DNA from: Bacteroidia bacterium
GTDB lineage: Bacteria; Bacteroidota; Bacteroidia; M30B66
Direction: 5' to 3'
DNA length: 64,000 nucleotides
NCBI GenBank assembly: GCA_018401705.1
Contig: JAGYKL010000004.1
Coordinates: 101,810 to 165,809, forward strand
The first letter of the stretch is position 1. The number at the start of each line of letters is the position of its first letter. A model generated the notes under the pieces. That model was not told the DNA's origin, ran no database searches, and saw only the letters and a list, made by a program, of their open reading frames with translations. Made by a program: the position numbers and the translations under genes. Of this stretch, positions 1-64,000 are shown piece after piece.

Positions 1-1368
1 CCATTTTTCTTTTCTCTCAAGAGAAGAATGTTCTGGGTTTGTATAAATCCAATGCTGAAAAGCATCAATCTGCGCAATCCAAGGCAGGATAGTCAATATC
101 TTCTCAAGTTGATACTTCTTAGCTCTTTCAAGATCCTCTTTTTGAGGAAAGAAAACCTCCCAATATTCCATAGAAATTAATTCCATAGCCATTGATGCTA
201 CCTCTGCAATTTCAGAGGGAGTTTCTTTGAATCCATTTAACTCAAGGTCTTTACTTAGCCAGGAGTGAATAGCGTGGCCTCCCTCATGCATCATAGTAAC
301 CATATCTCTAATTGAGCCAGTTGCATGCATGAAAATAAATGGAAGAGAAGATTTATGTAGAGGATAATTGTATCCGCCAGGAGCTTTGCCAATACGAGAA
401 TCAAGATCAAGATGCCCCCTTTCTTTCATCATATCAATAACATCCCCATATTCAGCTTTAACACACCTAAACGTATCGATTGTTTTCTCGATAAGTTCAT
501 TAGAATCTTTAAAAGGAGCTAGCGGAGGCTTGTTATCTGTATCCACCTCTGTATCCCATGGATATAGAGATTCAAATCCTAGTTTACGAAGACGCTCAGC
601 ATCATATTTATCTAAAAGAGGAACAATCAATTTTTGAATAGAATCATGAAACGTTTCGCATTCCTTTACATTATAATCGAAGCGTCCAAGACTTTCGAAC
701 ATATAATCTCTGAAATTTTCAAAACCCGCATTCAATGCGATTTGATGTCTCAATTTGAGCATCTTGTCAAATAGAGAATCGAGCAACCCTCTATCTTCTG
801 CTCTTCTATAATTAATTTTTTCGTAAACAACTTTACGGAGTTCTCTGTCTTTCGACTTAAGTAAGTTTGCAGCCTTTTGAAATGTCATAGTTTCACCATT
901 AATTTCAATAGACATTTGACCTGTTATTCTGCCATATTCGTTAGAAAGAAGCTGAAGCTCAGTAAATAAAGGGACATTTTCTTTCCGGAATAACTTCACT
1001 TCGCTATTAATTCCTCTCAGATAAACAAAATAAGCACTCCCTTTAAGCTCCTTTAAATATTCACTTGAAAGAAGTTTTCTGTTAAGTATATCCTTGTATT
1101 CAGAAAGTTGAGGCTCGATTTCATTAATGAAAAACTCAAGATCCTCTCTGAATTTTTCATTATTCGTCTCAGTTGTCTGTCTAATATATCTCCAGCCTAA
1201 GTCTTCTTGAAGAATGCCTTCTAGTTCACTTTTATCTTTAAGCCAGCATTTTAAATCCTCAACAGTCTGAATTTCTCTGTTTTCAAGATTCTCAAAATAT
1301 GGCTGAATATTTTGCCATGTTAAAGGAGCTAAATCACCCTCTATAAAACTCTTCTCCAGTTCTAGCAT
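1..1368 (-). CDS. M3 family oligoendopeptidase F-like metallopeptidase (C-terminus cut off by window edge)
   Basis: Reading the minus strand from an ATG at 1368 gives 456 uninterrupted codons that run off the left edge. Residues 361-365 are HEGGH, the HExxH zinc site of M3 (thimet/PepF) peptidases, followed by a helix with NGFKETPSEIAEVASMAMEL. There EIAEVAS matches the family's downstream glutamate zinc-ligand motif. No signal peptide is visible, so it is probably a cytoplasmic oligopeptide-degrading enzyme. PepF-type proteins are usually about 560-600 residues, so roughly 100 residues are missing. It starts 9 bases after the DUF5606 gene's stop and is probably co-transcribed with it from the promoter at 1939-1968. 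Confidence 0.88.
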   Translation of the reverse strand, partial: MLELEKSFIEGDLAPLTWQNIQPYFENLENREIQTVEDLKCWLKDKSELEGILQEDLGWRYIRQTTETNNEKFREDLEFFINEIEPQLSEYKDILNRKLLSSEYLKELKGSAYFVYLRGINSEVKLFRKENVPLFTELQLLSNEYGRITGQMSIEINGETMTFQKAANLLKSKDRELRKVVYEKINYRRAEDRGLLDSLFDKMLKLRHQIALNAGFENFRDYMFESLGRFDYNVKECETFHDSIQKLIVPLLDKYDAERLRKLGFESLYPWDTEVDTDNKPPLAPFKDSNELIEKTIDTFRCVKAEYGDVIDMMKERGHLDLDSRIGKAPGGYNYPLHKSSLPFIFMHATGSIRDMVTMMHEGGHAIHSWLSKDLELNGFKETPSEIAEVASMAMELISMEYWEVFFPQKEDLERAKKYQLEKILTILPWIAQIDAFQHWIYTNPEHSSLERKEKW

Positions 1369-1377
1369 TCTGAAATT

Positions 1378-1920
1378 TTAACCTCCAGTCTTTCTAACAG
1401 TTGTAGTTTTCGCCATTCCCTTAGAACTAGCTTTTGCAGTAGTATTTTTAGGAGCAGCTTTAGCTTTAGGAGCAGTCTTAGGTTTGGTTACTTTTTCAGA
1501 TACAGCTGTTCCTGCTTCTTCAGCAGATTTATCTTCGTCTTTAGCTTCTAACATCCCTTTCGATTCAAGGATTTGATACCAAGTGAAGACTTTTTTCATG
1601 TCACTATTGTACACACGAGAATCATCGAAGTTGGGAACAAATTCGGCAAACGCGTTTGCGATTTCAGCACTTGTTGCATTTGGACCCGGCAAAGATGCCT
1701 GATTGCCAGTTTTTATTCCAGCAAATACCTCTTTCAGAGGGATGTCATCTTGTAAGCCATAAATACTTATGTCTTCTAAGGCACTAATTTTATGCGAAGC
1801 AAATACCGGCAGTCGTTTGCCATCAAGTAAACTCTCAATCATCAAACCATTGCGAGTTTGAGTAACTACTTTGAACAGACCGCCCATTCCGGAAACAGAG
1901 ATTATTCCAGTTAAATCCAT
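1378..1920 (-). CDS. DUF5606 domain-containing protein
   Basis: 180 residues. The N-terminal 120 residues (MDLTGIISVSGMGGLFKVV..., then DGKRLPVFASHKISALEDI) match my memory of the Bacteroidota-restricted DUF5606 family, whose function is unknown. Residues about 125-180 form a low-complexity tail rich in Lys, Ala and Thr (PKAKAAPKNTTAKASSKG), typical of nucleic-acid-contacting or disordered tails. There is no signal peptide, so it should be cytoplasmic. It is the first gene of a likely two-gene unit with the M3 peptidase. The family call is by recognition of the N-terminal signature only. Confidence 0.75.
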   Translation of the reverse strand: MDLTGIISVSGMGGLFKVVTQTRNGLMIESLLDGKRLPVFASHKISALEDISIYGLQDDIPLKEVFAGIKTGNQASLPGPNATSAEIANAFAEFVPNFDDSRVYNSDMKKVFTWYQILESKGMLEAKDEDKSAEEAGTAVSEKVTKPKTAPKAKAAPKNTTAKASSKGMAKTTTVRKTGG

Positions 1921-1938
1921 AAATCATTTAATTTGATG

Positions 1939-1968
1939 CAAACGTAATTTAATTCTTCCTTTTCTCAA
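1939..1968 (-). promoter_or_regulatory. Bacteroidota-type promoter of the DUF5606-pepF unit
   Basis: On the minus strand TTG (1966-1968) is followed by 19 bases and TACGTTTG (1939-1946), a full match to the Bacteroidota sigma-A form TTG-N17..23-TAnnTTTG. The ATG lies 18 bases downstream of the box. The site sits in the 55-base gap behind the subtilase gene, so the DUF5606 gene should be transcribed independently of it. Confidence 0.6.
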
Positions 1969-1975
1969 TCAATTC

Positions 1976-4747
1976 TTAATTGTTTCCTGACGTAATCATC
2001 AGTTTTTTTACTTCCATTTTTTGCTTGCCTTGTAGCTTTATAAAGTAGATGCCAGAATCTAAAGTTCTAGGTAAAGTTATATCTATATTCTTATCTACCA
2101 TCTTGCCCGAGACAATTGTCTTTCCAGTAATGTCAAGAACAGTGAAATCGCATTCCATTCCGGATGTGCTTGACAATCTGAATTTTCCTGAACTTGGATT
2201 TGGGAATACATCGAATTCAGGTTTTTTGTCAAGTTCAGAATTCACATTGAGCGGTAAAGCAATCGTATTATAAAAATTTCTAGCATCAACAGCTTGATTA
2301 AAAAGATCATTCTGTGCTTTTGCTAAATGAAAAGCGAAGGCTATTCTTACTTGTTCATTCGCATTTATTGGGATAGGTCCAGCAGAAGTAACTGTTATTA
2401 TATCAGTGCCTTCTCCATCTATTCCAGCCTCAGGCAGTGGATTACTCATTGAAAAATACTTCTCATCAATTGAAAATCCATCACTCAGATTCAATCCGCC
2501 ACTTCCTCCGGGGATATTTTCTATCGCATGAACAATAATTGGATGATTTTCTAGTAATTGTACTCCAGCAAACACAGAATCATTTAAGTGCTCATAAACA
2601 TAACTTAGCTTCAAGGAATTCATATATGCAGCTTTGTTTTTACTGTAATCACCCAAATCCCAATCAGTAAAGATTCCTATGTAGCATGAGTCTAAATCAT
2701 TTAAAGATTCATTTATTATTTCATATTCAACTATAAAAAAACCTCTATTGGGGTCAATGCTATCAGCAATTACGCGTTGCTTAACTCTTAGCGGGGCTTC
2801 AGCTAAGAGACTTTGCATACTTGCTCTAAATTGAATCGTATGGTTTTCAAAAGGAGGTACCCTCATGAATCTTTCACTAGCCTCCCAATTATTTGCATTT
2901 CCCGCATTTCCACGAATGCCATTAACTACAACATTTCTCTCTGTGCTTACCATTAAACCTCCTTCAAAAAGCAGGTTCGATTCATCAATAAATTTGATAC
3001 CATATCCTCGAAGGTATTGATCGCCAGTTGGTCCTATCTGACCGCTAGCTCCAACACTTGCCAATACATTATTATGATGCAGATTTATAAATGAAGCATT
3101 TATTTTCAATGGAAATGTTTGCATAATTTCATTTTCATCTGCTTCAATATTTATTCTTAATCGAGCAATCTCATTAAATGAAGAAGCATTTAGAATTAGA
3201 ACTTTAAATGGGTCGGTTGAAAAATCTATGGATTGTAAATTTGACATTGGCCCTAAACTTCTTTCAGGATTGAGAACCAACAAATTATCAGTCAAGCTTT
3301 CGGCAGTAACTTGTACATTATTGGCAGAATTTAAGTAATTAATGAAAGTTCCACTTAGGAATAAAGTATCTCCAGGAAGAAATAATTGATCGGCATTGTC
3401 GGTAATTGACGGTTCAATAATAACTACAGCCGGATGTGATGTTTCCGATAAAGCTCTGAAGAGATTAACTCTCCCGCTTCCCATTTTATTGAGCCACAGA
3501 GAATTTTCATCCAGATTATCCACGGCGTCTGCCGTTGTTTTTAATTGAAAAAGAATTTGTTGAGCGCTTCTTTCAGGAAAGGCAGACCTTAAAATTGCTG
3601 CACATCCCGCGGTTAGCGGAGAAGACATAGATGTGCCTCCGCTTCTTTGGTATTCGCCATTAGTCCACGTGCTCAATATCAAATCTCCTGGAGCAAAGAT
3701 GTCAAGCCTGTCCCCAAAATTTGAAAAATCTGCTTTTAAATCCTGATTATTTGTTGCTCCTACAGAAACTGCATAGGGATAAGAAGCTGGATAAAAAAGC
3801 CTTTCATTATTATCATTTCCAGCTCCGCAAAATACTAAACGATCTAGGTTAACACTCACATATCTAAGTATTTCCTCATTAATTGCGCTATATTGATAAC
3901 CTCCCCAAGAGCAGTTAATCACTTTACATCCGTGTTCTGCAGCATAAACCAAACCTTCATAAGCTCCCGATAAAAGGCCTTCATTATTCATTATCTTGAT
4001 TGGAATGAACCTGCAATTAAAGCCACTACCCGCAATCCCCGACTGATTGTCTGTTTTAGCTGAAGATATTCCGCTGATGTGCTGTCCATGAGGATTTCCC
4101 GGTGTAGAAGGGTCGTTGTCATTATCACCTGTGTCCCAGCCATAATAATTGTCAATATATCCATCTGAATCATCATCAACACCGTTTACAGGGTCACCAT
4201 AATTTATTGCTATGTTTGGAAAAATATCAGGATGAAAAATTTCCACACCTGTATCTGTAATTCCAATCACTGTGTTTGTATCGCCTCTATGAAGATCCCA
4301 ACCTGAAAAAGCTTGTATTCGACTTAAAGCATATTGAACTTCAATACTATCATCTGAAGGGACATATAAAAGCTTGGGCAAGTAATGCGGCTCAGCTATC
4401 TCAATTGCGCCACTAAGATTAAGTTTAGAAACTAATGCTGGGATATTTGTTTCAACAGGAAGTGTAATTGTATAAAGTCCTGATATATCTGCAAGAATTT
4501 CTCCTCTTTTATTTTTCCCCTCTCGGGGGATTTCTGAATGAGGGAATCTCTTTAAAATCGATTCATAATTGAATGATTGCAAAATTTGAAGTAATTCATA
4601 GTTTGCTTCAGGGCTTGCACCCTGAGGAAGTTTAATTTGCACAACCCCAGGCAAATACGCATCTTCAAATAAAATTGACTTATCTGCTAGCTGTGCTAAT
4701 ACAAACATCGGCGTCAGAAGCAACAAAAACATGATTAATCCCCTCAT
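1976..4747 (-). CDS. Secreted S8 subtilisin-like serine protease with T9SS sorting domain
   Basis: 923 residues. A signal peptide (MRGLIMFLLLLTPMFVLAQ) is followed by a propeptide of about 120 residues. The S8 catalytic domain carries Asp165 (ITDTGV), His220 (PHGQH) and Ser373 (GTSMSS), with the oxyanion Asn311 in GAGND. An Asp-rich loop after Asp165 (VDDDSDGYID) looks like a calcium site. The long middle region is beta-rich. The last 80 residues (FDVFPNPSSGKF... SGIYFIKL ... KKLMI) are a type A T9SS sorting domain, so the enzyme is exported across the outer membrane and surface-attached or released. All catalytic residues are present. It is divergent from the XRE/S24 regulator gene across 114 bases. 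Confidence 0.93.
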   Translation of the reverse strand: MRGLIMFLLLLTPMFVLAQLADKSILFEDAYLPGVVQIKLPQGASPEANYELLQILQSFNYESILKRFPHSEIPREGKNKRGEILADISGLYTITLPVETNIPALVSKLNLSGAIEIAEPHYLPKLLYVPSDDSIEVQYALSRIQAFSGWDLHRGDTNTVIGITDTGVEIFHPDIFPNIAINYGDPVNGVDDDSDGYIDNYYGWDTGDNDNDPSTPGNPHGQHISGISSAKTDNQSGIAGSGFNCRFIPIKIMNNEGLLSGAYEGLVYAAEHGCKVINCSWGGYQYSAINEEILRYVSVNLDRLVFCGAGNDNNERLFYPASYPYAVSVGATNNQDLKADFSNFGDRLDIFAPGDLILSTWTNGEYQRSGGTSMSSPLTAGCAAILRSAFPERSAQQILFQLKTTADAVDNLDENSLWLNKMGSGRVNLFRALSETSHPAVVIIEPSITDNADQLFLPGDTLFLSGTFINYLNSANNVQVTAESLTDNLLVLNPERSLGPMSNLQSIDFSTDPFKVLILNASSFNEIARLRINIEADENEIMQTFPLKINASFINLHHNNVLASVGASGQIGPTGDQYLRGYGIKFIDESNLLFEGGLMVSTERNVVVNGIRGNAGNANNWEASERFMRVPPFENHTIQFRASMQSLLAEAPLRVKQRVIADSIDPNRGFFIVEYEIINESLNDLDSCYIGIFTDWDLGDYSKNKAAYMNSLKLSYVYEHLNDSVFAGVQLLENHPIIVHAIENIPGGSGGLNLSDGFSIDEKYFSMSNPLPEAGIDGEGTDIITVTSAGPIPINANEQVRIAFAFHLAKAQNDLFNQAVDARNFYNTIALPLNVNSELDKKPEFDVFPNPSSGKFRLSSTSGMECDFTVLDITGKTIVSGKMVDKNIDITLPRTLDSGIYFIKLQGKQKMEVKKLMITSGNN

Positions 4748-4815
4748 TATTCTACGAATATCGAATAAAATCTAAACATTAAGCCCTTAGAAAAGTTTCG
4801 ATTGTATAAAATTTA

Positions 4816-4847
4816 TTGACGGAAATCCGGACATTCTTGTATTTTTG
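4816..4847 (+). promoter_or_regulatory. Promoter of the XRE/S24 regulator with embedded palindrome
   Basis: TTG at 4816-4818, a 21-base spacer and TATTTTTG at 4840-4847 match the Bacteroidota promoter consensus in full. The spacer holds CGGAAATCCG (4820-4829), an inverted repeat of CGGA/TCCG, which is a natural place for autorepression by the encoded HTH protein. The ATG at 4862 leaves a leader of only about 8-10 bases. Confidence 0.6.
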
Positions 4848-4861
4848 ACAAAAAACATGGC

Positions 4862-5665
4862 ATGATAGCTCAGAATTTGAAGTTTTTAAGGAAGAAATCA
4901 GGCAAGTCACAAGAAGATGTTGCTAATTCATTAGATATTAAAAGAACCACTCTGAGTGGATATGAGAATGGTTCTGCCGAGCCAAATTCTGAAAATCTAA
5001 TTCGTTTGTGCGATTACTATTCGGTTAGCTTAGACGACTTGTTGAGGATTGACATTGCTCAAAAGCCTCATGAAGAGTGGGGTAATAATGGGAAAATTAA
5101 TGTAAGAGAATTAAGTGGTGAAAATCTTAGGGTTATTGCTACTACTGTTAACTCTGAAAATTTAGATAATATCGAACTTGTTCCAATTCAGGCGAGAGCT
5201 GGTTACACCAGCGGATATGCTGACCCTGACTATATTCGTGTTTTGCCAACGTTTCAGCTACCTTTTTTAAGCTCAAGCAAGAAATACAGAACCTTTCCAA
5301 TTGTTGGCGATTCTATGCCTCCTGTAGCTGAAGGCTCTTGGGTTACCGGAGAGTATTTACAAAACTGGAATTTTATTAAGGATGGTCACCCATATATTTT
5401 GGTAACTAAAGATGAAGGGATTGTTTTCAAAACTCTTTACAATCAGCTGGAAGAGAACGGTACATATTTACTTTGTTCAACAAATCCGGCGTACGAACCG
5501 TACGAGATAGCTGTAGGTAATATTCTAGAGATTTGGAAATTTACACATTACATCAGCTCAGAAATGCCAGAGCCTAATCTTGAAAGGAATGAAATATCCA
5601 GCACTGTTCTTCAATGGCAGCGTGATGTGCAAAGACTAAAGAATACACTAAAAGATAAAGCATAA
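4862..5665 (+). CDS. XRE family HTH regulator with LexA/S24-like C-terminal domain
   Basis: 267 residues. Residues 1-65 are an XRE/cI-type helix-turn-helix (LRKKSGKSQEDVANSLDIKR... GYENGSAEP). Residues about 105-230 are an S24/LexA-type domain with an Ala113-Gly114 pair in QARAGYTSGY, a serine in PIVGDSM (Ser151) and a lysine in VFKTLY (Lys190). Together these are the residues expected for an autocleaving repressor. An upstream ATG at 4857 hits a stop after one codon, so 4862 is the start. It is monocistronic, with its own promoter and a shared terminator. Targets are unknown; itself and the divergent subtilase are candidates. Confidence 0.88.
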   Translation: MIAQNLKFLRKKSGKSQEDVANSLDIKRTTLSGYENGSAEPNSENLIRLCDYYSVSLDDLLRIDIAQKPHEEWGNNGKINVRELSGENLRVIATTVNSENLDNIELVPIQARAGYTSGYADPDYIRVLPTFQLPFLSSSKKYRTFPIVGDSMPPVAEGSWVTGEYLQNWNFIKDGHPYILVTKDEGIVFKTLYNQLEENGTYLLCSTNPAYEPYEIAVGNILEIWKFTHYISSEMPEPNLERNEISSTVLQWQRDVQRLKNTLKDKA

Positions 5666-5670
5666 AAAAA

Positions 5671-5695
5671 GGGCGGTTTGAATCTCAAACCGCCC
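5671..5695. terminator. Bidirectional intrinsic terminator
   Basis: A perfect 10-bp stem, GGGCGGTTTG (5671-5680) with CAAACCGCCC (5686-5695) and a 5-base loop, is flanked by A-run and T-run. It can therefore end both the regulator gene (plus) and the nuclease operon (minus). Confidence 0.9.
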
Positions 5696-5711
5696 TTTTT
5701 TATTTTATTAA

Positions 5712-8006
5712 TTACTTAGTAATTACAAGAGGAGTAGAGGCAAAGCTGGTTTGTCCAATAAGATTTACCATATACATTCCTGCTGAAAGTTTACTATCAG
5801 AATAATCAAGAATAACAACCTCACTACTTGCATTAACTACACGGCTTTCTACAATCTTACCGCTTAAATCAGTAATGTTTAGAGTAATTGCTTCTCCAGT
5901 TCCTTTGAAACTCAATCTAAAAGTTCCATTACTTGGATTAGGATATGCAAGTAAATGCATGTTCTCAATTTCATTAACTGACGTTGTATAGCAAGGATTA
6001 GCGGGAGTATCAATCTTAGTCATGTTATTGAAGTCGATATAACATGCGTAATCAATTTGGTCTACAAATGGGTTTCTGTTTGATTGCAAAGAATCAAGAA
6101 AGTCATTTCTAGAATGATCAAAATTATCTGGAGGGTACATGAAATGCCACTTCTTTACAACATTCTGATCTTGTCCATATGAAATCTGAACCCCACTGCA
6201 TGTTAAACCAATTGGTTGTTCAAAATCGAAGGTCGCAAGTCCATCATTATAACAAGTTGCCATGTACATCATGGCTCTTGCGGCTCTTCCTTTATGGCTG
6301 TCACGTGGTTCATAAACACGATTTCCATTAATATCAATTCCTAATTTCCCTTCAAGAAACTCAGTTTCAACAGTTTCAACTTCTCCTAATGGATAATTAC
6401 AACGTAAATCATTCACATTACTTTGACGAGCAGGGTAAAGATTATGCTGATCATTAAATTCTGGTTGTTCAGGATCATCAGCAGGGAAACTAGGCATCCA
6501 AGAGTGTGGGAAAGTATGTTCACGACTATAACCTAAAGCGCTCCAATCAAATGGGTCATTAAATAATCTGGTCTCACCACTATAAACGCAATTAATTACT
6601 CTTGAAAAACTATTTGGACCTACAGTTGCAAAAGTATCTCGTGCAAGAAATAAGTTAACCATTGTATTGGTGTAATTGCTGTAGAAGATAGATGTATGCG
6701 GATTAATTAATGCCTTTAAATCAGTAACGAATGTTTCGTCGTCAACAGAAATTCCATCGTATTCATTAGCACTAACCATAGTTTCAGGCGAGTTTACCAC
6801 ATTGTCATTAATGTTATTTAAATAGTTGGTGAATTCTCCAGCTCCGAAGTATGGGAAAATAGCAAAATGGTATTCTGTTCCAGCTTCAACATATCTTGTA
6901 TTAACAGAAAACAAATCTCCCGTTGGTCTACCTGCAAACATAACCTTAGCGTTGCCAATAGTCATTCCTCTTGAGTAGGTTAAACCATCTTCTGGCGAAG
7001 TTGAAACAGGAGCTCCAACACTTCTTAATAATACATAACCTCCAAGAATATCATCTGATAAAACTCCGCTACCACTAACTCCAATAACAGTTCTGTAAGA
7101 TTTATTAATCGTTGCAGGCAGATTCGTTATTTCAGCAGTTGGCTCTGTTGCAAATGAGCCTTCAACCGCATACAGTGAAAACTCATAGTTTTCGTTATTC
7201 AAATCATTGCTTGCAATAGACATTTGAGCAGTGTATGATCCATTACCGTTATCAGCTGCAAAAGTTATCATTATCTCAGTTGATTCTCCGGGCAAAACAT
7301 CAAATGGGAAAACAATTGAAGGGCTGTCAAAAACGCCAGCATTTGCTCCCGAAAAATCAAGCCCTGTAACTGTTAGTGTTTCTTCAGTTCCAACATTTGT
7401 GATTGTAAATGTTCTGGTTTCTGAATTAAATGGAGGTGCTATTGTATTTGCCAAAACCGGATTGCCTGTTTCTGTATCAAAAACGCTAATTGTTGCAGCT
7501 GTAATAACGGCTGAAGCAACAGAAATTTCATCTACTTTCAGATTAGAGCCAGAGACTTTATCTACGTAATAAAAGCGTACATATCTACTAGCTGGATCAG
7601 CAAGAGTGATGTTCTCATTAAGACAAGGTATTGAACCAACAGGAAGTTCTCCATCAAGGTAAGTAACTACATTGGTCCAAACAATTCCATCAATTGATTC
7701 ATCTACAGTGAAAGTTCCTTCCCAAGGAGATCCTGTTGTGGAACCTCCAATTTGATAGTTTATTTCACCCGGTTGCTGACCGAAGAAAATTACTAGACTT
7801 TCTCCGTCGGCATCAAATCTCAAAGACGAAACTCCATCACAAGAAGCAGCTGCGGAGTAATTAGTGTTTCCTCCGCTGATATTATCAAAAGTCCATCCAG
7901 TAGGCGGATTTCCATCACTGCAGTCCCATGATGTAGGAACAGGACTTTGTGAAAATGCGCTGAATGCGAAGGCAATCAGTGCTGTTATTAAAAACGATTT
8001 TTTCAT
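5712..8006 (-). CDS. Secreted endonuclease I family nuclease with T9SS sorting domain
   Basis: 764 residues. A signal peptide (MKKSFLITALIAFAFSAFSQ) leads into a jelly-roll/adhesion-like region (about 25-170) and an Ig-like choice-of-anchor segment (about 175-290). The endonuclease I (EndA/NucM) catalytic region is at about 400-660, with SREHTFPHSW near residue 495 followed by DQHNLYPARQSNVNDLR and NYPLGEV. These correspond to the HxxPxSW and D.HxL.P..xxxN..R motifs of the family. The C-terminal 75 residues (LLAYPNPSNGTFRLSF... GMYMVNL) are a T9SS type A sorting domain. It is the last gene of the operon starting at 12300, 15 bases after the lipoprotein gene. Its likely role is degrading extracellular DNA or RNA at the cell surface. 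Confidence 0.9.
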   Translation of the reverse strand: MKKSFLITALIAFAFSAFSQSPVPTSWDCSDGNPPTGWTFDNISGGNTNYSAAASCDGVSSLRFDADGESLVIFFGQQPGEINYQIGGSTTGSPWEGTFTVDESIDGIVWTNVVTYLDGELPVGSIPCLNENITLADPASRYVRFYYVDKVSGSNLKVDEISVASAVITAATISVFDTETGNPVLANTIAPPFNSETRTFTITNVGTEETLTVTGLDFSGANAGVFDSPSIVFPFDVLPGESTEIMITFAADNGNGSYTAQMSIASNDLNNENYEFSLYAVEGSFATEPTAEITNLPATINKSYRTVIGVSGSGVLSDDILGGYVLLRSVGAPVSTSPEDGLTYSRGMTIGNAKVMFAGRPTGDLFSVNTRYVEAGTEYHFAIFPYFGAGEFTNYLNNINDNVVNSPETMVSANEYDGISVDDETFVTDLKALINPHTSIFYSNYTNTMVNLFLARDTFATVGPNSFSRVINCVYSGETRLFNDPFDWSALGYSREHTFPHSWMPSFPADDPEQPEFNDQHNLYPARQSNVNDLRCNYPLGEVETVETEFLEGKLGIDINGNRVYEPRDSHKGRAARAMMYMATCYNDGLATFDFEQPIGLTCSGVQISYGQDQNVVKKWHFMYPPDNFDHSRNDFLDSLQSNRNPFVDQIDYACYIDFNNMTKIDTPANPCYTTSVNEIENMHLLAYPNPSNGTFRLSFKGTGEAITLNITDLSGKIVESRVVNASSEVVILDYSDSKLSAGMYMVNLIGQTSFASTPLVITK

Positions 8007-8021
8007 TTATGTAGTTGTTGA

Positions 8022-8474
8022 TTATTGTTTAGTTGCTCTTAAAAATCCTTGAGTACTGTCTCTAAACGTTTCAACTCTGTCGAGTTGTAACATATTTTCA
8101 TCAAGTTGATTGATGTTGAATCGCTGTCTTAAGAACCTTACAACAAACAGATTTGTGCCTGTTGTAGCTTTCACATTTGTAACAGCAAGTTCTTCGTTTT
8201 TTATATCGAAACGGAAAGTGTCTCTAAGGTCTGTTTTACTTGAATCAGAATAATCAAGATGATAAACACCCTTGCAAGTGGCGGTATAAGCTTGCTCACA
8301 ATTGAAAAATTCAATTTGATGAATGTCAGCTCCAATTTCAACACTTGCTCCATTAGCCCATTCGAGGTCAGTGATGTTCCAAGTGCCAGCTAACTTATCT
8401 GCAAGTTTTTGCTCTTTATAGCAGCCTGTAAATAGCAGGATACTAAGAATGGAAATGCTTATATACTTTATCAT
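8022..8474 (-). CDS. Small lipoprotein, lipocalin-like
   Basis: 150 residues. The N-terminus ends in the lipobox LFTGC (Cys18), so it should be acylated and anchored in a membrane. After it, LADKLAGTWNITDLEWANG resembles the start of lipocalin-like domains of Bacteroidota lipoproteins, and the rest is predicted to be beta-rich. It lies 2 bases after the TonB receptor stop and 15 bases before the nuclease gene. By position it could be a surface or periplasmic accessory of the receptor. The substrate is unknown. Confidence 0.72.
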   Translation of the reverse strand: MIKYISISILSILLFTGCYKEQKLADKLAGTWNITDLEWANGASVEIGADIHQIEFFNCEQAYTATCKGVYHLDYSDSSKTDLRDTFRFDIKNEELAVTNVKATTGTNLFVVRFLRQRFNINQLDENMLQLDRVETFRDSTQGFLRATKQ

Positions 8475-8476
8475 GA

Positions 8477-11218
8477 TTAAAAAGTAAAGGCTATTGAGCT
8501 TAACCAGCGTCTACCCATTAAGAAGTAAACACTAGAACTAGCTGCATCAAAGGTAGAACTATTGCCAAATTGATTGCTTTGAGCATCTGTTATTGCAAAT
8601 GCATCAAGCGCATTCATTACAGTTAACCGAATATCACAAGTTATTTTTTCAAAGGTGAATTTATAACCCATGCTTATGTCTAAAATACCATAGTCTGGCA
8701 TTCTCCATGACTGACGACCTAAATTAGGGCCTGTCATTGTGCTTAGGTCAGTAATTTGTAATGAGCCCGGCGAAAAATTCGCATAATTTCTGCTAAACCA
8801 AGTAAATAAAGGTTTAAAGTATAATTGTTTAATTGGCTCATAACGAAATCCCAAAGCGTAGCTTTGTTGAGCTGCATCACCCACTCTAACCCCTCTGGGG
8901 TCAAATCGAATAGTATCTACAGGAGTGCCATCATCTGCGAACACAGTTCCCGTTGCTATTTTATTCCATTTCCAATCTCCAATTGAAACCATCCCTTCAA
9001 TCTTTAATTGCTTACATACCTTGTACACAGCATCAAATTCTATCCCTTTGTGCAAAGCTCCCATTCCTGTTGCGTTTGTACTAACAGGCTCTCCACTAAC
9101 AGTAAAAGAAACAGTCGTTGGTCTATTATTCCATTGGGTATAGTACCCATTAATATTCGCCGAAAAGGATTTGCTTTTGTAAGAATATCCTAACTCGGCA
9201 GAGTTGATAACCTCGTTATCTATAGTTTGAAATTCTCTATTATCAGACCTGAAAACAAATTGTATTAATGGTGCTCTGTTAAGGTGTCCCAGATTAGCAA
9301 AAACATTTGACCTTTCTGTAAGATTATAATTTACTCCACCTTTCACAGTAAAACCAGAAAGTTGTTTCCAATCTGTTTGGTTCGGTCGCAAACCCTCTGA
9401 ATCACGAGTATAGGTTTGCCCTTGATATGAAATTGTGTCATTGTATCCAATTTCCAAAATCGTATCACCAACCACTTTTTGGTTTTTTAGATAGTGATTG
9501 ATTTGTTTGTAGTAACTGAGCGATGTGCTTAAGTTTAAAAAGGCACTCCAATTACCTGCTTTGTATTCAGCCAAAGCAAATGCTCCTCCCCAACGAACTT
9601 GTCTTTCAACATGCTGAACAATTCTGTCTCCTTCAAAAACAGGCTGATTTGGAGCTTCATTCTGGTCAACTCCGGAAACCCACAGGTCAGCTCCCCATAA
9701 ATCATAAACCTCACTATATACCTGGCCATTATAGGTTCTTAAATCGATACCACCAGAAATATCCCAAGATTCATTTGGAGTATAATGGAATGTCGATAAT
9801 CCCCCATACCATTGATGTTCATTGAAATTTTTTCTTACAAAGTTAGCTGCACGCTTTTGTCCTTTATAAAGGCTATCTGGGCCAAAACCCTGATAGAAAT
9901 TAAACTCACTAAAAGCGTTGCCATCGTAAACATTTTGAATAGACTGTTGACCTGTGGAGTCGAGTGCTAAGGTATTATTAGGTTGTGTTCCACCTCCCAT
10001 TCCGTAAGAAGCATATAGAATGTTAGATAGATAGAACTTTGTGCCAATATTTACAAAGTGACGTAGTGAAATAATTGGTTTATGAAACTGATTAACACTA
10101 GTGTTGAAAATTTCAGCAGGAGCGTTTTCATTATCTCTAGTTCTTCTTAAGTAATTCCAGCTTGGATTATAGCGTCTCCCATATTCTATTTTACCTGTTG
10201 TATCAACACCTAAACTTGCAGCAAATCGCTTACTGTAAGCATAAATAGGTTGATCTACTCTGAAATCTCTCTGTTTCGAAGTTTGTGGTGCTCCAAAAGC
10301 TGAAAAAGTGAAAATGTGGTTTTTGACAGCTTTCTCTACCTTAATATAATAGAAGAACATTTCAGAGCCTAGCTGATCTACCCAACCTTGATTATTTCTG
10401 TACGAAGCAGCCGCAGAAACTCCCCATCCATTCTTTAATTTCCCGGAATTATACGAGGCAATTGTCCTTAAATTCATGTTATTACCAACTTCTTGACGAA
10501 CAGAAATCATTTTCTTGCTTTCTCTTCCGCTGGTTAAAATGTTCATTGTGCCACCAATAGCAGGAATTGCCAATTTTGAAGCTCCAAGTCCTCTTTGTAC
10601 TTGCACTCCGGATGTGAGTTGGTCCAATCCAAACCAATTCGTCCAGAAAACTCGACCATTCACCATGTCATTCATGGGAATACCGTCAACCAGAACCATT
10701 ACATTTTGCGAATTAAATCCACGAATACTTATTCTCGCATCGCCATCACCACCGCCTTGTTGAGTTGCATAAATCCCAGGGGTTGAATTGAGAATCATAG
10801 GCAAATCCTGAGAGCCTAATTCTTCTTTGATTTTAATTGGATCAATGTTCGTAAATGCAACAGGTGTTTCTCTAGCAATTGCGATATCCGAAACAATTTC
10901 TACTTCTTTTAAAATGTTACTTTTTAGTGAAAAGTTGATTTCAAGATTCTGACCCGCTTTAAGTGTTACGGTTTTACTAACAGTCTTGTAGCCAAGTGAG
11001 GAGCATCCAAGGGTGTAATCTCCGGGTTCTAAAGTCATTGTGAAATTACCGTCAATGTCAGTAGTAGCTCCTTTGCCTGGTGCATAAACGATACTCGCTC
11101 CAATGATGGTCTCACCGCTGGATGCATCTGTGACTTTTCCTTTGATAGTACTTTGTGCATTTAATGTGACAAAGTAAAAAAGCATTGAACACAGAGCCGC
11201 GATTATTCTTTTAGTCAT
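8477..11218 (-). CDS. TonB-dependent outer-membrane receptor with CarboxypepD_reg-like domain
   Basis: 913 residues from the ATG at 11218. An in-frame TTG at 11278 would add 20 residues and hide the signal peptide (MTKRIIAALCSMLFYFVTLNAQ), so it is rejected. Order: signal peptide; CarboxypepD_reg-like domain (STIKGKVTDASSGETIIGASI, about 23-105); plug domain (IKEELGSQDLPMILNSTPGI ... ISIRGFNSQNVMVLVDGIPMND, about 130-240); then a 22-strand-type barrel ending in a C-terminal Phe (SSIAFTF). No SusD partner is nearby, so this is a stand-alone transporter rather than a Sus pair. Flanked by a lamin-tail protein and a secreted nuclease, its cargo may be nucleic-acid breakdown products or phosphate compounds; this is inference. 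Confidence 0.92.
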   Translation of the reverse strand: MTKRIIAALCSMLFYFVTLNAQSTIKGKVTDASSGETIIGASIVYAPGKGATTDIDGNFTMTLEPGDYTLGCSSLGYKTVSKTVTLKAGQNLEINFSLKSNILKEVEIVSDIAIARETPVAFTNIDPIKIKEELGSQDLPMILNSTPGIYATQQGGGDGDARISIRGFNSQNVMVLVDGIPMNDMVNGRVFWTNWFGLDQLTSGVQVQRGLGASKLAIPAIGGTMNILTSGRESKKMISVRQEVGNNMNLRTIASYNSGKLKNGWGVSAAASYRNNQGWVDQLGSEMFFYYIKVEKAVKNHIFTFSAFGAPQTSKQRDFRVDQPIYAYSKRFAASLGVDTTGKIEYGRRYNPSWNYLRRTRDNENAPAEIFNTSVNQFHKPIISLRHFVNIGTKFYLSNILYASYGMGGGTQPNNTLALDSTGQQSIQNVYDGNAFSEFNFYQGFGPDSLYKGQKRAANFVRKNFNEHQWYGGLSTFHYTPNESWDISGGIDLRTYNGQVYSEVYDLWGADLWVSGVDQNEAPNQPVFEGDRIVQHVERQVRWGGAFALAEYKAGNWSAFLNLSTSLSYYKQINHYLKNQKVVGDTILEIGYNDTISYQGQTYTRDSEGLRPNQTDWKQLSGFTVKGGVNYNLTERSNVFANLGHLNRAPLIQFVFRSDNREFQTIDNEVINSAELGYSYKSKSFSANINGYYTQWNNRPTTVSFTVSGEPVSTNATGMGALHKGIEFDAVYKVCKQLKIEGMVSIGDWKWNKIATGTVFADDGTPVDTIRFDPRGVRVGDAAQQSYALGFRYEPIKQLYFKPLFTWFSRNYANFSPGSLQITDLSTMTGPNLGRQSWRMPDYGILDISMGYKFTFEKITCDIRLTVMNALDAFAITDAQSNQFGNSSTFDAASSSVYFLMGRRWLSSIAFTF

Positions 11219-11280
11219 AAAAAGGAAATTGTTGATTATCGAAAATGCCGACACTGTATAGTAGGCATTTTTAATCAATT

Positions 11281-12300
11281 TTAGTGCTTGATAATCAGTT
11301 TCTTTGAGGTGTTAATCCCGTTTTTATGAATGATTCGGGCAGTGTAAACACCATTTACAAGATTATTAACAGGCAAGCTGATTTCAGTTTCTATTTCCTT
11401 GCTTTCAGCAATTATAACGCGGGTTCCAATCATACTGTAAAGTTCTATTCTTTGAATTGGAAGAGCAGATCGAACTGTAACAATATTATTAGCAGGGTTT
11501 GGATAAACAATAGATTTTGAAGCAGTTTCGATATCATTTATTCCAACAATACTGCAAACACAAGTGTGAAAGCCTAGTGAATCAAATGTGTTTTCAGGAA
11601 GTGAGTCCCATTGAACTGAAGGATTGAATGTTTCAGGAGCAGGGTTTACAGTAACACCTCCTTCAATATTAGCTTTACGAACTAAGGTTTGATCTTGAGT
11701 CCAGTATCTAAAAAAGTAAGGGCCGAATTCTGCGGTGGTGTAATTTGCCGGGATACTTGAAAATGGAGGTAAATCTGTCCAAGCTCCAGTAGGAGAAAAA
11801 GTTCCGTTGCTATTTGAAGGGCGCTCACCAATGCAAGCAAAGATGTCAACTTTAATCCAGGTGCCATCCACGTTTTTCTCTAATGTTAAAGCATCATCGC
11901 CATTAAAACACATGGTTCTGATATTACCAGGCTCTGTTCCACAACCATCAGATAAAAGAGTGTCTGCTTTTGCCTGAAGCTCAACAGCTATAGGCTGTGA
12001 CTGATCAACACCATTAGGGTCAGTTAAATTTAAAGCAATAACATAAGTACCTCTTGAAGGGATGAAGACTCCCGGAGGCAATGGTTGAATTGCATTTTCG
12101 GATGCAGTTATATTCCCATTGTCATATCTAATCATTCTATAGCTACCTAAATCAATGGGGTTGCCTGTAGGATTGTAAATTTCCAACGCTTTATTATTTC
12201 CACTACCTTCTACGTATTCTGAGAAAAATAACTCGTTACATTGAGAAAATAGATTGTTTGCAAGTACTAATGATAGTGCAATTGAGAAAAACTTCTTCAT
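11281..12300 (-). CDS. Secreted lamin-tail-domain protein with T9SS sorting domain
   Basis: 339 residues. Signal peptide (MKKFFSIALSLVLANNLFSQ), then a lamin-tail (LTD) domain at about 21-180 (CNELFFSEYVEGSGNNKALE, IYNPTGNPIDLGSYRM), then a T9SS type A C-terminus (SIVYPNPANNIVTV ... NGVYTARI ... KKLIIKH). Bacterial LTD domains are commonly fused to secreted nucleases and phosphatases. Here the domain stands alone but heads an operon whose last gene is a secreted nuclease. It is the first gene of the four-gene unit 12300 to 5712, with a promoter-like box at 12323-12330. Confidence 0.87.
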   Translation of the reverse strand: MKKFFSIALSLVLANNLFSQCNELFFSEYVEGSGNNKALEIYNPTGNPIDLGSYRMIRYDNGNITASENAIQPLPPGVFIPSRGTYVIALNLTDPNGVDQSQPIAVELQAKADTLLSDGCGTEPGNIRTMCFNGDDALTLEKNVDGTWIKVDIFACIGERPSNSNGTFSPTGAWTDLPPFSSIPANYTTAEFGPYFFRYWTQDQTLVRKANIEGGVTVNPAPETFNPSVQWDSLPENTFDSLGFHTCVCSIVGINDIETASKSIVYPNPANNIVTVRSALPIQRIELYSMIGTRVIIAESKEIETEISLPVNNLVNGVYTARIIHKNGINTSKKLIIKH

Positions 12301-12322
12301 ATTTATTGTGTTGTTGAGGCGG

Positions 12323-12330
12323 CAAAATTA
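12323..12330 (-). promoter_or_regulatory. Promoter -7-type box upstream of the nuclease/TonB receptor operon
   Basis: TAATTTTG on the minus strand matches TAnnTTTG, 22 bases upstream of the first ATG of the operon. No clear TTG lies at the right distance upstream, so the call is weaker than the complete promoters elsewhere in the window. Confidence 0.4.
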
Positions 12331-12465
12331 GTCATTTGTAAAGAATAGTAAGCTTTATTATTCATAATTAAAGTTTTGTTAACTCAAGCTAAACAAACCG
12401 CGTTGATTTGGAAATATTCTACTTAGGTTAAATCACTAAATTGCACGCCCAAATAAAAAATAATC

Positions 12466-13440
12466 ATGTCTAAAGGTCCCATTTCTCAATTCATTGAAAA
12501 ACATTACTTGCATTTTAATTCTGCAGCTTTAGTAGATGCTGCCAAAGGTTATGAAACCCATCTCAACGAAGGTGGAAAAATGATGGTAACCCTTGCTGGA
12601 GCAATGAGTACTGCTGAATTGGGTAAGTCTTTAGCTGAAATGATTCGCCAAGGAAAAGTGGATATCATTTCTTGTACAGGAGCAAATCTGGAAGAAGATA
12701 TAATGAATTTGGTAGCGCATTCTCATTACAAAAGAGTTCCAAACTACCGCGACTTAAGTCCTCAGGATGAGTGGGACTTGCTTGAAGATGGCTTTAATAG
12801 AGTAACAGATACTTGTATACCGGAAGAAGAAGCTTTCAGAAGAATTCAAAAACATATTCATAAGCAATGGAAAGATGCAGAAGAGAGTGGTGAAAGATAT
12901 TTTCCTCATGAATACATGTATAAAATATTGCTATCAGGTGAAATGGAGCAGTATTATGAAATTGACCCTAAAGATTCTTGGATGATTGCTGCGGCCGAAA
13001 GAAACTTACCGATTATTGTTCCAGGATGGGAAGATTCTACCATGGGAAATATTTTTGCCTCTTACATCATCAAAAGCGAATTAAAAGCGCAAACGATGAA
13101 GTCTGGAATTGAATATATGGTGTGGTTGTCAGAATGGTATCGTGCTAATTCTGGAGGTAAGGGAGTTGGATTCTTTCAAATAGGAGGAGGTATTGCTGGC
13201 GATTTCCCGATTTGTGTGGTTCCTATGATGTATCAAGATCTTGAGTGGCATGATGTGCCTTTTTGGGCATATTTTTGCCAGATTTCTGATTCTACCACTT
13301 CATATGGCTCGTATTCAGGTGCTGTTCCAAATGAGAAAATAACTTGGGGGAAGTTAGACAAGCATACACCTAAGTTCATTGTAGAATCAGATGCAACAAT
13401 AGTTGCTCCATTGATCTTCGCCTGGGTTTTAGGTTGGTAA
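12466..13440 (+). CDS. Deoxyhypusine synthase family protein
   Basis: 324 residues. It has the deoxyhypusine synthase fold signatures: LAGAMSTAELG (42-52) and DIISCTGANLEED (65-77) of the NAD site. A C-terminal ITWGKL places Lys296 at the position of the catalytic lysine of eukaryotic deoxyhypusine synthase. SDATIVAPLIFAWVL follows. The eukaryotic enzyme moves aminobutyl from spermidine onto eIF5A. Bacteria have no eIF5A, and bacterial homologues are thought to act in polyamine (homospermidine-type) metabolism. No polyamine gene is adjacent, so the substrate cannot be settled from context. It lies 28 bases before the DAHP synthase gene. Confidence 0.88.
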   Translation: MSKGPISQFIEKHYLHFNSAALVDAAKGYETHLNEGGKMMVTLAGAMSTAELGKSLAEMIRQGKVDIISCTGANLEEDIMNLVAHSHYKRVPNYRDLSPQDEWDLLEDGFNRVTDTCIPEEEAFRRIQKHIHKQWKDAEESGERYFPHEYMYKILLSGEMEQYYEIDPKDSWMIAAAERNLPIIVPGWEDSTMGNIFASYIIKSELKAQTMKSGIEYMVWLSEWYRANSGGKGVGFFQIGGGIAGDFPICVVPMMYQDLEWHDVPFWAYFCQISDSTTSYGSYSGAVPNEKITWGKLDKHTPKFIVESDATIVAPLIFAWVLGW

Positions 13441-13468
13441 TTCAACTTTTATTGGTGTTCACTGTTTT

Positions 13469-13747
13469 GTGAATGTGATAAATAGTAAAGTGGATAATAA
13501 TTCAGAAATTCTAATCCCTTCTAAGAACTCAGTTAAAGCTGAGCCAATCAATATTTTCGGGCCTTGTTCTGCTGAATCAAAAGAACAGGTAATGGATACT
13601 GCAAGACAAATTGCGGCTAGTTTTCCTAATGCTATTTTTAGATCTGGTATTTGGAAGCCGCGAACCAGACCTGGTATGTTTGAAGGTGTTGGTGAGGAAG
13701 GTTTGATTGGCTTAAGGAAGTTAAATCTGAAACAGGCCTTAAAGTAA
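13469..13747 (+). CDS. Bifunctional DAHP synthase/chorismate mutase, N-terminal fragment (frameshifted)
   Basis: A GTG start at 13469 gives the N-terminus of a type I (AroA/KdsA-like) DAHP synthase: INIFGPCSAESKEQV and FRSGIWKPRTRPGMFEG are the phosphoenolpyruvate and metal-site motifs. The protein then runs into wrong-frame sequence (GLRKLNLKQALK) and stops. The natural reading GEEGLI-WLKEVKSETGL is restored by adding one T at the TT of 13707-13708, so the gene continues as the next entry. DAHP synthase condenses erythrose-4-phosphate with phosphoenolpyruvate as the first shikimate-pathway step. The whole gene spans 13469-14577. Confidence 0.85.
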   Translation: MNVINSKVDNNSEILIPSKNSVKAEPINIFGPCSAESKEQVMDTARQIAASFPNAIFRSGIWKPRTRPGMFEGVGEEGLIGLRKLNLKQALK

Positions 13748-14577
13748 TCACCGAAGTTGCTAGCCCAATTCATCTTCACCAAGTTTTGAAAGCAGGCATT
13801 GATATGGTTTGGATAGGAGCTAGGACAACAGTTAGTCCATTTTCTGTTCAAGAACTAGCTGAAGCAATTAAAGGAGTTAATATTCCTGTTTTTGTTAAGA
13901 ACCCAGTAAATCCAGATTTGGGCTTATGGATGGGTGCAATTGAAAGATTTAAGAACGCTGGAGTTCTGGAATTATATGCTATACATAGAGGGTTTCATGC
14001 ATATGATTCTAGCCCCTACAGAAATTCGCCTCGTTGGGAGATAGTCATCGATCTTAAAACTCAAATGCCCGAAATTCCTGTAATTTGTGACGTTAGTCAT
14101 ATTAGTGGCACCCCTGAACTGATTTCAAGTGTAGCTCAGAAAGCATTTGATTTGGATTATCAAGGTTTGATGGTAGAAACTCATATTAATCCAGAAGTTG
14201 CCCTAAGTGATGCTAAACAGCAAATCACTCCAGCTAATCTTGTATACATATATAATACACCTCCCAAATATGAAATATCTACTACCAATAATGAAATGCT
14301 TGAAAAGCTCATTGAGCTGAGGTCTAGAGTTGATTCTATTGATGATTCGCTTATTCAGTTACTCAGCTCTAGGAAAAGACTGGTTGAAGAAATTGGAAAA
14401 CATAAGAAGGAATATGCAATGACTATTTTCCAGCTTAAACGCTGGGAAGAAATTCTAGAGAGACAACTTAGAAATGGTCAGGCTTCAGGCTTATCTTCTG
14501 AATTTATAAAGCAGTTGTATGAGGTTATACATACTGAATCAATTAGGCTTCAGCACACTATCCTTAATTCAGAATAG
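13708..14577 (+). CDS. Bifunctional DAHP synthase/chorismate mutase, C-terminal part of the same gene
   Basis: Continuous reading in the shifted frame from 13708 gives the rest of the DAHP synthase barrel: KVITEVASPIHL, WIGARTTVSPFSVQ, VKNPVNPDLGLWMGAIER, GFHAYDSSPYRNSPRW and PVICDVSHISGTPEL. A C-terminal AroQ-type chorismate mutase follows (about the last 90 residues: LIELRSRVDSIDDSLIQLLS, RKRLVEEIGKHKK). Fusion of these activities in this order is known in Bacteroidota and couples the shikimate entry step to phenylalanine and tyrosine synthesis. No residue looks lost apart from the single-base frameshift near 13707, which may be a sequencing error. Confidence 0.87.
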   Translation, partial: WLKEVKSETGLKVITEVASPIHLHQVLKAGIDMVWIGARTTVSPFSVQELAEAIKGVNIPVFVKNPVNPDLGLWMGAIERFKNAGVLELYAIHRGFHAYDSSPYRNSPRWEIVIDLKTQMPEIPVICDVSHISGTPELISSVAQKAFDLDYQGLMVETHINPEVALSDAKQQITPANLVYIYNTPPKYEISTTNNEMLEKLIELRSRVDSIDDSLIQLLSSRKRLVEEIGKHKKEYAMTIFQLKRWEEILERQLRNGQASGLSSEFIKQLYEVIHTESIRLQHTILNSE

Positions 14578-14600
14578 TTTTAAGGTCTTTTCTTTATATC

Positions 14601-14642
14601 TATAAAGGGTTGATAATCAGCGCTGATTATCAAACCCTTATA
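14601..14642. repeat. Long palindrome with a perfect 22-bp core
   Basis: The core 14611-14632 is a perfect inverted repeat (arm TGATAATCAGC, no spacer). It extends outwards with one bulge per side through the GGGT/ACCC and TATA flanks, giving about 42 bases. No T-run follows on either strand, so it is not a standard terminator. It lies 23 bases past the DAHP synthase stop and about 270 bases before the first paralogue. Confidence 0.7.
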
Positions 14643-14718
14643 GTTAGATGTCTTTCTGATTCATCTTGTTTAATTTCACTTTGATGTAAGGAATTGATGT
14701 TATTTGTAAATATTTCAT

Positions 14719-14914
14719 TACTTTTACATCCTAATTGAAAATCTAAATAACGGAATAAAGGTTGTTATTATCGTGAAAGTGATACGAGCCGAACTTTAAA
14801 GGCATTAATCTAGCCTGAATTTTGTCCCTGAAAATAAAATCTTACATCTGTAAGAAAATTGTAACCTTTTAAAAAGTGTTGCGTTTACAAACTCGAAACC
14901 CTAACTAATTTCAT
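14719..14914 (+). promoter_or_regulatory. Conserved ~190-nt leader of paralogue copy A
   Basis: A promoter-like TACTTTTA (14719-14726) lies 188 bases before the ATG at 14915. From 14826 to the ATG the leader is almost identical to the one before the gene at 17695. It includes the inverted repeat CTTACATCTGTAAG (14841-14854), exactly 60 bases before the ATG in both copies. Conservation of a non-coding leader suggests a regulatory role or recent duplication. Confidence 0.45.
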
Positions 14915-15394
14915 ATGAATAAATCCAACTTTTTCAAAGTTTCTGCACTAATGGTAGGTGCGTTGATGTGCTTCGGCACTCCTTCAGCAACAGCAAATTC
15001 TAATGTTGAAGTTTTAAAATCAGCAGGTCTTGCTGAAGAAGTAGCCCCTTCTAATTGGCTAAACCTAACTTCTATGTGTTCTGACGATCCTTCAGTTTCG
15101 CGCCGTTGGAGAGTTCGAAACAATACCGATGCTCCAGTAGAATACACTTGGGAAGTATATGGAACAGCTCAGAGCGGAGCTGGAGTAGCTCCTGCTGGCG
15201 ATTCTTTTTTCTTTACTGATGCAATCGGTGGAGCAAATACAACAAAAATTTATTGGGTAGTTGATGGACAAACTTTTCAAAAAACAAAAGCATCTGGTGG
15301 AGCAGAGTGCGAAGTAATAGTGCCTCCAACTCCTTCTGGTTGTTTCGCATCAGCAGTAAGTTTCTTTAACCAAGTGATTAACTGCATCTGGTAA
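14915..15394 (+). CDS. Secreted paralogue copy A, intact N-terminal fragment (signal peptide + LTSMCS-type domain)
   Basis: 159 residues before the first frameshift. Signal peptide up to about residue 27 (MNKSNFFKVSALMVGALMCF, then ...SATA), then a domain of about 95 residues that I cannot name. Its landmarks are LNLTSMCSDDP, RRWRVRN, YTWEVYGTAQSG, FFFTDAIGGANTTKIYW and KTKASGGAEC. The same domain occurs at the N-terminus of the protein at 20343. The last true residues (PPTPSGCFASAVSFFNQ) start the region shared with the gene at 17695; after that an extra T near 15376 throws the frame. The complete gene would span 14915-17078 and encode about 720 residues. Whether it is a pseudogene or a badly read intact gene is unresolved. 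Confidence 0.7.
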   Translation: MNKSNFFKVSALMVGALMCFGTPSATANSNVEVLKSAGLAEEVAPSNWLNLTSMCSDDPSVSRRWRVRNNTDAPVEYTWEVYGTAQSGAGVAPAGDSFFFTDAIGGANTTKIYWVVDGQTFQKTKASGGAECEVIVPPTPSGCFASAVSFFNQVINCIW

Positions 15395-17078
15395 TGCTGT
15401 TCAGCTTCTGAAAGAAGCAATCCTGAAGAAGCTTTAGGCGCTCCAAATGCACAAACGCCTTCAGTAGTTGCAGATGTTCAGAACTCTTTCTTTAGGTTTT
15501 GGTGAGTTCTGAAGTTCAATTTGTAAATCCAATTGCAATCTACTCGGGAGCTGATATCAGAATTTGGGAATCTTCTGCAGGAAATAGCAGCGAGCGTTCA
15601 TTAATTGAAGTATCTCAGGATGGTCTTGGATATTTAATACAAGGTTGGAAATCACAGCTGATGGTGAAGTTGACTTTGCTGATGTATTCTCTGATTTTAT
15701 TCAGTTTGTCTGTATTACTGACGTTACACCAAACAATGGTGGAGGCGGCATCTATACAGATGGATTTGATGTTGATGCTGTTGAGTGTCTTCATGGTGAG
15801 TACGTAGCGCCTGAAGGTTGCTATGCTGTAGAGGTGTAGTTGACTTTAATCAGAAGAAAAGAATGATGGTTCTATCATTGAAGAAGCAAGAAGTGATGAA
15901 TCAAAAGCACAGGGGTGTATGCCACAGGATGATGTTTCTGACAACTCTGTATCATTAGGGATTTGGTGGAGATATTACTTTGAAATTTGCAGTGCAATAA
16001 AGAATGGTCCAGGTGCTGACGTTCAAAATCAGAGTCAACTTTTGACTTCAATTGATGGAAATTGTGCTCGTTACCCAGAAAAGATTTGGCATTTGTTTCT
16101 TTAGACGTATGGGGAAACTTCAGTTACTTAGGCGAAGGATGTCAGGATACTGATTTTGATTTAGGTTCATTAGCTTGGGCTCAGTATATTAAGATTGTTG
16201 ACGTAAGTGAAATTGGAGCACCCTCAATAAGGAACTCCAGTAGCAGATGCTTACGATTTAGATGGTATTATGTGCTCCTAATGGCTATGAAGCAAACCCA
16301 CCCTGCAGAATTAATGGTGAGGAGCTGCCAGTTATTGAAGATGAGAATCAAGGTCTTCAGAAAAAACGGTAATCCAGTAGCTGGAGCACGTTCAGACTCT
16401 TAGAATGCCTTTAGGTATGCCAGAGGATGGTGATATTATTAATTTCTACGCTCTTAGTTTTTGTGGAGAGTTATTGTGAAATTTATGTGATTTTTGATAC
16501 AGAAGAGTTGCTGATTTTAGAGTTGTTGAAACGACTTATAACAATGCAACTTGTGAGTAGATCCTTTGAAAAGCAATGGTATCATCTAAATTAGATGTTG
16601 CTGACGAATGGTCAGAAGGTGTTGAGATTTGCTTAGATGGCGATATCGATTTGAATGGAATTTATGCAGCACAGTATAATAGAATTCAAGATCGTTCAAT
16701 GATGTGCGATTTTTCTGGAGCAGCTGATGGTTACGTGATGTAAACGGAGTTGTTTCCTTAAATACATGTCTAGAAGGTGAGGAGGAAATCAGAATTGCTG
16801 ACAATAATTTACACCTGATGAAGCAACTTCAGAATGCTAGTCCGAATCCATTTAAGTCTGACTTCAGATTGATATTATTACAACTGGCAACAACGATAGA
16901 ACAGCTTCATCAATGTATTTAACTTCTAGGTCAAAGTGTTTATACAAACACAATTAACGAAGCTTCTTCATCAACAATTTCAGAAGTAGTTAACCTTGGA
17001 AGCTTAAAAGCTGGTGTTTACTTTGTAACGGTTGAAACCAACACTACAAAAGAGACAATCAAGTTAATTAAGCAGTAA
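15320..17078 (+). pseudogene. Degenerate copy of the ADGYDVDG-repeat region (C-terminal part of paralogue copy A)
   Basis: This stretch aligns along its full length with 18307-20070 but cannot be read in one frame. Indels occur roughly every 30-60 bases and stops appear in all frames. Short in-frame pieces are still recognisable (for example the sequence around 15645-15839 and 16062-16240), and the final T9SS segment before the TAA at 17078 is nearly perfect. Several differences from copy B are silent third-base changes, for example around 16525-16540, which implies the copy was under protein-level selection until recently. Dense indels with few substitutions look more like sequencing or assembly error than like normal decay. 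Confidence 0.75.
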
Positions 17079-17100
17079 TTAATTAGGTTTTTCATTTAAA

Positions 17101-17130
17101 AAGAGGCTATCCCAGAAAGGGTAGCCTCTT
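17101..17130 (+). terminator. Intrinsic terminator of paralogue copy A
   Basis: AAGAGGCTA (17101-17109) pairs with TAGCCTCTT (17122-17130), with an inner CCC/GGG pair, followed by CTTTTTT. The same hairpin, slightly diverged, follows copy B. Confidence 0.85.
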
Positions 17131-17138
17131 CTTTTTTA

Positions 17139-17499
17139 TAAGAACTGCTCCAAATAACTTGAGTACTTTAAAAATCAACAATGTAAAAACTGTTGAACTT
17201 AATTCATCCATAAAGTCTTTAGTAATTCTAGTTTTAAGTCAATCTAAGAATTTACTTTTGAGAATACTGACTTTTTAAGTTTACCATCAGCGGCATCTTA
17301 AATACATAAACCATTTTTCAATTAATTATTAGTATTCTATTCTTCGCGGAAATATTAAGACCAAGCGTTTTGAGTTTGTTTAAATAGCCGACATTTAGAG
17401 TGTATTGTTGGTCGTTGCTTTTTTGAGTTAAATATTATGTTTAAGATAGGGTAATGTAATTTTAATGTAAGAAATAGGCCTTATGTGTAATTTATGGAT
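17139..17499. other. AT-rich intergenic stretch with no recognised feature
   Basis: Between the copy A terminator and the promoter-like box of the next gene I see no credible ORF, tRNA or strong hairpin. It is not shared with the region before copy A. Confidence 0.5.
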
Positions 17500-17694
17500 T
17501 AGTTTTGCAGCATCTTAATTCAGGGATGGATAATTGGACGTCAATAAAATAAGGCTAAGTTGAGTTGAAGTTCATAATCTCCATAATGCAAGAGCTTTAT
17601 TTATACCCTGAAAATAAAATCTTACATCTGTAAGAAATTTGTAACCTTTTAAAAAGTGTTGCGTTTACAAACTCAAAACCCTAACCAATTAATT
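17500..17694 (+). promoter_or_regulatory. Promoter box and conserved leader of paralogue copy B
   Basis: TAGTTTTG (17500-17507) matches TAnnTTTG; no clear TTG precedes it. The leader of about 187 bases has the same length as in copy A. It carries the same CTTACATCTGTAAG inverted repeat (17621-17634), 60 bases from the ATG at 17695. Confidence 0.45.
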
Positions 17695-20070
17695 ATGAAA
17701 AAATCAAAACTCTTTAAAGTATCAGCACTAGCTGCTAGTGCTATGATGTGTTTTAACACTGCTTCATTGCAAGCACAAAACGAATCAGTAAATGCTCCTT
17801 GTGGAACGAATCTTATCGTTAACGGAGATTTCGAAGCCGGTAATTCTGGTTTCTCTTCTGAATACACATATAAGGTTGACGGACCAGCTGGAAACGAGCT
17901 TGTTCCTGAATTAACTTATGGTATTGGTCCAGATGCTTCTACTTATCATCCAAATTTTGATGGTTTGGCTAGAAGTGGAAATTTCATGATAGTTAACGGT
18001 AACGAAGATTTCGTTCGTACTGTTTGGTCTCAGTCTGTTAATGTTGAGGCAGGAAAAGAATATGAATTTTCAATTTTTGTTAGTAACGTTTATCAATCAG
18101 AGCCAGCTAATTTAAGATTTATGGCAGGTGACGAGGAGATAGGAACTTTTACTCCAGTAATTGATAATGTTACTGACTGGTTCAATTTTACTGCAACTTA
18201 TACAGCAACTTCAACTGGCGAAGTAGAGATTAAAATATTTACTGATAACCTTACTCTTCAGTATGGTAATGATTTCGGTTTAGATGATATTTCATTTACT
18301 GAAGTTTGTCCTCCAACTCCTTCTGGTTGTTTCGCATCAGCAGTAAGTTTCTTTAACCAAGGATTAACTGCATCTGGTAATGCTGTTCAACCGGAAAGGA
18401 GCAATCCTGAAGAAGCTTTAGGCGCTCCCAATGCACAAACGCCTTCAGTAGTTGCAGATGTTCAGAACTTCTTTTCTTTAGGTTTTGGCGGAGTTCTTGA
18501 AGTTCAATTTGCAAATCCAATTGCAAACGGCCCGGGTGCAGATATCAGAATTTGGGAATCTTCAGCAGGAAATAGCAGCGAGCGTTCTTTAATTGAAGTA
18601 TCTCAGGATGGTCTTGGATATTTACCAGTTGCTGAAATCACAGCTGATGGTGAAGTTGACTTTGCTGATGTATTCTCTGATTTTATTCAGTTTGTTCGTA
18701 TTACTGACGTTACACCAAACAATGGTGGAGGCGGCATCTATACAGATGGATTTGATGTTGATGCTGTTGAGTGTCTTCATGGTGAGTACGTAGCGCCTGA
18801 AGGTTGCTATGCTGTAGAGGTAGTTGACTTTAATCAGAAGAAAAAGAATGATGGTTCTATCATTGAAGAAGCAAGAAGTGATGAATCAAAAGCATTAGGT
18901 ATGCCACAGGATGATGTTTCTGACAACTTCGTATCATTAGGATTTGGTGGAGATATTACTTTGAAATTTGGTAGTGCAATAAAGAATGGTCCAGGTGCTG
19001 ACGTTCGTGTAATCGAGTCAACTTTTGGATCTTCAATTGATGGAAATTGTGCTCGTTACCCAGAAAAGATTCGTGCATTTGCTTCTCAGGACGGATGTAA
19101 CTTCGTTTACTTAGGCGAAGGATGTCAGGATACTGATTTTGATTTAGGTTCATTAGCTTGGGCTCAGTATATTAAGATTGTTGACGTAAGTGAAATTGGA
19201 GCAACTTACCAAGGAACTCCAGTAGCAGATGCTTACGATTTAGATGGTATTATGTGTCTTAATGGCTATGAAGCAAACCCAATTCCTGCAGAATTAATGG
19301 TAGGAGCTGCTGCTGAAGTTATTGAAGATGAGAATCAAGGTCTTCAGAAAAACGGTAATCCAGTAGCTGGAGCACGTTCAGACTCTCAGAATGCTTTAGG
19401 TATGCCAGAGGATGGTGATATTATTAATTTCTACGCTCTTGGTTTTGGTGGAGAGTTAGTAGTGAAATTTGATTATGTGATTTTTGATGAAGAAGGAGTT
19501 GCTGATTTTAGAGTTGTAGAGACTACTTATAACAATGCAACTTGCGAGCAGTATCCTGAAAAAGCAATGGTATCATTTAAATTAGATGTTGCTGACGAAT
19601 GGTCAGAAGGTGTTGAGATTTGCTTAGATGGCGATATCGATTTGAATGGAATTTATGCAGCACAGTATATTAGAATTCAAGATCGTTCAATGATGAGTGA
19701 TTTTTCTGGAGCAGCTGATGGTTACGATGTAAACGGAGTTGTTTCCTTAAATACATGTTCAGAAGGTGAGGAGGAAATCAGAATTGCTGACAATAATTCT
19801 ACACCTGATGAAGCAACTTCAGTGAATGCTAGTCCGAATCCATTTAAGTCTGACTTCAGATTGGATATTACAACTGGCAACAACGATAGAACAGCTTCTA
19901 TCAATGTATTTAACTTCTTAGGTCAAAGTGTTTATACAAACACAATTAACGTAGCTTCTTCATCAACAATTTCTGAAGTAGTTAACCTTGGAAGCTTAAA
20001 AGCGGGTGTTTACTTTGTAACGGTTGAAACCAACACTACAAAAGAAACAATCAAGTTAATTAAGCAGTAA
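17695..20070 (+). CDS. Secreted ADGYDVDG-repeat protein, copy B, with CBM-like N-terminus and T9SS sorting domain
   Basis: 791 residues from the ATG at 17695; an in-frame TTG 13 codons upstream would bury the signal peptide. Order: signal peptide (MKKSKLFKVSALAASAMMCF, then ...SLQAQ); a carbohydrate-binding-module-like beta-sandwich at about 30-200 (GTNLIVNGDFEAGNSGF ... YGNDFGLDDISF); three copies of an unnamed domain of about 130-150 residues; then the T9SS type A end (NASPNPFKSDFRL ... GVYFVTV). The repeat fingerprint is NF.SLGFGG.I.LKF..PI..GPG.D, E.....C.RYPEK, QDGCNFVYLGEGC, DLGSLAWAQYIKI.D and .DGYDVDGV. The acidic motifs suggest calcium binding or a beta-sandwich adhesion fold. It is the intact partner of the degenerate copy A. 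Function is unknown; a surface adhesin or glycan binder is plausible. Confidence 0.8.
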   Translation: MKKSKLFKVSALAASAMMCFNTASLQAQNESVNAPCGTNLIVNGDFEAGNSGFSSEYTYKVDGPAGNELVPELTYGIGPDASTYHPNFDGLARSGNFMIVNGNEDFVRTVWSQSVNVEAGKEYEFSIFVSNVYQSEPANLRFMAGDEEIGTFTPVIDNVTDWFNFTATYTATSTGEVEIKIFTDNLTLQYGNDFGLDDISFTEVCPPTPSGCFASAVSFFNQGLTASGNAVQPERSNPEEALGAPNAQTPSVVADVQNFFSLGFGGVLEVQFANPIANGPGADIRIWESSAGNSSERSLIEVSQDGLGYLPVAEITADGEVDFADVFSDFIQFVRITDVTPNNGGGGIYTDGFDVDAVECLHGEYVAPEGCYAVEVVDFNQKKKNDGSIIEEARSDESKALGMPQDDVSDNFVSLGFGGDITLKFGSAIKNGPGADVRVIESTFGSSIDGNCARYPEKIRAFASQDGCNFVYLGEGCQDTDFDLGSLAWAQYIKIVDVSEIGATYQGTPVADAYDLDGIMCLNGYEANPIPAELMVGAAAEVIEDENQGLQKNGNPVAGARSDSQNALGMPEDGDIINFYALGFGGELVVKFDYVIFDEEGVADFRVVETTYNNATCEQYPEKAMVSFKLDVADEWSEGVEICLDGDIDLNGIYAAQYIRIQDRSMMSDFSGAADGYDVNGVVSLNTCSEGEEEIRIADNNSTPDEATSVNASPNPFKSDFRLDITTGNNDRTASINVFNFLGQSVYTNTINVASSSTISEVVNLGSLKAGVYFVTVETNTTKETIKLIKQ

Positions 20071-20092
20071 TTAATTAGGTTTTTCAATCATA

Positions 20093-20122
20093 AAGAGGCT
20101 ATCCCAGAAGGGGTGGCCTCTT
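20093..20122 (+). terminator. Intrinsic terminator of paralogue copy B
   Basis: AAGAGGC (20093-20099) pairs with GCCTCTT (20116-20122), with an inner GGGA-type stem containing G-U pairs, followed by CTTTTTTTT. It is homologous to the hairpin at 17101-17130. Confidence 0.82.
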
Positions 20123-20342
20123 CTTTTTTTTATAAGAACTTACATTGGATAATCACCATAGTTTAATCTGCTATCACCTTTATTGAAGGTCTTTTGATGA
20201 ATATCTATTTTGGTAGGAGATTTTTCTTACATGCTAATCAGTGTTCTCGAACTTTTAGCTGAAACCAATAATTCATCCTTTTCGTCTTAGTTGGGAAACT
20301 GATAACAAAATCATTGAACTCAATTTACCTTAATAAGATCAG

Positions 20343-22049
20343 ATGAAAAGGAAAACTACATTAAGTAACAAAACAAAATTAGCAACATCACTTCGAAGAA
20401 GGCTTGTAATAGGAGCTGCTGGGATGCTTGTTTTTGTAGCCATTGGAGGCATTGTTTTGTTCAATCTCAACAGTAAAGACTCAAGAGCAAATCTTTACGA
20501 GGACGGCGAAATCGTCTCAGATTTAAATCTCACTTCTATGTGCTCTGAAAATCCTGATTTAATGCGTCGCTGGCGAGTTAATAATCCTAATGATTTTGAC
20601 GTAGCCGTGGAATGGGATGTTTATCCATATTTCCAAACGGGACTAATTATTGCACATCCGGGACATACGTTTTTTTACTCAAATACAATTCCAGGTCCTA
20701 ATACAGTAAGAATTCGCTGGCAAGACGAGAATTTAGTTTGGAAACAGAAAACAAAAGCTTCTGGAGGTCAGGCTTGTGAGTCGGCCGGCTGTTATGTTTC
20801 TGAGGTTGTTTCGTACAATCCCAAAAAGAGAAATGACGGACAAGAAATTCTTGAAGCTCGACGCGATCCTAACAAGGCAACAGGAGCTCCTGAGAACGAT
20901 GAATCGATGAACTTCGTTTCTCTTGGTTTTGGAGGAGATATAACTCTGAAATTTTCTTCACCCATTGCAAATGGGGATGGTGATGATATTAAAGTAACAG
21001 AATCAACTTTTGGTGCATCAAACGGTAATTGTGGAAGGTATCCTGAGAAAATTCAAGCTTTCGCTTCTCAAGATGGTTGTAACTTTGTTTATATCGGGGA
21101 AGGTTGTCAAGATGCTACATTTGATTTAGGCTCTTTGTCTTGGGCTCAATACATAAAATTAAGGGATGTAAGTCCTGTTGATGCTGCATATAATAATCAG
21201 GTAGCAGATGGCTATGATGTGGATGCGGTAGAGTGCCTCAATGGTCCTGCTGCAAATACAAACGACGATGGTTTAGTTGCAGGTTCTGCTCAAGAAGTTG
21301 TTCAATATACAAGAGGAACTCGCAAGAATGGAACAGATATTCATGCTTCTAGAAGAGATCCGGAAAAAGCTTTGGGTATTCCACAAAACGATGATATAGG
21401 TGTGAACTTTGTTTCTCTTGGTTTTGATGGAAGTTTGACTTTGAAATTTGATTACGCTGTATTTGACGGAGAAGGTCCAGATCTACAAATTGTAGAGACT
21501 TCATTTGGAGCTCCAAGTTGCCAAGCATATGGCGAAAGAGCTTATGTTGAAGGCTCAATTGATGGGAATGAATATGTCGTTCTGGGAGAAATTTGTTTAG
21601 ATGGAACAATTGACTTTGCAACTAGCGGTGTTTATGCAATACATTATTTAAAGTTGACAGAACGTTCTCCTATGTCTGATTTCCCTAATTCGGCAGACGG
21701 TTATGACGTTGATGGAGTACTAGCCCTTCATAATGGTTGCACAGAAGAAACTAGAATTACAGCATTTGACAATAATTCAGTTCCTGATGAAATTGCTGAA
21801 ATACAGGTAAGCCCTAATCCATTCAAAGAAAGAATGAATTTGATTTATGAATCAGGCTCGATTGATGAAAAAATTGATATTAAAGTATTCAATTATGTTG
21901 GTCAAATGGTAAGCAGCGAGTCTGTCACAGTTCCAAAACGCTCTAAATATTCTCACGATATTGCGGGAAGCGCTTTACCTAAAGGAGTCTATATTGTTAC
22001 TGTTGAATCAGGTGGACAAAAGCAAAGCTTAAAAGTAATCAAGAACTAA
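20343..22049 (+). CDS. Secreted ADGYDVDG-repeat protein with LTSMCS-type N-terminal domain and T9SS sorting domain
   Basis: 568 residues. The N-terminus is unusually long and basic (KRKTTLSNKTK...RRRL) before a hydrophobic segment at about 22-43, so it is either an atypical signal peptide or a signal anchor. Residues about 60-150 are the same domain as in copy A (LNLTSMCSENP, RRWRVNN, KQKTKASGGQAC). Two ADGYDVD-type repeats follow (about 155-310 and 325-475). A linker (AFDNNSVPDE) and the T9SS type A end (VSPNPFKERMNLI ... GVYIVTV) close the protein. The repeats keep the RYPEK and QDGCNFVYIGEGCQD motifs. It shares domain content with both neighbours, which supports shuffling within the array. 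Confidence 0.8.
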   Translation: MKRKTTLSNKTKLATSLRRRLVIGAAGMLVFVAIGGIVLFNLNSKDSRANLYEDGEIVSDLNLTSMCSENPDLMRRWRVNNPNDFDVAVEWDVYPYFQTGLIIAHPGHTFFYSNTIPGPNTVRIRWQDENLVWKQKTKASGGQACESAGCYVSEVVSYNPKKRNDGQEILEARRDPNKATGAPENDESMNFVSLGFGGDITLKFSSPIANGDGDDIKVTESTFGASNGNCGRYPEKIQAFASQDGCNFVYIGEGCQDATFDLGSLSWAQYIKLRDVSPVDAAYNNQVADGYDVDAVECLNGPAANTNDDGLVAGSAQEVVQYTRGTRKNGTDIHASRRDPEKALGIPQNDDIGVNFVSLGFDGSLTLKFDYAVFDGEGPDLQIVETSFGAPSCQAYGERAYVEGSIDGNEYVVLGEICLDGTIDFATSGVYAIHYLKLTERSPMSDFPNSADGYDVDGVLALHNGCTEETRITAFDNNSVPDEIAEIQVSPNPFKERMNLIYESGSIDEKIDIKVFNYVGQMVSSESVTVPKRSKYSHDIAGSALPKGVYIVTVESGGQKQSLKVIKN

Positions 22050-22073
22050 GATTCTAAAAATTCACTTAATATG

Positions 22074-22107
22074 AAATTCGCAATGAGTCAAAGCTCATTG
22101 CGAATTT
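22074..22107 (+). terminator. Intrinsic terminator
   Basis: A 14-bp perfect stem, AAATTCGCAATGAG (22074-22087) with its complement at 22094-22107 and a 6-base loop, runs into a T-rich tract. It ends the gene at 20343. Confidence 0.88.
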
Positions 22108-22129
22108 TTTTTATCATCTTAAATATAGT

Positions 22130-22137
22130 TATCTTTG
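22130..22137 (+). promoter_or_regulatory. Promoter -7-type box of the paralogue at 22159
   Basis: TATCTTTG matches TAnnTTTG, 21 bases before the ATG at 22159. The upstream region at the right distance is T-rich but has no TTG. It sits just after the previous gene's terminator, as expected for a separate transcript. Confidence 0.4.
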
Positions 22138-22158
22138 AAGAACCTTAACTAAATTTTG

Positions 22159-23565
22159 ATGAAAACATTTTACAATCAATCTACTCTTTACACTTGTTTA
22201 GCAGCGTTTCTTATAACTGCTTCGTTAAACAGCGCTATTGCTCAACCTGATCCAATTGAACCAGGAATCGTTTGCGACATTTCTGCAGATGAAGTAATGT
22301 CTTATCTTCCTAAGAAAAGAAAAGACGGTTCAACAATTCCTGCTGCATATGCAACAGAATCTAATGCGTTAGGAGTGCCAACTGATTCAGATATTCCGGG
22401 GCCAATTAATTTTGTGGCTTTAGGTTTTGGAGGTGAAATTACTTTAAGACTTTCAGCGCCTCTAGCTGATGCAAAAGGCAATGACTTTGAGGTTGTTGAA
22501 ACATCATACAATACAGTTTGCAGAAGATACCCTGAAAAAGCAATGATTTATGTTTCTCAGGACAATTGCAATTTTGTTTGTCTTGGAGAAGCATGTCATA
22601 ATACACAGTTTGACTTAGCTGGAAGCGGTCTTTCTTGGATTCAGTATGTTAAAATTCATGACGTAAGTCCAATTGAAAGTCCTCAATTTGATTTTGCAAC
22701 TGCTAATGGATATGATGTAGACGGAATTAAGTGCTTACATGGAATTGTTGAAGAGAATCCAGTAGTTAACTCTGAGTTTGTAGCCGGAACTCCAAGAACA
22801 GCAATTAATTACATTCCTACTGCTCCTGAAACAATTGCCGCATCAAGACTTAATCCAGCAAATGCTACTGGGGAGCCCGAGGGTGGAAATGGAAGCCCGG
22901 TAACCTTTACTTCTTTAGGCTTTGGAGGTGAAATTACTTTAGTATTCGATTATATCGTTTTTGATCAGGAAGGTCCAGACCTATATGTAACTGAAACTTC
23001 TGGTTCTTCTAACTATCCTGAAAGAGCTCAGTTTTATGGTTCTTCATGTGGCTCTGACTGGGTTGAATTAACAACTACAGAAGATGGTTTCACACTAACT
23101 CAAGATGGTTGGATTGACTTTAACGGTAGCCTTTATGGTTTGAAGTATTTACGTATCGTTGACAGAAGTGCTAGGTCGCAATTTGGTGGTGGCGCTGATG
23201 GATATGATGTTGATGGAGTAGTTGCAATTAATTCAAGCAATTGTTCTTCTATTGATGAAGTTGCTTTTAGAACAAGTGCTATCGAATACGGAGTAATTGA
23301 TGAATTGCCAAATGCAGATGTGTATCCAAATCCATTTAATGAGATGATTAAGGTATCTGTATTTACTACTAAAGAAAATGAAAAAGTGGAGGTTTCTATT
23401 TTTACTGTTGAAGGAAGACAGGTTATTTCAACTTCATTCTTTGCAAATTCGGCAGAAACAAACGAATTCGTTATTCCTACTCAAAATTTGTCAAACGGAA
23501 TTTATCTATTAGAGATTAATTCAATCTCTTCGGGTAAGCAAACACGCAGAATCGTAAAGAACTAA
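22159..23565 (+). CDS. Secreted ADGYDVDG-repeat protein, two repeats, T9SS sorting domain
   Basis: 468 residues from the ATG at 22159 (the codon before it is an in-frame TTG). Signal peptide ending near residue 29 (...NSAIA-QPDP). Repeat 1 at about 35-195 has YLPKKRKDGSTI, NFVALGFGGEITLRL, RRYPEKAMIYVSQDNCNFV and NGYDVDGIKCLHG. Repeat 2 at about 210-355 has TFTSLGFGGEITLVF, NYPERAQFY and ADGYDVDGVVAIN. The C-terminal 80 residues (DVYPNPFNEMIKV ... NGIYLLEI) are a T9SS type A domain. There is no extra N-terminal domain, making it the simplest member of the array. Function is unknown. Confidence 0.82.
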   Translation: MKTFYNQSTLYTCLAAFLITASLNSAIAQPDPIEPGIVCDISADEVMSYLPKKRKDGSTIPAAYATESNALGVPTDSDIPGPINFVALGFGGEITLRLSAPLADAKGNDFEVVETSYNTVCRRYPEKAMIYVSQDNCNFVCLGEACHNTQFDLAGSGLSWIQYVKIHDVSPIESPQFDFATANGYDVDGIKCLHGIVEENPVVNSEFVAGTPRTAINYIPTAPETIAASRLNPANATGEPEGGNGSPVTFTSLGFGGEITLVFDYIVFDQEGPDLYVTETSGSSNYPERAQFYGSSCGSDWVELTTTEDGFTLTQDGWIDFNGSLYGLKYLRIVDRSARSQFGGGADGYDVDGVVAINSSNCSSIDEVAFRTSAIEYGVIDELPNADVYPNPFNEMIKVSVFTTKENEKVEVSIFTVEGRQVISTSFFANSAETNEFVIPTQNLSNGIYLLEINSISSGKQTRRIVKN

Positions 23566-23593
23566 GGAATCTGTTTTAATAAATTTAGATTAA

Positions 23594-23630
23594 AAAGAGG
23601 GGTCTCAGCATTGTGTTGAGGCCCCTCTTT
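23594..23630 (+). terminator. Intrinsic terminator
   Basis: AAAGAGGGG (23594-23602) pairs with CCCCTCTTT (23622-23630), with an inner CTCA/TGAG pair, and is followed by TCTT. It ends the gene at 22159. Confidence 0.82.
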
Positions 23631-23639
23631 TCTTACATG

Positions 23640-23919
23640 CCTACTGCAAGCTTCATGAAATTAGCGATTTACATGAGGTATTGGAATCTTTGGGGCAATC
23701 GAAACTCTTAAGTCCTTGTTATTAAGGACAGTTATAAGCATACATATGTAGATATCTTGTATTGTAAGAATTTATATGGCTATTTGGTTTAAATGGAATT
23801 CAATGGAGTAATAATTTATAATATTGAAGATATAATTATCAAATTATATTTATATCTTTATTAATAAATTATGTTATTGAATTTGCAAACTCCTTATGCA
23901 AGATTGTGATGTGATTTTA
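23640..23919. other. Very AT-rich intergenic stretch with no recognised gene
   Basis: About 280 bases, with 23810-23880 almost entirely A and T. No ORF of note or strong hairpin is seen. It probably holds upstream promoter sequence for the next paralogue. Confidence 0.5.
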
Positions 23920-23927
23920 TAGATTTG
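23920..23927 (+). promoter_or_regulatory. Promoter -7-type box of the last paralogue
   Basis: TAGATTTG matches TAnnTTTG, 22 bases before the GTG start at 23950. The nearest upstream TTG (23904-23906) is only 13 bases away, shorter than the usual spacer. Confidence 0.38.
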
Positions 23928-23949
23928 ATTGTTTTTAAACCTAATATTT

Positions 23950-25431
23950 GTGAAAACCTTAACACTTCGTGCAGCAATCTTTTCTGGATTGCTTTTAGCA
24001 GGCCTCGGAACGTCCGAATTGTCTGCGCAAATTTATCCTGTAGATTATTCTTATAATCCTGGAACAACGGCTGACGGATTAGGCACAGTTCCAGACGGAC
24101 GCGATGATCCGGAGAATGCTTTAGGAGCTCCTGATAACAGCGATATTGATAGTGGAGAAGTGCCGGGCGACGCCAGCACAGTTAATTTTGTTTCCTTGGG
24201 TTTTGGAGGATACATCGATTTGGTTTTTGCTGAGCCATTTGGTCAGGGTGAAGGAAGCGACTTAGATATATTTGAAACTTCATATAATACTCCAAACTGC
24301 GGTATTTGGCCAGAGTTAGCTAACGTATATGTTTCTCAGGATGGTTGTAATTGGCTTTTGATAGCATCTGGCGAGTGTCAGAACTTTAGTGTTGAATTAC
24401 CTGACAATATGCCTTGGGCTCTTTATGTTAGAATAGAAGATGCATCACCTAATAATCAATTTTCGCCTAATGACGATGGTTATGATGTAGATGGTGTACG
24501 TGCTAACTACACTAGTGAGGTTGAGTTAAAAACTCCAGGTAGTTTGCTTGCTGCTGATGGTTATGAGGATTTTATTCAAGGTTCTATAAAAGCTAACCCA
24601 GCAACTTTGCCTGCAGCCAACAGAAGAAACCCCAATAAAGCATTAGGTTTACCTTCGGAAAGCGATTCCCCGGGAGCACCTGTATTCGTTTCTCTTGGGT
24701 TTGATAGAATGGATACTGACGAAATAGAAGGTAGAATAACTTTGACGTTTGACTATACTATTTTCGATAGGGATGGCGCTGATATAAGTGTTTTTGAAAC
24801 AACATTTGGCGATAATATAAATCGTGCTTGTTCAAATTATCCTGAGGTTGCTGAGTTTTGGGGTTCTAATGATGGAGTGAATTTTACTTTGCTTTCAGCA
24901 GCATCAAGCGAGCCTGATGAAGCCTATTTGGGCGGCCCTGGTCGACTTTGTCGCGATGGATTATTGGATATTTCTAATATGCCTGAGATGAATGGTCAGA
25001 AAACACTTCGTTATTTAAAGATTATTGATAAGTCGATTAAGTCTTCAAATAGATTCCCAGGCGGGGCTGATGGATATGATGTAGATGGAGTTTATGGTTA
25101 TCCTTGCGACTATGAAGAGGATGGTAGATTTGCTATGCATGACCAGAACAATTACCCAGATGAAGATGAAAATATGTTCTTTGCCGGCTTAGCACCTAAT
25201 CCTGCATCGCAATATGTAAATGTTAAAATTGAGGCAGCTGGTACTAACGAGAATTATATGATTCGTGTAATTGATTTGATGGGTAGAGTTGTTGCTCAAG
25301 AAAGTTTAAACGCAGACGCCAATGCTTATGTAAATTACACCTTCAGCGTTGATCAATTACCTTCGGGTGTTTATATGCTTAGCGTAGAGACACGAAATCA
25401 CAAAGTTGTTGAGAGATTGATAAAGAATTAA
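23950..25431 (+). CDS. Secreted ADGYDVDG-repeat protein, two repeats, T9SS sorting domain
   Basis: 493 residues from a GTG at 23950. A TTG seven codons earlier is possible, but GTG gives the better signal peptide (VKTLTLRAAIFSGLLLAGLG, then ...SELSAQ). Repeat 1 (about 30-185): LGAPDNSDI, NFVSLGFGGYIDLVF, SDLDIFETSYN, YVSQDGCNW and DDGYDVDGV. Repeat 2 (about 200-405): FVSLGFDR, ADISVFETTFG, NYPEVAEFWGSNDG and GGADGYDVDGVYG. The T9SS type A end reads GLAPNPASQYVNV ... SGVYMLSVET. It is the last of five consecutive family members on this strand, each with its own terminator, so they are separate transcripts. Function is unknown. Confidence 0.82.
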   Translation: MKTLTLRAAIFSGLLLAGLGTSELSAQIYPVDYSYNPGTTADGLGTVPDGRDDPENALGAPDNSDIDSGEVPGDASTVNFVSLGFGGYIDLVFAEPFGQGEGSDLDIFETSYNTPNCGIWPELANVYVSQDGCNWLLIASGECQNFSVELPDNMPWALYVRIEDASPNNQFSPNDDGYDVDGVRANYTSEVELKTPGSLLAADGYEDFIQGSIKANPATLPAANRRNPNKALGLPSESDSPGAPVFVSLGFDRMDTDEIEGRITLTFDYTIFDRDGADISVFETTFGDNINRACSNYPEVAEFWGSNDGVNFTLLSAASSEPDEAYLGGPGRLCRDGLLDISNMPEMNGQKTLRYLKIIDKSIKSSNRFPGGADGYDVDGVYGYPCDYEEDGRFAMHDQNNYPDEDENMFFAGLAPNPASQYVNVKIEAAGTNENYMIRVIDLMGRVVAQESLNADANAYVNYTFSVDQLPSGVYMLSVETRNHKVVERLIKN

Positions 25432-25451
25432 TCTAATCAATCTTGAGCGCG

Positions 25452-25485
25452 AAAAAAAGCTACTTCATTTGAAGTAGCTTTTTTT
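25452..25485. terminator. Bidirectional intrinsic terminator
   Basis: A 15-bp perfect stem, AAAAAAAGCTACTTC (25452-25466) with GAAGTAGCTTTTTTT (25471-25485) and a 4-base loop, lies between two convergent genes. Confidence 0.92.
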
Positions 25486-25492
25486 ATTGTAC

Positions 25493-25918
25493 TTATCCTT
25501 TACCTGGATAGTTTTTAACTTTAATTGGCTCATCTTCGTCAGGCTCAGAGAAGATTTTCTTGAGCAAAGCTCTTACTTCATCGAAAGCAGTTTCATTTTT
25601 AACGATGAAATCATGAGCTCCCATTTTAAATGCGCTAATAGCAACATCGGCGCCTGTTTGCCCTGACAGGAATATTACGTGAATATCAGGGTTGTATGCT
25701 TTGATTTTTTTGAGAACGTCAATGCCTGACATACCCGGGAGTCGATGGTCAAGAATAACAACTCTTGGGTTTAAACTCAAATTCTCGACAGCTTCTTCTC
25801 CATTAAAGAATACTTTAATCCCATCATAATAATTAGCCTCCAAATCATAATTAATAAGATTTGCAAAAAAGGGTTCATCTTCAACGATGAAAATTTTTAC
25901 TTGGTCTAAATTCTTCAT
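25493..25918 (-). CDS. Stand-alone response-regulator receiver (CheY-like) protein
   Basis: 141 residues, a single receiver domain. Acidic pocket Glu13-Asp14 (IVEDEPF), phosphoacceptor Asp57 (VVILDHRLPG), switch Ser85 (FLSGQ) and Lys107 (FIVKNE) are all present. There is a short C-terminal tail without an output domain. It should be phosphorylated by a histidine kinase, but no kinase gene is in the window. It acts in the cytoplasm through protein contacts or as a phosphorelay link. It is monocistronic and convergent with the paralogue array. Confidence 0.9.
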   Translation of the reverse strand: MKNLDQVKIFIVEDEPFFANLINYDLEANYYDGIKVFFNGEEAVENLSLNPRVVILDHRLPGMSGIDVLKKIKAYNPDIHVIFLSGQTGADVAISAFKMGAHDFIVKNETAFDEVRALLKKIFSEPDEDEPIKVKNYPGKG

Positions 25919-26465
25919 TCAATTCTATTTGTGTCCATTATTCGAAACGGTACCTGAAATGTTACGACACAAAGCGGTAGAAACTTTCTGGTTTTGGTTA
26001 GGAAAACCGAACGAATTTGAATGGTAAAATACCTAAACATTTTACAACTAAACAAGCCATAATTGTTATGTTTTCTACATGTTTGATTGTTGAAAACTAG
26101 AAGTGTTTTTGTTTTGAAAAATAATTTTAATCATACAATCGCCTTCTATATTAGCTTTCAGCTTAAAAGGAGAAGTATCTTGTTTCTGTTGAGTTATTCG
26201 GTTTTTGTGGCTGTTTTGATGAATATAATTAAGAATGCCTTTTAAATATTTTCATCAAATTCATGCTTTAGAATTGGAAATTTTGCGAATTATCTTACAT
26301 CATTACATGTATTGATTTAGGTCGAGGGGCGAGTTCTCTTTTAAGAAAGAGCATAATCCAGAATAAATAAAGCATATAAAATACTATGTAAAGCATCTAC
26401 TTTTTCTAATTTAGCAGCGCAATTTGCGGATGTCATTTTGCTAAACCATCTATTAAAAATCAATT
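25919..26465. other. Long divergent intergenic region before mdh, no gene recognised
   Basis: 547 bases between divergent genes. I see no ORF, tRNA or strong terminator. A weak promoter-like TAATTTAG lies about 55 bases before the mdh ATG. TCTTACAT at 26293-26300 is a short string that also appears in other intergenic regions here. The length is unusual for this gene-dense part of the window. Confidence 0.4.
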
Positions 26466-27407
26466 ATGAAAATTACTGTAATCGGTGCCGGAAATGTAGG
26501 CGCAACCTGTGCTCAGGCTATAGCAGAAAAAGAGCTAGCAAATGAAGTTATTCTGATAGACATAAAAGAGGGACTTTCTGAAGGAAAATCATTAGATCTT
26601 TGGCAAACTGCTCCGATTCATCTTTATGACTCAAAGGTGAAAGGTTATACAAATGATTACTCAAAAACAGCTGGTTCTGAGGTAGTTGTAATCACCTCTG
26701 GATTGCCAAGAAAGCCTGGAATGAGTAGGGATGATTTAATTGCTACTAATGCCGGTATTGTAAAATCAGTCACTGAAAATGTAATAGCTAATTCACCAGA
26801 TGCGAAAATAATTATCGTGTCAAATCCTTTGGATGTGATGACGTATGTTGCTTATTTAACTGCAAAAATTGATTCTTCACGTGTATTTGGTATGGCAGGT
26901 ATTCTTGACACTGCTAGATATCGTGCATTTCTTGCCGAAGCATTAAATGTTTCGCCCAAGGATATTCAGGCAGTTCTTATGGGTGGACATGGTGATACAA
27001 TGGTTCCTTTACCTCGTTATACAACCGTTTCTGGTATTCCGGTGACAGAACTAATTGATTCAGCATCTTTAGATGCAATTATTGAAAGAACTAAGAAGGG
27101 CGGTGGAGAACTTGTTAATTTGATGGGTACTTCAGCATGGTATGCTCCAGGAGCAGCAGCTGCACAAATGGTTGAGGCAATTGTTCGTGATCAGAAAAGA
27201 ATTTTTCCTTGCTGCGCATTGTTGAACGGACAATATGGCTTAAAAGACATTTATTTAGGAGTACCTGTTAAATTGGGTAAGAATGGTATCGAAGAGATCA
27301 TAGAACTAAAACTTAACGATGAGGAAATGACTTTATTAAATGACAGTGCAAAAGCTGTCAAAGAAGTTATGGATGTGTATGATACTATGTCAAAAGCATC
27401 TGTCTAA
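26466..27407 (+). CDS. mdh: Malate dehydrogenase (LDH-like type)
   Basis: 313 residues. N-terminal NAD-binding GAGNVGA (7-13) and Asp32. Mobile-loop Arg82 and Arg88 lie in SGLPRKPGMSRDD; Arg82 with the neighbouring pattern marks oxaloacetate/malate rather than pyruvate specificity. Asn120 (VSNPLDVM), Asp148/Arg151 (ILDTARYR) and the catalytic His175 (MGGHGDTMVP) complete the active site. It interconverts malate and oxaloacetate with NAD in the TCA cycle. It is followed by a terminator and then by bshA two genes on, whose product uses L-malate. Confidence 0.95.
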   Translation: MKITVIGAGNVGATCAQAIAEKELANEVILIDIKEGLSEGKSLDLWQTAPIHLYDSKVKGYTNDYSKTAGSEVVVITSGLPRKPGMSRDDLIATNAGIVKSVTENVIANSPDAKIIIVSNPLDVMTYVAYLTAKIDSSRVFGMAGILDTARYRAFLAEALNVSPKDIQAVLMGGHGDTMVPLPRYTTVSGIPVTELIDSASLDAIIERTKKGGGELVNLMGTSAWYAPGAAAAQMVEAIVRDQKRIFPCCALLNGQYGLKDIYLGVPVKLGKNGIEEIIELKLNDEEMTLLNDSAKAVKEVMDVYDTMSKASV

Positions 27408-27422
27408 TCTGGATGAATTATC

Positions 27423-27445
27423 AAAAAGGGGCTTAGCCCCTTTTT
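27423..27445 (+). terminator. Intrinsic terminator after mdh
   Basis: AAAAAGGGGC and GCCCCTTTTT arms around TTA, continuing into further T residues, 16 bases past the mdh stop. Confidence 0.88.
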
Positions 27446-27461
27446 TTATTGCCCTATAGAA

Positions 27462-27890
27462 ATGAGATATTTACTTCCTCTGGAGATTACTTCAATTCAA
27501 GGAGATGGATTCCATGTTTTTACAAATTTGAAGTTGGGTAGAAAAAAGTTGAGATTGTTAGTGGATACTGGTGCATCTAGAACCGTTTTTGATTTAAACC
27601 GAATACAACAAAGATTTCCGGATTTGGAGTTGCAGGAAATAGATCGGCTATCTACCGGCCTAGGAGCATCAGCTGTTCCGGGTAAGAGTGCTGAGTTATT
27701 GGGTTTAAGTTTAGGAGATTTAAAATTGACTTATTACCAGACAATGATTCTTGATTTGTCGCATGTAAATAAATCATACACAGAACTTAAACTTCCTGAG
27801 GTTGATGGTGTTTTGGGAAGTGATTTGTTATCCCGCTTTAAAGCGGTGATTGATTATCGGAAAAGTCTTATCACATTGCGCAGTAAGTAA
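27462..27890 (+). CDS. Retropepsin-like aspartic protease domain protein
   Basis: 142 residues. LLVDTGASRTVFD (about 36-48) carries the catalytic Asp-Thr-Gly of retropepsin-like proteases. GVLGSDLLSRFKAVIDYRK (about 117-135) is the characteristic second signature (hydrophobic-hydrophobic-Gly-x-D), and LGASAVPG lies between. There is no signal peptide or membrane segment, so it is probably a cytoplasmic dimer. It is 14 bases before bshA and likely co-transcribed. The substrate is unknown. Confidence 0.85.
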   Translation: MRYLLPLEITSIQGDGFHVFTNLKLGRKKLRLLVDTGASRTVFDLNRIQQRFPDLELQEIDRLSTGLGASAVPGKSAELLGLSLGDLKLTYYQTMILDLSHVNKSYTELKLPEVDGVLGSDLLSRFKAVIDYRKSLITLRSK

Positions 27891-27904
27891 AAATAAGAAT
27901 AGTA

Positions 27905-29038
27905 ATGAAAATTGGCATTGTATGTTATCCCACTTTTGGTGGTTCTGGAGTTGTTGCTACTGAATTAGGCATGGCTTTAGCTGCTCAAGGGCATCAAGTT
28001 CACTTTATTAGTTATAGTCAGCCTTTTCGGCTGGATGTGTTTTCTGAGAACTTATTTTATCATGAGGTTCCAATAACGAACTACCCACTTTTCGAATTTC
28101 TACCTTATGAGATTTCGCTTACTTCAAAGCTAGTGGATGTTTCTCTTCATCACGATTTAGATTTGTTGCATGTGCATTATGCTATTCCACATGCCTCTGC
28201 GGCTTACCTCGCAAAACAAATTCTGGCTTCCAGGGGGAAGAAAATCCCTTTTATAACAACACTTCACGGAACAGATATAACTTTGATGGGCAGAGATCCT
28301 TCTTATCAACCAGTTATTGAGTTTGCTATAAATGAGAGCGATGGAGTTACAGCAGTTTCGGATTCTTTAAGAAGTGACACTCTGAAGTATTTTAAAATCA
28401 ATAGAGAAATTGAGGTAATTCCCAATTTTATTGATATTGAAAATTATGCAAAGCCCTCGGACTTATGTTTTAAGGAATTATACGCTCCTAAGGGAGAAAA
28501 AATATTAAGTCATATTTCAAACTTCAGGCCTGTTAAAAGGATTGAGGATATTGTAAGAGTTTTCAAGAAAGTGAGAGATGAGTTACCAGCGAAGCTTATT
28601 TTAGTTGGAGATGGTCCCGAAAGAGGAAATGTTGAAAACCTTGCTCGTCAGCTTGATGTAATTAAGGATGTTGTGTTTCTTGGAAAATCAAAGGCTATTG
28701 AAAGAGTTCTTTGTATGTCTGATTTGTTTTTTATGACATCAGAATCTGAAAGCTTTGGTTTATCTTCATTGGAAGCAATGGCAAGCCATGTGCCTGTGAT
28801 TTCAACAAATACAGGAGGTATTCCCGAGGTAAATATTCAGGGATATTCAGGTTTTTTAAGTAATGTAGGGGATGTTGATGATATGGCCAAAAACGCACTG
28901 ACGCTTTTAAATGATGATGAATTAATGAAGATGTTTAGGTTGAATGCCCGAACTCAAGCTTCTAAGTTTAATATAACAGAAGTTCTTCCAATGTATGAGA
29001 GGATGTATTCTAGGCTAACTGGAATAAAGCTGGATTAG
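27905..29038 (+). CDS. bshA: N-acetyl-alpha-D-glucosaminyl L-malate synthase (bacillithiol synthesis step 1)
   Basis: 377 residues, a GT4 glycosyltransferase. KIGIVCYPTFGGSGVVATEL at the N-terminus, HVHYAIPHA, TLHGTDITLMG and the C-terminal donor-site SESESFGLSSLEAMA with the EX7E-type glutamates are typical of BshA. It joins N-acetylglucosamine from UDP-GlcNAc to L-malate, the first step of bacillithiol, the low-molecular-weight thiol of many Bacteroidota and Firmicutes. The stop overlaps the convergent SUI1-family gene by 4 bases. mdh, which makes malate, is two genes upstream. Confidence 0.92.
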   Translation: MKIGIVCYPTFGGSGVVATELGMALAAQGHQVHFISYSQPFRLDVFSENLFYHEVPITNYPLFEFLPYEISLTSKLVDVSLHHDLDLLHVHYAIPHASAAYLAKQILASRGKKIPFITTLHGTDITLMGRDPSYQPVIEFAINESDGVTAVSDSLRSDTLKYFKINREIEVIPNFIDIENYAKPSDLCFKELYAPKGEKILSHISNFRPVKRIEDIVRVFKKVRDELPAKLILVGDGPERGNVENLARQLDVIKDVVFLGKSKAIERVLCMSDLFFMTSESESFGLSSLEAMASHVPVISTNTGGIPEVNIQGYSGFLSNVGDVDDMAKNALTLLNDDELMKMFRLNARTQASKFNITEVLPMYERMYSRLTGIKLD

Positions 29039-29376
29039 CCTCCCGCCTTTTTTGCTTTGTACGATTTGCTTATCAAGTAATTTAAAACTTTGTCGCGATG
29101 ATCTCCTTGAATAAGTATTTCACCGTCTTTAACAGAGCCTCCTGAGCCACAAAGACCCTTCAATTGCTTGCCAAGTGTTTCAAGGTCGGAAGAGGTTCCA
29201 ACGAAGCCACTAACGAGCGTTACTTTTTTTCCAGCTCTAGCTTTTTTGTCAAGCATGACTTTAAGTTGTTGCTTTGATGGTTCAAGAGTGTTTTCTTCAA
29301 AAACCTCTTCATTTTGATAATTAAAATCTGGATTTGTTGAATAAACAATGTTTATTCTGTCTTTTGATTTTGCCAT
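29035..29376 (-). CDS. SUI1/eIF1 family translation factor (YciH-like)
   Basis: 113 residues from the ATG at 29376 (MAKSKDRINIVYS). An upstream in-frame start would only add seven untypical residues. The C-terminal 75 residues are the SUI1 fold: KKVTLVSGFVG, LGKQLKGLCGSGGSVKDGEI and IQGDHRDKVLNYL. It resembles E. coli YciH, a minor initiation factor that affects start-codon fidelity. It overlaps the bshA stop by 4 bases on the opposite strand. Confidence 0.92.
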   Translation of the reverse strand: MAKSKDRINIVYSTNPDFNYQNEEVFEENTLEPSKQQLKVMLDKKARAGKKVTLVSGFVGTSSDLETLGKQLKGLCGSGGSVKDGEILIQGDHRDKVLNYLISKSYKAKKAGG

Positions 29377-29468
29377 GCGGCTAATATAATTCATCATTCG
29401 TTTAAGAAATAAGAAAGGTTATCATCAATCTTCCTTAATTTGCAGCAAATTCACTGACAACCAAACCG

Positions 29469-30125
29469 ATGAAATTTTTTATTGATACTGCTAACCTAAG
29501 TCAAATTAGAGAAGCCCAAGATTTAGGTGTATTGGATGGCGTAACAACTAATCCAAGCCTTATGGCAAAAGAGGGAATAACTGGAAATGATGCTATTTTA
29601 AAACACTATGTTGATATCTGCGAGATTGTTGATGGAGACGTTAGTGCTGAAGTAATATCTACGACTTTTAAGGAAATGATAGCTGAAGGAGAGAACCTGG
29701 CTGCCTTACATCCTCAAATAGTTGTTAAAGTACCTATGATTAAAGATGGCATTAAAGCTATTAGGTATTTTTCTGACCGGGGTATTAGAACTAATTGCAC
29801 ACTGGTGTTTTCGGCCGGACAAGCTTTATTAGCTGCAAAAGCTGGAGCCACTTATGTTTCACCGTTTATAGGCCGCTTGGATGATATTTCTACCAATGGT
29901 GTTGAATTAATTGAACAAATCAGATTGATATATGATAATTATGGTTTTGAGACAGAGGTTTTAGCAGCTTCTATAAGACATACCATGCATATAATTGCTT
30001 GTGCAGAAGCAGGAGCTGATGTTGCAACTTGTCCACTTTCGGCAATCATGGATTTAATGAAGCATCCTTTAACAGATAGTGGTTTAGAGAAATTTCTTGC
30101 CGACTACGCAAAAACTAAAGCATAA
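29469..30125 (+). CDS. fsa: Fructose-6-phosphate aldolase / small transaldolase
   Basis: 218 residues, the length of the short FSA/TalC subfamily. [16 protein letters not shown] and [13 protein letters not shown] start the barrel. Lys87 in VVKVPM is the Schiff-base lysine. [19 protein letters not shown] and [10 protein letters not shown] complete the conserved set. It either cleaves fructose-6-phosphate to dihydroxyacetone and glyceraldehyde-3-phosphate or transfers dihydroxyacetone units as a transaldolase; sequence alone does not decide. The next gene starts 1 base after its stop. Confidence 0.9.
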
Positions 30126-30126
30126 G

Positions 30127-30744
30127 ATGTTAGTCAGAATTCATCCTGAAACGCCTGATCCGCGGCAAATGAAGAAAGTGATTCAAGTTCTTCAGGATGG
30201 AGGAGTTATAATTTATCCAACCGATGGCGTTTACGCCTTCGGTTGTGATATATATAAATCAAAAGCAGTTGAGCGCATTGCTCAGTTTAAGGGGATTAAG
30301 CCAGAAAAGGCTGATTTCTCATTCATTTTTGATGAGCTAAGCAGTATAACTGAATTTGCTAGACCTGTTGGTACACCTGTTTACAAGCTCCTTAAGCAAT
30401 GTTTGCCAGGTCCTTACACATTTATCTTAAGTGCTAATAATCAGGTTCCCAAACTGTTCAAAAATAACAAACGTACTATCGGAATTAGAATTCCTGATAA
30501 TAACATAAGCCGCCTAATAGTGAAAGAATTAGGTAATCCAATTATGTCGGCATCTGTTCATGACGAAGATGAAATTCTGGAGTATACAACTGACCCTGAA
30601 TTAATTCATGAAAGATATAAAGACCGAGTAGATTTGGTTGTTGATGGAGGGTATGGAGCTTTGATTCCTTCCACGGTTATTGATTGCAGCCAAGGCTTTC
30701 CTGAATTAGTTCGTCAGGGTGCTGGCGAAGTGGACATTGATTAA
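30127..30744 (+). CDS. Sua5/YciO/YrdC family protein (threonylcarbamoyl-AMP synthase-like)
   Basis: 205 residues from the ATG at 30127, one base after the aldolase stop; an in-frame ATG at 30097 would overlap that gene and is less likely. The YrdC-like fold is seen in GGVIIYPTDGVYAFGCD, FKGIKPEKADFSFI, LKQCLPGPYTFILSA, IGIRIPD and PSTVIDCS. Family members make L-threonylcarbamoyl-AMP for the t6A modification of tRNA. The KPEKAD...FIFDEL variation looks more like the YciO branch, whose in vivo role is less certain. Confidence 0.87.
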   Translation: MLVRIHPETPDPRQMKKVIQVLQDGGVIIYPTDGVYAFGCDIYKSKAVERIAQFKGIKPEKADFSFIFDELSSITEFARPVGTPVYKLLKQCLPGPYTFILSANNQVPKLFKNNKRTIGIRIPDNNISRLIVKELGNPIMSASVHDEDEILEYTTDPELIHERYKDRVDLVVDGGYGALIPSTVIDCSQGFPELVRQGAGEVDID

Positions 30745-31025
30745 TCCTCTATTTTTAAATCGTCGCCAAAACCAATGTAATTTTGAATCTTTTTCAATCT
30801 GGGGTTGGGATTAGGGAAATAATGCGCGGCATCATTAATTCGTTTTCCGTTCACTTCCAAATGATAATAATTTGCCAAACCTTTAACAGGGCAAACTGAA
30901 TGCTTTTCACTTTCGATGAAAAACTTCTCTTTCACAGCTGAATGCGGGAAATATTTTTTACCTTCAAATTGAATGGTGTTGTTGCTTTCGGCGATAACTA
31001 TGCCGTTATAAATAACCTTTGACAT
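30741..31025 (-). CDS. DUF427 domain-containing protein
   Basis: 94 residues covering one DUF427 domain: KVIYNGIVIAES, YFPHSAVKEKFF, TVCPVKG-like HSVCPVKGLANYYHLEVNG and DAAHYFPNP. The family is small, soluble and uncharacterised. It converges on the Sua5/YciO gene with a 4-base overlap of the ends. Confidence 0.88.
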   Translation of the reverse strand: MSKVIYNGIVIAESNNTIQFEGKKYFPHSAVKEKFFIESEKHSVCPVKGLANYYHLEVNGKRINDAAHYFPNPNPRLKKIQNYIGFGDDLKIED

Positions 31026-31114
31026 ACATAATGAGTTGACGAAGAGTTATTTAAAGTTAAAGCAATTAATTTAATAATCAAACAAAATGTTTGAATAAAA
31101 ATAGCTTTAGGATT

Positions 31115-32407
31115 CTAGCTCTTGTCTATGTCGGGACCTTTTCTATGTTGTTTGAAGCGAATTTCCCTATTATTACTATCAGAGTTGCTTCTAGAAGGTT
31201 TGCTTGATCGATTGCTATTTGAAGGCTTATTGTTTTTTTTACCTTTAAAAGAAGGTCTTGAGTTTGCGTAATCAGGACCACTTTCAAATCCTTGAGGTAA
31301 AGGAACTTTCTCGACTACTTGTTCAATCATTTCTTCAATTCGTTTGAATCTTTTTACATCATCAGGATTGATAAGAGTGATTGCCTCTCCTTTAGACTCA
31401 GCTCGGGCTGTACGTCCGATTCTGTGCACATAATCTTCAGGATCTCCCGGTACATCATAATTAACAACTAGTTCAATCCCCTGAACATCAATTCCTCTTG
31501 AAACTACATCAGTCGCGACCAAAAGAGCTATATTTCTATTTCTGAACTTTAACAACACATCCTCTCGCTGTGATTGATCTAAATCAGAATGAATTGCACC
31601 AACATTGACACCGATTTTTCTCAATTCTTTTTCAATCTCCTTAACTCGCTGCTTTCTTCCGGCGAAGAGAATTCCACTTTTCAAATCTCGATTTTCGAAG
31701 ATGTTTCGAAGTAAGTTTATTTTTTGAGTATCAAATGCAAGATATGCTGTTTGTTTAATGTTTTCGGCTGGTTTAGAAAGGGAGATATTTACTTGTGCTG
31801 GTTCATGAAGAAGTTTGAGAGCCAGTTGCTTTATTTTTGGAGGCATTGTCGCCGAGAAAAACAAAGTTTGTCTTTTCTTAGGTAGAAAGGTTAAAATTTT
31901 ATTGATGTCGTCAATGAAGCCCATATCCAACATTCTATCAACTTCATCGAGTACAAGGTGCCGTAGATTCGACAAATCAACATAGCCCATATTTAAGTGG
32001 GAGAGGAGTTTTCCGGGCGTTGCAATAACTATTTCGGTACCATCTCTTAAAGCTCTTTTTTGAATTTCAAATTCTTTACCATCTCCACCTCCGTAGACCG
32101 CAATTGAGCTAACCGGGACAAAATAAGCGAATCCTTCTAGCTGTTGGTCAATTTGCAAACCAAGTTCTCTTGTTGGAACTATGATTAAGGAATGGATATT
32201 ATTCCCTGGCTTTCTTAAAGACGATTCCAGCAGGGGTAGAAGAAATGCGGCAGTTTTGCCAGTGCCTGTTTGAGCACTCGCAATTAAATCCTTCCCTGAA
32301 AGAATTTCAGGAATTGCTTTTTCCTGAACAGGAGTAGGCTGTTTGAAGTTCATCGCATCAAGCCCATTTAATAGTTCTTCTGAGAACCCAAACTCTTTAA
32401 ATTCCAT
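31115..32407 (-). CDS. DEAD-box family RNA helicase (RhlE-like)
   Basis: 430 residues. Q motif (FKQPTPVQEKAIP, 21-33), Walker A AQTGTGKT (45-52), PTREL (78-82), TPGK (130-133), motif II DEVD (154-157) in place of DEAD, SAT (185-187), then the second domain ending in HRIGRTAR. The last 60 residues are a basic Ser/Asn/Lys-rich tail of RhlE type. It unwinds short RNA duplexes with ATP, probably in ribosome assembly or RNA turnover. The DEVD variant keeps the essential D-E-x-D. It starts one base after the upstream 479-residue gene ends, so the two are co-transcribed. Confidence 0.93.
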   Translation of the reverse strand: MEFKEFGFSEELLNGLDAMNFKQPTPVQEKAIPEILSGKDLIASAQTGTGKTAAFLLPLLESSLRKPGNNIHSLIIVPTRELGLQIDQQLEGFAYFVPVSSIAVYGGGDGKEFEIQKRALRDGTEIVIATPGKLLSHLNMGYVDLSNLRHLVLDEVDRMLDMGFIDDINKILTFLPKKRQTLFFSATMPPKIKQLALKLLHEPAQVNISLSKPAENIKQTAYLAFDTQKINLLRNIFENRDLKSGILFAGRKQRVKEIEKELRKIGVNVGAIHSDLDQSQREDVLLKFRNRNIALLVATDVVSRGIDVQGIELVVNYDVPGDPEDYVHRIGRTARAESKGEAITLINPDDVKRFKRIEEMIEQVVEKVPLPQGFESGPDYANSRPSFKGKKNNKPSNSNRSSKPSRSNSDSNNREIRFKQHRKGPDIDKS

Positions 32408-32408
32408 G

Positions 32409-33848
32409 TTAAAACTTTTTATTCAGTCCTTCGGATTTTTGAGGATCGCAAGGGTAGTCAAATAAACAATTGTCTTTGATCAATTCTGCAACTTTGTGTG
32501 GCACTCCTGATTCCCATCCTGATTCGCCAGATTCAATCTGCCTCAGAATATCATCTGCATTTATGCCTAACACATCTAGGTCAACATTTTTAATAGCCTC
32601 TAATTTCGAGTCTTTTAACAAGTAATCTAATAAGCCTCGATGCAAATCACTGATTTTAATGGTTGACAAGGTAATCGTTTCACCTGAGTTTTTCCTAATG
32701 GCTGGGTAGACGTAAGCTTTTACATTTGTTCCAAAGAGCATACTAAGAGCTTCAAGCAAGCCTCCTCGCAGGTTTGTGTATTGGCTTGGGTCGAAAATTC
32801 TCTCAATATTTCTAACCGAAAGTGCGAAGCCAACAAGTTGGTTGCGAGTGATTTTTGATAAGTAAGGAACTAAATACCAATAGTCGAGGAAATTGGTAAT
32901 CATTACTGTATGTCCAAGTGAAGACAGGATGTTAACTCGGTCAAGAAAATCCTCATCATCAATATTTCCATTGGTATCAATGAGAACATTCAAAGAAAGT
33001 TCGCTTAGAACTACTATGTTATTGCTGTCGGGAACTTCATTTTTAAAATCGACACTAGCTTTTAGAAGCATGTCCTCATGCGCTTTAGTAAAAGGCCTGA
33101 ATCTACCTGAAAGTACTAATGCATTCTTTTTATATAAAGCTTCAGACGGCTGCAGAACCTTTCCGTCAGGTCCAAACATGGTTGTTTTCGTGAGTCCGTT
33201 TTTAACCAGTTTCAGACTCATCAATCTGTTGTCGATATGTTTTAATTCTGGACCGCTAAAGCGTATCATGTCAACTTCTACCGTTCCAGGGACAATGCCA
33301 TCAAGAAGTGTCTTGATTATGTTTTCAGGCTCTTTATGATGATAAAGGCATGCATAAATTAGATTAACACCAATAATGCCAATGGATCTTTGTTGCCAGC
33401 TACTTTCATTGTCTTTCAAAACAACGTGAATAACGCATTCATTCGGTTCTGAATTAGGTCTAAGCTGGAATTTAAGACCTAGCCATCCGTGTCCCTGATT
33501 TGTTTTATGAAAGTTGGTTGTTTCAACGGTGTTTGCAAAAGCAAAAAAGCTGGTAATAGCGGCTCTAGACTGAAGTCTTTTTTCCAGCAAGCCGTATTCC
33601 TTATCAATCATCCGAATAAGTCGTTCTTCGCAAACGTATCTGCCAGATTCTCCATAAATGGCATCTGAGAAACTCATATCATAAGCTGACATGGTTTTGG
33701 CTACAGTTCCTGAAGCTCCACCTGCTTTAAAAAAATGACCTGCAGTTTCCTGTCCTGCTCCTATTTCGGCAAATGAGCCGTATATTTCTTGATTCAGATT
33801 TATTTTTAATGCTTTTTCTTTGGCTGATAGCCTCCTTTGCTCTTCCAT
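32409..33848 (-). CDS. Conserved protein with a nucleotidyltransferase-like GRFRPFTKAH motif, function unknown
   Basis: 479 residues, soluble, no signal peptide. The first 240 residues are strongly patterned (GSFAEIGAGQETAGHFFKAG, SAYDMSFSDAIYGE) and belong to a family I remember as widespread and sometimes mislabelled as a TonB-dependent receptor, which nothing here supports. Residues 248-260, GRFRPFTKAHEDM, resemble the GxFxPFHxGH nucleotide-binding motif of NMN/cytidylyl-transferases, with Thr in place of the first His. The second half would then be a Rossmann-like domain. It has its own complete promoter at 33863-33889 and leads into the DEAD-box helicase gene. A nucleotidyltransferase or degenerate relative is possible. 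Confidence 0.6.
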   Translation of the reverse strand: MEEQRRLSAKEKALKINLNQEIYGSFAEIGAGQETAGHFFKAGGASGTVAKTMSAYDMSFSDAIYGESGRYVCEERLIRMIDKEYGLLEKRLQSRAAITSFFAFANTVETTNFHKTNQGHGWLGLKFQLRPNSEPNECVIHVVLKDNESSWQQRSIGIIGVNLIYACLYHHKEPENIIKTLLDGIVPGTVEVDMIRFSGPELKHIDNRLMSLKLVKNGLTKTTMFGPDGKVLQPSEALYKKNALVLSGRFRPFTKAHEDMLLKASVDFKNEVPDSNNIVVLSELSLNVLIDTNGNIDDEDFLDRVNILSSLGHTVMITNFLDYWYLVPYLSKITRNQLVGFALSVRNIERIFDPSQYTNLRGGLLEALSMLFGTNVKAYVYPAIRKNSGETITLSTIKISDLHRGLLDYLLKDSKLEAIKNVDLDVLGINADDILRQIESGESGWESGVPHKVAELIKDNCLFDYPCDPQKSEGLNKKF

Positions 33849-33862
33849 AATGCTTTAAGTTG

Positions 33863-33889
33863 CAAAAGTAAGAATTTAGCTTGGTGCAA
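33863..33889 (-). promoter_or_regulatory. Promoter of the 479-residue protein / helicase unit
   Basis: On the minus strand TTG (33887-33889), 16 bases, then TACTTTTG (33863-33870). The ATG at 33848 leaves a leader of about 8-10 bases. Confidence 0.55.
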
Positions 33890-33980
33890 TTCATTCTAGT
33901 TTTGAAGCTTTGGTTAAAGTTCAAAATATCATCAATGAGATAGCTGTATAGAAAGTTTTTAAAAAGGATATTGCAAAAAA

Positions 33981-34003
33981 AATCCTCGCCAAGAGCGAGG
34001 ATT
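33981..34003 (-). terminator. Intrinsic terminator of tRNA-Lys
   Basis: AATCCTCGC (33981-33989) pairs with GCGAGGATT (33995-34003) around a 5-base loop. On the minus strand it is followed by a T-run, directly downstream of the tRNA. Confidence 0.85.
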
Positions 34004-34007
34004 TTTG

Positions 34008-34080
34008 TGATCCAGCTGGGACTCGAACCCAGGACCACTACATTAAAAGTGTAATGCTCTACCAACTGAGCTACTGAATC
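34008..34080 (-). tRNA. tRNA-Lys (TTT anticodon)
   Basis: 73 bases on the minus strand. Acceptor GATTCAG/CTGGATC with one G-U pair, D-stem in GCTCAGTTGGTAGAGC, anticodon loop CTTTTAA (anticodon TTT) on the stem TTACA/TGTAG, T-loop GGTTCGAGTCC and discriminator A. CCA is not encoded. Complete promoter and terminator flank it, so it is a single-gene transcript. Confidence 0.95.
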
Positions 34081-34120
34081 GACCGTTTACAAAAGCTTTG
34101 AGTTTTTCGTAAAGCGGGTG

Positions 34121-34149
34121 CAAATATACATTGAAATATTTTCGGGCAA
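34121..34149 (-). promoter_or_regulatory. Promoter of tRNA-Lys
   Basis: TTG (34147-34149), 18-base spacer and TATATTTG (34121-34128) on the minus strand match the Bacteroidota consensus in full, about 40 bases before the mature tRNA. Confidence 0.65.
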
Positions 34150-34199
34150 AATAAATAAACTAAAAAACGTATAATTATTTTCGATGCTTTTTTACTGCG

Positions 34200-35399
34200 C
34201 TAACTATCAGTTGATTCGCTCTTCTTATTTTTGGCTCCAAGAATTGGGTGTCGTTCAAATTCAAGTGAATTATCGAATAAAATCCGATAAGTGACCAGTG
34301 TTCGATATAGAATTGTACCAAGATTTTCTATAACTCGAAGCATTTTTGGATTGAAATCTCCAATCCAGGTTAAGATGGTTTCAGAATATCTATTCATAGG
34401 AACGACATAGTCTCCAGCATAACTTATCATGGCACCTTCAACACCACGTCCTTGGTAATCGCGAGAAACACCAAACACGATTCCTAGCATGGTTTTTCTT
34501 TTGCCAAATTTCAAGTAATACATGAATTTTAGCTTTCCCCACCAATTCATATTTCCATTAACATGGATAAAGAATTCGTTTAATTCGGGGATGTTAAGGT
34601 AAAATCCAATTGGTTTGGCACCGTCAAAAGCAAAAATGAGAATGTCTTTATCCATGATGACTTTCATGGATTTAATAATGGCGCGTGCTTGCTCAATTCG
34701 CATGTTTTTGAACCCTTCATGTCCACCCCAAGCTGAGTTATATACTTCAAGAAAATATTCAGCAATTTTTTCTGCGTTCTCTCCTTTCATGCAACGTACC
34801 GAGAATTCAGGGTTATGGCTAAGAATATTTGCTTTTTTTACAAAGACTTCTTGAGCAGGAAGTTTCAAATCGCGCCAATACACATATTGATTGAAGTAAT
34901 TTTTAAAGCCATAATCCTCGAAAAACGGCACGTAGTAGGAAGGATTATAATTCATTGCATAGGAGGGAGGGGAGGTGAAGTTTTCTGTCAATAAACCCCA
35001 GAACTGGTCTCTTTCGCCAAAATTAACAGGTCCATCCATGCCTTGCATCCCTCTTTCTAAACACCAGTTTTTACAGGCATCAAAGAGTTTAAAAGCAGCT
35101 TCTTTGTTGTTTATGCATTCAAAGAAGCCCATTCCTCCGATTTTATATTTCCCAGATTTAGAAGTTTTTGGGTGAATAAAAGCTGCTACCCGACCTATGT
35201 CATTTCCACTAGAGTCGACTAATAACCATCTACTAACATCGCCACCTAATCGAAATAGTTTATTCTTTTTTGGGTCGAATACCTTCTCAACGTCTTGTCG
35301 AATGTGAGGAATATAATTAGAATCATCTTTATATATGAAAGATGGAAGGTTAAGAAATCTTTTGTGAGTATTTTTATCATTTACTGCAACGAGCTGCAT
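34200..35399 (-). CDS. GNAT-like acyltransferase family protein, function unknown
   Basis: 399 residues, soluble. The layout resembles the large Bacteroidota proteins annotated as GNAT-like. The N-terminal half has RFLNLPSFIYKDDSNYIPHI, GRVAAFIHP and GPVNFGERDQFWGLL; the C-terminal half has a possible acceptor region (FLEVYNSAWGGHEGF) and a GVSRDYQGRGVEGAM segment like the acetyl-CoA pyrophosphate loop (Q-x-x-G-x-G). It is divergent from the SDR gene with only 37 bases between. The substrate is unknown. Confidence 0.72.
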   Translation of the reverse strand: MQLVAVNDKNTHKRFLNLPSFIYKDDSNYIPHIRQDVEKVFDPKKNKLFRLGGDVSRWLLVDSSGNDIGRVAAFIHPKTSKSGKYKIGGMGFFECINNKEAAFKLFDACKNWCLERGMQGMDGPVNFGERDQFWGLLTENFTSPPSYAMNYNPSYYVPFFEDYGFKNYFNQYVYWRDLKLPAQEVFVKKANILSHNPEFSVRCMKGENAEKIAEYFLEVYNSAWGGHEGFKNMRIEQARAIIKSMKVIMDKDILIFAFDGAKPIGFYLNIPELNEFFIHVNGNMNWWGKLKFMYYLKFGKRKTMLGIVFGVSRDYQGRGVEGAMISYAGDYVVPMNRYSETILTWIGDFNPKMLRVIENLGTILYRTLVTYRILFDNSLEFERHPILGAKNKKSESTDS

Positions 35400-35409
35400 A
35401 AGCTTAGGC

Positions 35410-35417
35410 TATTTTTG
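35410..35417 (+). promoter_or_regulatory. Promoter box of the SDR gene
   Basis: TATTTTTG matches TAnnTTTG, 19 bases before the ATG at 35437. The upstream TTG element is not clear. It lies head-to-head with the opposite promoter at 35419-35446. Confidence 0.45.
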
Positions 35418-35418
35418 C

Positions 35419-35446
35419 CAAAAGTAAAGGATTCGGATGAAGTCAA
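35419..35446 (-). promoter_or_regulatory. Promoter of the GNAT-like gene, opposed to the SDR promoter
   Basis: On the minus strand TTG (35444-35446), a 17-base spacer and TACTTTTG (35419-35426). The TTG falls inside the start of the SDR coding region, and the two -7-type boxes are separated by one base, so the two promoters should interfere. Confidence 0.55.
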
Positions 35447-36249
35447 CAGAAGTAGTTGTAATTACCGGAGCATCTTCGGGTATAGGTTTAGCATGTGTGA
35501 AGGCATTTTATTCTGCTGGATACACTATTGTTGCTGCATCTAGAAGTATTGATGTGCTTAAAAATATTGGTGAAGAATTAAACCCTGAGGGGAATAAATA
35601 TGCTTCATTTAAGGCTGATGTTTCTATTGAAGAAGACTGCAAGCACTTAATTGAATACGCAATTGAGCGTTTTGGTAGGATAGATGTACTTATAAATAAT
35701 GCTGGAATAACTATGAGAGCTCTTTTTGATGAAATAGACCTCAAAGTAATGAAGCAAATAATGGATGTGAATTTTTGGGGTGTTGTTTATTGTACACGTT
35801 ACGCTATGCCTTATTTGCTTGAATCAAAAGGTATCATTGTAGGAATGTCATCAGTTGCAGGATATAAAGGTTTGCCTACACGAAGTGGATATTCAGCCAG
35901 TAAGTTTGCTCTTGAAGGATTTCTGGAATCTCTAAGGATAGAAAATCTAAAAAAGGGATTAAGTGTTCTTATTGCCAGACCCGGATTTGTGGCTACAAAT
36001 ATTAGAAACACAATGATGTCGGCGGATGGTACTCAGCAAGGAGTATCTCACAAAGATGAGGGAAGGTCAATGCTACCCGAAGACGTTGCATCAAATTTAT
36101 TAACTGCTGTGCAAAAGCGTAAGCGTACAATGATTTTATCTAGCACTGCTATTTTGTCTTTTTGGCTTAATAAGTTTGTTCCAGGTTATCTAGATAAGCT
36201 GGTTTTTAAGCATGTTGCTTCCGAAAAAGATTCCCCGCTAAAAAAATAA
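35437..36249 (+). CDS. Short-chain dehydrogenase/reductase (SDR) family oxidoreductase
   Basis: 270 residues, classical SDR. TGASSGIG (10-17) binds the cofactor, NNAG is at 87-90, Ser139 (MSSVAG) and YSASK (152-156) form the catalytic set, and ARPGFVATNI follows. Arg at SRS (35-37) suggests NADP(H). The C-terminus has a hydrophobic stretch (MILSSTAILSFWLNKFVPGYL) that could associate with membrane, as in lipid-acting SDRs. The substrate is unknown. A strong terminator follows. Confidence 0.92.
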   Translation: MKSTEVVVITGASSGIGLACVKAFYSAGYTIVAASRSIDVLKNIGEELNPEGNKYASFKADVSIEEDCKHLIEYAIERFGRIDVLINNAGITMRALFDEIDLKVMKQIMDVNFWGVVYCTRYAMPYLLESKGIIVGMSSVAGYKGLPTRSGYSASKFALEGFLESLRIENLKKGLSVLIARPGFVATNIRNTMMSADGTQQGVSHKDEGRSMLPEDVASNLLTAVQKRKRTMILSSTAILSFWLNKFVPGYLDKLVFKHVASEKDSPLKK

Positions 36250-36351
36250 GTTAGATTCTATGTAACCATTTTTAGATGGTTGATGTATACTCCTCAGCAT
36301 AGGAAATGATGCTTCATTATTTTCATGTTTATTGTGGTTTTATGTTGACGG

Positions 36352-36379
36352 GCAAAGGCAGATTTTTATCTGCCTTTGC
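36352..36379 (+). terminator. Intrinsic terminator downstream of the SDR gene
   Basis: 12-bp perfect stem GCAAAGGCAGAT (36352-36363) with its complement (36368-36379), a 4-base loop and then TTTTTT. The remaining intergenic DNA to 36668 shows no further feature that I can support. Confidence 0.9.
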
Positions 36380-36668
36380 TTTTTTATTTACATTAATTGG
36401 AAGTGATTTTTGATAGTTCCCTCTAAAATAAAAACCAATTAATTTTTCGCTCTTCGCAATAATCTTACATGTTTTTCTAATTGAGGAGATTTGGTAAATG
36501 TGCATAATATTCACACAATGAGTAAAATAGAGTGGTGTTGTGCTCATTAATCAGCATTGTTTCTTACCTGTGTAATGTTCTAAAGCAGTAAAGACAGCCC
36601 ATTGATTTAGTCTGAACGTACTTTGTAAGCGTGTACGTGTATTCGTATTGCGGTTAAAAAAGGCGACG

Positions 36669-39600
36669 ATGAAATGGAGTAAACTTTTACTAATTATTTT
36701 TTTACCGGGACTAATGGTTCTCAGGGCTCAAAGTCCTGTTTTTACTGTTAACCCATCAGGAACTGCATCTGTTTGTGCAGGTAGTAGTATAACTGTTAAT
36801 TCCTCAATGGCAAACGCTTTTGCAGGAACTAATTCATATGCTATTTCCACAATTCCATTTACTCCTTATCCTGTCTTAGGAGGGAATGCCGTAACTATGG
36901 CGGATGATCAAATAACTGGTCCACTCGCTATTGGTTTCCAGTTCTGCTTCTTTGGGAATACATACACACAGTTTTATCTTGGATCAAACGGATGGATTGG
37001 CTTTACGCCTGGTCAAACTATTGCGTTTACAGCTAATTCAATACCTAATCCGGGTATTTTTGTTCCTCGAAATTGTATCATGGGCCCTTGGATGGACTTT
37101 AATCCAGGTGTTGGAACAGGTTCTCCTTATATAAGGTATCAAACTCAAGGAATTGCACCATACAGAAGATTGGTTGTGCAATGGACAAGTTGCCCTCTTT
37201 ATCAATGCACAGCTTCAAATGCAACATTTCAAATAGTTATCTATGAAAGTACCAATATCATAGATAACTACATAACTAATAAACCAACTTGTTCTGTTTG
37301 GGCAGGTGGCACAGCTACTCAAGGTTTACATAATATGGCAGGAACAATTGCCGTTGCCGTTCCTGGTAGAAATGCTTCAGTTTGGACAGCTAATAATGAT
37401 GGAAAAAGATTCACCCCAGATGGACCTCCCAATTACACACTTAATTGGACCTCGAATGGCTTCCCGATAGGAACTGGTAATTCAGTTACTACAACTATAA
37501 ATGGCCCCGGACTGACTCGGATTATAGCGAGAGCAAACTTTCAATGTAGTAACCTTATATTATACGATACCTTAGATGTTTCTATAGGAGGTGGCGCTGA
37601 TGCAAGTTTTTCTGTACCACCAATTGTATGTGCCGGACAACCGGCAAGTTTTGTTTATACGGGGGGCGTTGCCGGAACCGGTAACTGGACTTTTACTGGA
37701 GGAACGCCTGCAAGTGTTGCAGGACTTGGAACACAATCTGCAACATGGAATACTCCAGGAACATATAATGTTAGTTTAACTGTTACACCAAGTTCCGGTT
37801 TGTGTGCTCCCGGCTCTTTAACTCAAACTGTGAATGTTGTAGCTCCTCCTAATTCGGCATTTAATCTTCCTGCTTCTGTTTGCATGGGTAATACAGCTGC
37901 TGTAAGTTTTGCAGGATCCGCACCTCCCGGCTCATTATATAGTTGGAATTTTGGTTCAGGAGCAACACCAGCAACAGCTTCATCGGTAGGACCTCACAAT
38001 GTTTCTTGGTCAACTACGGGAACTAAAACTGTTACACTAACTCTTACAACAGGAGCTTGTTCTTCAACCACAACACATACAATTGACGTAAGTAATGCGC
38101 CTACATCAAGCTTCGCTGTGAACCCAAGTTCTGTATGTGTAGGAAATGCAAGCACAATAACATATACAGGTACTGCTGCTCCTGGAGCAACATATGCATG
38201 GAATTTTGGAATAGGTGCAAGTCCTGCAACAGCAACCAGTGCTGGACCTCATTCAGTAACCTGGTCAAGTTCTGGATCAAAAAACATTAGTCTAACAGTT
38301 ACGGCAGGAGGCTGCAGTTCTCCTGTTACCACCCAAGCTGTTAATGTTAATGCTATACCAACAGCAAGTTTCGTTTTGCCATCAAGTGTTTGTGTTGGTG
38401 CGAATGCCAGTATATCATATAATGGTTCTGCGCCTGCACCTCCTGCTGCAACCTATAGTTGGAATATAGGTGGTGGAAGTCCTGCTCCAGGAAATGTTCA
38501 AGGTCCATTTGGAGTTAGCTGGGGAACAACAGGGTCAAAAACGGTGTCTCTTACAGTTTCTCAAAATGGCTGTACATCAGCTCCTGTAAATCAAAATATT
38601 ACTGTTAATGCTTTGCCAACAATAAGTATAACTTCGGCAAATCCCAATGTTTGTGTTGGAGATAATGTTAGTTATTCTATTGTTGGAGGGCCACTTGGAG
38701 GTGGAACAACCTATAATTGGAATTTTGGAGCTGGAGCAAGTCCAGCAACTTCTACTTTGGCTACACCACCGGCGGTTTCCTATTCAACAGCCGGAACAAA
38801 AACAGCTACCCTTACAGTGATCAGCGGTGGCTGTTCCTCAGCTCCTGCAACAGTGAATATTTCTGTAGTAAATCCACCGCCAGCGGTTATTTCGGCTCCA
38901 GCAACAGCTTGCCTTGGTTCTTCAGTTACAATTTCTGCAACTGGTCCTTTTACTGGAGGAACAACTTTTAACTGGAATTTTGGATCAGGAACTGTAATTT
39001 CAGGTTCTGGTGCAGGACCTTATCAGGTTTCATGGGCGAGTGCCGGAAATCAAACAGTTAGTTTAACTGTTAATTCAGGTGCGTGTTCAGCATCAACAAG
39101 TGTAATTATTGATGTTAGATCTGGGCCAACCGCTAGTTTTAATGCACCATCACCTGTATGTCAGGGTAACTCGTCAATTATAACTTATACGGGTACCGGT
39201 GTTTCAACAGATACCTATAATTGGAATTTTGGAGCAGGTGCAACACCTGCAACAGCAACAGGTATGGGTCCTCATTCTGTTTCATGGAGTACTTCAGGAA
39301 ATAAAACCATTGCATTAAACATGGTGAGTGGCGGATGTACTTTGCCTCAAGTATCTCAGACATTAGTAGTTAATGCTGCGCCTAATGCATCATTTACAGC
39401 TCCTTCTCCAGTTTGTTCTGGAAGCTCCAATGCTGTAACATTTACAGGAACTCCGGCTGTAGGAGCTTCATATTCTTGGAACTTTGGTTCTGGCGCTACT
39501 CCTTCCACAGCAACAGGTCTTGGTCCACATGCTGTTGTTTGGGCTAATTCAGGTAACTCAACTGTAACATTAACAATGACTAATGGAGGCTGCTCTTCGG

Positions 39601-40373
39601 TGGTGACACAAAATGTTACAGTTAGCTCAGGTGCCCCGGCGGTTATTAATGCACCTTCAATTGCTGGTAATGGCGTTGCGGTTTCTATTGGTCTCTCAGG
39701 CCCTGCTCAAGTTGGTGCTTCATATAACTGGAACTTTGGAGCAAATGCTAGTCCCGCCACAGCAAGTGGTGCAGGACCTCACTCAGTTACATATTCCTCA
39801 ACTGGTGCATCTAATATAACTCTTAATACTTCACTTAACGGCTGCACAAATACAGCTACCGCATCTATTGCTATTGTAAATGCTGCAACTTCAACATTTA
39901 CAGCCAGCACAACTATATGCACAGGAGCTAATGCAAATGTTACATATTCTGGAAATGCATCACCTGCAGCCAATTATACTTGGAATTTCAATGGTGGCAC
40001 GGCATCCCCCGGCACGGGTCAAGGACCTCATACCGTTAGTTGGACAACTCCAGGAGTTAAAACAATTACCCTAACTGTAAGTGAGGGTGGATTTACATCA
40101 GCTCAAAGCTCTATAAATGTTACCGTAAATCAAACACCTACTTCAACGTTTACAATTCCTGCTAACGGATGCTTGGGCTCGCCAATAACTGCAACATACA
40201 CTGGAAATGCTAACCCAGGAGCCTTGTATATCTGGAATTTTGGTTCAGGTTCTACACCAGCCTCTAAGAAGCGACTCAGGACCTCACTCAATCACCTATT
40301 CAAACGCCGGAGCAAAAACGGTTACTCTTCAAGTTATGCAAAGTGGATGCACTTCGCCAACTACAAGCAATAA
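36669..40373 (+). CDS. Giant PKD-repeat cell-surface protein, N-terminal part (frameshifted)
   Basis: Start at the ATG 36669 (MKWSKLLLIIFLPGLMVLRA, a signal peptide); an in-frame ATG at 36648 is less suitable. Residues about 25-300 form an N-terminal beta domain (GFQFCFFGNTYTQFYLGSNG, then WMDFNPGVG). From about 320 on come PKD-like repeats of about 85-90 residues, each with a VC.G...ITYTG, Y.WNFG.GA.PATA, GPHSV.W and KTV.LTV..GGCSS pattern. The frame breaks between about 40262 and 40275 in a repeat that otherwise continues correctly in the +1 frame, so this and the next entry are one gene of about 2,590 codons. Surface adhesion or gliding-related roles are typical; the ligand is unknown. Confidence 0.85.
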   Translation: MKWSKLLLIIFLPGLMVLRAQSPVFTVNPSGTASVCAGSSITVNSSMANAFAGTNSYAISTIPFTPYPVLGGNAVTMADDQITGPLAIGFQFCFFGNTYTQFYLGSNGWIGFTPGQTIAFTANSIPNPGIFVPRNCIMGPWMDFNPGVGTGSPYIRYQTQGIAPYRRLVVQWTSCPLYQCTASNATFQIVIYESTNIIDNYITNKPTCSVWAGGTATQGLHNMAGTIAVAVPGRNASVWTANNDGKRFTPDGPPNYTLNWTSNGFPIGTGNSVTTTINGPGLTRIIARANFQCSNLILYDTLDVSIGGGADASFSVPPIVCAGQPASFVYTGGVAGTGNWTFTGGTPASVAGLGTQSATWNTPGTYNVSLTVTPSSGLCAPGSLTQTVNVVAPPNSAFNLPASVCMGNTAAVSFAGSAPPGSLYSWNFGSGATPATASSVGPHNVSWSTTGTKTVTLTLTTGACSSTTTHTIDVSNAPTSSFAVNPSSVCVGNASTITYTGTAAPGATYAWNFGIGASPATATSAGPHSVTWSSSGSKNISLTVTAGGCSSPVTTQAVNVNAIPTASFVLPSSVCVGANASISYNGSAPAPPAATYSWNIGGGSPAPGNVQGPFGVSWGTTGSKTVSLTVSQNGCTSAPVNQNITVNALPTISITSANPNVCVGDNVSYSIVGGPLGGGTTYNWNFGAGASPATSTLATPPAVSYSTAGTKTATLTVISGGCSSAPATVNISVVNPPPAVISAPATACLGSSVTISATGPFTGGTTFNWNFGSGTVISGSGAGPYQVSWASAGNQTVSLTVNSGACSASTSVIIDVRSGPTASFNAPSPVCQGNSSIITYTGTGVSTDTYNWNFGAGATPATATGMGPHSVSWSTSGNKTIALNMVSGGCTLPQVSQTLVVNAAPNASFTAPSPVCSGSSNAVTFTGTPAVGASYSWNFGSGATPSTATGLGPHAVVWANSGNSTVTLTMTNGGCSSVVTQNVTVSSGAPAVINAPSIAGNGVAVSIGLSGPAQVGASYNWNFGANASPATASGAGPHSVTYSSTGASNITLNTSLNGCTNTATASIAIVNAATSTFTASTTICTGANANVTYSGNASPAANYTWNFNGGTASPGTGQGPHTVSWTTPGVKTITLTVSEGGFTSAQSSINVTVNQTPTSTFTIPANGCLGSPITATYTGNANPGALYIWNFGSGSTPASKKRLRTSLNHLFKRRSKNGYSSSYAKWMHFANYKQ

Positions 40374-43300
40374 CAGTAATATTATTGCAGCTCCAACGGC
40401 TGATTTTACCTTACCATCAACAGTATGTGTAAGTGAAAATGCTTCAATTTCTCTTGTCGGCTCTGCTCAAACAGGAGTGACTTATAGTTGGAATTTTGGT
40501 GCAAATGCTACACCTGTTACTGCTACAGGAGCTGGTCCGCATAGTGTATATTGGTTGGTACAAGGAAGTAAGACAATTAGTCTCACGGCTTCATCCGGCG
40601 CATGCGCCGCGACACCTATAACACATGCTATTTCGGTACTCGCACCGCCAAGTTCATCGTTTACGCTAAATACTCCGGTTTGTGAGGGTGAATTAATCAC
40701 AGCAACCTATACAGGAAGTGCAGGTGTTGGCGCTAATTTTACATGGGATTACCCTTCGGGAACCCTTGTTTCAGGCTCAGCTGCTGGTCCAATCGAGATT
40801 CAATTTCCTGCCGCAGGCAATTATTCAATAGACCTAACAGTTGAAGAAAATGGTTGTAATTCGACCGTATCGACACAGAATCTTAGTCTTGAAGCACCTC
40901 CGGTATTTACGATATCTTCTCCTGCTTTTGCTGGTGAGAATGCCCCTGTTTCTGTTACATATTCTGGCGATATGCCTGCCGGAGCAACGTATACTTGGAA
41001 TTTTGATGGAGGAACAGTAGTTTCTGGCTCAGGTTCAGGTCCTTATCAAGTTTCTTGGGCTGCTGCCGGAGTTTATTTAATTAGCTGTTCTGTTACCAAT
41101 GGAGTTTGTCCTCCTGTGTCAGCTAGCACTTCAACAGAGGTCATTGCCAATGCTATTGCAACATTTACGGCTGATTCGCCTGTGTGTGAATTTCAAACTT
41201 CAAACATTGTATTTACTGGAGTAACTCAGCCTGGAGCCACTTACACCTGGGATTTTGATGGAGGAACTATTCTTAGCGGCAGTGGTGCAGGGCCTTATGA
41301 AATAAACTGGAATACACCGGGTACAAAAAATATTAGCCTAGTAGTAACTCAGATGGGGATTCCATCGCCTGCAATGACGCAACAAGTGGTGGTTAATCAA
41401 ATTCCAACTGCACTATTTGTTCCTCCCGCATCTATTTGTTCTGGTCAGGAAGGTACTTTCATTTATACAGGAAATGCATCTACAGGAGCTATTTATACAT
41501 GGGATTTTGGATCAGGAACACTAACCAACTCAATGGCTGGAAGTACCTATGATGTAAGTTTCCCGAGCTCAGGATCAGAAAACATCAGTTTAACAGTTAC
41601 AGAGAATGGCTGTGTGTCAGCACCTCAGACTGCTGCAGTGTTTGTTCAATCACCACCAGATGCAAGTTTTACCGCTACAACATCCGCCTGTCAGGGCGAA
41701 ACAATAAATGTAGTTTACACGGGCTCTGCTGATGCAACAGCCTCATTTAATTGGGATTTTGATGGTGGAAATATTATTAGTGGCTCAGGCCAAGGTCCTT
41801 TTGAAATTGAATATCCAATTGCCGGAATTCAAAATGTTAGCCTTGAAACTTCTTATGGTGGTTGTACTTCAGCCCTTGAAGTCAATCAAGTGAATATTAA
41901 CCCAATTCCAAGCGCAACTTTTGCTTTGAGTGGAAATACTTGTGCCGGCGACACCGTTACGATTGCATATACAGGTAATGGAGGTTCGGGAACAACCTTT
42001 GTTTGGGATTTTGAGGCATTAATTTATTACGATGGTATTGATGCTGGTCCATATCAGGCTGTTTTTCCTGGTTATGGAACCTTTCCAGTTGGCTTATACG
42101 TTTCAGAAAATGGATGTACCTCAGAAGTTGAGGTAGTGAGCTACACTTTTGAACCAGCTCCAACGGCTTCATTTACACTAACTGATACCATTTTTGCCGG
42201 ACAAGATGCCCTTGCCGATTTTACCGGAATTGCTCCTGCGGGAACGATAACTACCTGGGATTATCCTTCTGCAACTTTCGTTTCAGGAAGTCCCGAAGAT
42301 GAACTTATTCTTAATTACCCCACAGCGGGAACATTTGATGTAACCCTTGAAATGAGTCTTGGAGGCTGCGCCGACGGACCAATTACCGAGCAGATTGTGG
42401 TATTGCCGATGCCTGGTTCAGAGTTCTCTGTTTCACAGGATACCATTTGTGCTCAAACAGCATTATTTGTTACTTATGATGGCATTGGTACATCACAAGC
42501 TCAGTATAACTGGGATTTTGATGGAGCTAACATTGTTTCTGGTTCTGGAGCCGGTCCTTATCAATTAGAATGGGCTACTGAAGGTGTAAAAACTATTTCA
42601 CTTACAGTAAGTGTAAATGGAATCACAACTCCTGCTACAGAACTTTGGGTAGATGTAATTGCTGTTCCTCAAGCCGACTTTACTATTGCCGATGCCTTAT
42701 GTGCAGGTGATACACTTGAAGCTGTTTACAGCTCTGTAACTACCTTAAATGCTCAGTTTAGCTGGGATAGTGACAATGCCGATTTTGAAGATGTGAATGA
42801 TCCGGCAAACCCATATTTCAGCTGGAATACACCTGGAGATAAAATTATAGTATTAAGTATAGCAGATGCTATGTGCATTTCTACGCCAGTAATGCATACT
42901 GTAACCGTTCATGAAATTCCTGAGGCAATTTTTGAGTTGCCCGACTTTGCATGTCGTTTCTCAGAAGCAGATGTGGTTTATACTGGAAATGCTAGTCAAA
43001 CAGCTTCTTTTGATTGGAATTTTGGCACAGCAGAAATCATGAATGGCTCAGCTGGAGGACCAATAAGCCTGCTCTGGAATGAGCCCGGAAGCCAGGAAGT
43101 AACTCTGGAAGTTTCTGAGAATGGTTGCAGTTCAGCCCTATATTCAGAAACCATTTTTGTGAGAGAATTGCCAGTAGCAGATGCGGGTGATGATATGATG
43201 CTTTGCTCAGAAGATACAATTAGGCTTCAGGCTTTAAATCTTGCAGGATATTCATTTAAGTGGTTGCCTGCAGCTGGATTAAGTTCAGATACTGTTTCGA

Positions 43301-44448
43301 ATCCTGATTTAAGTTTAAGCGGAATCCACAATTACATTGAGGAATTCGTGTATGCACTTGAAGTAAATGATTCGTATTGTATCAATTCTGATACAATGAT
43401 TGTTTCATTGGCACCTAAGCCAAGAGCTTCATTTGTTGTTCCTGAAGATCAATGTTTTGAAGGTAATTCTTTTGATTTTGTAAATGATGGAGCTTACACC
43501 GATGACGCAACATTTAACTGGAATTTAGGTCCGCATGCATATACTCATTCACCTAATGAACAGCATCAAATGGATGTAGAATTCGATACTGAAGGTTCTC
43601 AGGTTGTAAGTTTGGTAATTAGTCAATACGGTTGTGTGAGTGAACCATTTATCGATTCGGTAAATGTTAATCCGCACCCAGTGGCCACTTTCGACATTGA
43701 CGGAATAAAAGGATGTGTTCCTTTAGAAAGTGCTTTCATGCCTATTCCTCAAGGTAATGGTGCAAACTACTCGTACAGCTGGAATTTCGGCGATGGAGAA
43801 AGTTCAAATGCAAATTCTCCAATTCATACTTATATGGAAAGTGGTTATATGACAGTTTCTATGGTTGTGAGCAATGAGTTTGGTTGCAGCTATGAAAATG
43901 TTCAAACCAGCGCTGTTCAGGTGCTTGAGCAGCCAATTGCAGGCTTTACCACTCAGCCTGAGACAATATTTATTGGTGCTGATGAAATGGAATTGATATC
44001 ACTGGCTGAGAATGCACAATTTAGCTACTACGTTATTGAAGGTGATACAATTTTGGGCTTCACAAGCACTTATTCATTTACTGAAGAAGGAGTTTATGAG
44101 ATTACGCAAGTAGTTATAAATGCTGCTGGATGTTCAGATGAAATTACCCATTCAGTTGTGGTTGAATACGGCACAGAATATTATGTTCCAACAGCTTTCA
44201 CTCCAAATAACGACGGAAATAACGAACAGTTCTTGGTAGTAGGCAGTGAGGTCAAAAAGTTCAGTCTGCGCATTTTCGACCGTTGGGGCTCAGAGATTTT
44301 CTTCAGCGATGATATTAATGTAGGTTGGGATGGTAAAACACCCGATGATGAACCTATGCCAGAAGGTGTTTACGTTTACCGTTTAGAAATGCGCAGTAAC
44401 ACTAATAGAGACATCGTAAAGAGTGGGCAAGTAACGCTCTTAAGGTGA
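40207..44448 (+). CDS. Giant PKD-repeat cell-surface protein, C-terminal part with T9SS type B sorting domain
   Basis: True coding in this frame begins near 40264; the first 20 residues of the ORF are out-of-frame translation of the previous PKD repeat. About a dozen more PKD-like repeats follow, including a canonical one (YSWNFGDGESSNANSPIHTY). The C-terminus (YVPTAFTPNNDGNNEQFLVV ... RIFDRWGSEIFFSDD ... WDGKTPDDEPMPEGVYVYRL) is the gliding-motility-associated type B sorting domain of T9SS cargo. Later repeats are more diverged than earlier ones, suggesting that recent expansion happened in the N-terminal half. The protein ends at a TGA just before repeat DNA. Confidence 0.88.
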   Translation: MLTQEPCISGILVQVLHQPLRSDSGPHSITYSNAGAKTVTLQVMQSGCTSPTTSNNSNIIAAPTADFTLPSTVCVSENASISLVGSAQTGVTYSWNFGANATPVTATGAGPHSVYWLVQGSKTISLTASSGACAATPITHAISVLAPPSSSFTLNTPVCEGELITATYTGSAGVGANFTWDYPSGTLVSGSAAGPIEIQFPAAGNYSIDLTVEENGCNSTVSTQNLSLEAPPVFTISSPAFAGENAPVSVTYSGDMPAGATYTWNFDGGTVVSGSGSGPYQVSWAAAGVYLISCSVTNGVCPPVSASTSTEVIANAIATFTADSPVCEFQTSNIVFTGVTQPGATYTWDFDGGTILSGSGAGPYEINWNTPGTKNISLVVTQMGIPSPAMTQQVVVNQIPTALFVPPASICSGQEGTFIYTGNASTGAIYTWDFGSGTLTNSMAGSTYDVSFPSSGSENISLTVTENGCVSAPQTAAVFVQSPPDASFTATTSACQGETINVVYTGSADATASFNWDFDGGNIISGSGQGPFEIEYPIAGIQNVSLETSYGGCTSALEVNQVNINPIPSATFALSGNTCAGDTVTIAYTGNGGSGTTFVWDFEALIYYDGIDAGPYQAVFPGYGTFPVGLYVSENGCTSEVEVVSYTFEPAPTASFTLTDTIFAGQDALADFTGIAPAGTITTWDYPSATFVSGSPEDELILNYPTAGTFDVTLEMSLGGCADGPITEQIVVLPMPGSEFSVSQDTICAQTALFVTYDGIGTSQAQYNWDFDGANIVSGSGAGPYQLEWATEGVKTISLTVSVNGITTPATELWVDVIAVPQADFTIADALCAGDTLEAVYSSVTTLNAQFSWDSDNADFEDVNDPANPYFSWNTPGDKIIVLSIADAMCISTPVMHTVTVHEIPEAIFELPDFACRFSEADVVYTGNASQTASFDWNFGTAEIMNGSAGGPISLLWNEPGSQEVTLEVSENGCSSALYSETIFVRELPVADAGDDMMLCSEDTIRLQALNLAGYSFKWLPAAGLSSDTVSNPDLSLSGIHNYIEEFVYALEVNDSYCINSDTMIVSLAPKPRASFVVPEDQCFEGNSFDFVNDGAYTDDATFNWNLGPHAYTHSPNEQHQMDVEFDTEGSQVVSLVISQYGCVSEPFIDSVNVNPHPVATFDIDGIKGCVPLESAFMPIPQGNGANYSYSWNFGDGESSNANSPIHTYMESGYMTVSMVVSNEFGCSYENVQTSAVQVLEQPIAGFTTQPETIFIGADEMELISLAENAQFSYYVIEGDTILGFTSTYSFTEEGVYEITQVVINAAGCSDEITHSVVVEYGTEYYVPTAFTPNNDGNNEQFLVVGSEVKKFSLRIFDRWGSEIFFSDDINVGWDGKTPDDEPMPEGVYVYRLEMRSNTNRDIVKSGQVTLLR

Positions 44449-44581
44449 AAGGAAGAAGGGGAAAGTTGAAAGTGAAAAGTTGAAAGGTTAAAGTTGAAAG
44501 GTTAAAGTTGAAAGGTTAAAGTTGAAAGGGGAATGTTGAAAGAGGAAAGTTGGAAGGTTAAAGTTGAAAGGGGAAAGTGAT
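44440..44581. repeat. Cytosine-free purine-rich stretch with 14-bp tandem repeats
   Basis: There is not a single C on the plus strand from 44440 to 44581. Inside, a 14-bp unit AAAGTTGAAAGGTT recurs in register at 44476, 44490, 44504 and 44518 (last copy ending GGGG), flanked by looser variants. It lies immediately downstream of, and partly overlaps, the end of the giant surface-protein gene. Confidence 0.85.
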
Positions 44582-44597
44582 CCCGATAGCTATCGGG
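44582..44597. repeat. 16-bp perfect palindrome
   Basis: CCCGATAGCTATCGGG is fully self-complementary and marks the sharp end of the cytosine-free stretch. It is not followed by a T-run. Confidence 0.85.
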
Positions 44598-44648
44598 AGG
44601 AAGGTATTACAATCATCTCCAACGCCTTAAGAATTAATCAAATTTTAT

Positions 44649-45093
44649 AGTCCCGCTGAGCTTGCCGAGAATTTTAAGTCCCCCTGAGCTTGTCGAAAAT
44701 TTTCAGTCCCCCTGAGTTTGTCGAAAATTTTAAGTCCCCCTGAGCTTGTCGAGAATTTTGAGTCCACCTGAGCTTGTCGAGAATTTTGAGTCCCCCTGAG
44801 CTTGTCGAGAATTTTGAGTCCACCTGAGCTTGTCGAGAATTTTAAGTCCCCCTGAGCTTGTCGAGAATTTTTTAGTCCCCCTGAGCTTGCCGAAAATTTT
44901 GAGTCCCCCTGAGCATGTCGAGAATTTTGAGTCCCCCTGAGCATGTCGAGAATTTTGAGTCCCCCTGAGCATGTCGAGAATTTTGAGTCCCCCTGAGCTT
45001 GTCGAAAATTTTGAGTCCCCCTGAGCTTGTCGAGAAAATTTTAGGTCCCCTGAGCTTGTCGAGAATTTTGAGTCCCCCTGAGCTTGTCGAAGG
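44649..45093. repeat. Sixteen tandem 28-bp REP-like units
   Basis: Sixteen head-to-tail units, most exactly 28 bases, share the core CTGAGCTTGTCGA followed by an AATTTTG-type spacer. Unit variants include GAGCATGTCGA (three consecutive copies) and TCCACCTGAG. The reading frame rotates because 28 is not a multiple of three, so repetitive ORFs on the minus strand here are artefacts. The core is one half of an inverted repeat completed at 45109-45129. Confidence 0.92.
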
Positions 45094-45129
45094 GGGGCGT
45101 AAAAAAATCCCCTTCGACAAGCTCAGGGG
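45075..45129. terminator. Large hairpin formed by the last repeat unit and an inverted copy
   Basis: The last unit (45075-45095) and a single inverted copy (45109-45129) form a perfect 21-bp stem with a 13-base loop. It sits between the surface-protein gene and tRNA-Cys, which converge here. A run of A in the loop and TTT after the stem make a terminator role possible, although the structure may simply be a REP element. Confidence 0.6.
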
Positions 45130-45144
45130 ATTTAGATTGTTTTG

Positions 45145-45215
45145 AGGTTTCGAGCGGATTCGAACCGCTGTACGAGGTTTTGCAGACCTCTGCCTAGCCA
45201 CTCGGCCACGAAACC
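45145..45215 (-). tRNA. tRNA-Cys (GCA anticodon)
   Basis: 71 bases on the minus strand. Acceptor GGTTTCG/CGAAACC, anticodon loop CTGCAAA (GCA) on the stem GAGGT/ACCTC, T-arm GCGGTTCGAATCCGC and discriminator T as expected for tRNA-Cys. It has its own complete promoter. Confidence 0.95.
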
Positions 45216-45228
45216 TTTAATAGGGCGA

Positions 45229-45258
45229 CAAAAGTACAAACAAATGGCTATTGTGCAA
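45229..45258 (-). promoter_or_regulatory. Promoter of tRNA-Cys
   Basis: TTG (45256-45258), 19-base spacer and TACTTTTG (45229-45236) on the minus strand, 13 bases before the mature 5' end of the tRNA. Confidence 0.65.
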
Positions 45259-45293
45259 GAAGAAAATGCCGGGAGTGAAGATTTTTAGGCAAA

Positions 45294-45491
45294 TTAGTTT
45301 TCACTAAAGGAATACGTCTTCAGACATTCAATGCAAAGGCAATCCATGTAATTTCTCCTAATCTCGGCGAGCTTCTCTTTTGAAATGAAAATCTTTTCGC
45401 ACCAGCAGCCCTCTTTTACAACGCACTCAAACTTATGCCCACATTTGGGACATGTCTTTTGCTTTTTCTTTCTGTTAAATCCTAATGCCAT
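45294..45491 (-). CDS. Cysteine-rich CWC family protein
   Basis: 65 residues. CPKCGHKFECVVKEGCWCEK contains the CxxC...C....CWC pattern of the cysteine-rich CWC family, followed by a C-terminal CLCIEC, so it probably binds a metal ion. It is 10 bases after folB on the same strand, making it the third gene of a gltX-folB unit. Function is unknown. Confidence 0.85.
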   Translation of the reverse strand: MALGFNRKKKQKTCPKCGHKFECVVKEGCWCEKIFISKEKLAEIRRNYMDCLCIECLKTYSFSEN

Positions 45492-45501
45492 CTGCTCGGT
45501 T

Positions 45502-45855
45502 TCAGCCTTTCAAAACCACCGAAATGCCACCTGTTTTTATTCCGATAGGTGGATTTCGTTTGGTGAGTGTTACATTTACTTCTTCAATCTGAGGAAAGTC
45601 AGTTTTAAGTCTTTGGATGATTCGTTTGGCCACATGCTCAAGTAAATCTGAACGCGTTTCCATCACTTCTTTAACTGCTTCAGATACATGAACGTAATCT
45701 AATGCATCTGCCAATTGGTCTGAATCAGCTGCTTGGCCCCAATCGCAGTCTATTTCAAGATTTACAATAAATGTTTGTCCACTTTTCTGTTCCTCAGGGT
45801 AAACTCCATGAAATGCATGAAATTCTAAGTCATGCAGGATTATTTTACCTTTCAT
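45502..45855 (-). CDS. folB: Dihydroneopterin aldolase
   Basis: 117 residues, the normal length. ILHDLEFHAFHGVYPEEQKSG with the catalytic Tyr and Glu region, LDYVHVSEAV, LLEHVAKRI and VTLTKRNPPI are the family's conserved blocks. It converts 7,8-dihydroneopterin to 6-hydroxymethyl-dihydropterin plus glycolaldehyde in folate synthesis. It lies 30 bases after gltX. Confidence 0.93.
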   Translation of the reverse strand: MKGKIILHDLEFHAFHGVYPEEQKSGQTFIVNLEIDCDWGQAADSDQLADALDYVHVSEAVKEVMETRSDLLEHVAKRIIQRLKTDFPQIEEVNVTLTKRNPPIGIKTGGISVVLKG

Positions 45856-45885
45856 AAGTACATAACATGAAGTAAGCTAAAGAGT

Positions 45886-47127
45886 TTAAGCAAATGCCTC
45901 TTTGGTATGCTTAAGTCCGTTTTCAAAACGGGAAATAACTTCGTCTTTGCCAAGCAAAGCGCAGATTTCGAACATTGAAGGTCCGGCAGAAAGTCCGGTT
46001 AATAGAATTCTAAATGCTTGCAATACCTTTCCTATTCCGGCTTCACGAGATTCCATATAAACCTTAGATGCATCTTCAATGCTTTGCGCATTATCGAAAT
46101 TACTTGATTTTAGAGCCTCTTTCCAACCTTCGAGTAAATCCTGAGTATCGGCTTTCCACTTTTTTCTTAAAGTGTCATCATCCCACGAAGTGGGAGCCTC
46201 AAAAAAGAAACGCGCATGCTCCATGAAATCTATCACGAAATTAGCTCTCTCTTTTACCAAAGAAACTACTGATTTTAAATATTCTTCATCAGCACTAAAG
46301 CCTGCTTCTGTGACTAAAGGCTTAAACTGAGCTGCTAATTCATCATCAGATTTTCTGATTAGATACTGATGATTGAACCACTTTGCTTTTTCGAAATCAA
46401 ATTTAGCTCCAGCCTTGCTTACACGATCAAGACTAAATGCTTCAACTAGTTCTTCAAGGCTGAATATCTCTTGAGTTGTGCCTGGATTCCATCCGAGCAT
46501 AGCGAGAAAATTAAGAACAGCTTCTGGATAATATCCTTTTTCACGATATCCTGAGGTAGTTTCACCCGTCTTCGGATCAAGCCAGTTTAAAGGAGCAACC
46601 GGAAAACCTAGTCTGTCGCCATCGCGCTTGCTAAGCTTACCATTTCCATCTGGCTTAAGAAGAAGCGGTAAGTGAGCAAATTCAGGCATTTTTGCTTCCC
46701 AACCGAGGTATCTGTATAAAAGCACATGAAGTGGGGCAGAAGGCAGCCATTCTTCACCACGTATAACGTGGGAAATATCCATAAGATAATCATCAACTAC
46801 GTTAGCCAGATGATAGGTTGGCATTCCGTCGGATTTGAAAAGAACCTTATCATCCATGTTCTGAGTGTGCACAACAATCCATCCGCGGATAATATCATGG
46901 AAACGAACTTCTTCCTGACGAGGTAATTTAATTCTTATTACATAAGGTTCACCTGCTTCCAAACGACGTTTCACTTCATCTTCGGGCAGTGTGACACTGT
47001 TAATCATTGAGTTTCGCGTAATTGCGTTGTATTGAGGAGAAGCAACTTTAGCAGCTTCCAAGTCTTTGCTGCATTTCGTCAAGCTCTTCAGGAGTATCGA
47101 AGGCATAGTAAGCAAAGCCAGCTTCAA
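45886..47127 (-). CDS. gltX: Glutamyl-tRNA synthetase, C-terminal part (frameshifted gene)
   Basis: True coding in this frame begins about 47058. [16 protein letters not shown] continues the N-terminal fragment exactly; the first 20 residues of this ORF are wrong-frame. [49 protein letters not shown] and the KMSKS-equivalent [12 protein letters not shown] (class I signature) are intact, as is the anticodon-binding region. It charges tRNA-Glu, possibly also tRNA-Gln in indirect pathways. An essential gene cannot tolerate this break, so the extra base is probably an error. Confidence 0.92.
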
Positions 47128-47428
47128 TTAGTTGGTCAGCATATGCACGATACATAGCTTTTCGTTCACTTTGACGATAAGGAGCGTGCGGACCACCATG
47201 CTTAGGACTTTCAACTGGATCAATTCCAAGCCAGTTTAGAGCTTCCATGATATACTCTTCGGCACCGGGAACAAAGCGAGTTTGGTCAGTATCTTCAACT
47301 CGTAGAAGGAAATCTCCTCCATGTTTTTTGGCAAAAAGATAATTGTAAAGAGCAGTTCTTACTCCACCAATATGTAAATAGCCCGTTGGTGATGGGGCAA
47401 AACGAACTCGAACACGACGATCAGACAT
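47048..47428 (-). CDS. gltX: Glutamyl-tRNA synthetase, N-terminal part (frameshifted gene)
   Basis: [20 protein letters not shown] contains the HIGH-equivalent class I motif (HIGG). [12 protein letters not shown] and [17 protein letters not shown] follow normally, then GSC and a stop. Removing one C of the CC at 47058-47059 (plus strand) restores ...[11 protein letters not shown]... and one continuous synthetase of about 513 residues spanning 45886-47428. Confidence 0.92.
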
Positions 47429-47449
47429 AAGCTTATGTTTTCAGGGGCG

Positions 47450-47457
47450 CAAAAATA
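47450..47457 (-). promoter_or_regulatory. Promoter -7-type box upstream of gltX
   Basis: TATTTTTG on the minus strand, 21 bases before the gltX ATG. The upstream element at the right distance is not a clear TTG. Confidence 0.42.
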
Positions 47458-47570
47458 GGGAAAAGCAATGTCATTAACATTGTTGATGTAAAAGCTTTCA
47501 AAAGCAAGATGAAAGACAGATTCAAGTTGGCTTTATATTGAGCCATGAAAAAATCGCAATGTTAATTTAA

Positions 47571-50500
47571 CTACCTGAAAACATTGACTGTTCCTTGCAA
47601 TTCTTCCATTTCGCCATTTAACATTTGAACAGCAAGTATGTAGAAATAAGTTCCGTCATCAACCTTTTCACCTCTCAGGTTAGTTCCATCCCAATCATAA
47701 TCAACACCATTAAGTTCTTTAATAAGCTTGCCCCAACGGTCGAAAATAGTTGCTTTGTAAATAATTCCTCCAGCTACTTTGAAAGACAAGAAATCATTGT
47801 ACCCGTCAGAGTTAGGGCTAAAAGCATTTGGGGTGTTGTCTAAGTCGCAATTAATTGCTTCAACAATTACTGAATCGGTAAATCGACAACCGAATTCATC
47901 ATAAACAGTTAGATACACAATATCACTTTCGTAAATCATCACCGAATTTGCTGAACTTCCAGTACTCCAGTTGTAGGCTGTTGCTTCAATAGGAGCAGTA
48001 AGTTGAAATGAGCCACCTTCGCAGAATTCAACATCATCATAAATAAAAGCAAAAACAGGGTATGGCTGAGGTTCAAGATTTGCGCTTGTTATAGAAGATA
48101 AGCACATATTTATGCCATATTGAAGGCCTAGACCAGAAACCATATCGGCCTGAAAACTTGGAATGAAAGCGATATTGTCTCCATTGGTTTGAAGAACATC
48201 AGGTCCGAACCAGCTTATGTTAGCTCCAACAGTGTTAAGAGAATCAGCATTATATAAGAATAGAGTATCGCCTATACAGATATTTAATAATGAAGAAATT
48301 GTAGGAACGGCTGGTGGAATTGCGGAAACGAAAACCAAAACTGAATCAGTTCTAACACAGTTACTATCGCGTGAAGTGAGATAATAATAGCCAGAATCGC
48401 CTGTATTAGCGGGGAAAACAATATGCTGTAATCCGGAGCTGTTTGTTTGAGGTCCCTGCCAGGTATAGTTATAATCGCTGGTTTGCGTAGTATTGATTAA
48501 GAGTTGTTCGCCCGAGCAAATAGAATCTTGCGAAATGATTGAAGGTTCTTCAAGAAAGCGCTCTGTTAATGTAGTAATAATTGGGTCATCGTAGGTGCAA
48601 TAACCAGAATCTACAAGAGCTTCGAATGAATAAACTCCTGCTTGAATTGATTGAATTTGAGAAATACCAAGTTCGAAGCTTTGCTCGTTTAATTGGTTGG
48701 GGCCAGTCCAAACGCCTGACGAAATCCCTTGAGAGCCAGCAGGTATAAGAATAATTGTGTCTCCGGCACAGAAGATATAATTCTCAGGTAAAGTTGGGTA
48801 AACAGCCACCGAGTTAAGAAGGAGCTCAGTACCTACCCATTCACTTTTGCATCCTGTAGTTGAATTCTGAGCGTATCCGCCGATAGGCTGAAGATTTTGT
48901 GTTACTTCAACGGTAATTGAGTTCCCTATTTCAATTTCAGGACTTTCTTCATCAATTGACCAATGAATTTGGTGGGGGCTATCGGAAGTAACTTCTAGAG
49001 CAGTTCCAGGGCAAGCTGGAGTATGTATGAAATTTGGTTCAGGCGGATTTAGATTCAACACAATAGAAGTTCCAGAGGTGTATGAGCAGTTTAAAGTATC
49101 ACTTATAAAAACACTGTAATAGGCTCCCTGCGTAACCATTATTGTGTCACTAAAGGAACCATTAGACCATTGGTAAAAGTTTGCATTGGGGCTTGCTACA
49201 AGATAAGTCGTATCGCCAGGGCAAAGTGAACTAGCACCAATTAATTCTAGTTGTTCAGGACCAATTCCTTTTGGAACAAAAAAATTGAAAGTGTCGGAGA
49301 GAGCGCACACTTCAACTGCAACCGAATAAAACCCTTCTGCAGAAATGAACTTAATAGTATCGGAACCATTTAAGGGAGGCAACCAAGTCCACGTTAAAAA
49401 GGAATCTGCATCTAGTTTAATCATTGCCGGGGAATTACCGCATATAGTGTCTAAGGCAATAGTGTCTGGTAGTAAGGTTGTAATATTTCTCACTAATTTC
49501 TTTTTTGATACAAGCGGACATCCGGTAGTGTCAATAAACCTGTAGAAATATACTCCAGGATAGAGCGTGAATAATGTGTCGGCAGGATATTCTGCATAAG
49601 AAGGTCCATTCCACACATGTTCATTACCTGGATTAGGAATTAGAGCAATTTCCTCTTCAGGGCATTTAAATCCATTGAATGGGTTAGATATAATTGTAGG
49701 AGAGGGTTTGAATCGGATGGGGTAATTTATAAATCCGGGTTCTAAGCAGTTTTGAATAATGTAAACTGAATCAAACTGAATTCGAATATTAGATTGAGAA
49801 AAGAAATCAAAGTTATAAGTGTTTGGATCAACTAGTTCATCTTGAACGTATACTGTGTATGGAACATCTTGAGGAAATACTTCAAAAGAAACACTAAGTG
49901 TATCTCCCGGACACATAAACCCTTGTGTAGGGTTGAAGACGACATCAATACTGTCGGGTTCTCTTATTTGAACATATATTTCTTTTTGAAAAACTAAAAT
50001 CGTATCAACATAATCGATTGGCTGCAAAATAGCGGTGCTTACAGTAATCCAGCCGTTTTGAGAAAATCGCGCAAAATTATAGTGGTTTACAAAGGAAAAT
50101 GCTGGAATTGTGTCTTCGTCTTCATCAATTGTTGAGAATTGAACCCCTTGCCCTGCGATTAGCCACTGAACAATATTGGAAATATTGAATGAATCTGTGT
50201 AAAAATTCAAACTATCATCTAGCACAAATCTTACTAATTCGTTTTTGCAGACAGATATCGTATCGAGAGGTGCACCAAAAATAAAATATTCAAGATTTAA
50301 TTCAATTGAAGGTGCACCAAAACAGCAGCCAGCTGCACCAATATTTCTAACTTCAATACAGTTTTGAAAACTGCAACCCTGAGGCGTAATTCTCTCGTAA
50401 TAATATTTTCCACCCTGAATCAATTCAACACTGTCTTCATTAAAGCTAAGTATTTCAGAAACGCTGCTGCCCCATGCAATAAAATGCCATACCAGACTAT

Positions 50501-52406
50501 CGCCGGGAAACGACTCTCCAAATCCAATCAACGTATCGGCTAACAATTTTGAAACTTTAGTTTTACATCCATCATTCAAAGTTTCAATTGAATTCGCGCC
50601 AACAACACCTACATCAGGAGGGCCATTGTTAGGATAAACATTTAAATACACCGAATCTCTTAAAGTTCTGCAACCATCATTGCTTGACAGTCTAACTTCA
50701 TAAATGCCAGGTTGATCAGCAAAAGTCACACTTTGAGGAGAACCTACTCTGAAAAACCTAAGGTTGTAGCCTTCTTTATAAAACTCTGCAAGGTTTGTAT
50801 CGGCAAATAGTTCAATTGGTTCGCAGTTAAATAAACTGTCTTGATTGGGAATAATTTTAGGTGTGACTTGATTTTTAAAGCAATCTTGCTGTTGAGACCG
50901 GTCATAAATATCTATAATTGGCAAAGTAGCATCTATGAAGGTTCCGGTAAAACAATCCTTATTGCCAAAGCTCGATATAGCTCCTACTGTTCCATATTCT
51001 GATTGGCCGCAAAAATTATTATTGATATTTAATTGATTCGTTCCAGCATAAGTCCATAAAGGAGATTTCTGAAAATATAGTTTGTCTTCAAAGGATCCAC
51101 CTAAAACAGGATTAAGCAGTCCTTTGCTGTAGATACAGTTTACATCATCATTTCCAATTCCTCCAAAATGTTGTTTATACAATCGCAGATTTACTCCATT
51201 TGTTTGGTAAGAACTAACAAAAATATCGTCGTATCCTATGCTATTGAACAAGCCAGACTCGTTGACATTGTTCATGCTTTGAAGAGTACAACGGAAGCGG
51301 CCTGAAACCCAAAGGTTTCCGAACGAATTATAGCTGATATCTTCTAGTGTAACTAAGCTAGAGCTAGATTCCTGAAAATGTCCTAGATAATTACCATTAT
51401 CATTTTGACAGAAAACTCCGAAAATATTGTTGCTATTTTGAGTAGAAATTGTTGGGAAGTCGGCGCTGCCGGGGAAGCTTACAGAGTTGGAAAATTCACC
51501 TGCAAAAGCCACTTGATTAGATCGTACATCAACGGCCTTTATATCTAGCCCAGAAGAAGAAATGGGTTTTGACCAAAGCAGACTGGCATTGCCATCAATT
51601 TTAAGAAGTGCCCAGCCGGTTTGGCTTCCCAAGTTGACAGAGTTTGATCCAACCGACACATTCTGTATTCCTTGCACAGCAAGGAAAATGTTACCACTTT
51701 GATCTATGGCAAGATTCGTTATTCGGTCATTTTCAGGAGAGTGAATTATTGCACCATCTACAACAAGCCCCGAGTTATTGATTTTTACTAAAAATGCATC
51801 TAAGCCCAAAACTCCACTTTGGTTGAGTAATTGAGTGCTGGTAGTGTTTATGATACTTCCAAATTGAGTTTCTCCAAAGAATTGTCCCGAAATCCAAATG
51901 CTATTATCAGGTGAAACTCCAATTCCGGAGATAGTCTCTACGCCATCTCCTCCATAGCTATTAAGCCAAAGTACGTTTCCATTATTATCGATTTTGGCTA
52001 TAAAAATATCTTGAGAGCCAGAAGCTGAGGTAATATTGAAATTCTCAATTGAAATTAATTCCTGGAAGATTCCACCAACATAAATAGAACCGTCTGTGCT
52101 TCTTGTAATGACCATTCCACGATCAGAAAGAGGCCCATTGATTCCTAATGCCCAAATGTAATCACCAGTGCTATTTTGACAGGCAACATAGCCTTCATCA
52201 AATCCAAGATGATCCATTAAGTTGATGCCGAAATAACACTCCTCAGTATAATATCCGGTAGAAAAAACCCGGTTATTACCAAATACAACATCATTGCACT
52301 CATCAATTCCACCTGCACCTACAGCATTGATGAAGTTTCCAACCTGTGAAAATCCACACTGAATACCCAAAAGGAGAAAAAATAGTGGTAGGATTTTGTT
52401 GCGCAC
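47571..52406 (-). CDS. Giant secreted protein with propeller-like N-terminus and T9SS type B sorting domain
   Basis: 1,611 residues from a GTG start (signal peptide RNKILPLFFLLLGIQCGFSQ). Residues about 20-470 have SBBP-like repeats (GSIYVGGIFQ, NSIWISGQFFGETQFG, GNVLWLNSYGGDG) suggesting a beta-propeller. The middle holds Ig-like segments of the C.GD..L....A..Y.WS.G pattern seen in surface giants. The end (TPNAFSPNSDGYNDFLSF ... ATIFDRWGKLIKELNGVDYD ... GTYFYIL) is a type B T9SS sorting domain. It should be displayed on the surface; the ligand is unknown. No sequence break is seen over 4.8 kb. Confidence 0.88.
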   Translation of the reverse strand: MRNKILPLFFLLLGIQCGFSQVGNFINAVGAGGIDECNDVVFGNNRVFSTGYYTEECYFGINLMDHLGFDEGYVACQNSTGDYIWALGINGPLSDRGMVITRSTDGSIYVGGIFQELISIENFNITSASGSQDIFIAKIDNNGNVLWLNSYGGDGVETISGIGVSPDNSIWISGQFFGETQFGSIINTTSTQLLNQSGVLGLDAFLVKINNSGLVVDGAIIHSPENDRITNLAIDQSGNIFLAVQGIQNVSVGSNSVNLGSQTGWALLKIDGNASLLWSKPISSSGLDIKAVDVRSNQVAFAGEFSNSVSFPGSADFPTISTQNSNNIFGVFCQNDNGNYLGHFQESSSSLVTLEDISYNSFGNLWVSGRFRCTLQSMNNVNESGLFNSIGYDDIFVSSYQTNGVNLRLYKQHFGGIGNDDVNCIYSKGLLNPVLGGSFEDKLYFQKSPLWTYAGTNQLNINNNFCGQSEYGTVGAISSFGNKDCFTGTFIDATLPIIDIYDRSQQQDCFKNQVTPKIIPNQDSLFNCEPIELFADTNLAEFYKEGYNLRFFRVGSPQSVTFADQPGIYEVRLSSNDGCRTLRDSVYLNVYPNNGPPDVGVVGANSIETLNDGCKTKVSKLLADTLIGFGESFPGDSLVWHFIAWGSSVSEILSFNEDSVELIQGGKYYYERITPQGCSFQNCIEVRNIGAAGCCFGAPSIELNLEYFIFGAPLDTISVCKNELVRFVLDDSLNFYTDSFNISNIVQWLIAGQGVQFSTIDEDEDTIPAFSFVNHYNFARFSQNGWITVSTAILQPIDYVDTILVFQKEIYVQIREPDSIDVVFNPTQGFMCPGDTLSVSFEVFPQDVPYTVYVQDELVDPNTYNFDFFSQSNIRIQFDSVYIIQNCLEPGFINYPIRFKPSPTIISNPFNGFKCPEEEIALIPNPGNEHVWNGPSYAEYPADTLFTLYPGVYFYRFIDTTGCPLVSKKKLVRNITTLLPDTIALDTICGNSPAMIKLDADSFLTWTWLPPLNGSDTIKFISAEGFYSVAVEVCALSDTFNFFVPKGIGPEQLELIGASSLCPGDTTYLVASPNANFYQWSNGSFSDTIMVTQGAYYSVFISDTLNCSYTSGTSIVLNLNPPEPNFIHTPACPGTALEVTSDSPHQIHWSIDEESPEIEIGNSITVEVTQNLQPIGGYAQNSTTGCKSEWVGTELLLNSVAVYPTLPENYIFCAGDTIILIPAGSQGISSGVWTGPNQLNEQSFELGISQIQSIQAGVYSFEALVDSGYCTYDDPIITTLTERFLEEPSIISQDSICSGEQLLINTTQTSDYNYTWQGPQTNSSGLQHIVFPANTGDSGYYYLTSRDSNCVRTDSVLVFVSAIPPAVPTISSLLNICIGDTLFLYNADSLNTVGANISWFGPDVLQTNGDNIAFIPSFQADMVSGLGLQYGINMCLSSITSANLEPQPYPVFAFIYDDVEFCEGGSFQLTAPIEATAYNWSTGSSANSVMIYESDIVYLTVYDEFGCRFTDSVIVEAINCDLDNTPNAFSPNSDGYNDFLSFKVAGGIIYKATIFDRWGKLIKELNGVDYDWDGTNLRGEKVDDGTYFYILAVQMLNGEMEELQGTVNVFR

Positions 52407-52565
52407 TGCTAGCCGGTCTATTGGTGAAATATATTTATCTAAAGTATATTATTATTGTATTAATTCAAAGCATTGATTATTGTTATTCCCAATATTTGAT
52501 TTTGAATTTGTTTGATGCTAAACACAAGGTTTAATATTGAGAGGATCTTGCATGAAGAGGCTTCT

Positions 52566-53903
52566 TTAGTCAAGAGATATTTCTTTCCTTATTCTCCAGC
52601 TTTTTGGCAAGCTATTATTAACCCGATTAGGTAATGCATTTCCCCAACCTAAAGCCAAACCTTCAAACCGAATTAAATTTATTCCTTCGGTATTGTAAGT
52701 ATTCGGAATGGCCTCTTTTTTTAGGTATCTCAATGCCATTTCGAGATTCAAGTCAATAACATTAATTTCAGGATTAAGTGCGACAAACATCGCTAACTCA
52801 TGATCGGGAATAAATTTCTTGCCTTTTAATTCCCCACTTAATATGCCTGTTTTTAAAAGATGAAGGTGTTTTTCAAAGGCAAAAATATGGTTGAGAAGGT
52901 CTACACTGATAATGTTTTCTCCCAAGTGATTTTTATGTTGAGCAAAAGATGAAGGCTGAGCTATGAATGAAGCAATTTCATTTTGAAGTTGGTATGATTT
53001 AGAGGCGGGATGAAAGTTTTCAAGGTCTCCATCAGTTTTCCTCAACACTGATATAAATAGTCCTTCCGATTCGCTTAGATGAGGATAAAAACGATAGCCT
53101 AATTCAGTTTTAATAATGCTATTTTGAATATGCAGTTTTTCAATAGTGATAAGTTCTGCTTTATGCTCATTAATTAATCTTTCAATAATATCCTCATCCT
53201 CCTGCAAGGAGTAACTACAAGTAGAATAAATCATTACCCCATCTGGTTTAAGTGCAGGCCAAACATCGTTAAGTATGCGTTCTTGTCTTAAAGCACAATG
53301 CTCAACAGCTTCTTCCGACCAATGATTCATTGCTGCAGGATCTTTTCTAAACATGCCAGATCCAGAACATGGAGCATCAACAACAATTACATCGAATCTG
53401 GCTTTTAGACGAGAAAATTGTTTCGGGTCATTATTACTAACTAAAACGTTGGCATATCCCCAACGGTCGATATTTTCTTTCAGGATTCCTGCACGTGACT
53501 TAATAACCTCATTGGCCAGGAGTGTGCCTCTGCCATTAAGAAATGATGCTATTAAAGTGCTTTTTCCACCGGGAGCTGCACAAAGGTCCAAGATGCAAGG
53601 CTTGTCTTCTGCATCCACAACTTGTTGTAGAATTGCTTCAAGGCTCATTGAGGCGGCTTCCTGCACATAATATGCTCCTGCATGAAACTTTGGGTCTAAA
53701 GTAAAATCGGGGCGGGAGGGAAGGTATCTGCCTAAGTCTGACCAAGGAACTTTTGGAAGTTCATTAAATAGGTTTTTTCCTTTCAGGGGATGCAGCCTCA
53801 CACTCACAGGAGCCATTGTAGCATGAGCTTGCGAGAACTCCTCAAAATTGAGATGGTGTAGAGGTGATAAATGTTCTTTGAAGCCTTCGGGAAAAACAGA
53901 CAT
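52566..53903 (-). CDS. RsmF/NSUN-like 16S rRNA m5C methyltransferase
   Basis: 445 residues from the ATG at 53903; the TTG three codons upstream lies in the promoter box. ILDLCAAPGGKST (AdoMet-binding), NDPKQF, VDAPCSGSGMFRKDP (first cysteine) and IYSTCSYSLQEDE (catalytic TCS cysteine) are the NOL1/NOP2/Sun motifs. The C-terminal 170 residues match the RsmF-type extension, ending with an RNA-binding PUA-like part (LGWGNALPNRVNNSLPKSWR). It methylates cytosine in rRNA. It lies downstream of rplT behind a terminator and its own promoter. Confidence 0.9.
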   Translation of the reverse strand: MSVFPEGFKEHLSPLHHLNFEEFSQAHATMAPVSVRLHPLKGKNLFNELPKVPWSDLGRYLPSRPDFTLDPKFHAGAYYVQEAASMSLEAILQQVVDAEDKPCILDLCAAPGGKSTLIASFLNGRGTLLANEVIKSRAGILKENIDRWGYANVLVSNNDPKQFSRLKARFDVIVVDAPCSGSGMFRKDPAAMNHWSEEAVEHCALRQERILNDVWPALKPDGVMIYSTCSYSLQEDEDIIERLINEHKAELITIEKLHIQNSIIKTELGYRFYPHLSESEGLFISVLRKTDGDLENFHPASKSYQLQNEIASFIAQPSSFAQHKNHLGENIISVDLLNHIFAFEKHLHLLKTGILSGELKGKKFIPDHELAMFVALNPEINVIDLNLEMALRYLKKEAIPNTYNTEGINLIRFEGLALGWGNALPNRVNNSLPKSWRIRKEISLD

Positions 53904-53909
53904 GGGATA

Positions 53910-53938
53910 CAAATCTAAAGAGAGATGTGATAAAACAA
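53910..53938 (-). promoter_or_regulatory. Promoter of the rsmF-like gene, possibly giving a leaderless mRNA
   Basis: TTG (53936-53938), 18-base spacer and TAGATTTG (53910-53917) on the minus strand. The ATG at 53903 is only 6 bases past the box, about where transcription should begin. Confidence 0.55.
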
Positions 53939-53940
53939 AA

Positions 53941-53965
53941 AAAGCAACCCGATAAGGGTTGCTTT
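53941..53965 (-). terminator. Terminator of the thrS-infC-rpmI-rplT operon
   Basis: AAAGCAACCC (53941-53950) and GGGTTGCTTT (53956-53965) form a 10-bp stem with a 5-base loop. On the minus strand a T-run follows, 23 bases past the rplT stop. Confidence 0.9.
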
Positions 53966-53987
53966 TTGAGAAAGAAAAATTTGAAGC

Positions 53988-54332
53988 TTACTTTACAGCA
54001 TCCACGATTGCTTTGAAAGCATCGGGATTGTTCATGGCAAGATCTGCCAAGGCTTTGCGGTTAAGCTGAACATTTTTTGCGTGGATTTTACCCATGAATT
54101 CGCTGTAAGACATTCCGTGAAGTCTTGCAGCCGCATTGATACGCTGAATCCAAAGAGCGCGGAAATTACGCTTCTTAGTTTTACGATCGCGGTAAGCATA
54201 GGTAAGACCTTTCTCAAGGATATTCTTCGCAATTGTGAAGACATTCTTGCGGGCACCCCAGTAGCCCTTGGTCTGGCTGAGGATTTTCTTTCTCCTGGCG
54301 CGTGAGGCAACGTGGTTGACTGAACGTGGCAT
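53988..54332 (-). CDS. rplT: 50S ribosomal protein L20
   Basis: 114 residues, the normal size. [54 protein letters not shown] and [14 protein letters not shown] are diagnostic. It binds 23S rRNA early in large-subunit assembly and in several bacteria represses its own operon. It is the last gene of the infC-rpmI-rplT cluster, 78 bases after rpmI. Confidence 0.98.
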
Positions 54333-54410
54333 AAGTTTTAAATGGTTTTTTGATGAACAGCGCCAGAATTAACTGAGCTTTTTGCTGGGCATCTGGTTAA
54401 TAAAATGGAA

Positions 54411-54611
54411 TTACTTCCCAATTGTTAGCATTCTTTTTACGAGACCTTCATCAGCCTTAGAAACTAAAGTAGAATGGCCTAGACGACGCTTCTGATCTTT
54501 AGATTTTTTGGTGAGAATGTGCCGTAAGTACGCGTGCTTGCGCTTGATTTTTCCTGTGGCAGTAAGCTTAAAACGCTTCTTAGCACTGGAATTTGTTTTC
54601 ATTTTCGGCAT
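54411..54611 (-). CDS. rpmI: 50S ribosomal protein L35
   Basis: 66 residues, highly basic. [20 protein letters not shown] and [18 protein letters not shown] are diagnostic of L35. It lies 23 bases after infC in the conserved order infC-rpmI-rplT. Confidence 0.97.
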
Positions 54612-54634
54612 GATAAACTGTATTTGAATTGTGT

Positions 54635-55201
54635 TTATTTCTTCTTTTTTGGTGATATGTAGATAATCATACGCTTGCCTTCTAATTCAGGCATACTCTC
54701 TACTTTTCCCCATTCTTCTAACTCTGCAGCAAATTTCAAAAGTAAAATTTCGCCTTTCTCCTTAAAAAGAATTGATCTTCCCTTAAAGAACACGAAAGCT
54801 TTAACTTTAGAGCCTTCCTGCAAAAATTTCTTAGCGTGATTCAATTTGAAGTTGAAGTCATGCTCATCGGTATTCGGACCAAAACGAACCTCCTTTACCA
54901 CAATTTTTGTGGCTTTGGCTTTCATTTCCTTCTGCTTTTTCTTCTGCTCGTAAAGGAATTTCTTATAGTCAATTACTCTACAAACAGGAGGGTCAGCATT
55001 AGGAACAATTTCAACCAAATCAAGCTCCTTCTCTCTGGCAATCTGCAAAGCCTCATCGAATGAATAAACCTCAGGCTCGATATCTTCTCCAACGAGACGT
55101 ACCTTAGGCACCCCTACGATCTTCAGGTTTATCCTGTGTGCTTCTTCTTTCTTAAATGGTCCGCGGTTATAAGGCCTCGGAGACCTTGGTGGCATTGCTA
55201 T
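54635..55201 (-). CDS. infC: Translation initiation factor IF-3, probable ATA start
   Basis: About 188 residues. The N-domain ([49 protein letters not shown]) and C-domain ([33 protein letters not shown]) are complete. IF-3 prevents premature subunit joining and checks the start codon. The nearest ATG (55195) is 15 bases from the Shine-Dalgarno at 55211-55216. An in-frame ATA at 55199-55201 (ATA-GCA-ATG) is at the ideal 9-base spacing. IF-3 genes classically use a rare start codon for autoregulation, so I place the start at ATA. It is 21 bases after the thrS stop. Confidence 0.9.
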
Positions 55202-55210
55202 AGCTTGGTT

Positions 55211-55216
55211 CCTCCT
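55211..55216 (-). promoter_or_regulatory. Strong Shine-Dalgarno before infC
   Basis: AGGAGG (within TAGGAGGAA on the minus strand) stands out because most genes here lack a Shine-Dalgarno, as is usual in Bacteroidota. Its distance favours the ATA start at 55201 over the ATG at 55195. Confidence 0.7.
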
Positions 55217-55222
55217 ATTTTT

Positions 55223-57163
55223 TTAGTTAGCATTTATTTGTGCATCAACTTCATTCTGAACTTGTTTGGCAAACAATTCAAGAGTCATTTCTCCTAAATC
55301 GCCCTCACCGTGTTTTCTAACAGAAACAGAATCAGACTGTTCCTCTTTTTCTCCTACGATGAGCATATACGGAGTTTTTGAAATTTCAGCATCCCGTATC
55401 TTTTTGCCGGCACGTTCATCACGGTCGTCAATTGCGGCGCGAATATCGTAATTTTTGAGGACTTCTAAAACTTTTTTTGCGTAGTCGTTGTACTTCTCTG
55501 AAATAGGCAAAATTACTGCCTGTTCGGGAGTTAGCCACAGTGGGAAATTCCCGGCACAGTGTTCTATCAGCACCGCAACAAATCGTTCCATAGACCCAAA
55601 AGGTGCTCTGTGAATCATAACAGGGCGGTGTTTTTGGTTATCAGCTCCCATATATTCGAGCTGGAATCTTTCGGGTAGATTATAATCCACTTGAATTGTG
55701 CCTAATTGCCAGCGGCGACCAATGGCATCCTTCACCATGAAATCTAGCTTTGGCCCATAGAACGCAGCTTCACCAAGTTCAATAACAGTACTTAAATTTC
55801 TTTCTTGAGCAGCCTCAATAATAGCTGATTCAGCCTTTTCCCAATTTTCGTCACTTCCAATATACTTGGCTTTATTCTCCGGGTCGCGTAAAGAAATTTG
55901 TGCAGTAAAATCCTTGAAATCCAGTGCTTTGAATATCATGAAAACCAAATCAATCACTTTCAGGAATTCATCCTTTACCTGATCTGGTCTGCAAAAAATA
56001 TGTGCATCATCCTGAGTAAATCCGCGCACACGCGTTAAACCATGCAATTCACCACTTTGCTCATATCTATAAACTGTTCCAAATTCAGCCAAACGTATTG
56101 GTAAGTCTTTGTAGGAATGTGGCTTATTCTTATATATTTCGCAGTGATGCGGACAATTCATCGGTTTAAGGAAGAACTCCTCACCTTCATTTGGCGTACG
56201 GATTGGCTGAAATGAATCAGCACCATATTTATCGTAATGACCAGATGTTACATATAAGTCTTTATGAGCAATGTGCGGGGTAATTACCTGAACATATCCT
56301 GTAGCAGCCTGAGCCTTTTTCAAATAATCAGTCAAACGCTCACGTAAGGCAGTGCCTTTAGGCAACCACATCGGTAAGCCTTGTCCCACTTTTTCAGAGA
56401 ACATAAAAAGCTCAAGTTCCTTACCTAGCTTACGGTGGTCTCTCTTCTTAGCTTCTTCAAGTAACTCGAGGTATTCGGTCAATTCCGAAGATTTCGGAAA
56501 AGTAATACCATAAATGCGCGTTAATTGCTTGTTCTTTTCATCTCCACGCCAGTATGCACCTGCAACATTCATAAGCTTAATAGCTTTGATGAAGCCAGTA
56601 TCAGGAATATGCGGACCGCGACATAGGTCTACGAAATCGCCCTGCTGATAAAAAGTAATTGTGCCATCTTCAAGATCGTTGAGAAGCTCTATTTTATATT
56701 CATCATTCTTATCTGTGAAATAAGCAATTGCATCGGCTTTTGCCATTTCTTTTCTCAAATAAGGGTTTTTCTGCTTGGCCAATTCCTTCATTTTAGCTTC
56801 AATAGCAGGCAAATCCTCTGAAGAAATTGAGCGTCCTCCCGGATCTACATCATAATAGAATCCATTTTCAATAGGTGGGCCAATACCGAATTTTATACCT
56901 GGATATAAAGCTTCCAGGGCTTCTGCCAATAAGTGAGCCGAACTATGCCAAAGCGTTTTTTTACCCTCTGAATCGCTCCACGTTAAAAGTTTCACCGTAG
57001 CATCTGAGTTAATTGAGCGTGTAGCATCAATCACTTCGCCGTTAACTTCAGCTGAAAGCACATTTCTTGCAAGGCCTTCGCTAATACTTTTTGCAATGTC
57101 GAGCGCAGTGATACCCTGTTCAAATTCGCGAACAGAGCCATCTGGCAGGGTAATCTTAATCAT
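55223..57163 (-). CDS. thrS: Threonyl-tRNA synthetase
   Basis: 646 residues, full length. N-terminal TGS domain ([20 protein letters not shown]), editing domain with HSSAH and its Cys-containing partner DLCRGPHI, then the class II catalytic core with the zinc ligands in [10 protein letters not shown], motif 2 ([20 protein letters not shown]), [14 protein letters not shown] and the anticodon-binding domain. It charges tRNA-Thr and proofreads Ser-tRNA-Thr. It is the first gene of the thrS-infC-rpmI-rplT operon. Confidence 0.98.
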
Positions 57164-57183
57164 TTTTTTTAAATATAGGGCTG

Positions 57184-57191
57184 CAAAGATA
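57184..57191 (-). promoter_or_regulatory. Promoter -7-type box upstream of thrS
   Basis: TATCTTTG on the minus strand, 20 bases before the thrS ATG. No TTG is found at the expected distance. Confidence 0.4.
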
Positions 57192-57255
57192 AGCAGAATC
57201 GTATTGTTATGAGGTTTAAATTGCTTAGCATTGGCTACTAAAAAATTGAAACTTT

Positions 57256-57702
57256 ATGACATCTTTCCGACTTCTGTGTTCTATTCTATTCTTAACAGCC
57301 TTTACAGGGCTTTCAGCTCAGAGTATTGAAAGCCCGCCTGTTCCTCCTCCGTTAGAAGAGCCTTTTCCAAAAGAAGAAGTTTTTACTATTGTTGAACAAA
57401 TGCCTAGTTATGGAAATGGAGATCAATCAGAAATAGTCAAGTTCATCTCTGAGAATGTCGTTTACCCTCCTTCTGCCATGGAAAACAAGATTGAAGGAGT
57501 TGTTTATATCAGATTTATTGTTGAAAAAGATGGTTCATTAAGCGATTATAAAATCCTTCGCGACGTTAGTGGTACAGACGAGCTAAGCAGGGAAGCTATA
57601 AGAGTAATTAAGTTAACGAGCGGAAGTTGGAAGCCCGGGATGCAGAGCGGTAAACCGGTAAGGGTCGCCTATAATTTACCTGTGAGATTTAAATTGCTTT
57701 AG
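57256..57702 (+). CDS. Secreted/periplasmic TonB C-terminal domain protein
   Basis: 148 residues. Signal peptide (MTSFRLLCSILFLTAFTGLS-AQ), Pro/Glu-rich linker (ESPPVPPPLEEPFPKEE), then a TonB-C fold: FISENVVYPPSAMENKIEGV, VYIRFIVEKDGSLSDYKILR, SREAIRVIK and YNLPVRFKL. It lacks the membrane anchor of a true TonB, so it may be a soluble modulator of outer-membrane energy transduction or a diverged relative. It is divergent from thrS and convergent with the M64 gene. Confidence 0.85.
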   Translation: MTSFRLLCSILFLTAFTGLSAQSIESPPVPPPLEEPFPKEEVFTIVEQMPSYGNGDQSEIVKFISENVVYPPSAMENKIEGVVYIRFIVEKDGSLSDYKILRDVSGTDELSREAIRVIKLTSGSWKPGMQSGKPVRVAYNLPVRFKLL

Positions 57703-57730
57703 TTTTTGGGCGCCTCCCCGAAAGCCAAAG

Positions 57731-57758
57731 TTCGCCATTCGCCATTCGCCATTCGACA
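57731..57758. repeat. 7-bp microrepeat, four units
   Basis: TTCGCCA is repeated three times and followed by TTCGACA, in the 3' intergenic region between two convergent genes. Confidence 0.8.
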
Positions 57759-57811
57759 GGCTCATGGCCATGGCTCACTTTGACTTTTGGGGTCACGCTT
57801 TACGCTCATAG

Positions 57812-57834
57812 TTTTGCACGCCTTGCGTGCAAAA
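57812..57834. repeat. REP-like hairpin in a GC-richer intergenic island
   Basis: TTTTGCACGC (57812-57821) and GCGTGCAAAA (57825-57834) form a 10-bp stem with loop CTT. The surrounding 57720-57880 has a base composition unlike the neighbouring genes and looks like a dispersed intergenic repeat. It may also act as a bidirectional transcription barrier. Confidence 0.65.
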
Positions 57835-57949
57835 GCTATCCGCTGCAATCGTTGGCGCGGTAGCTAGCAATTACTTGGCAGTTCAAGTGACAATAATTAC
57901 ATCGAGGTAGTTATAGGTTTAAATCTACAAATGCCTTAAATGTGAAAAA

Positions 57950-60817
57950 TTACTGCACCACCAACAATTCATCATCGGCAGTTGTGCTATCGCAGATCAG
58001 AATAATTGAGTAAGAACCTGTTGTGTAAGGAGATATGTCAACATTTAAAGTTCCCGAGCCGGTGCTTATGCTATGTTCTGTATAGGCACTAGTGCTAATA
58101 TTAACTATTCTAATTTTAGGTGTGCTAACAGAGCTGGCAACCAAATACCCAATTGCTAAAGTTCCGGTACTAATAGGATTTGGGACTATGCTGGTAAGTT
58201 TTCCCAGCTTGGTGCTAATAGTAACTTCATCATAATCTTTGTAGCCATCAGATTTAGCAATTACTTCTAATTTATATGTTTCTGTAGAAGTAGTAGTTGC
58301 TGAATCTGAAAAAGTAATTCCTGTTTGCAGTCTCACACCACTTGAATTATACCAATTATAAATGGCTGAATCTGTTATAGCTTTTGCAGTTTGTGAATAA
58401 GCATTTCCTATAATTACTTCCTTATCGTCACCTGCATCGGCCGTAAAATAAGCTCGATTGGGATCAGGTTTTATAACATACGTTTCGCCTCCTAGAACTC
58501 TTTGTGTTGAATCATCCAAAATTTGAGTTACATGGAGGGTAAATAATTCTTTTGATGTTCTTTCTTGGGTAAGGAAATTAACGCTTACATACATGCCAAA
58601 ATGCGAATTAGAATCTATACTCATTCCCGAAATTGTGCATAATGTGTCATTTAGCTTAATCTGATGTAATGTTGAATCATATACCGAAACAGAGGAAGCT
58701 TGCTGACCACCATCAATCCATTTACTCCACAATGAGTCACTAAAAATAATGCGCACTTCAGCTTCTTCTGTTATTGGTTTGCCGCTTTCTGATGATGGCA
58801 CTTCAAACTTTAGTTTATAATTCCGGGATAATGAATCATTATTTGAAACAATAACCCCTCCTCCACGAATAACATCTGTTGCGGTAGTTTGACCTGAGCC
58901 TCCTCCGGTAAAGGATGATTCATCAATAATCGAAACATTGCGCCAAACAATATTATTAGACTGAAGAACACTACCATATAATCGATAATCACCTACTTCT
59001 ATCATTTCAGCTGGATCATTGTTTGAGTTTATTAATGCCAGAAAACAAAAATGAGTGATATCATTATCATCATATAACTCTAAATCTAATCCAGAATATG
59101 AATCAGGGTCAGGAATATCCCAAAGGGTAGAAACTACTACTACGCCATTGGTATTGGTTATATCAATATCTTCTAACATCATTATAGGTGAACCAATTTC
59201 ATCTCCTTTAAGGGGACCTGATGGTGCAATTTCATCTCCATTCCAGTCCTCAGGCCATTCGAGCAATGTCTTAGCCTTCGCCCACCAAAACTTAACAGTT
59301 CCATTGTCTTGACCGGCATCAAAAACTTTGCAACCTCTATTTTTTACCAATAAATTAACTTGAGCCTGAGAGCCTGCCCCTGTATATGAAGGGCCATCTC
59401 CACTTGCAGGACAGCCTGTATTATCACCACTACAAAGCCAAAGGTCAGGACTTAACCATAAATCTAAATCACTCCCCTCATCTAGTTCTAAACCTCCATC
59501 CCCGCCAATATCCTCAGCATATAAATCAGTACCTGCAATGCCGTTAAAATGCACAGTCCATTCAACAATTTCCTCATGATTGCCATTAGTTACATCATCT
59601 TCATCAATTTCATGCTGAGGGTGGCGAACCCATCTAGTGTTAGCACCTTCTGTATTTGCAGTCATATCAAAGATTCTTGCCCTTACAGTATAATTCCCTT
59701 CAGACCTGCCATCAAATTCAGTGCAATCTAAATTCCAACGGTAATGACCAGAAGGCTCTCCCCCCGCATTGCCAGGAATACCATTAGCTTCACCAGCACC
59801 ATTAAAATCTGTTTCTAACTCTGTGAAGACGCCTCCATCTACTTCGTCTTCTAATTCCCAGATTACACGGATTGTATTTGGGTTGGGGGTTGTTAAATCT
59901 ACACTAAAGCTTAATGAAGAGCTTGCTTCATAAGTTGCGTCCAAATCAGATGGAGTTGTACTATTAATTGGACTTGTTAAATCATGAATGCGTTCGATGA
60001 TAGCTTCACGGCAGACGGCGCAGAAGGGACCATGTATATTTCTCATAAAACATGAAGTTACATTCGAGGTGATATTTACTGCTTGTTGACTTGTTGTTGG
60101 TTTTCTAACTTCATGTACAACCTCTCCTTGAATAATTGTACATGGAGGATCCACTTGAAATGCTACCATAGCATAATTGCCAATTGCAACAGATAATCCA
60201 GTAACTCCACTCCAGTGATTCCAGGGTAAATTATTATCAGCTATGGGGTCAAAATATGGGAAAATTCCGCTAATGGTTTGACCTTCGGGAAAGAAAAAGC
60301 GATTTGGAGCAGTGTAAAATTCAGCCTCGTCCATATTAAGTTCTTCTTCATTGTCAAAACAATTTCCTTCAGCATCTTCAAATGGAACAAAGTATTCATC
60401 CTGCAAAGCAGCAAATATATGAGCAAATTCATGAGCTCCTGCCCGCTCGTCTTCTAAATTATATTCTGGTCTTGTAAGATCAAAACTATTGAAGTTTCCA
60501 TCTGTAGAATATTGAGAGGCTACAGTTGCTATTCTTCTTTTAATATTTGCTGCGCCAGAATATTCACTAGTTTTAGGTAAAACAATTACAAAAACATTAG
60601 AATTGTCTGGATACGTATTAGTTAATGTAGGGAAGAAAGTATCTAAAAATTCATCAACTTTACCAAAGTCGCAAGAAAGTGCTCTGTGAATATCACAAAA
60701 ATCATAACTTGAACCCCAAAAAGGAATACTTGAATTATTTGGTATTAAAGGAGAGCCTATACCTTCACATTCAGCTCCACCAGGATGAGTAGGTTTATCC
60801 TCAGATGAATTGTACAA
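57950..60817 (-). CDS. M64-type metallopeptidase, catalytic and C-terminal part (frameshifted gene)
   Basis: This ORF only opens at a TTG, because the true N-terminus is in the next entry. AGAHEFAHIFAALQDEY (HExxH at residues 129-133 of this ORF, with a downstream Asp) is the zinc site of M64 (IgA-protease-like) peptidases. Ahead of it, YDFCDIHRALSCDFGKVDEF matches the conserved M64 region after the N-terminal DGY motif. A long middle region of beta-type segments and a T9SS-like end (SIVPNPISTGTLAIGY ... GSYSIIL) follow. The complete protein, about 1,115 residues, would be secreted. Peptidase target unknown. Confidence 0.8.
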   Translation of the reverse strand: MYNSSEDKPTHPGGAECEGIGSPLIPNNSSIPFWGSSYDFCDIHRALSCDFGKVDEFLDTFFPTLTNTYPDNSNVFVIVLPKTSEYSGAANIKRRIATVASQYSTDGNFNSFDLTRPEYNLEDERAGAHEFAHIFAALQDEYFVPFEDAEGNCFDNEEELNMDEAEFYTAPNRFFFPEGQTISGIFPYFDPIADNNLPWNHWSGVTGLSVAIGNYAMVAFQVDPPCTIIQGEVVHEVRKPTTSQQAVNITSNVTSCFMRNIHGPFCAVCREAIIERIHDLTSPINSTTPSDLDATYEASSSLSFSVDLTTPNPNTIRVIWELEDEVDGGVFTELETDFNGAGEANGIPGNAGGEPSGHYRWNLDCTEFDGRSEGNYTVRARIFDMTANTEGANTRWVRHPQHEIDEDDVTNGNHEEIVEWTVHFNGIAGTDLYAEDIGGDGGLELDEGSDLDLWLSPDLWLCSGDNTGCPASGDGPSYTGAGSQAQVNLLVKNRGCKVFDAGQDNGTVKFWWAKAKTLLEWPEDWNGDEIAPSGPLKGDEIGSPIMMLEDIDITNTNGVVVVSTLWDIPDPDSYSGLDLELYDDNDITHFCFLALINSNNDPAEMIEVGDYRLYGSVLQSNNIVWRNVSIIDESSFTGGGSGQTTATDVIRGGGVIVSNNDSLSRNYKLKFEVPSSESGKPITEEAEVRIIFSDSLWSKWIDGGQQASSVSVYDSTLHQIKLNDTLCTISGMSIDSNSHFGMYVSVNFLTQERTSKELFTLHVTQILDDSTQRVLGGETYVIKPDPNRAYFTADAGDDKEVIIGNAYSQTAKAITDSAIYNWYNSSGVRLQTGITFSDSATTTSTETYKLEVIAKSDGYKDYDEVTISTKLGKLTSIVPNPISTGTLAIGYLVASSVSTPKIRIVNISTSAYTEHSISTGSGTLNVDISPYTTGSYSIILICDSTTADDELLVVQ

Positions 60818-60842
60818 GACTCTATAAACCCTAAAATAGTCT

Positions 60843-61295
60843 TTATATTCTTTTGAATGGGGAAAGCCCCTTCAAATCCAACGCGAGTATCATTTCCAAA
60901 ATATAATCTATTAAATCATTTGTGTCTCCATCTCTCAAATCGTTTTGATGTACTGGCTGATCTGGGTACTCAGCCAAAGTGCCATCTTCCTCTTGATTGC
61001 TATTATCAAACTCATGAAAGACCGTTAAACCTTCCTGATTATTCTCATCAACGAGCCATCCAGCATCATCGGGAGTTGGTGGAACCGTACCATTATAAAC
61101 ATTGTAGCCATCAGCTAAAATTATTAAATGAATTAGTGATTGATCTAATTGTGGGTGCCCTGGCTCTAAATTATCTGGGTAAAAAATTGGAGGGCGAGAA
61201 TATAATGGTAAATCAAAGGGTTCAGGATCATCTTGCGAGAATAAAAAGCCACATGAAAAAACAAAGAGTAAAGAATGGAGTAATTTTATTTTCAT
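60843..61295 (-). CDS. M64-type metallopeptidase, N-terminal part (frameshifted gene)
   Basis: Signal peptide (MKIKLLHSLLFVFSCGFLFS-Q), then LIHLIILADGYNVYN, the LGDGY-type motif near the start of M64 peptidases. The ORF ends in SPFKRI and a stop. Deleting one A from the AAAA run (T-run at 60851-60854 on the plus strand) gives SPFKEYKDYFRVYRVLYNSS, which joins the catalytic part exactly, and KEYKDYFRVYRV is itself an M64-like motif. The whole gene is 57950-61295. It starts 4 bases after the FG-GAP gene stops, so the two form an operon. Confidence 0.8.
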   Translation of the reverse strand: MKIKLLHSLLFVFSCGFLFSQDDPEPFDLPLYSRPPIFYPDNLEPGHPQLDQSLIHLIILADGYNVYNGTVPPTPDDAGWLVDENNQEGLTVFHEFDNSNQEEDGTLAEYPDQPVHQNDLRDGDTNDLIDYILEMILALDLKGLSPFKRI

Positions 61296-61299
61296 AATT

Positions 61300-63927
61300 T
61301 TATTTTTTTAGAAAGCGATAAAACTCATGGTTATTGAGTATTAAAGTATATAGTCCTGTAGGAATTTTTAAGTCTATTCTCTTGTTATTACTTATTAGCC
61401 CTGATTGCCTGACGATACCCATTTGATCAATGATTGAATATTCAATTGGGAAGTTGTTATTTATACTAAAATCTGTATTTGATATTACAATAAAATCATC
61501 AGCCGGATTAGGAAAAACAAAAGAATTGGAGTTACCGTTAGTTACTTTATGTTGAATTAATATATCATCATAATTTATCGAGTAAACTCCAACAGTATAA
61601 GAGGTGTTTCTTATGTAACTAAAAACACTATTTGTTACATTATCTGAAATCAGCCTAATTGATGAGTTACTGGCAGTAAGAGTATCAAGTATAATGCTTC
61701 TAACATATACGTCTGTTATTGCATAGGCTTCTGAAAACTGATCCCCATCATTATAGTAAAATTTAATCCAATTCAATTCTGGACTTGGGTCACTGCTATA
61801 ACTGCAACCTATTAAGTCGGTTATACCATCACTATTGATATCCAAAAAGGCAAAATCGGCTAATAAAATTCCTAAAGTTTGTGGTTCAGAAAACTCCATA
61901 AAACCCGTTCCATACCGCACAAATACATCTCGAGGTCCTGTTCCCGGAGGCTGCGACGAGGGAGCAAGATTATTATAGACAATATCATTAATACCGTCAT
62001 TATTAATATCTGCTATATCGAGTCGATATACAATATTAACGTCATTTGCATCAATACTATAAGGTTCTGAGAAATTAAAATCTCCATAATTTAAAAAAAT
62101 AAAAATACGATTATTTCCATTTTTTCTTGCTTGAACAATTATATCTTTAAAGCCGTTAGAATCTATATCTGCAGAAGATAATGATATAGAAGGTTTTGGT
62201 ATATTAATTGGATACCAAGTCCCATTTGGTATACTTCCTTTGGCCGCAATATATAATTCATTGGATTGGCTGTTTTTTGAAAGTACTGTAAAGAACGAAT
62301 CTGTGCTATCCGAAAAGAATGGTCTATGAAAGATTACAAGATCATTGCTGCCGTCATTATTAAAATCTTGAAAGATAGATCTAACAATTGTTATAGGCAA
62401 TTCAACATCTAAATCAAAAAGAGCATTCTCAACGAAGTTATTATTTCCGTCATTTATCACTGTATAAATGCTGTCCTTAGAAGGAGGAGTTACATTTTGA
62501 ATAATTAAGTCTTTAAATGAATCTCCATTCACATCTAATACTCCTATTACATTCCCAGCGATTACTGAATTAGGAGTGCTTTTGAATAAAGACTCCATGT
62601 TCTCATAATTAACCTCTGTATTTTCAGATATATTCTTTGAAAAGTAGTTGTCTAAAAAAACATCCAATTTTCCATCCGAATTCAAATCTTCCAGAAAGTC
62701 AAATGATCGGTAATCGCCATAAACAATTTCTTTTTCTTCATATGCACCTGTTGCAGGGCTTAGTTGTACAATGCTAACCCAATCATAAGAGGAAGGTGAG
62801 GTTGTGCCATTTATCAAAAATATTTCATCTAATAAATCATCATTAAGGTCAGCAGAAAAGAGTAAATCAGCGTAAAATCTTCTACAAATTTCGCTACCCA
62901 TTTGTAGAGCAACTCCATTAATGTTTTCTAAAACAATAGGTATAGAATCAGTCCCTATTACAAAATCGGGATACTCATCATTATTGTAGTTAATTATATT
63001 CACTTCGCGCATATTTGACGAACCTTCATTATATAGATATTCAGAATTTGAAGAGAAACTGCTTCCAATAGCAGTTTTTATAAATAGAGAGTCGTAAGTA
63101 AAATATAATAATTCATCAACACCATTATTATTAAAGTCAGTTAACCCGTACCATAGAATTACTCCTGTTAATAAGGTATCTGTACTATTTAAAGCCAAAG
63201 AATTCTGCTCAAGTGAATGAACATATACCATTTCTTCTGATGTTCCTGCAGGTCTGTTTGAAGTAATTAATTGAAATTCTTCATCAATAACTCTGCTTGC
63301 AGTTCCGGCTTCAAGAGTTAATTGATTAGGAGTTATGGAAATTGTGTCTGTTAGTTGACCTTCTGCATTTGAATATACACATAAGTTCGTTCCACATATT
63401 ATTAAGTCTTTGTTATTATCAAAGTTAATATCAACTAGTTGCAGCCCTCTTACAGGTGGTGAATGGCTTTCAGGAAAAAATAATGTATCTAGAATATCAA
63501 AATTATTGCCATTATTAATATATCTAATTAGGTATTCATTACTAAATGATTCGGTTAGAGGAGGGATAAAATAATAGTCATATTTATAGACAATTAAATC
63601 TGGTAATTCATCTTGATTAATAAATGCGCTTTGAACATATTTAAAATAACTAAAAGGATTTAGGTTTAAGGGTTCTTGAATAATTTGCTTTGAATATTTA
63701 CCTCCTCCGTTGTTTACCATAATACTTAATGGACTGTTTTCTAGGTAGCTCCTAGAGGATACTACAATATCAAGATCTCCATCCAAATCAAAATCAACCG
63801 GTTCAACATCAAGTCTATAGAATATATTATCTCTAGAGATCTGCGTATAGGTATAGTCAAACTGGCAAAAAGCTTGTATTGAGCTTATAATACCCAGAAA
63901 CATAAGTAAACATTGAAAATTCTTCAT
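61300..63927 (-). CDS. FG-GAP/VCBS repeat secreted protein with T9SS sorting domain
   Basis: 875 residues from the ATG at 63927 (signal peptide in MKNFQCLLMFLGIISSIQAF-CQ); an in-frame start 7 codons earlier is less suitable. It has many FG-GAP-like calcium-binding repeats of D.DGD.D/DFNNDG type (PVDFDLDGDLDIVV, LTDFNNNGVDELLY, FQDFNNDGSNDLVIF, IADINNDGINDIVY, FLDINSDGITDLIG), consistent with a seven-bladed propeller or two. The C-terminus (VFPNPADDFIVIS ... GLYTLIL) is T9SS type A. It is the first gene of a two-gene unit with the M64 peptidase. It may serve in surface attachment or substrate binding. Confidence 0.87.
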   Translation of the reverse strand: MKNFQCLLMFLGIISSIQAFCQFDYTYTQISRDNIFYRLDVEPVDFDLDGDLDIVVSSRSYLENSPLSIMVNNGGGKYSKQIIQEPLNLNPFSYFKYVQSAFINQDELPDLIVYKYDYYFIPPLTESFSNEYLIRYINNGNNFDILDTLFFPESHSPPVRGLQLVDINFDNNKDLIICGTNLCVYSNAEGQLTDTISITPNQLTLEAGTASRVIDEEFQLITSNRPAGTSEEMVYVHSLEQNSLALNSTDTLLTGVILWYGLTDFNNNGVDELLYFTYDSLFIKTAIGSSFSSNSEYLYNEGSSNMREVNIINYNNDEYPDFVIGTDSIPIVLENINGVALQMGSEICRRFYADLLFSADLNDDLLDEIFLINGTTSPSSYDWVSIVQLSPATGAYEEKEIVYGDYRSFDFLEDLNSDGKLDVFLDNYFSKNISENTEVNYENMESLFKSTPNSVIAGNVIGVLDVNGDSFKDLIIQNVTPPSKDSIYTVINDGNNNFVENALFDLDVELPITIVRSIFQDFNNDGSNDLVIFHRPFFSDSTDSFFTVLSKNSQSNELYIAAKGSIPNGTWYPINIPKPSISLSSADIDSNGFKDIIVQARKNGNNRIFIFLNYGDFNFSEPYSIDANDVNIVYRLDIADINNDGINDIVYNNLAPSSQPPGTGPRDVFVRYGTGFMEFSEPQTLGILLADFAFLDINSDGITDLIGCSYSSDPSPELNWIKFYYNDGDQFSEAYAITDVYVRSIILDTLTASNSSIRLISDNVTNSVFSYIRNTSYTVGVYSINYDDILIQHKVTNGNSNSFVFPNPADDFIVISNTDFSINNNFPIEYSIIDQMGIVRQSGLISNNKRIDLKIPTGLYTLILNNHEFYRFLKK

Positions 63928-64000
63928 ACCAATACATTTAATTACCATAGATACAATTATGATTGAGCGGATAATGACTCCTCACAATAAATTTATAATT

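Follow-up and report, generated by a model that had tools for sequence, protein, structure and literature searches.

What is the repeated ADGYDVDG domain encoded by a plus-strand run of consecutive genes in the 64-kb window (the whole 64,000-nucleotide stretch of DNA that was analysed), and what might the resulting proteins do? An earlier note described five paralogues, each with an N-terminal export signal, copies of this domain and a T9SS type A C-terminal domain, and proposed them as an undescribed system of lineage-specific surface binders or adhesins. This architecture is borne out for the run by profile scans for the tails and by inspection for the signals, with a putative Sec signal peptide recognised by eye at the start of each of the five genes. 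A glutamine is located at the apparent cleavage site in genes 2, 4 and 5, and the signal of gene 3 is unusually long, again as judged by eye. Only genes 2-5 (17698-25431) are intact, however, and these encode T9SS type-A cargo proteins with two or three domains of about 150 aa each. The copy numbers for genes 2, 3, 4 and 5 are 3, 2, 2 and 2, rather than the one to three originally suggested. Their tails match Por_Secre_tail/TIGR04183 with 38-50 bits, relative to cut-offs of 23-27 (Pfam and NCBIfam scans). The same scans of the whole array proteins reveal nothing else except a CBM_4_9-like match at the N-terminus of gene 2 (E=0.0056, under the Pfam cut-off), which agrees with the CBM-like domain noticed earlier in one member. 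A second N-terminal domain, LTSMCS...KTKASGG, is present in genes 1 and 3 as had been described. The full-length model of gene 3 is poor (pLDDT 66, pTM 0.40) and was used solely as a hint on this domain, which it suggests may be all-beta. Directly 3' of every gene there is a terminator-like hairpin (four from a scan and one by eye), consistent with the claim that each gene has its own terminator.

Features of the array, given as positions in the window, and homologues given by locus
Feature	Position or locus	Strand	Description
Gene 1, damaged	14915..17071	+	signal peptide and LTSMCS domain intact, then frame-broken, noisy gene 2 copy
Gene 1 LTSMCS...KTKASGG domain	15035..15319	+	unnamed; possibly all-beta, by secondary structure of gene 3 copy
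Gene 2-like stretch	15323..17146	+	92.7% identity to 18310-20140 (gene 2 and its terminator)
Hairpin 3' of gene 1	17101..17130	+	terminator-like; scan
Gene 2	17698..20070	+	790 aa: signal peptide, CBM_4_9-like region, three repeat domains, T9SS-A tail
Gene 2 domain 1	18316..18789	+	N subtype, ESSA, without core Cys pair
Gene 2 domain 2	18796..19272	+	penultimate, M subtype
Gene 2 domain 3	19294..19761	+	last, C subtype
Hairpin 3' of gene 2	20093..20122	+	terminator-like; scan
Gene 3	20343..22049	+	568 aa: long hydrophobic N-terminal signal, LTSMCS domain, two repeat domains, T9SS-A tail
Gene 3 LTSMCS domain	20523..20786	+	
Gene 3 domain 1	20781..21251	+	M subtype; copy used for folding, pLDDT 93.5
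Gene 3 domain 2	21273..21740	+	C subtype
Hairpin 3' of gene 3	22073..22108	+	terminator-like; scan
Gene 4	22159..23565	+	468 aa counted from ATG at 22159: signal peptide, two repeat domains, T9SS-A tail
Gene 4 domain 1	22270..22749	+	M subtype
Gene 4 domain 2	22777..23241	+	C subtype
Hairpin 3' of gene 4	about 23595..23629	+	terminator-like; by eye
Gene 5	23929..25431	+	500 aa, listed start TTG: signal peptide, two repeat domains, T9SS-A tail
Gene 5 domain 1	24016..24519	+	M subtype position
Gene 5 domain 2	24535..25113	+	C subtype, carries inserts
Hairpin 3' of gene 5	25452..25485	+	terminator-like; scan
Single-copy ~330-aa protein of cobalamin-riboswitch operons	L079, L081, L082, L083, L094-L101		
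OmpA-fused homologues	L073-L076		core signature as in array; single domain, other anchoring mode
PEP-CTERM-like Phycisphaerae homologue	L051 8959-9564		core signature as in array; single domain, other anchoring mode

The reading frame of gene 1 is open only for positions 14915-15394 (159 aa), and dozens of indels break the rest, the 3' three quarters of the gene, wherein three repeat-domain copies and the T9SS tail are still recognisable in pieces. Alignment of the gene 2-like stretch with gene 2 yields 74 mismatches and 36 gap openings. This damage is probably a consensus or assembly fault in a near-identical repeat. Another possibility, which we consider rather unlikely, is that gene 1 is a genuine pseudogene, produced by recent tandem duplication of, or gene conversion from, gene 2 with no assembly fault. 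The mismatches are distributed over the three codon positions as 19/17/24, and therefore carry no signature of purifying selection, and two further members of the gene family in the same genome are interrupted (one at L009 5000-7200 and one at L011, where an in-frame TGA is located in unique sequence). However, the ratio of indels to substitutions is very high, and the unique 5' part of gene 1 is clean, such that damage is found only where the sequence is near-identical to neighbouring gene 2. Moreover, a second tandem pair of paralogues on contig C12 exhibits a similar pattern of damage, and relatives have intact gene 1-type and gene 2-type neighbours.

The fingerprint motifs attributed to the repeat domain are present as described. 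Five positions are invariant (L48, G49, G52, E74 and E89), another five are near-invariant (D69, D129, D143, D146 and D148), and there are conserved cysteines. Across genomes, copies group by their place in the protein, wherein an M-type domain is followed by a C-type domain, and an N-type domain is at times located ahead of this pair. There is no Pfam or NCBIfam entry for the domain, literature searches uncovered no published description, and a search of the PDB with a single sequence returned nothing useful.

Structure prediction nevertheless yields a discrete domain. The AlphaFold model of the first repeat domain of gene 3 (pLDDT 93.5, pTM 0.90) is predicted to adopt a discoidin-like beta-sandwich resembling F5/8 type C and CBM32 domains. 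In the PDB, Foldseek ranks F5/8C chitobiase domains and CBM32s highest (2kd7, 3f2z and 2xqx; TM 0.62-0.67), with BtuG1 (8blw_B) at rank 11, and a search of a viral structure library matched only the generic fold. Likewise, among weak matches to Pfam families, F5_F8_type_C is the most frequent (13 of 98 copies at E<=1, with 2.4e-4 as the best value), although the best whole-protein score seen, 23.8 bits, is below the PF00754 gathering score of 28.2 and the ligand-site residues are not comparable. These matches are at the level of fold class only (TM 0.4-0.67, about 10-18% identity), and thus the ligand cannot be predicted from the fold.

Profile comparisons also connect the domain with BtuH. 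BtuH proteins are B12-capture lipoproteins of gut Bacteroides, represented by BtuH2 (BT_1956, PDB 7biz) and by the BtuH domain of BtuG1/BtuGH (PDB 8blw) (PMC8941943, PMC10404256, PMC12751083). When a superfamily profile (A7) was searched against 177,635 PDB sequences, the top two hits were 8blw_B (BtuG1, 3e-4) and 7biz_A (BtuH2, 0.016). The array profile alone reaches BtuG1 and the combined profile reaches both proteins, whereas a profile built from the B12-operon relatives alone does not reach BtuH in the PDB. In hhalign comparisons with a set of BtuH sequences (A9), the array domain gives 93.6% directly and 95.7% through A7, over aligned cores that are short (56-130 columns), and a control domain gives 0.1%. 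The core motifs SLG-GG, G-D, E and S-D-G align between the two groups. Both comprise Bacteroidota surface proteins (by prediction for the array), and some members of each are fused to propeller domains. However, the array domain is about 150 aa long versus about 270 for BtuH, and it is present in tandem in proteins with T9SS tails rather than in a lipoprotein. As judged by these sequence comparisons, the repeat domain is a distant BtuH relative that lacks most of the known B12-contact residues. Thus, although most of the earlier description holds, the proposal of an undescribed system is not supported: the domain can be partly matched to characterised families, through its F5/8C/CBM32-class fold and its profile homology to BtuH, even though it is absent from Pfam and NCBIfam.

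The array is conserved and syntenic within its taxonomic family of environmental Bacteroidota, where it includes 3-5 genes flanked by DAHP synthase/chorismate mutase on one side and response regulator/malate dehydrogenase on the other. Related loci were sought with orthologues of gene 3, whose conservation is the highest in the array (56-66% identity across 7 genomes of the family), and array gene content differs between the genomes of the family. All ten family genomes carry 2-27 copies of the repeat domain, compared with 0-2 in all other sampled genomes, and among the genomes sampled the expansion was not found outside this family. Some repeat domains are fused to FAS1, to VWA plus DUF11, to a WD40-like propeller or to HYR.

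On balance, we consider it moderately probable that the repeat forms a compact branch within a superfamily containing BtuH, with an F5/8C-type fold, and has been paralogously expanded into surface-anchored ligand binders or adhesins. The absence of most BtuH B12-contact residues leaves the proteins as probable surface binders or adhesins, and not as a new kind of system. The binder or adhesin role proposed earlier is supported by the T9SS-A tails, the family-restricted expansion, the binding-module fold and the companion FAS1, VWA, propeller and CBM-like modules. In this one Bacteroidota family, the domain would have been duplicated to form the conserved array and additional scattered genes. 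Products would be exported by Sec and then cross the outer membrane by T9SS, and from their status as type-A cargo we infer that they would be fixed to surface LPS. Paired and differentiated domains could then present several binding sites, whose ligand would be a glycan or another extracellular molecule. These sites would most likely be stabilised by calcium, which could plausibly be bound by acidic loops that include D69, E74, E89, D129, D143, D146 and D148. Calcium has been reported with BtuH2 and with a DUF4465 B12-binder.

Perhaps the proteins instead form a structural coat or scaffold, such as a surface layer, a filament or capsule cross-linkers, and do not bind an outside ligand. The conserved heterotypic M-C pair, the many copies per genome, the FAS1 and VWA modules and the conserved cysteines would all suit such a function. 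However, array gene content varies within the family and the fold is that of a classical binding module, and we therefore consider a purely structural role unlikely.

The homology to BtuH also raises the possibility that the array proteins are surface cobamide scavengers, acting as additional copies of BtuH that would gather corrinoids to supply the B12 uptake operon. Among the closest widespread relatives, one group is encoded in cobalamin-riboswitch operons, including in genomes of the array-bearing family, and the position equivalent to Phe401 is F, Y or W in 77 of 98 copies. In contrast, the position equivalent to Asn399 is Asn in 12/12 operon proteins and in 0/98 array-type copies, where it is Thr or Ser in 94. 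BtuH2 contacts with B12 include His476, Tyr510 and Trp511 (PMC8941943; numbering checked on the sequence), and the segment that carries them is reduced from about 100 aa in set A9 to about 16 aa in the array domain. B12 binding through BtuH's own contacts was consequently rejected. The array also sits outside any B12 locus, and there is no cobalamin riboswitch near it in the 64-kb window. Binding of B12 by the array domain thus seems unlikely from its residues, and a scavenging role for the whole array is quite improbable. We give a similarly small chance to the idea that a B12-capture-type domain was copied out of a cobalamin operon and became, in this one family, a multi-gene, T9SS-displayed nutrient-binding coat, with some other scarce small molecule as its target, or cobamides via a different pocket. 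A tree did not settle whether descent ran from the B12 protein to the array or in reverse. Membership in DUF4465/BtuJ (PF14717) was also rejected, as there was no match among the 98 copies at E<=1.

The domain is not restricted to T9SS cargo, given its single-domain OmpA-fused and PEP-CTERM-like relatives. The array domain aligns with the OmpA-fused relatives at 99.3% and with the B12-operon relatives at 99.2% (hhalign). The unannotated repeat can now be assigned to a superfamily and given a predicted fold, and BtuH, for which a 2022 report knew of no structural homologues, becomes part of a wide group with OmpA-fused, PEP-CTERM-like and T9SS members. The array provides a clean case for asking how nutrient-binding and surface-adhesin scaffolds interconvert. 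The nearest widespread relatives are single-copy proteins of about 330 aa inside cobalamin-riboswitch operons, whose companions include a TonB receptor (BtuB-like), DUF5074 (BtuG) and DUF4465 (BtuJ) genes. They share the domain signature (SLGDGG, NGxGxDFAVFENxF, EVSSDG and GFDLDAV), have a T9SS-A tail where scanned, and occur in the same genomes as the array, but they differ from its members by having one domain, extra loops, the Asn in ENxF and a location within a B12 operon. Many Bacteroidota carry such a T9SS-tailed, BtuH-like protein, which is a candidate B12 binder.

There are between 2 and 27 copies of the repeat domain in each of the 10 family genomes, as counted with a profile of the copies, and the same profile finds 0 or 1 copy in each of 30 other genomes of the class. 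In samples of 395 class and 396 phylum genomes, two copies are the maximum for any genome that is not of the family. In relatives, of which the named ones are Bacteroidota MAGs, several of pond origin, the array occupies the same position, flanked on one side by a deoxyhypusine-synthase-like gene and DAHP synthase/chorismate mutase, and on the other by a response regulator and malate dehydrogenase. Relative G003 has three array genes, G008 has at least four, and G004 and G006 have five each; the gene 2 type precedes the gene 1 type in the latter three, which is opposite to the order in the window. The lineage-specific family proposed in the earlier note is supported by these counts, and the array is real, conserved and family-specific, with one member damaged. 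In a 117-row tree, array copies cluster by protein position across genomes (N first, M penultimate, C last), and thus the proteins share the same M-C pair. The M and C types have a cysteine pair in common, and M has additional cysteines.

The five secreted genes originally described are reduced to four intact ones, all with a T9SS type-A domain scoring above the curated cut-off, because the gene 1 frame from 14915 is open over 159 amino acids only. The remainder of gene 1 (15323-17146) is 92.7% identical to 18310-20140; their alignment has 74 mismatches, and gaps open in it 36 times. The mismatches are spread near-evenly across codon positions (19/17/24), the unique part is clean, and a second tandem pair in this draft genome of 95 contigs, on contig C12, has a similar pattern, wherein a broken 3' part closely like its neighbour lies behind an intact, diverged 5' part. 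We read the damage as a probable consensus fault in near-identical repeats, a real pseudogene being the less likely alternative. Terminator-like hairpins lie directly after the stops of all five genes, in agreement with the proposal that each has its own terminator; only this placement is telling, since hairpin number across the region equals chance expectation.

Neither Pfam nor NCBIfam has a model for the domain. AlphaFold2, run on 98 copies, predicts a confident discrete beta-sandwich (pLDDT 93.5, pTM 0.90), and F5/8 type C and CBM32 domains make up most of its Foldseek matches in the PDB (TM up to 0.67, 2xqx), with BtuG1 (8blw_B) at rank 11. PF00754 weakly matches 13 of the 98 copies, and chitobiase F5/8C domains are weak matches in a profile search of the PDB. 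The two best PDB matches of the superfamily profile built from all branches are BtuG1 8blw_B (E 3e-4) and BtuH2 7biz_A (E 0.016). True BtuH homologues give 95.7% against this profile, 93.6% against the array by itself and 0.1% against an unrelated control domain, where each pairwise profile-profile E-value refers to a single comparison. The domain is unnamed, as first suggested, but its fold class is known and it is a member of the BtuH superfamily.

Within the class, the array-domain profile has matches in 80 of 197 genera, and outside the family there is nearly always one protein per genome, mostly of 290-350 amino acids. Twelve neighbourhoods of such matches were retrieved. In one group, the domain is N-terminal to an OmpA domain (99.3% in profile-profile comparison with the array domain). 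The second group adjoins a TonB receptor, DUF5074 (BtuG family), DUF4465 or a periplasmic binding protein, and four of five loci examined carry a cobalamin riboswitch at 70-120 bits. DUF4465 proteins are BtuJ B12-binders (PMC12751083, PMC13398666). Single-copy BtuH-like proteins are found in such riboswitch operons across Bacteroidota, together with a TonB receptor and proteins of the DUF4465 type, the DUF5074 type or both (loci L079, L081, L082, L083, L094, L095, L096 and L101). The operon proteins give 99.2% against the array domain, show a T9SS tail in the two loci scanned with Pfam (L079 and L081), and are apparently non-gut, T9SS-type BtuH. Family genomes also hold a riboswitch operon with a BtuH-like protein and with TonB-type receptor, DUF4465-type and usually BtuG-type proteins, these three being assigned by resemblance rather than by scan; in G000 it leaves contig C78 after the second gene.

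BtuH2 contacts B12 through Gln333, Asn399, Phe401, His476, Tyr510, Trp511, Trp577 and Leu578 (PMC8941943). All eight match the expected residue type in the 7biz chain at an offset of 100, and thus the numbering is secure. Asn399 aligns with the Asn of an ENxF motif kept in 12 of 12 operon proteins, but of the 98 array copies 94 have Thr or Ser at this position and none has Asn. The Phe401 equivalent is still aromatic in 77 of 98. The segment with His476, Tyr510 and Trp511 spans ~100 residues in BtuH and ~16 in the array, and no cobalamin riboswitch was found in the 64-kb window. The array therefore fails on the BtuH-specific features that were tested, and cobamide binding through the same contacts is unlikely.

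The best-supported reading is that the array proteins are exported, T9SS-anchored, multidomain surface proteins. Their paired F5/8C/BtuH-type modules would bind a ligand outside the cell, probably a glycan, for adhesion or capture. Elsewhere in the source genome, the domain is fused to FAS1 pairs, VWA plus DUF11 and a WD40-like propeller, while a Cytophagales MAG has it joined to HYR repeats; such modules are frequent in adhesion and matrix proteins. The near-invariant acidic residues D69, E74, E89, D129, D143, D146 and D148 may form a structural calcium site, and the BtuH2 crystal structure holds two calcium ions (PMC8941943). Surface anchoring, calcium and ligand are what we infer for these proteins.

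Positions of intact array genes, related proteins in fetched loci (L) and other features of the window
Feature	Sequence	Position	Strand	Description
Gene 2	Window	17698-20070	+	Intact; three repeat copies; T9SS type-A sorting domain at end
Gene 3	Window	20343-22049	+	Intact; two copies; same end
Gene 4	Window	22159-23565	+	Intact; two copies; same end
Gene 5	Window	23929-25431	+	Intact; two copies; same end
Interrupted family member, source genome	L009	5000-7200		Frame-broken tandem paralogue
Interrupted family member, source genome	L011	2489-3988		Unique gene with in-frame TGA
Gene 3 orthologue	L022	6637-8697		Long Asp-rich (and Asn/Gly-rich) stretches
Gene 3 orthologue	L028	2419-3933		Long Asp-rich (and Asn/Gly-rich) stretches
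OmpA-fused single-copy relative	L073	6362-7207		
OmpA-fused single-copy relative	L074	5745-6650		OmpA scanned
OmpA-fused single-copy relative	L075	5797-6705		
OmpA-fused single-copy relative	L076	5879-6667		
Phycisphaerae protein	L051	8959-9564		One such domain; PEP-CTERM-like tail (by eye)
Large ORF with overlapping long ORF	Window	36648-44448		Large ORF of 1241 amino acids; PKD domains
Long ORF	Window	40207-44448		Different frame; overlaps end of the PKD ORF
Adjacent tandem repeat arrays	Window	44456-45090		14-bp unit x 8.8; 28-bp unit (AATTTTGAGTCCCCCTGAGCTTGTCGAG) x 16
Flavo-1 RNA	Window	57787-57869	-	Rfam RF01705, 47.9 bits
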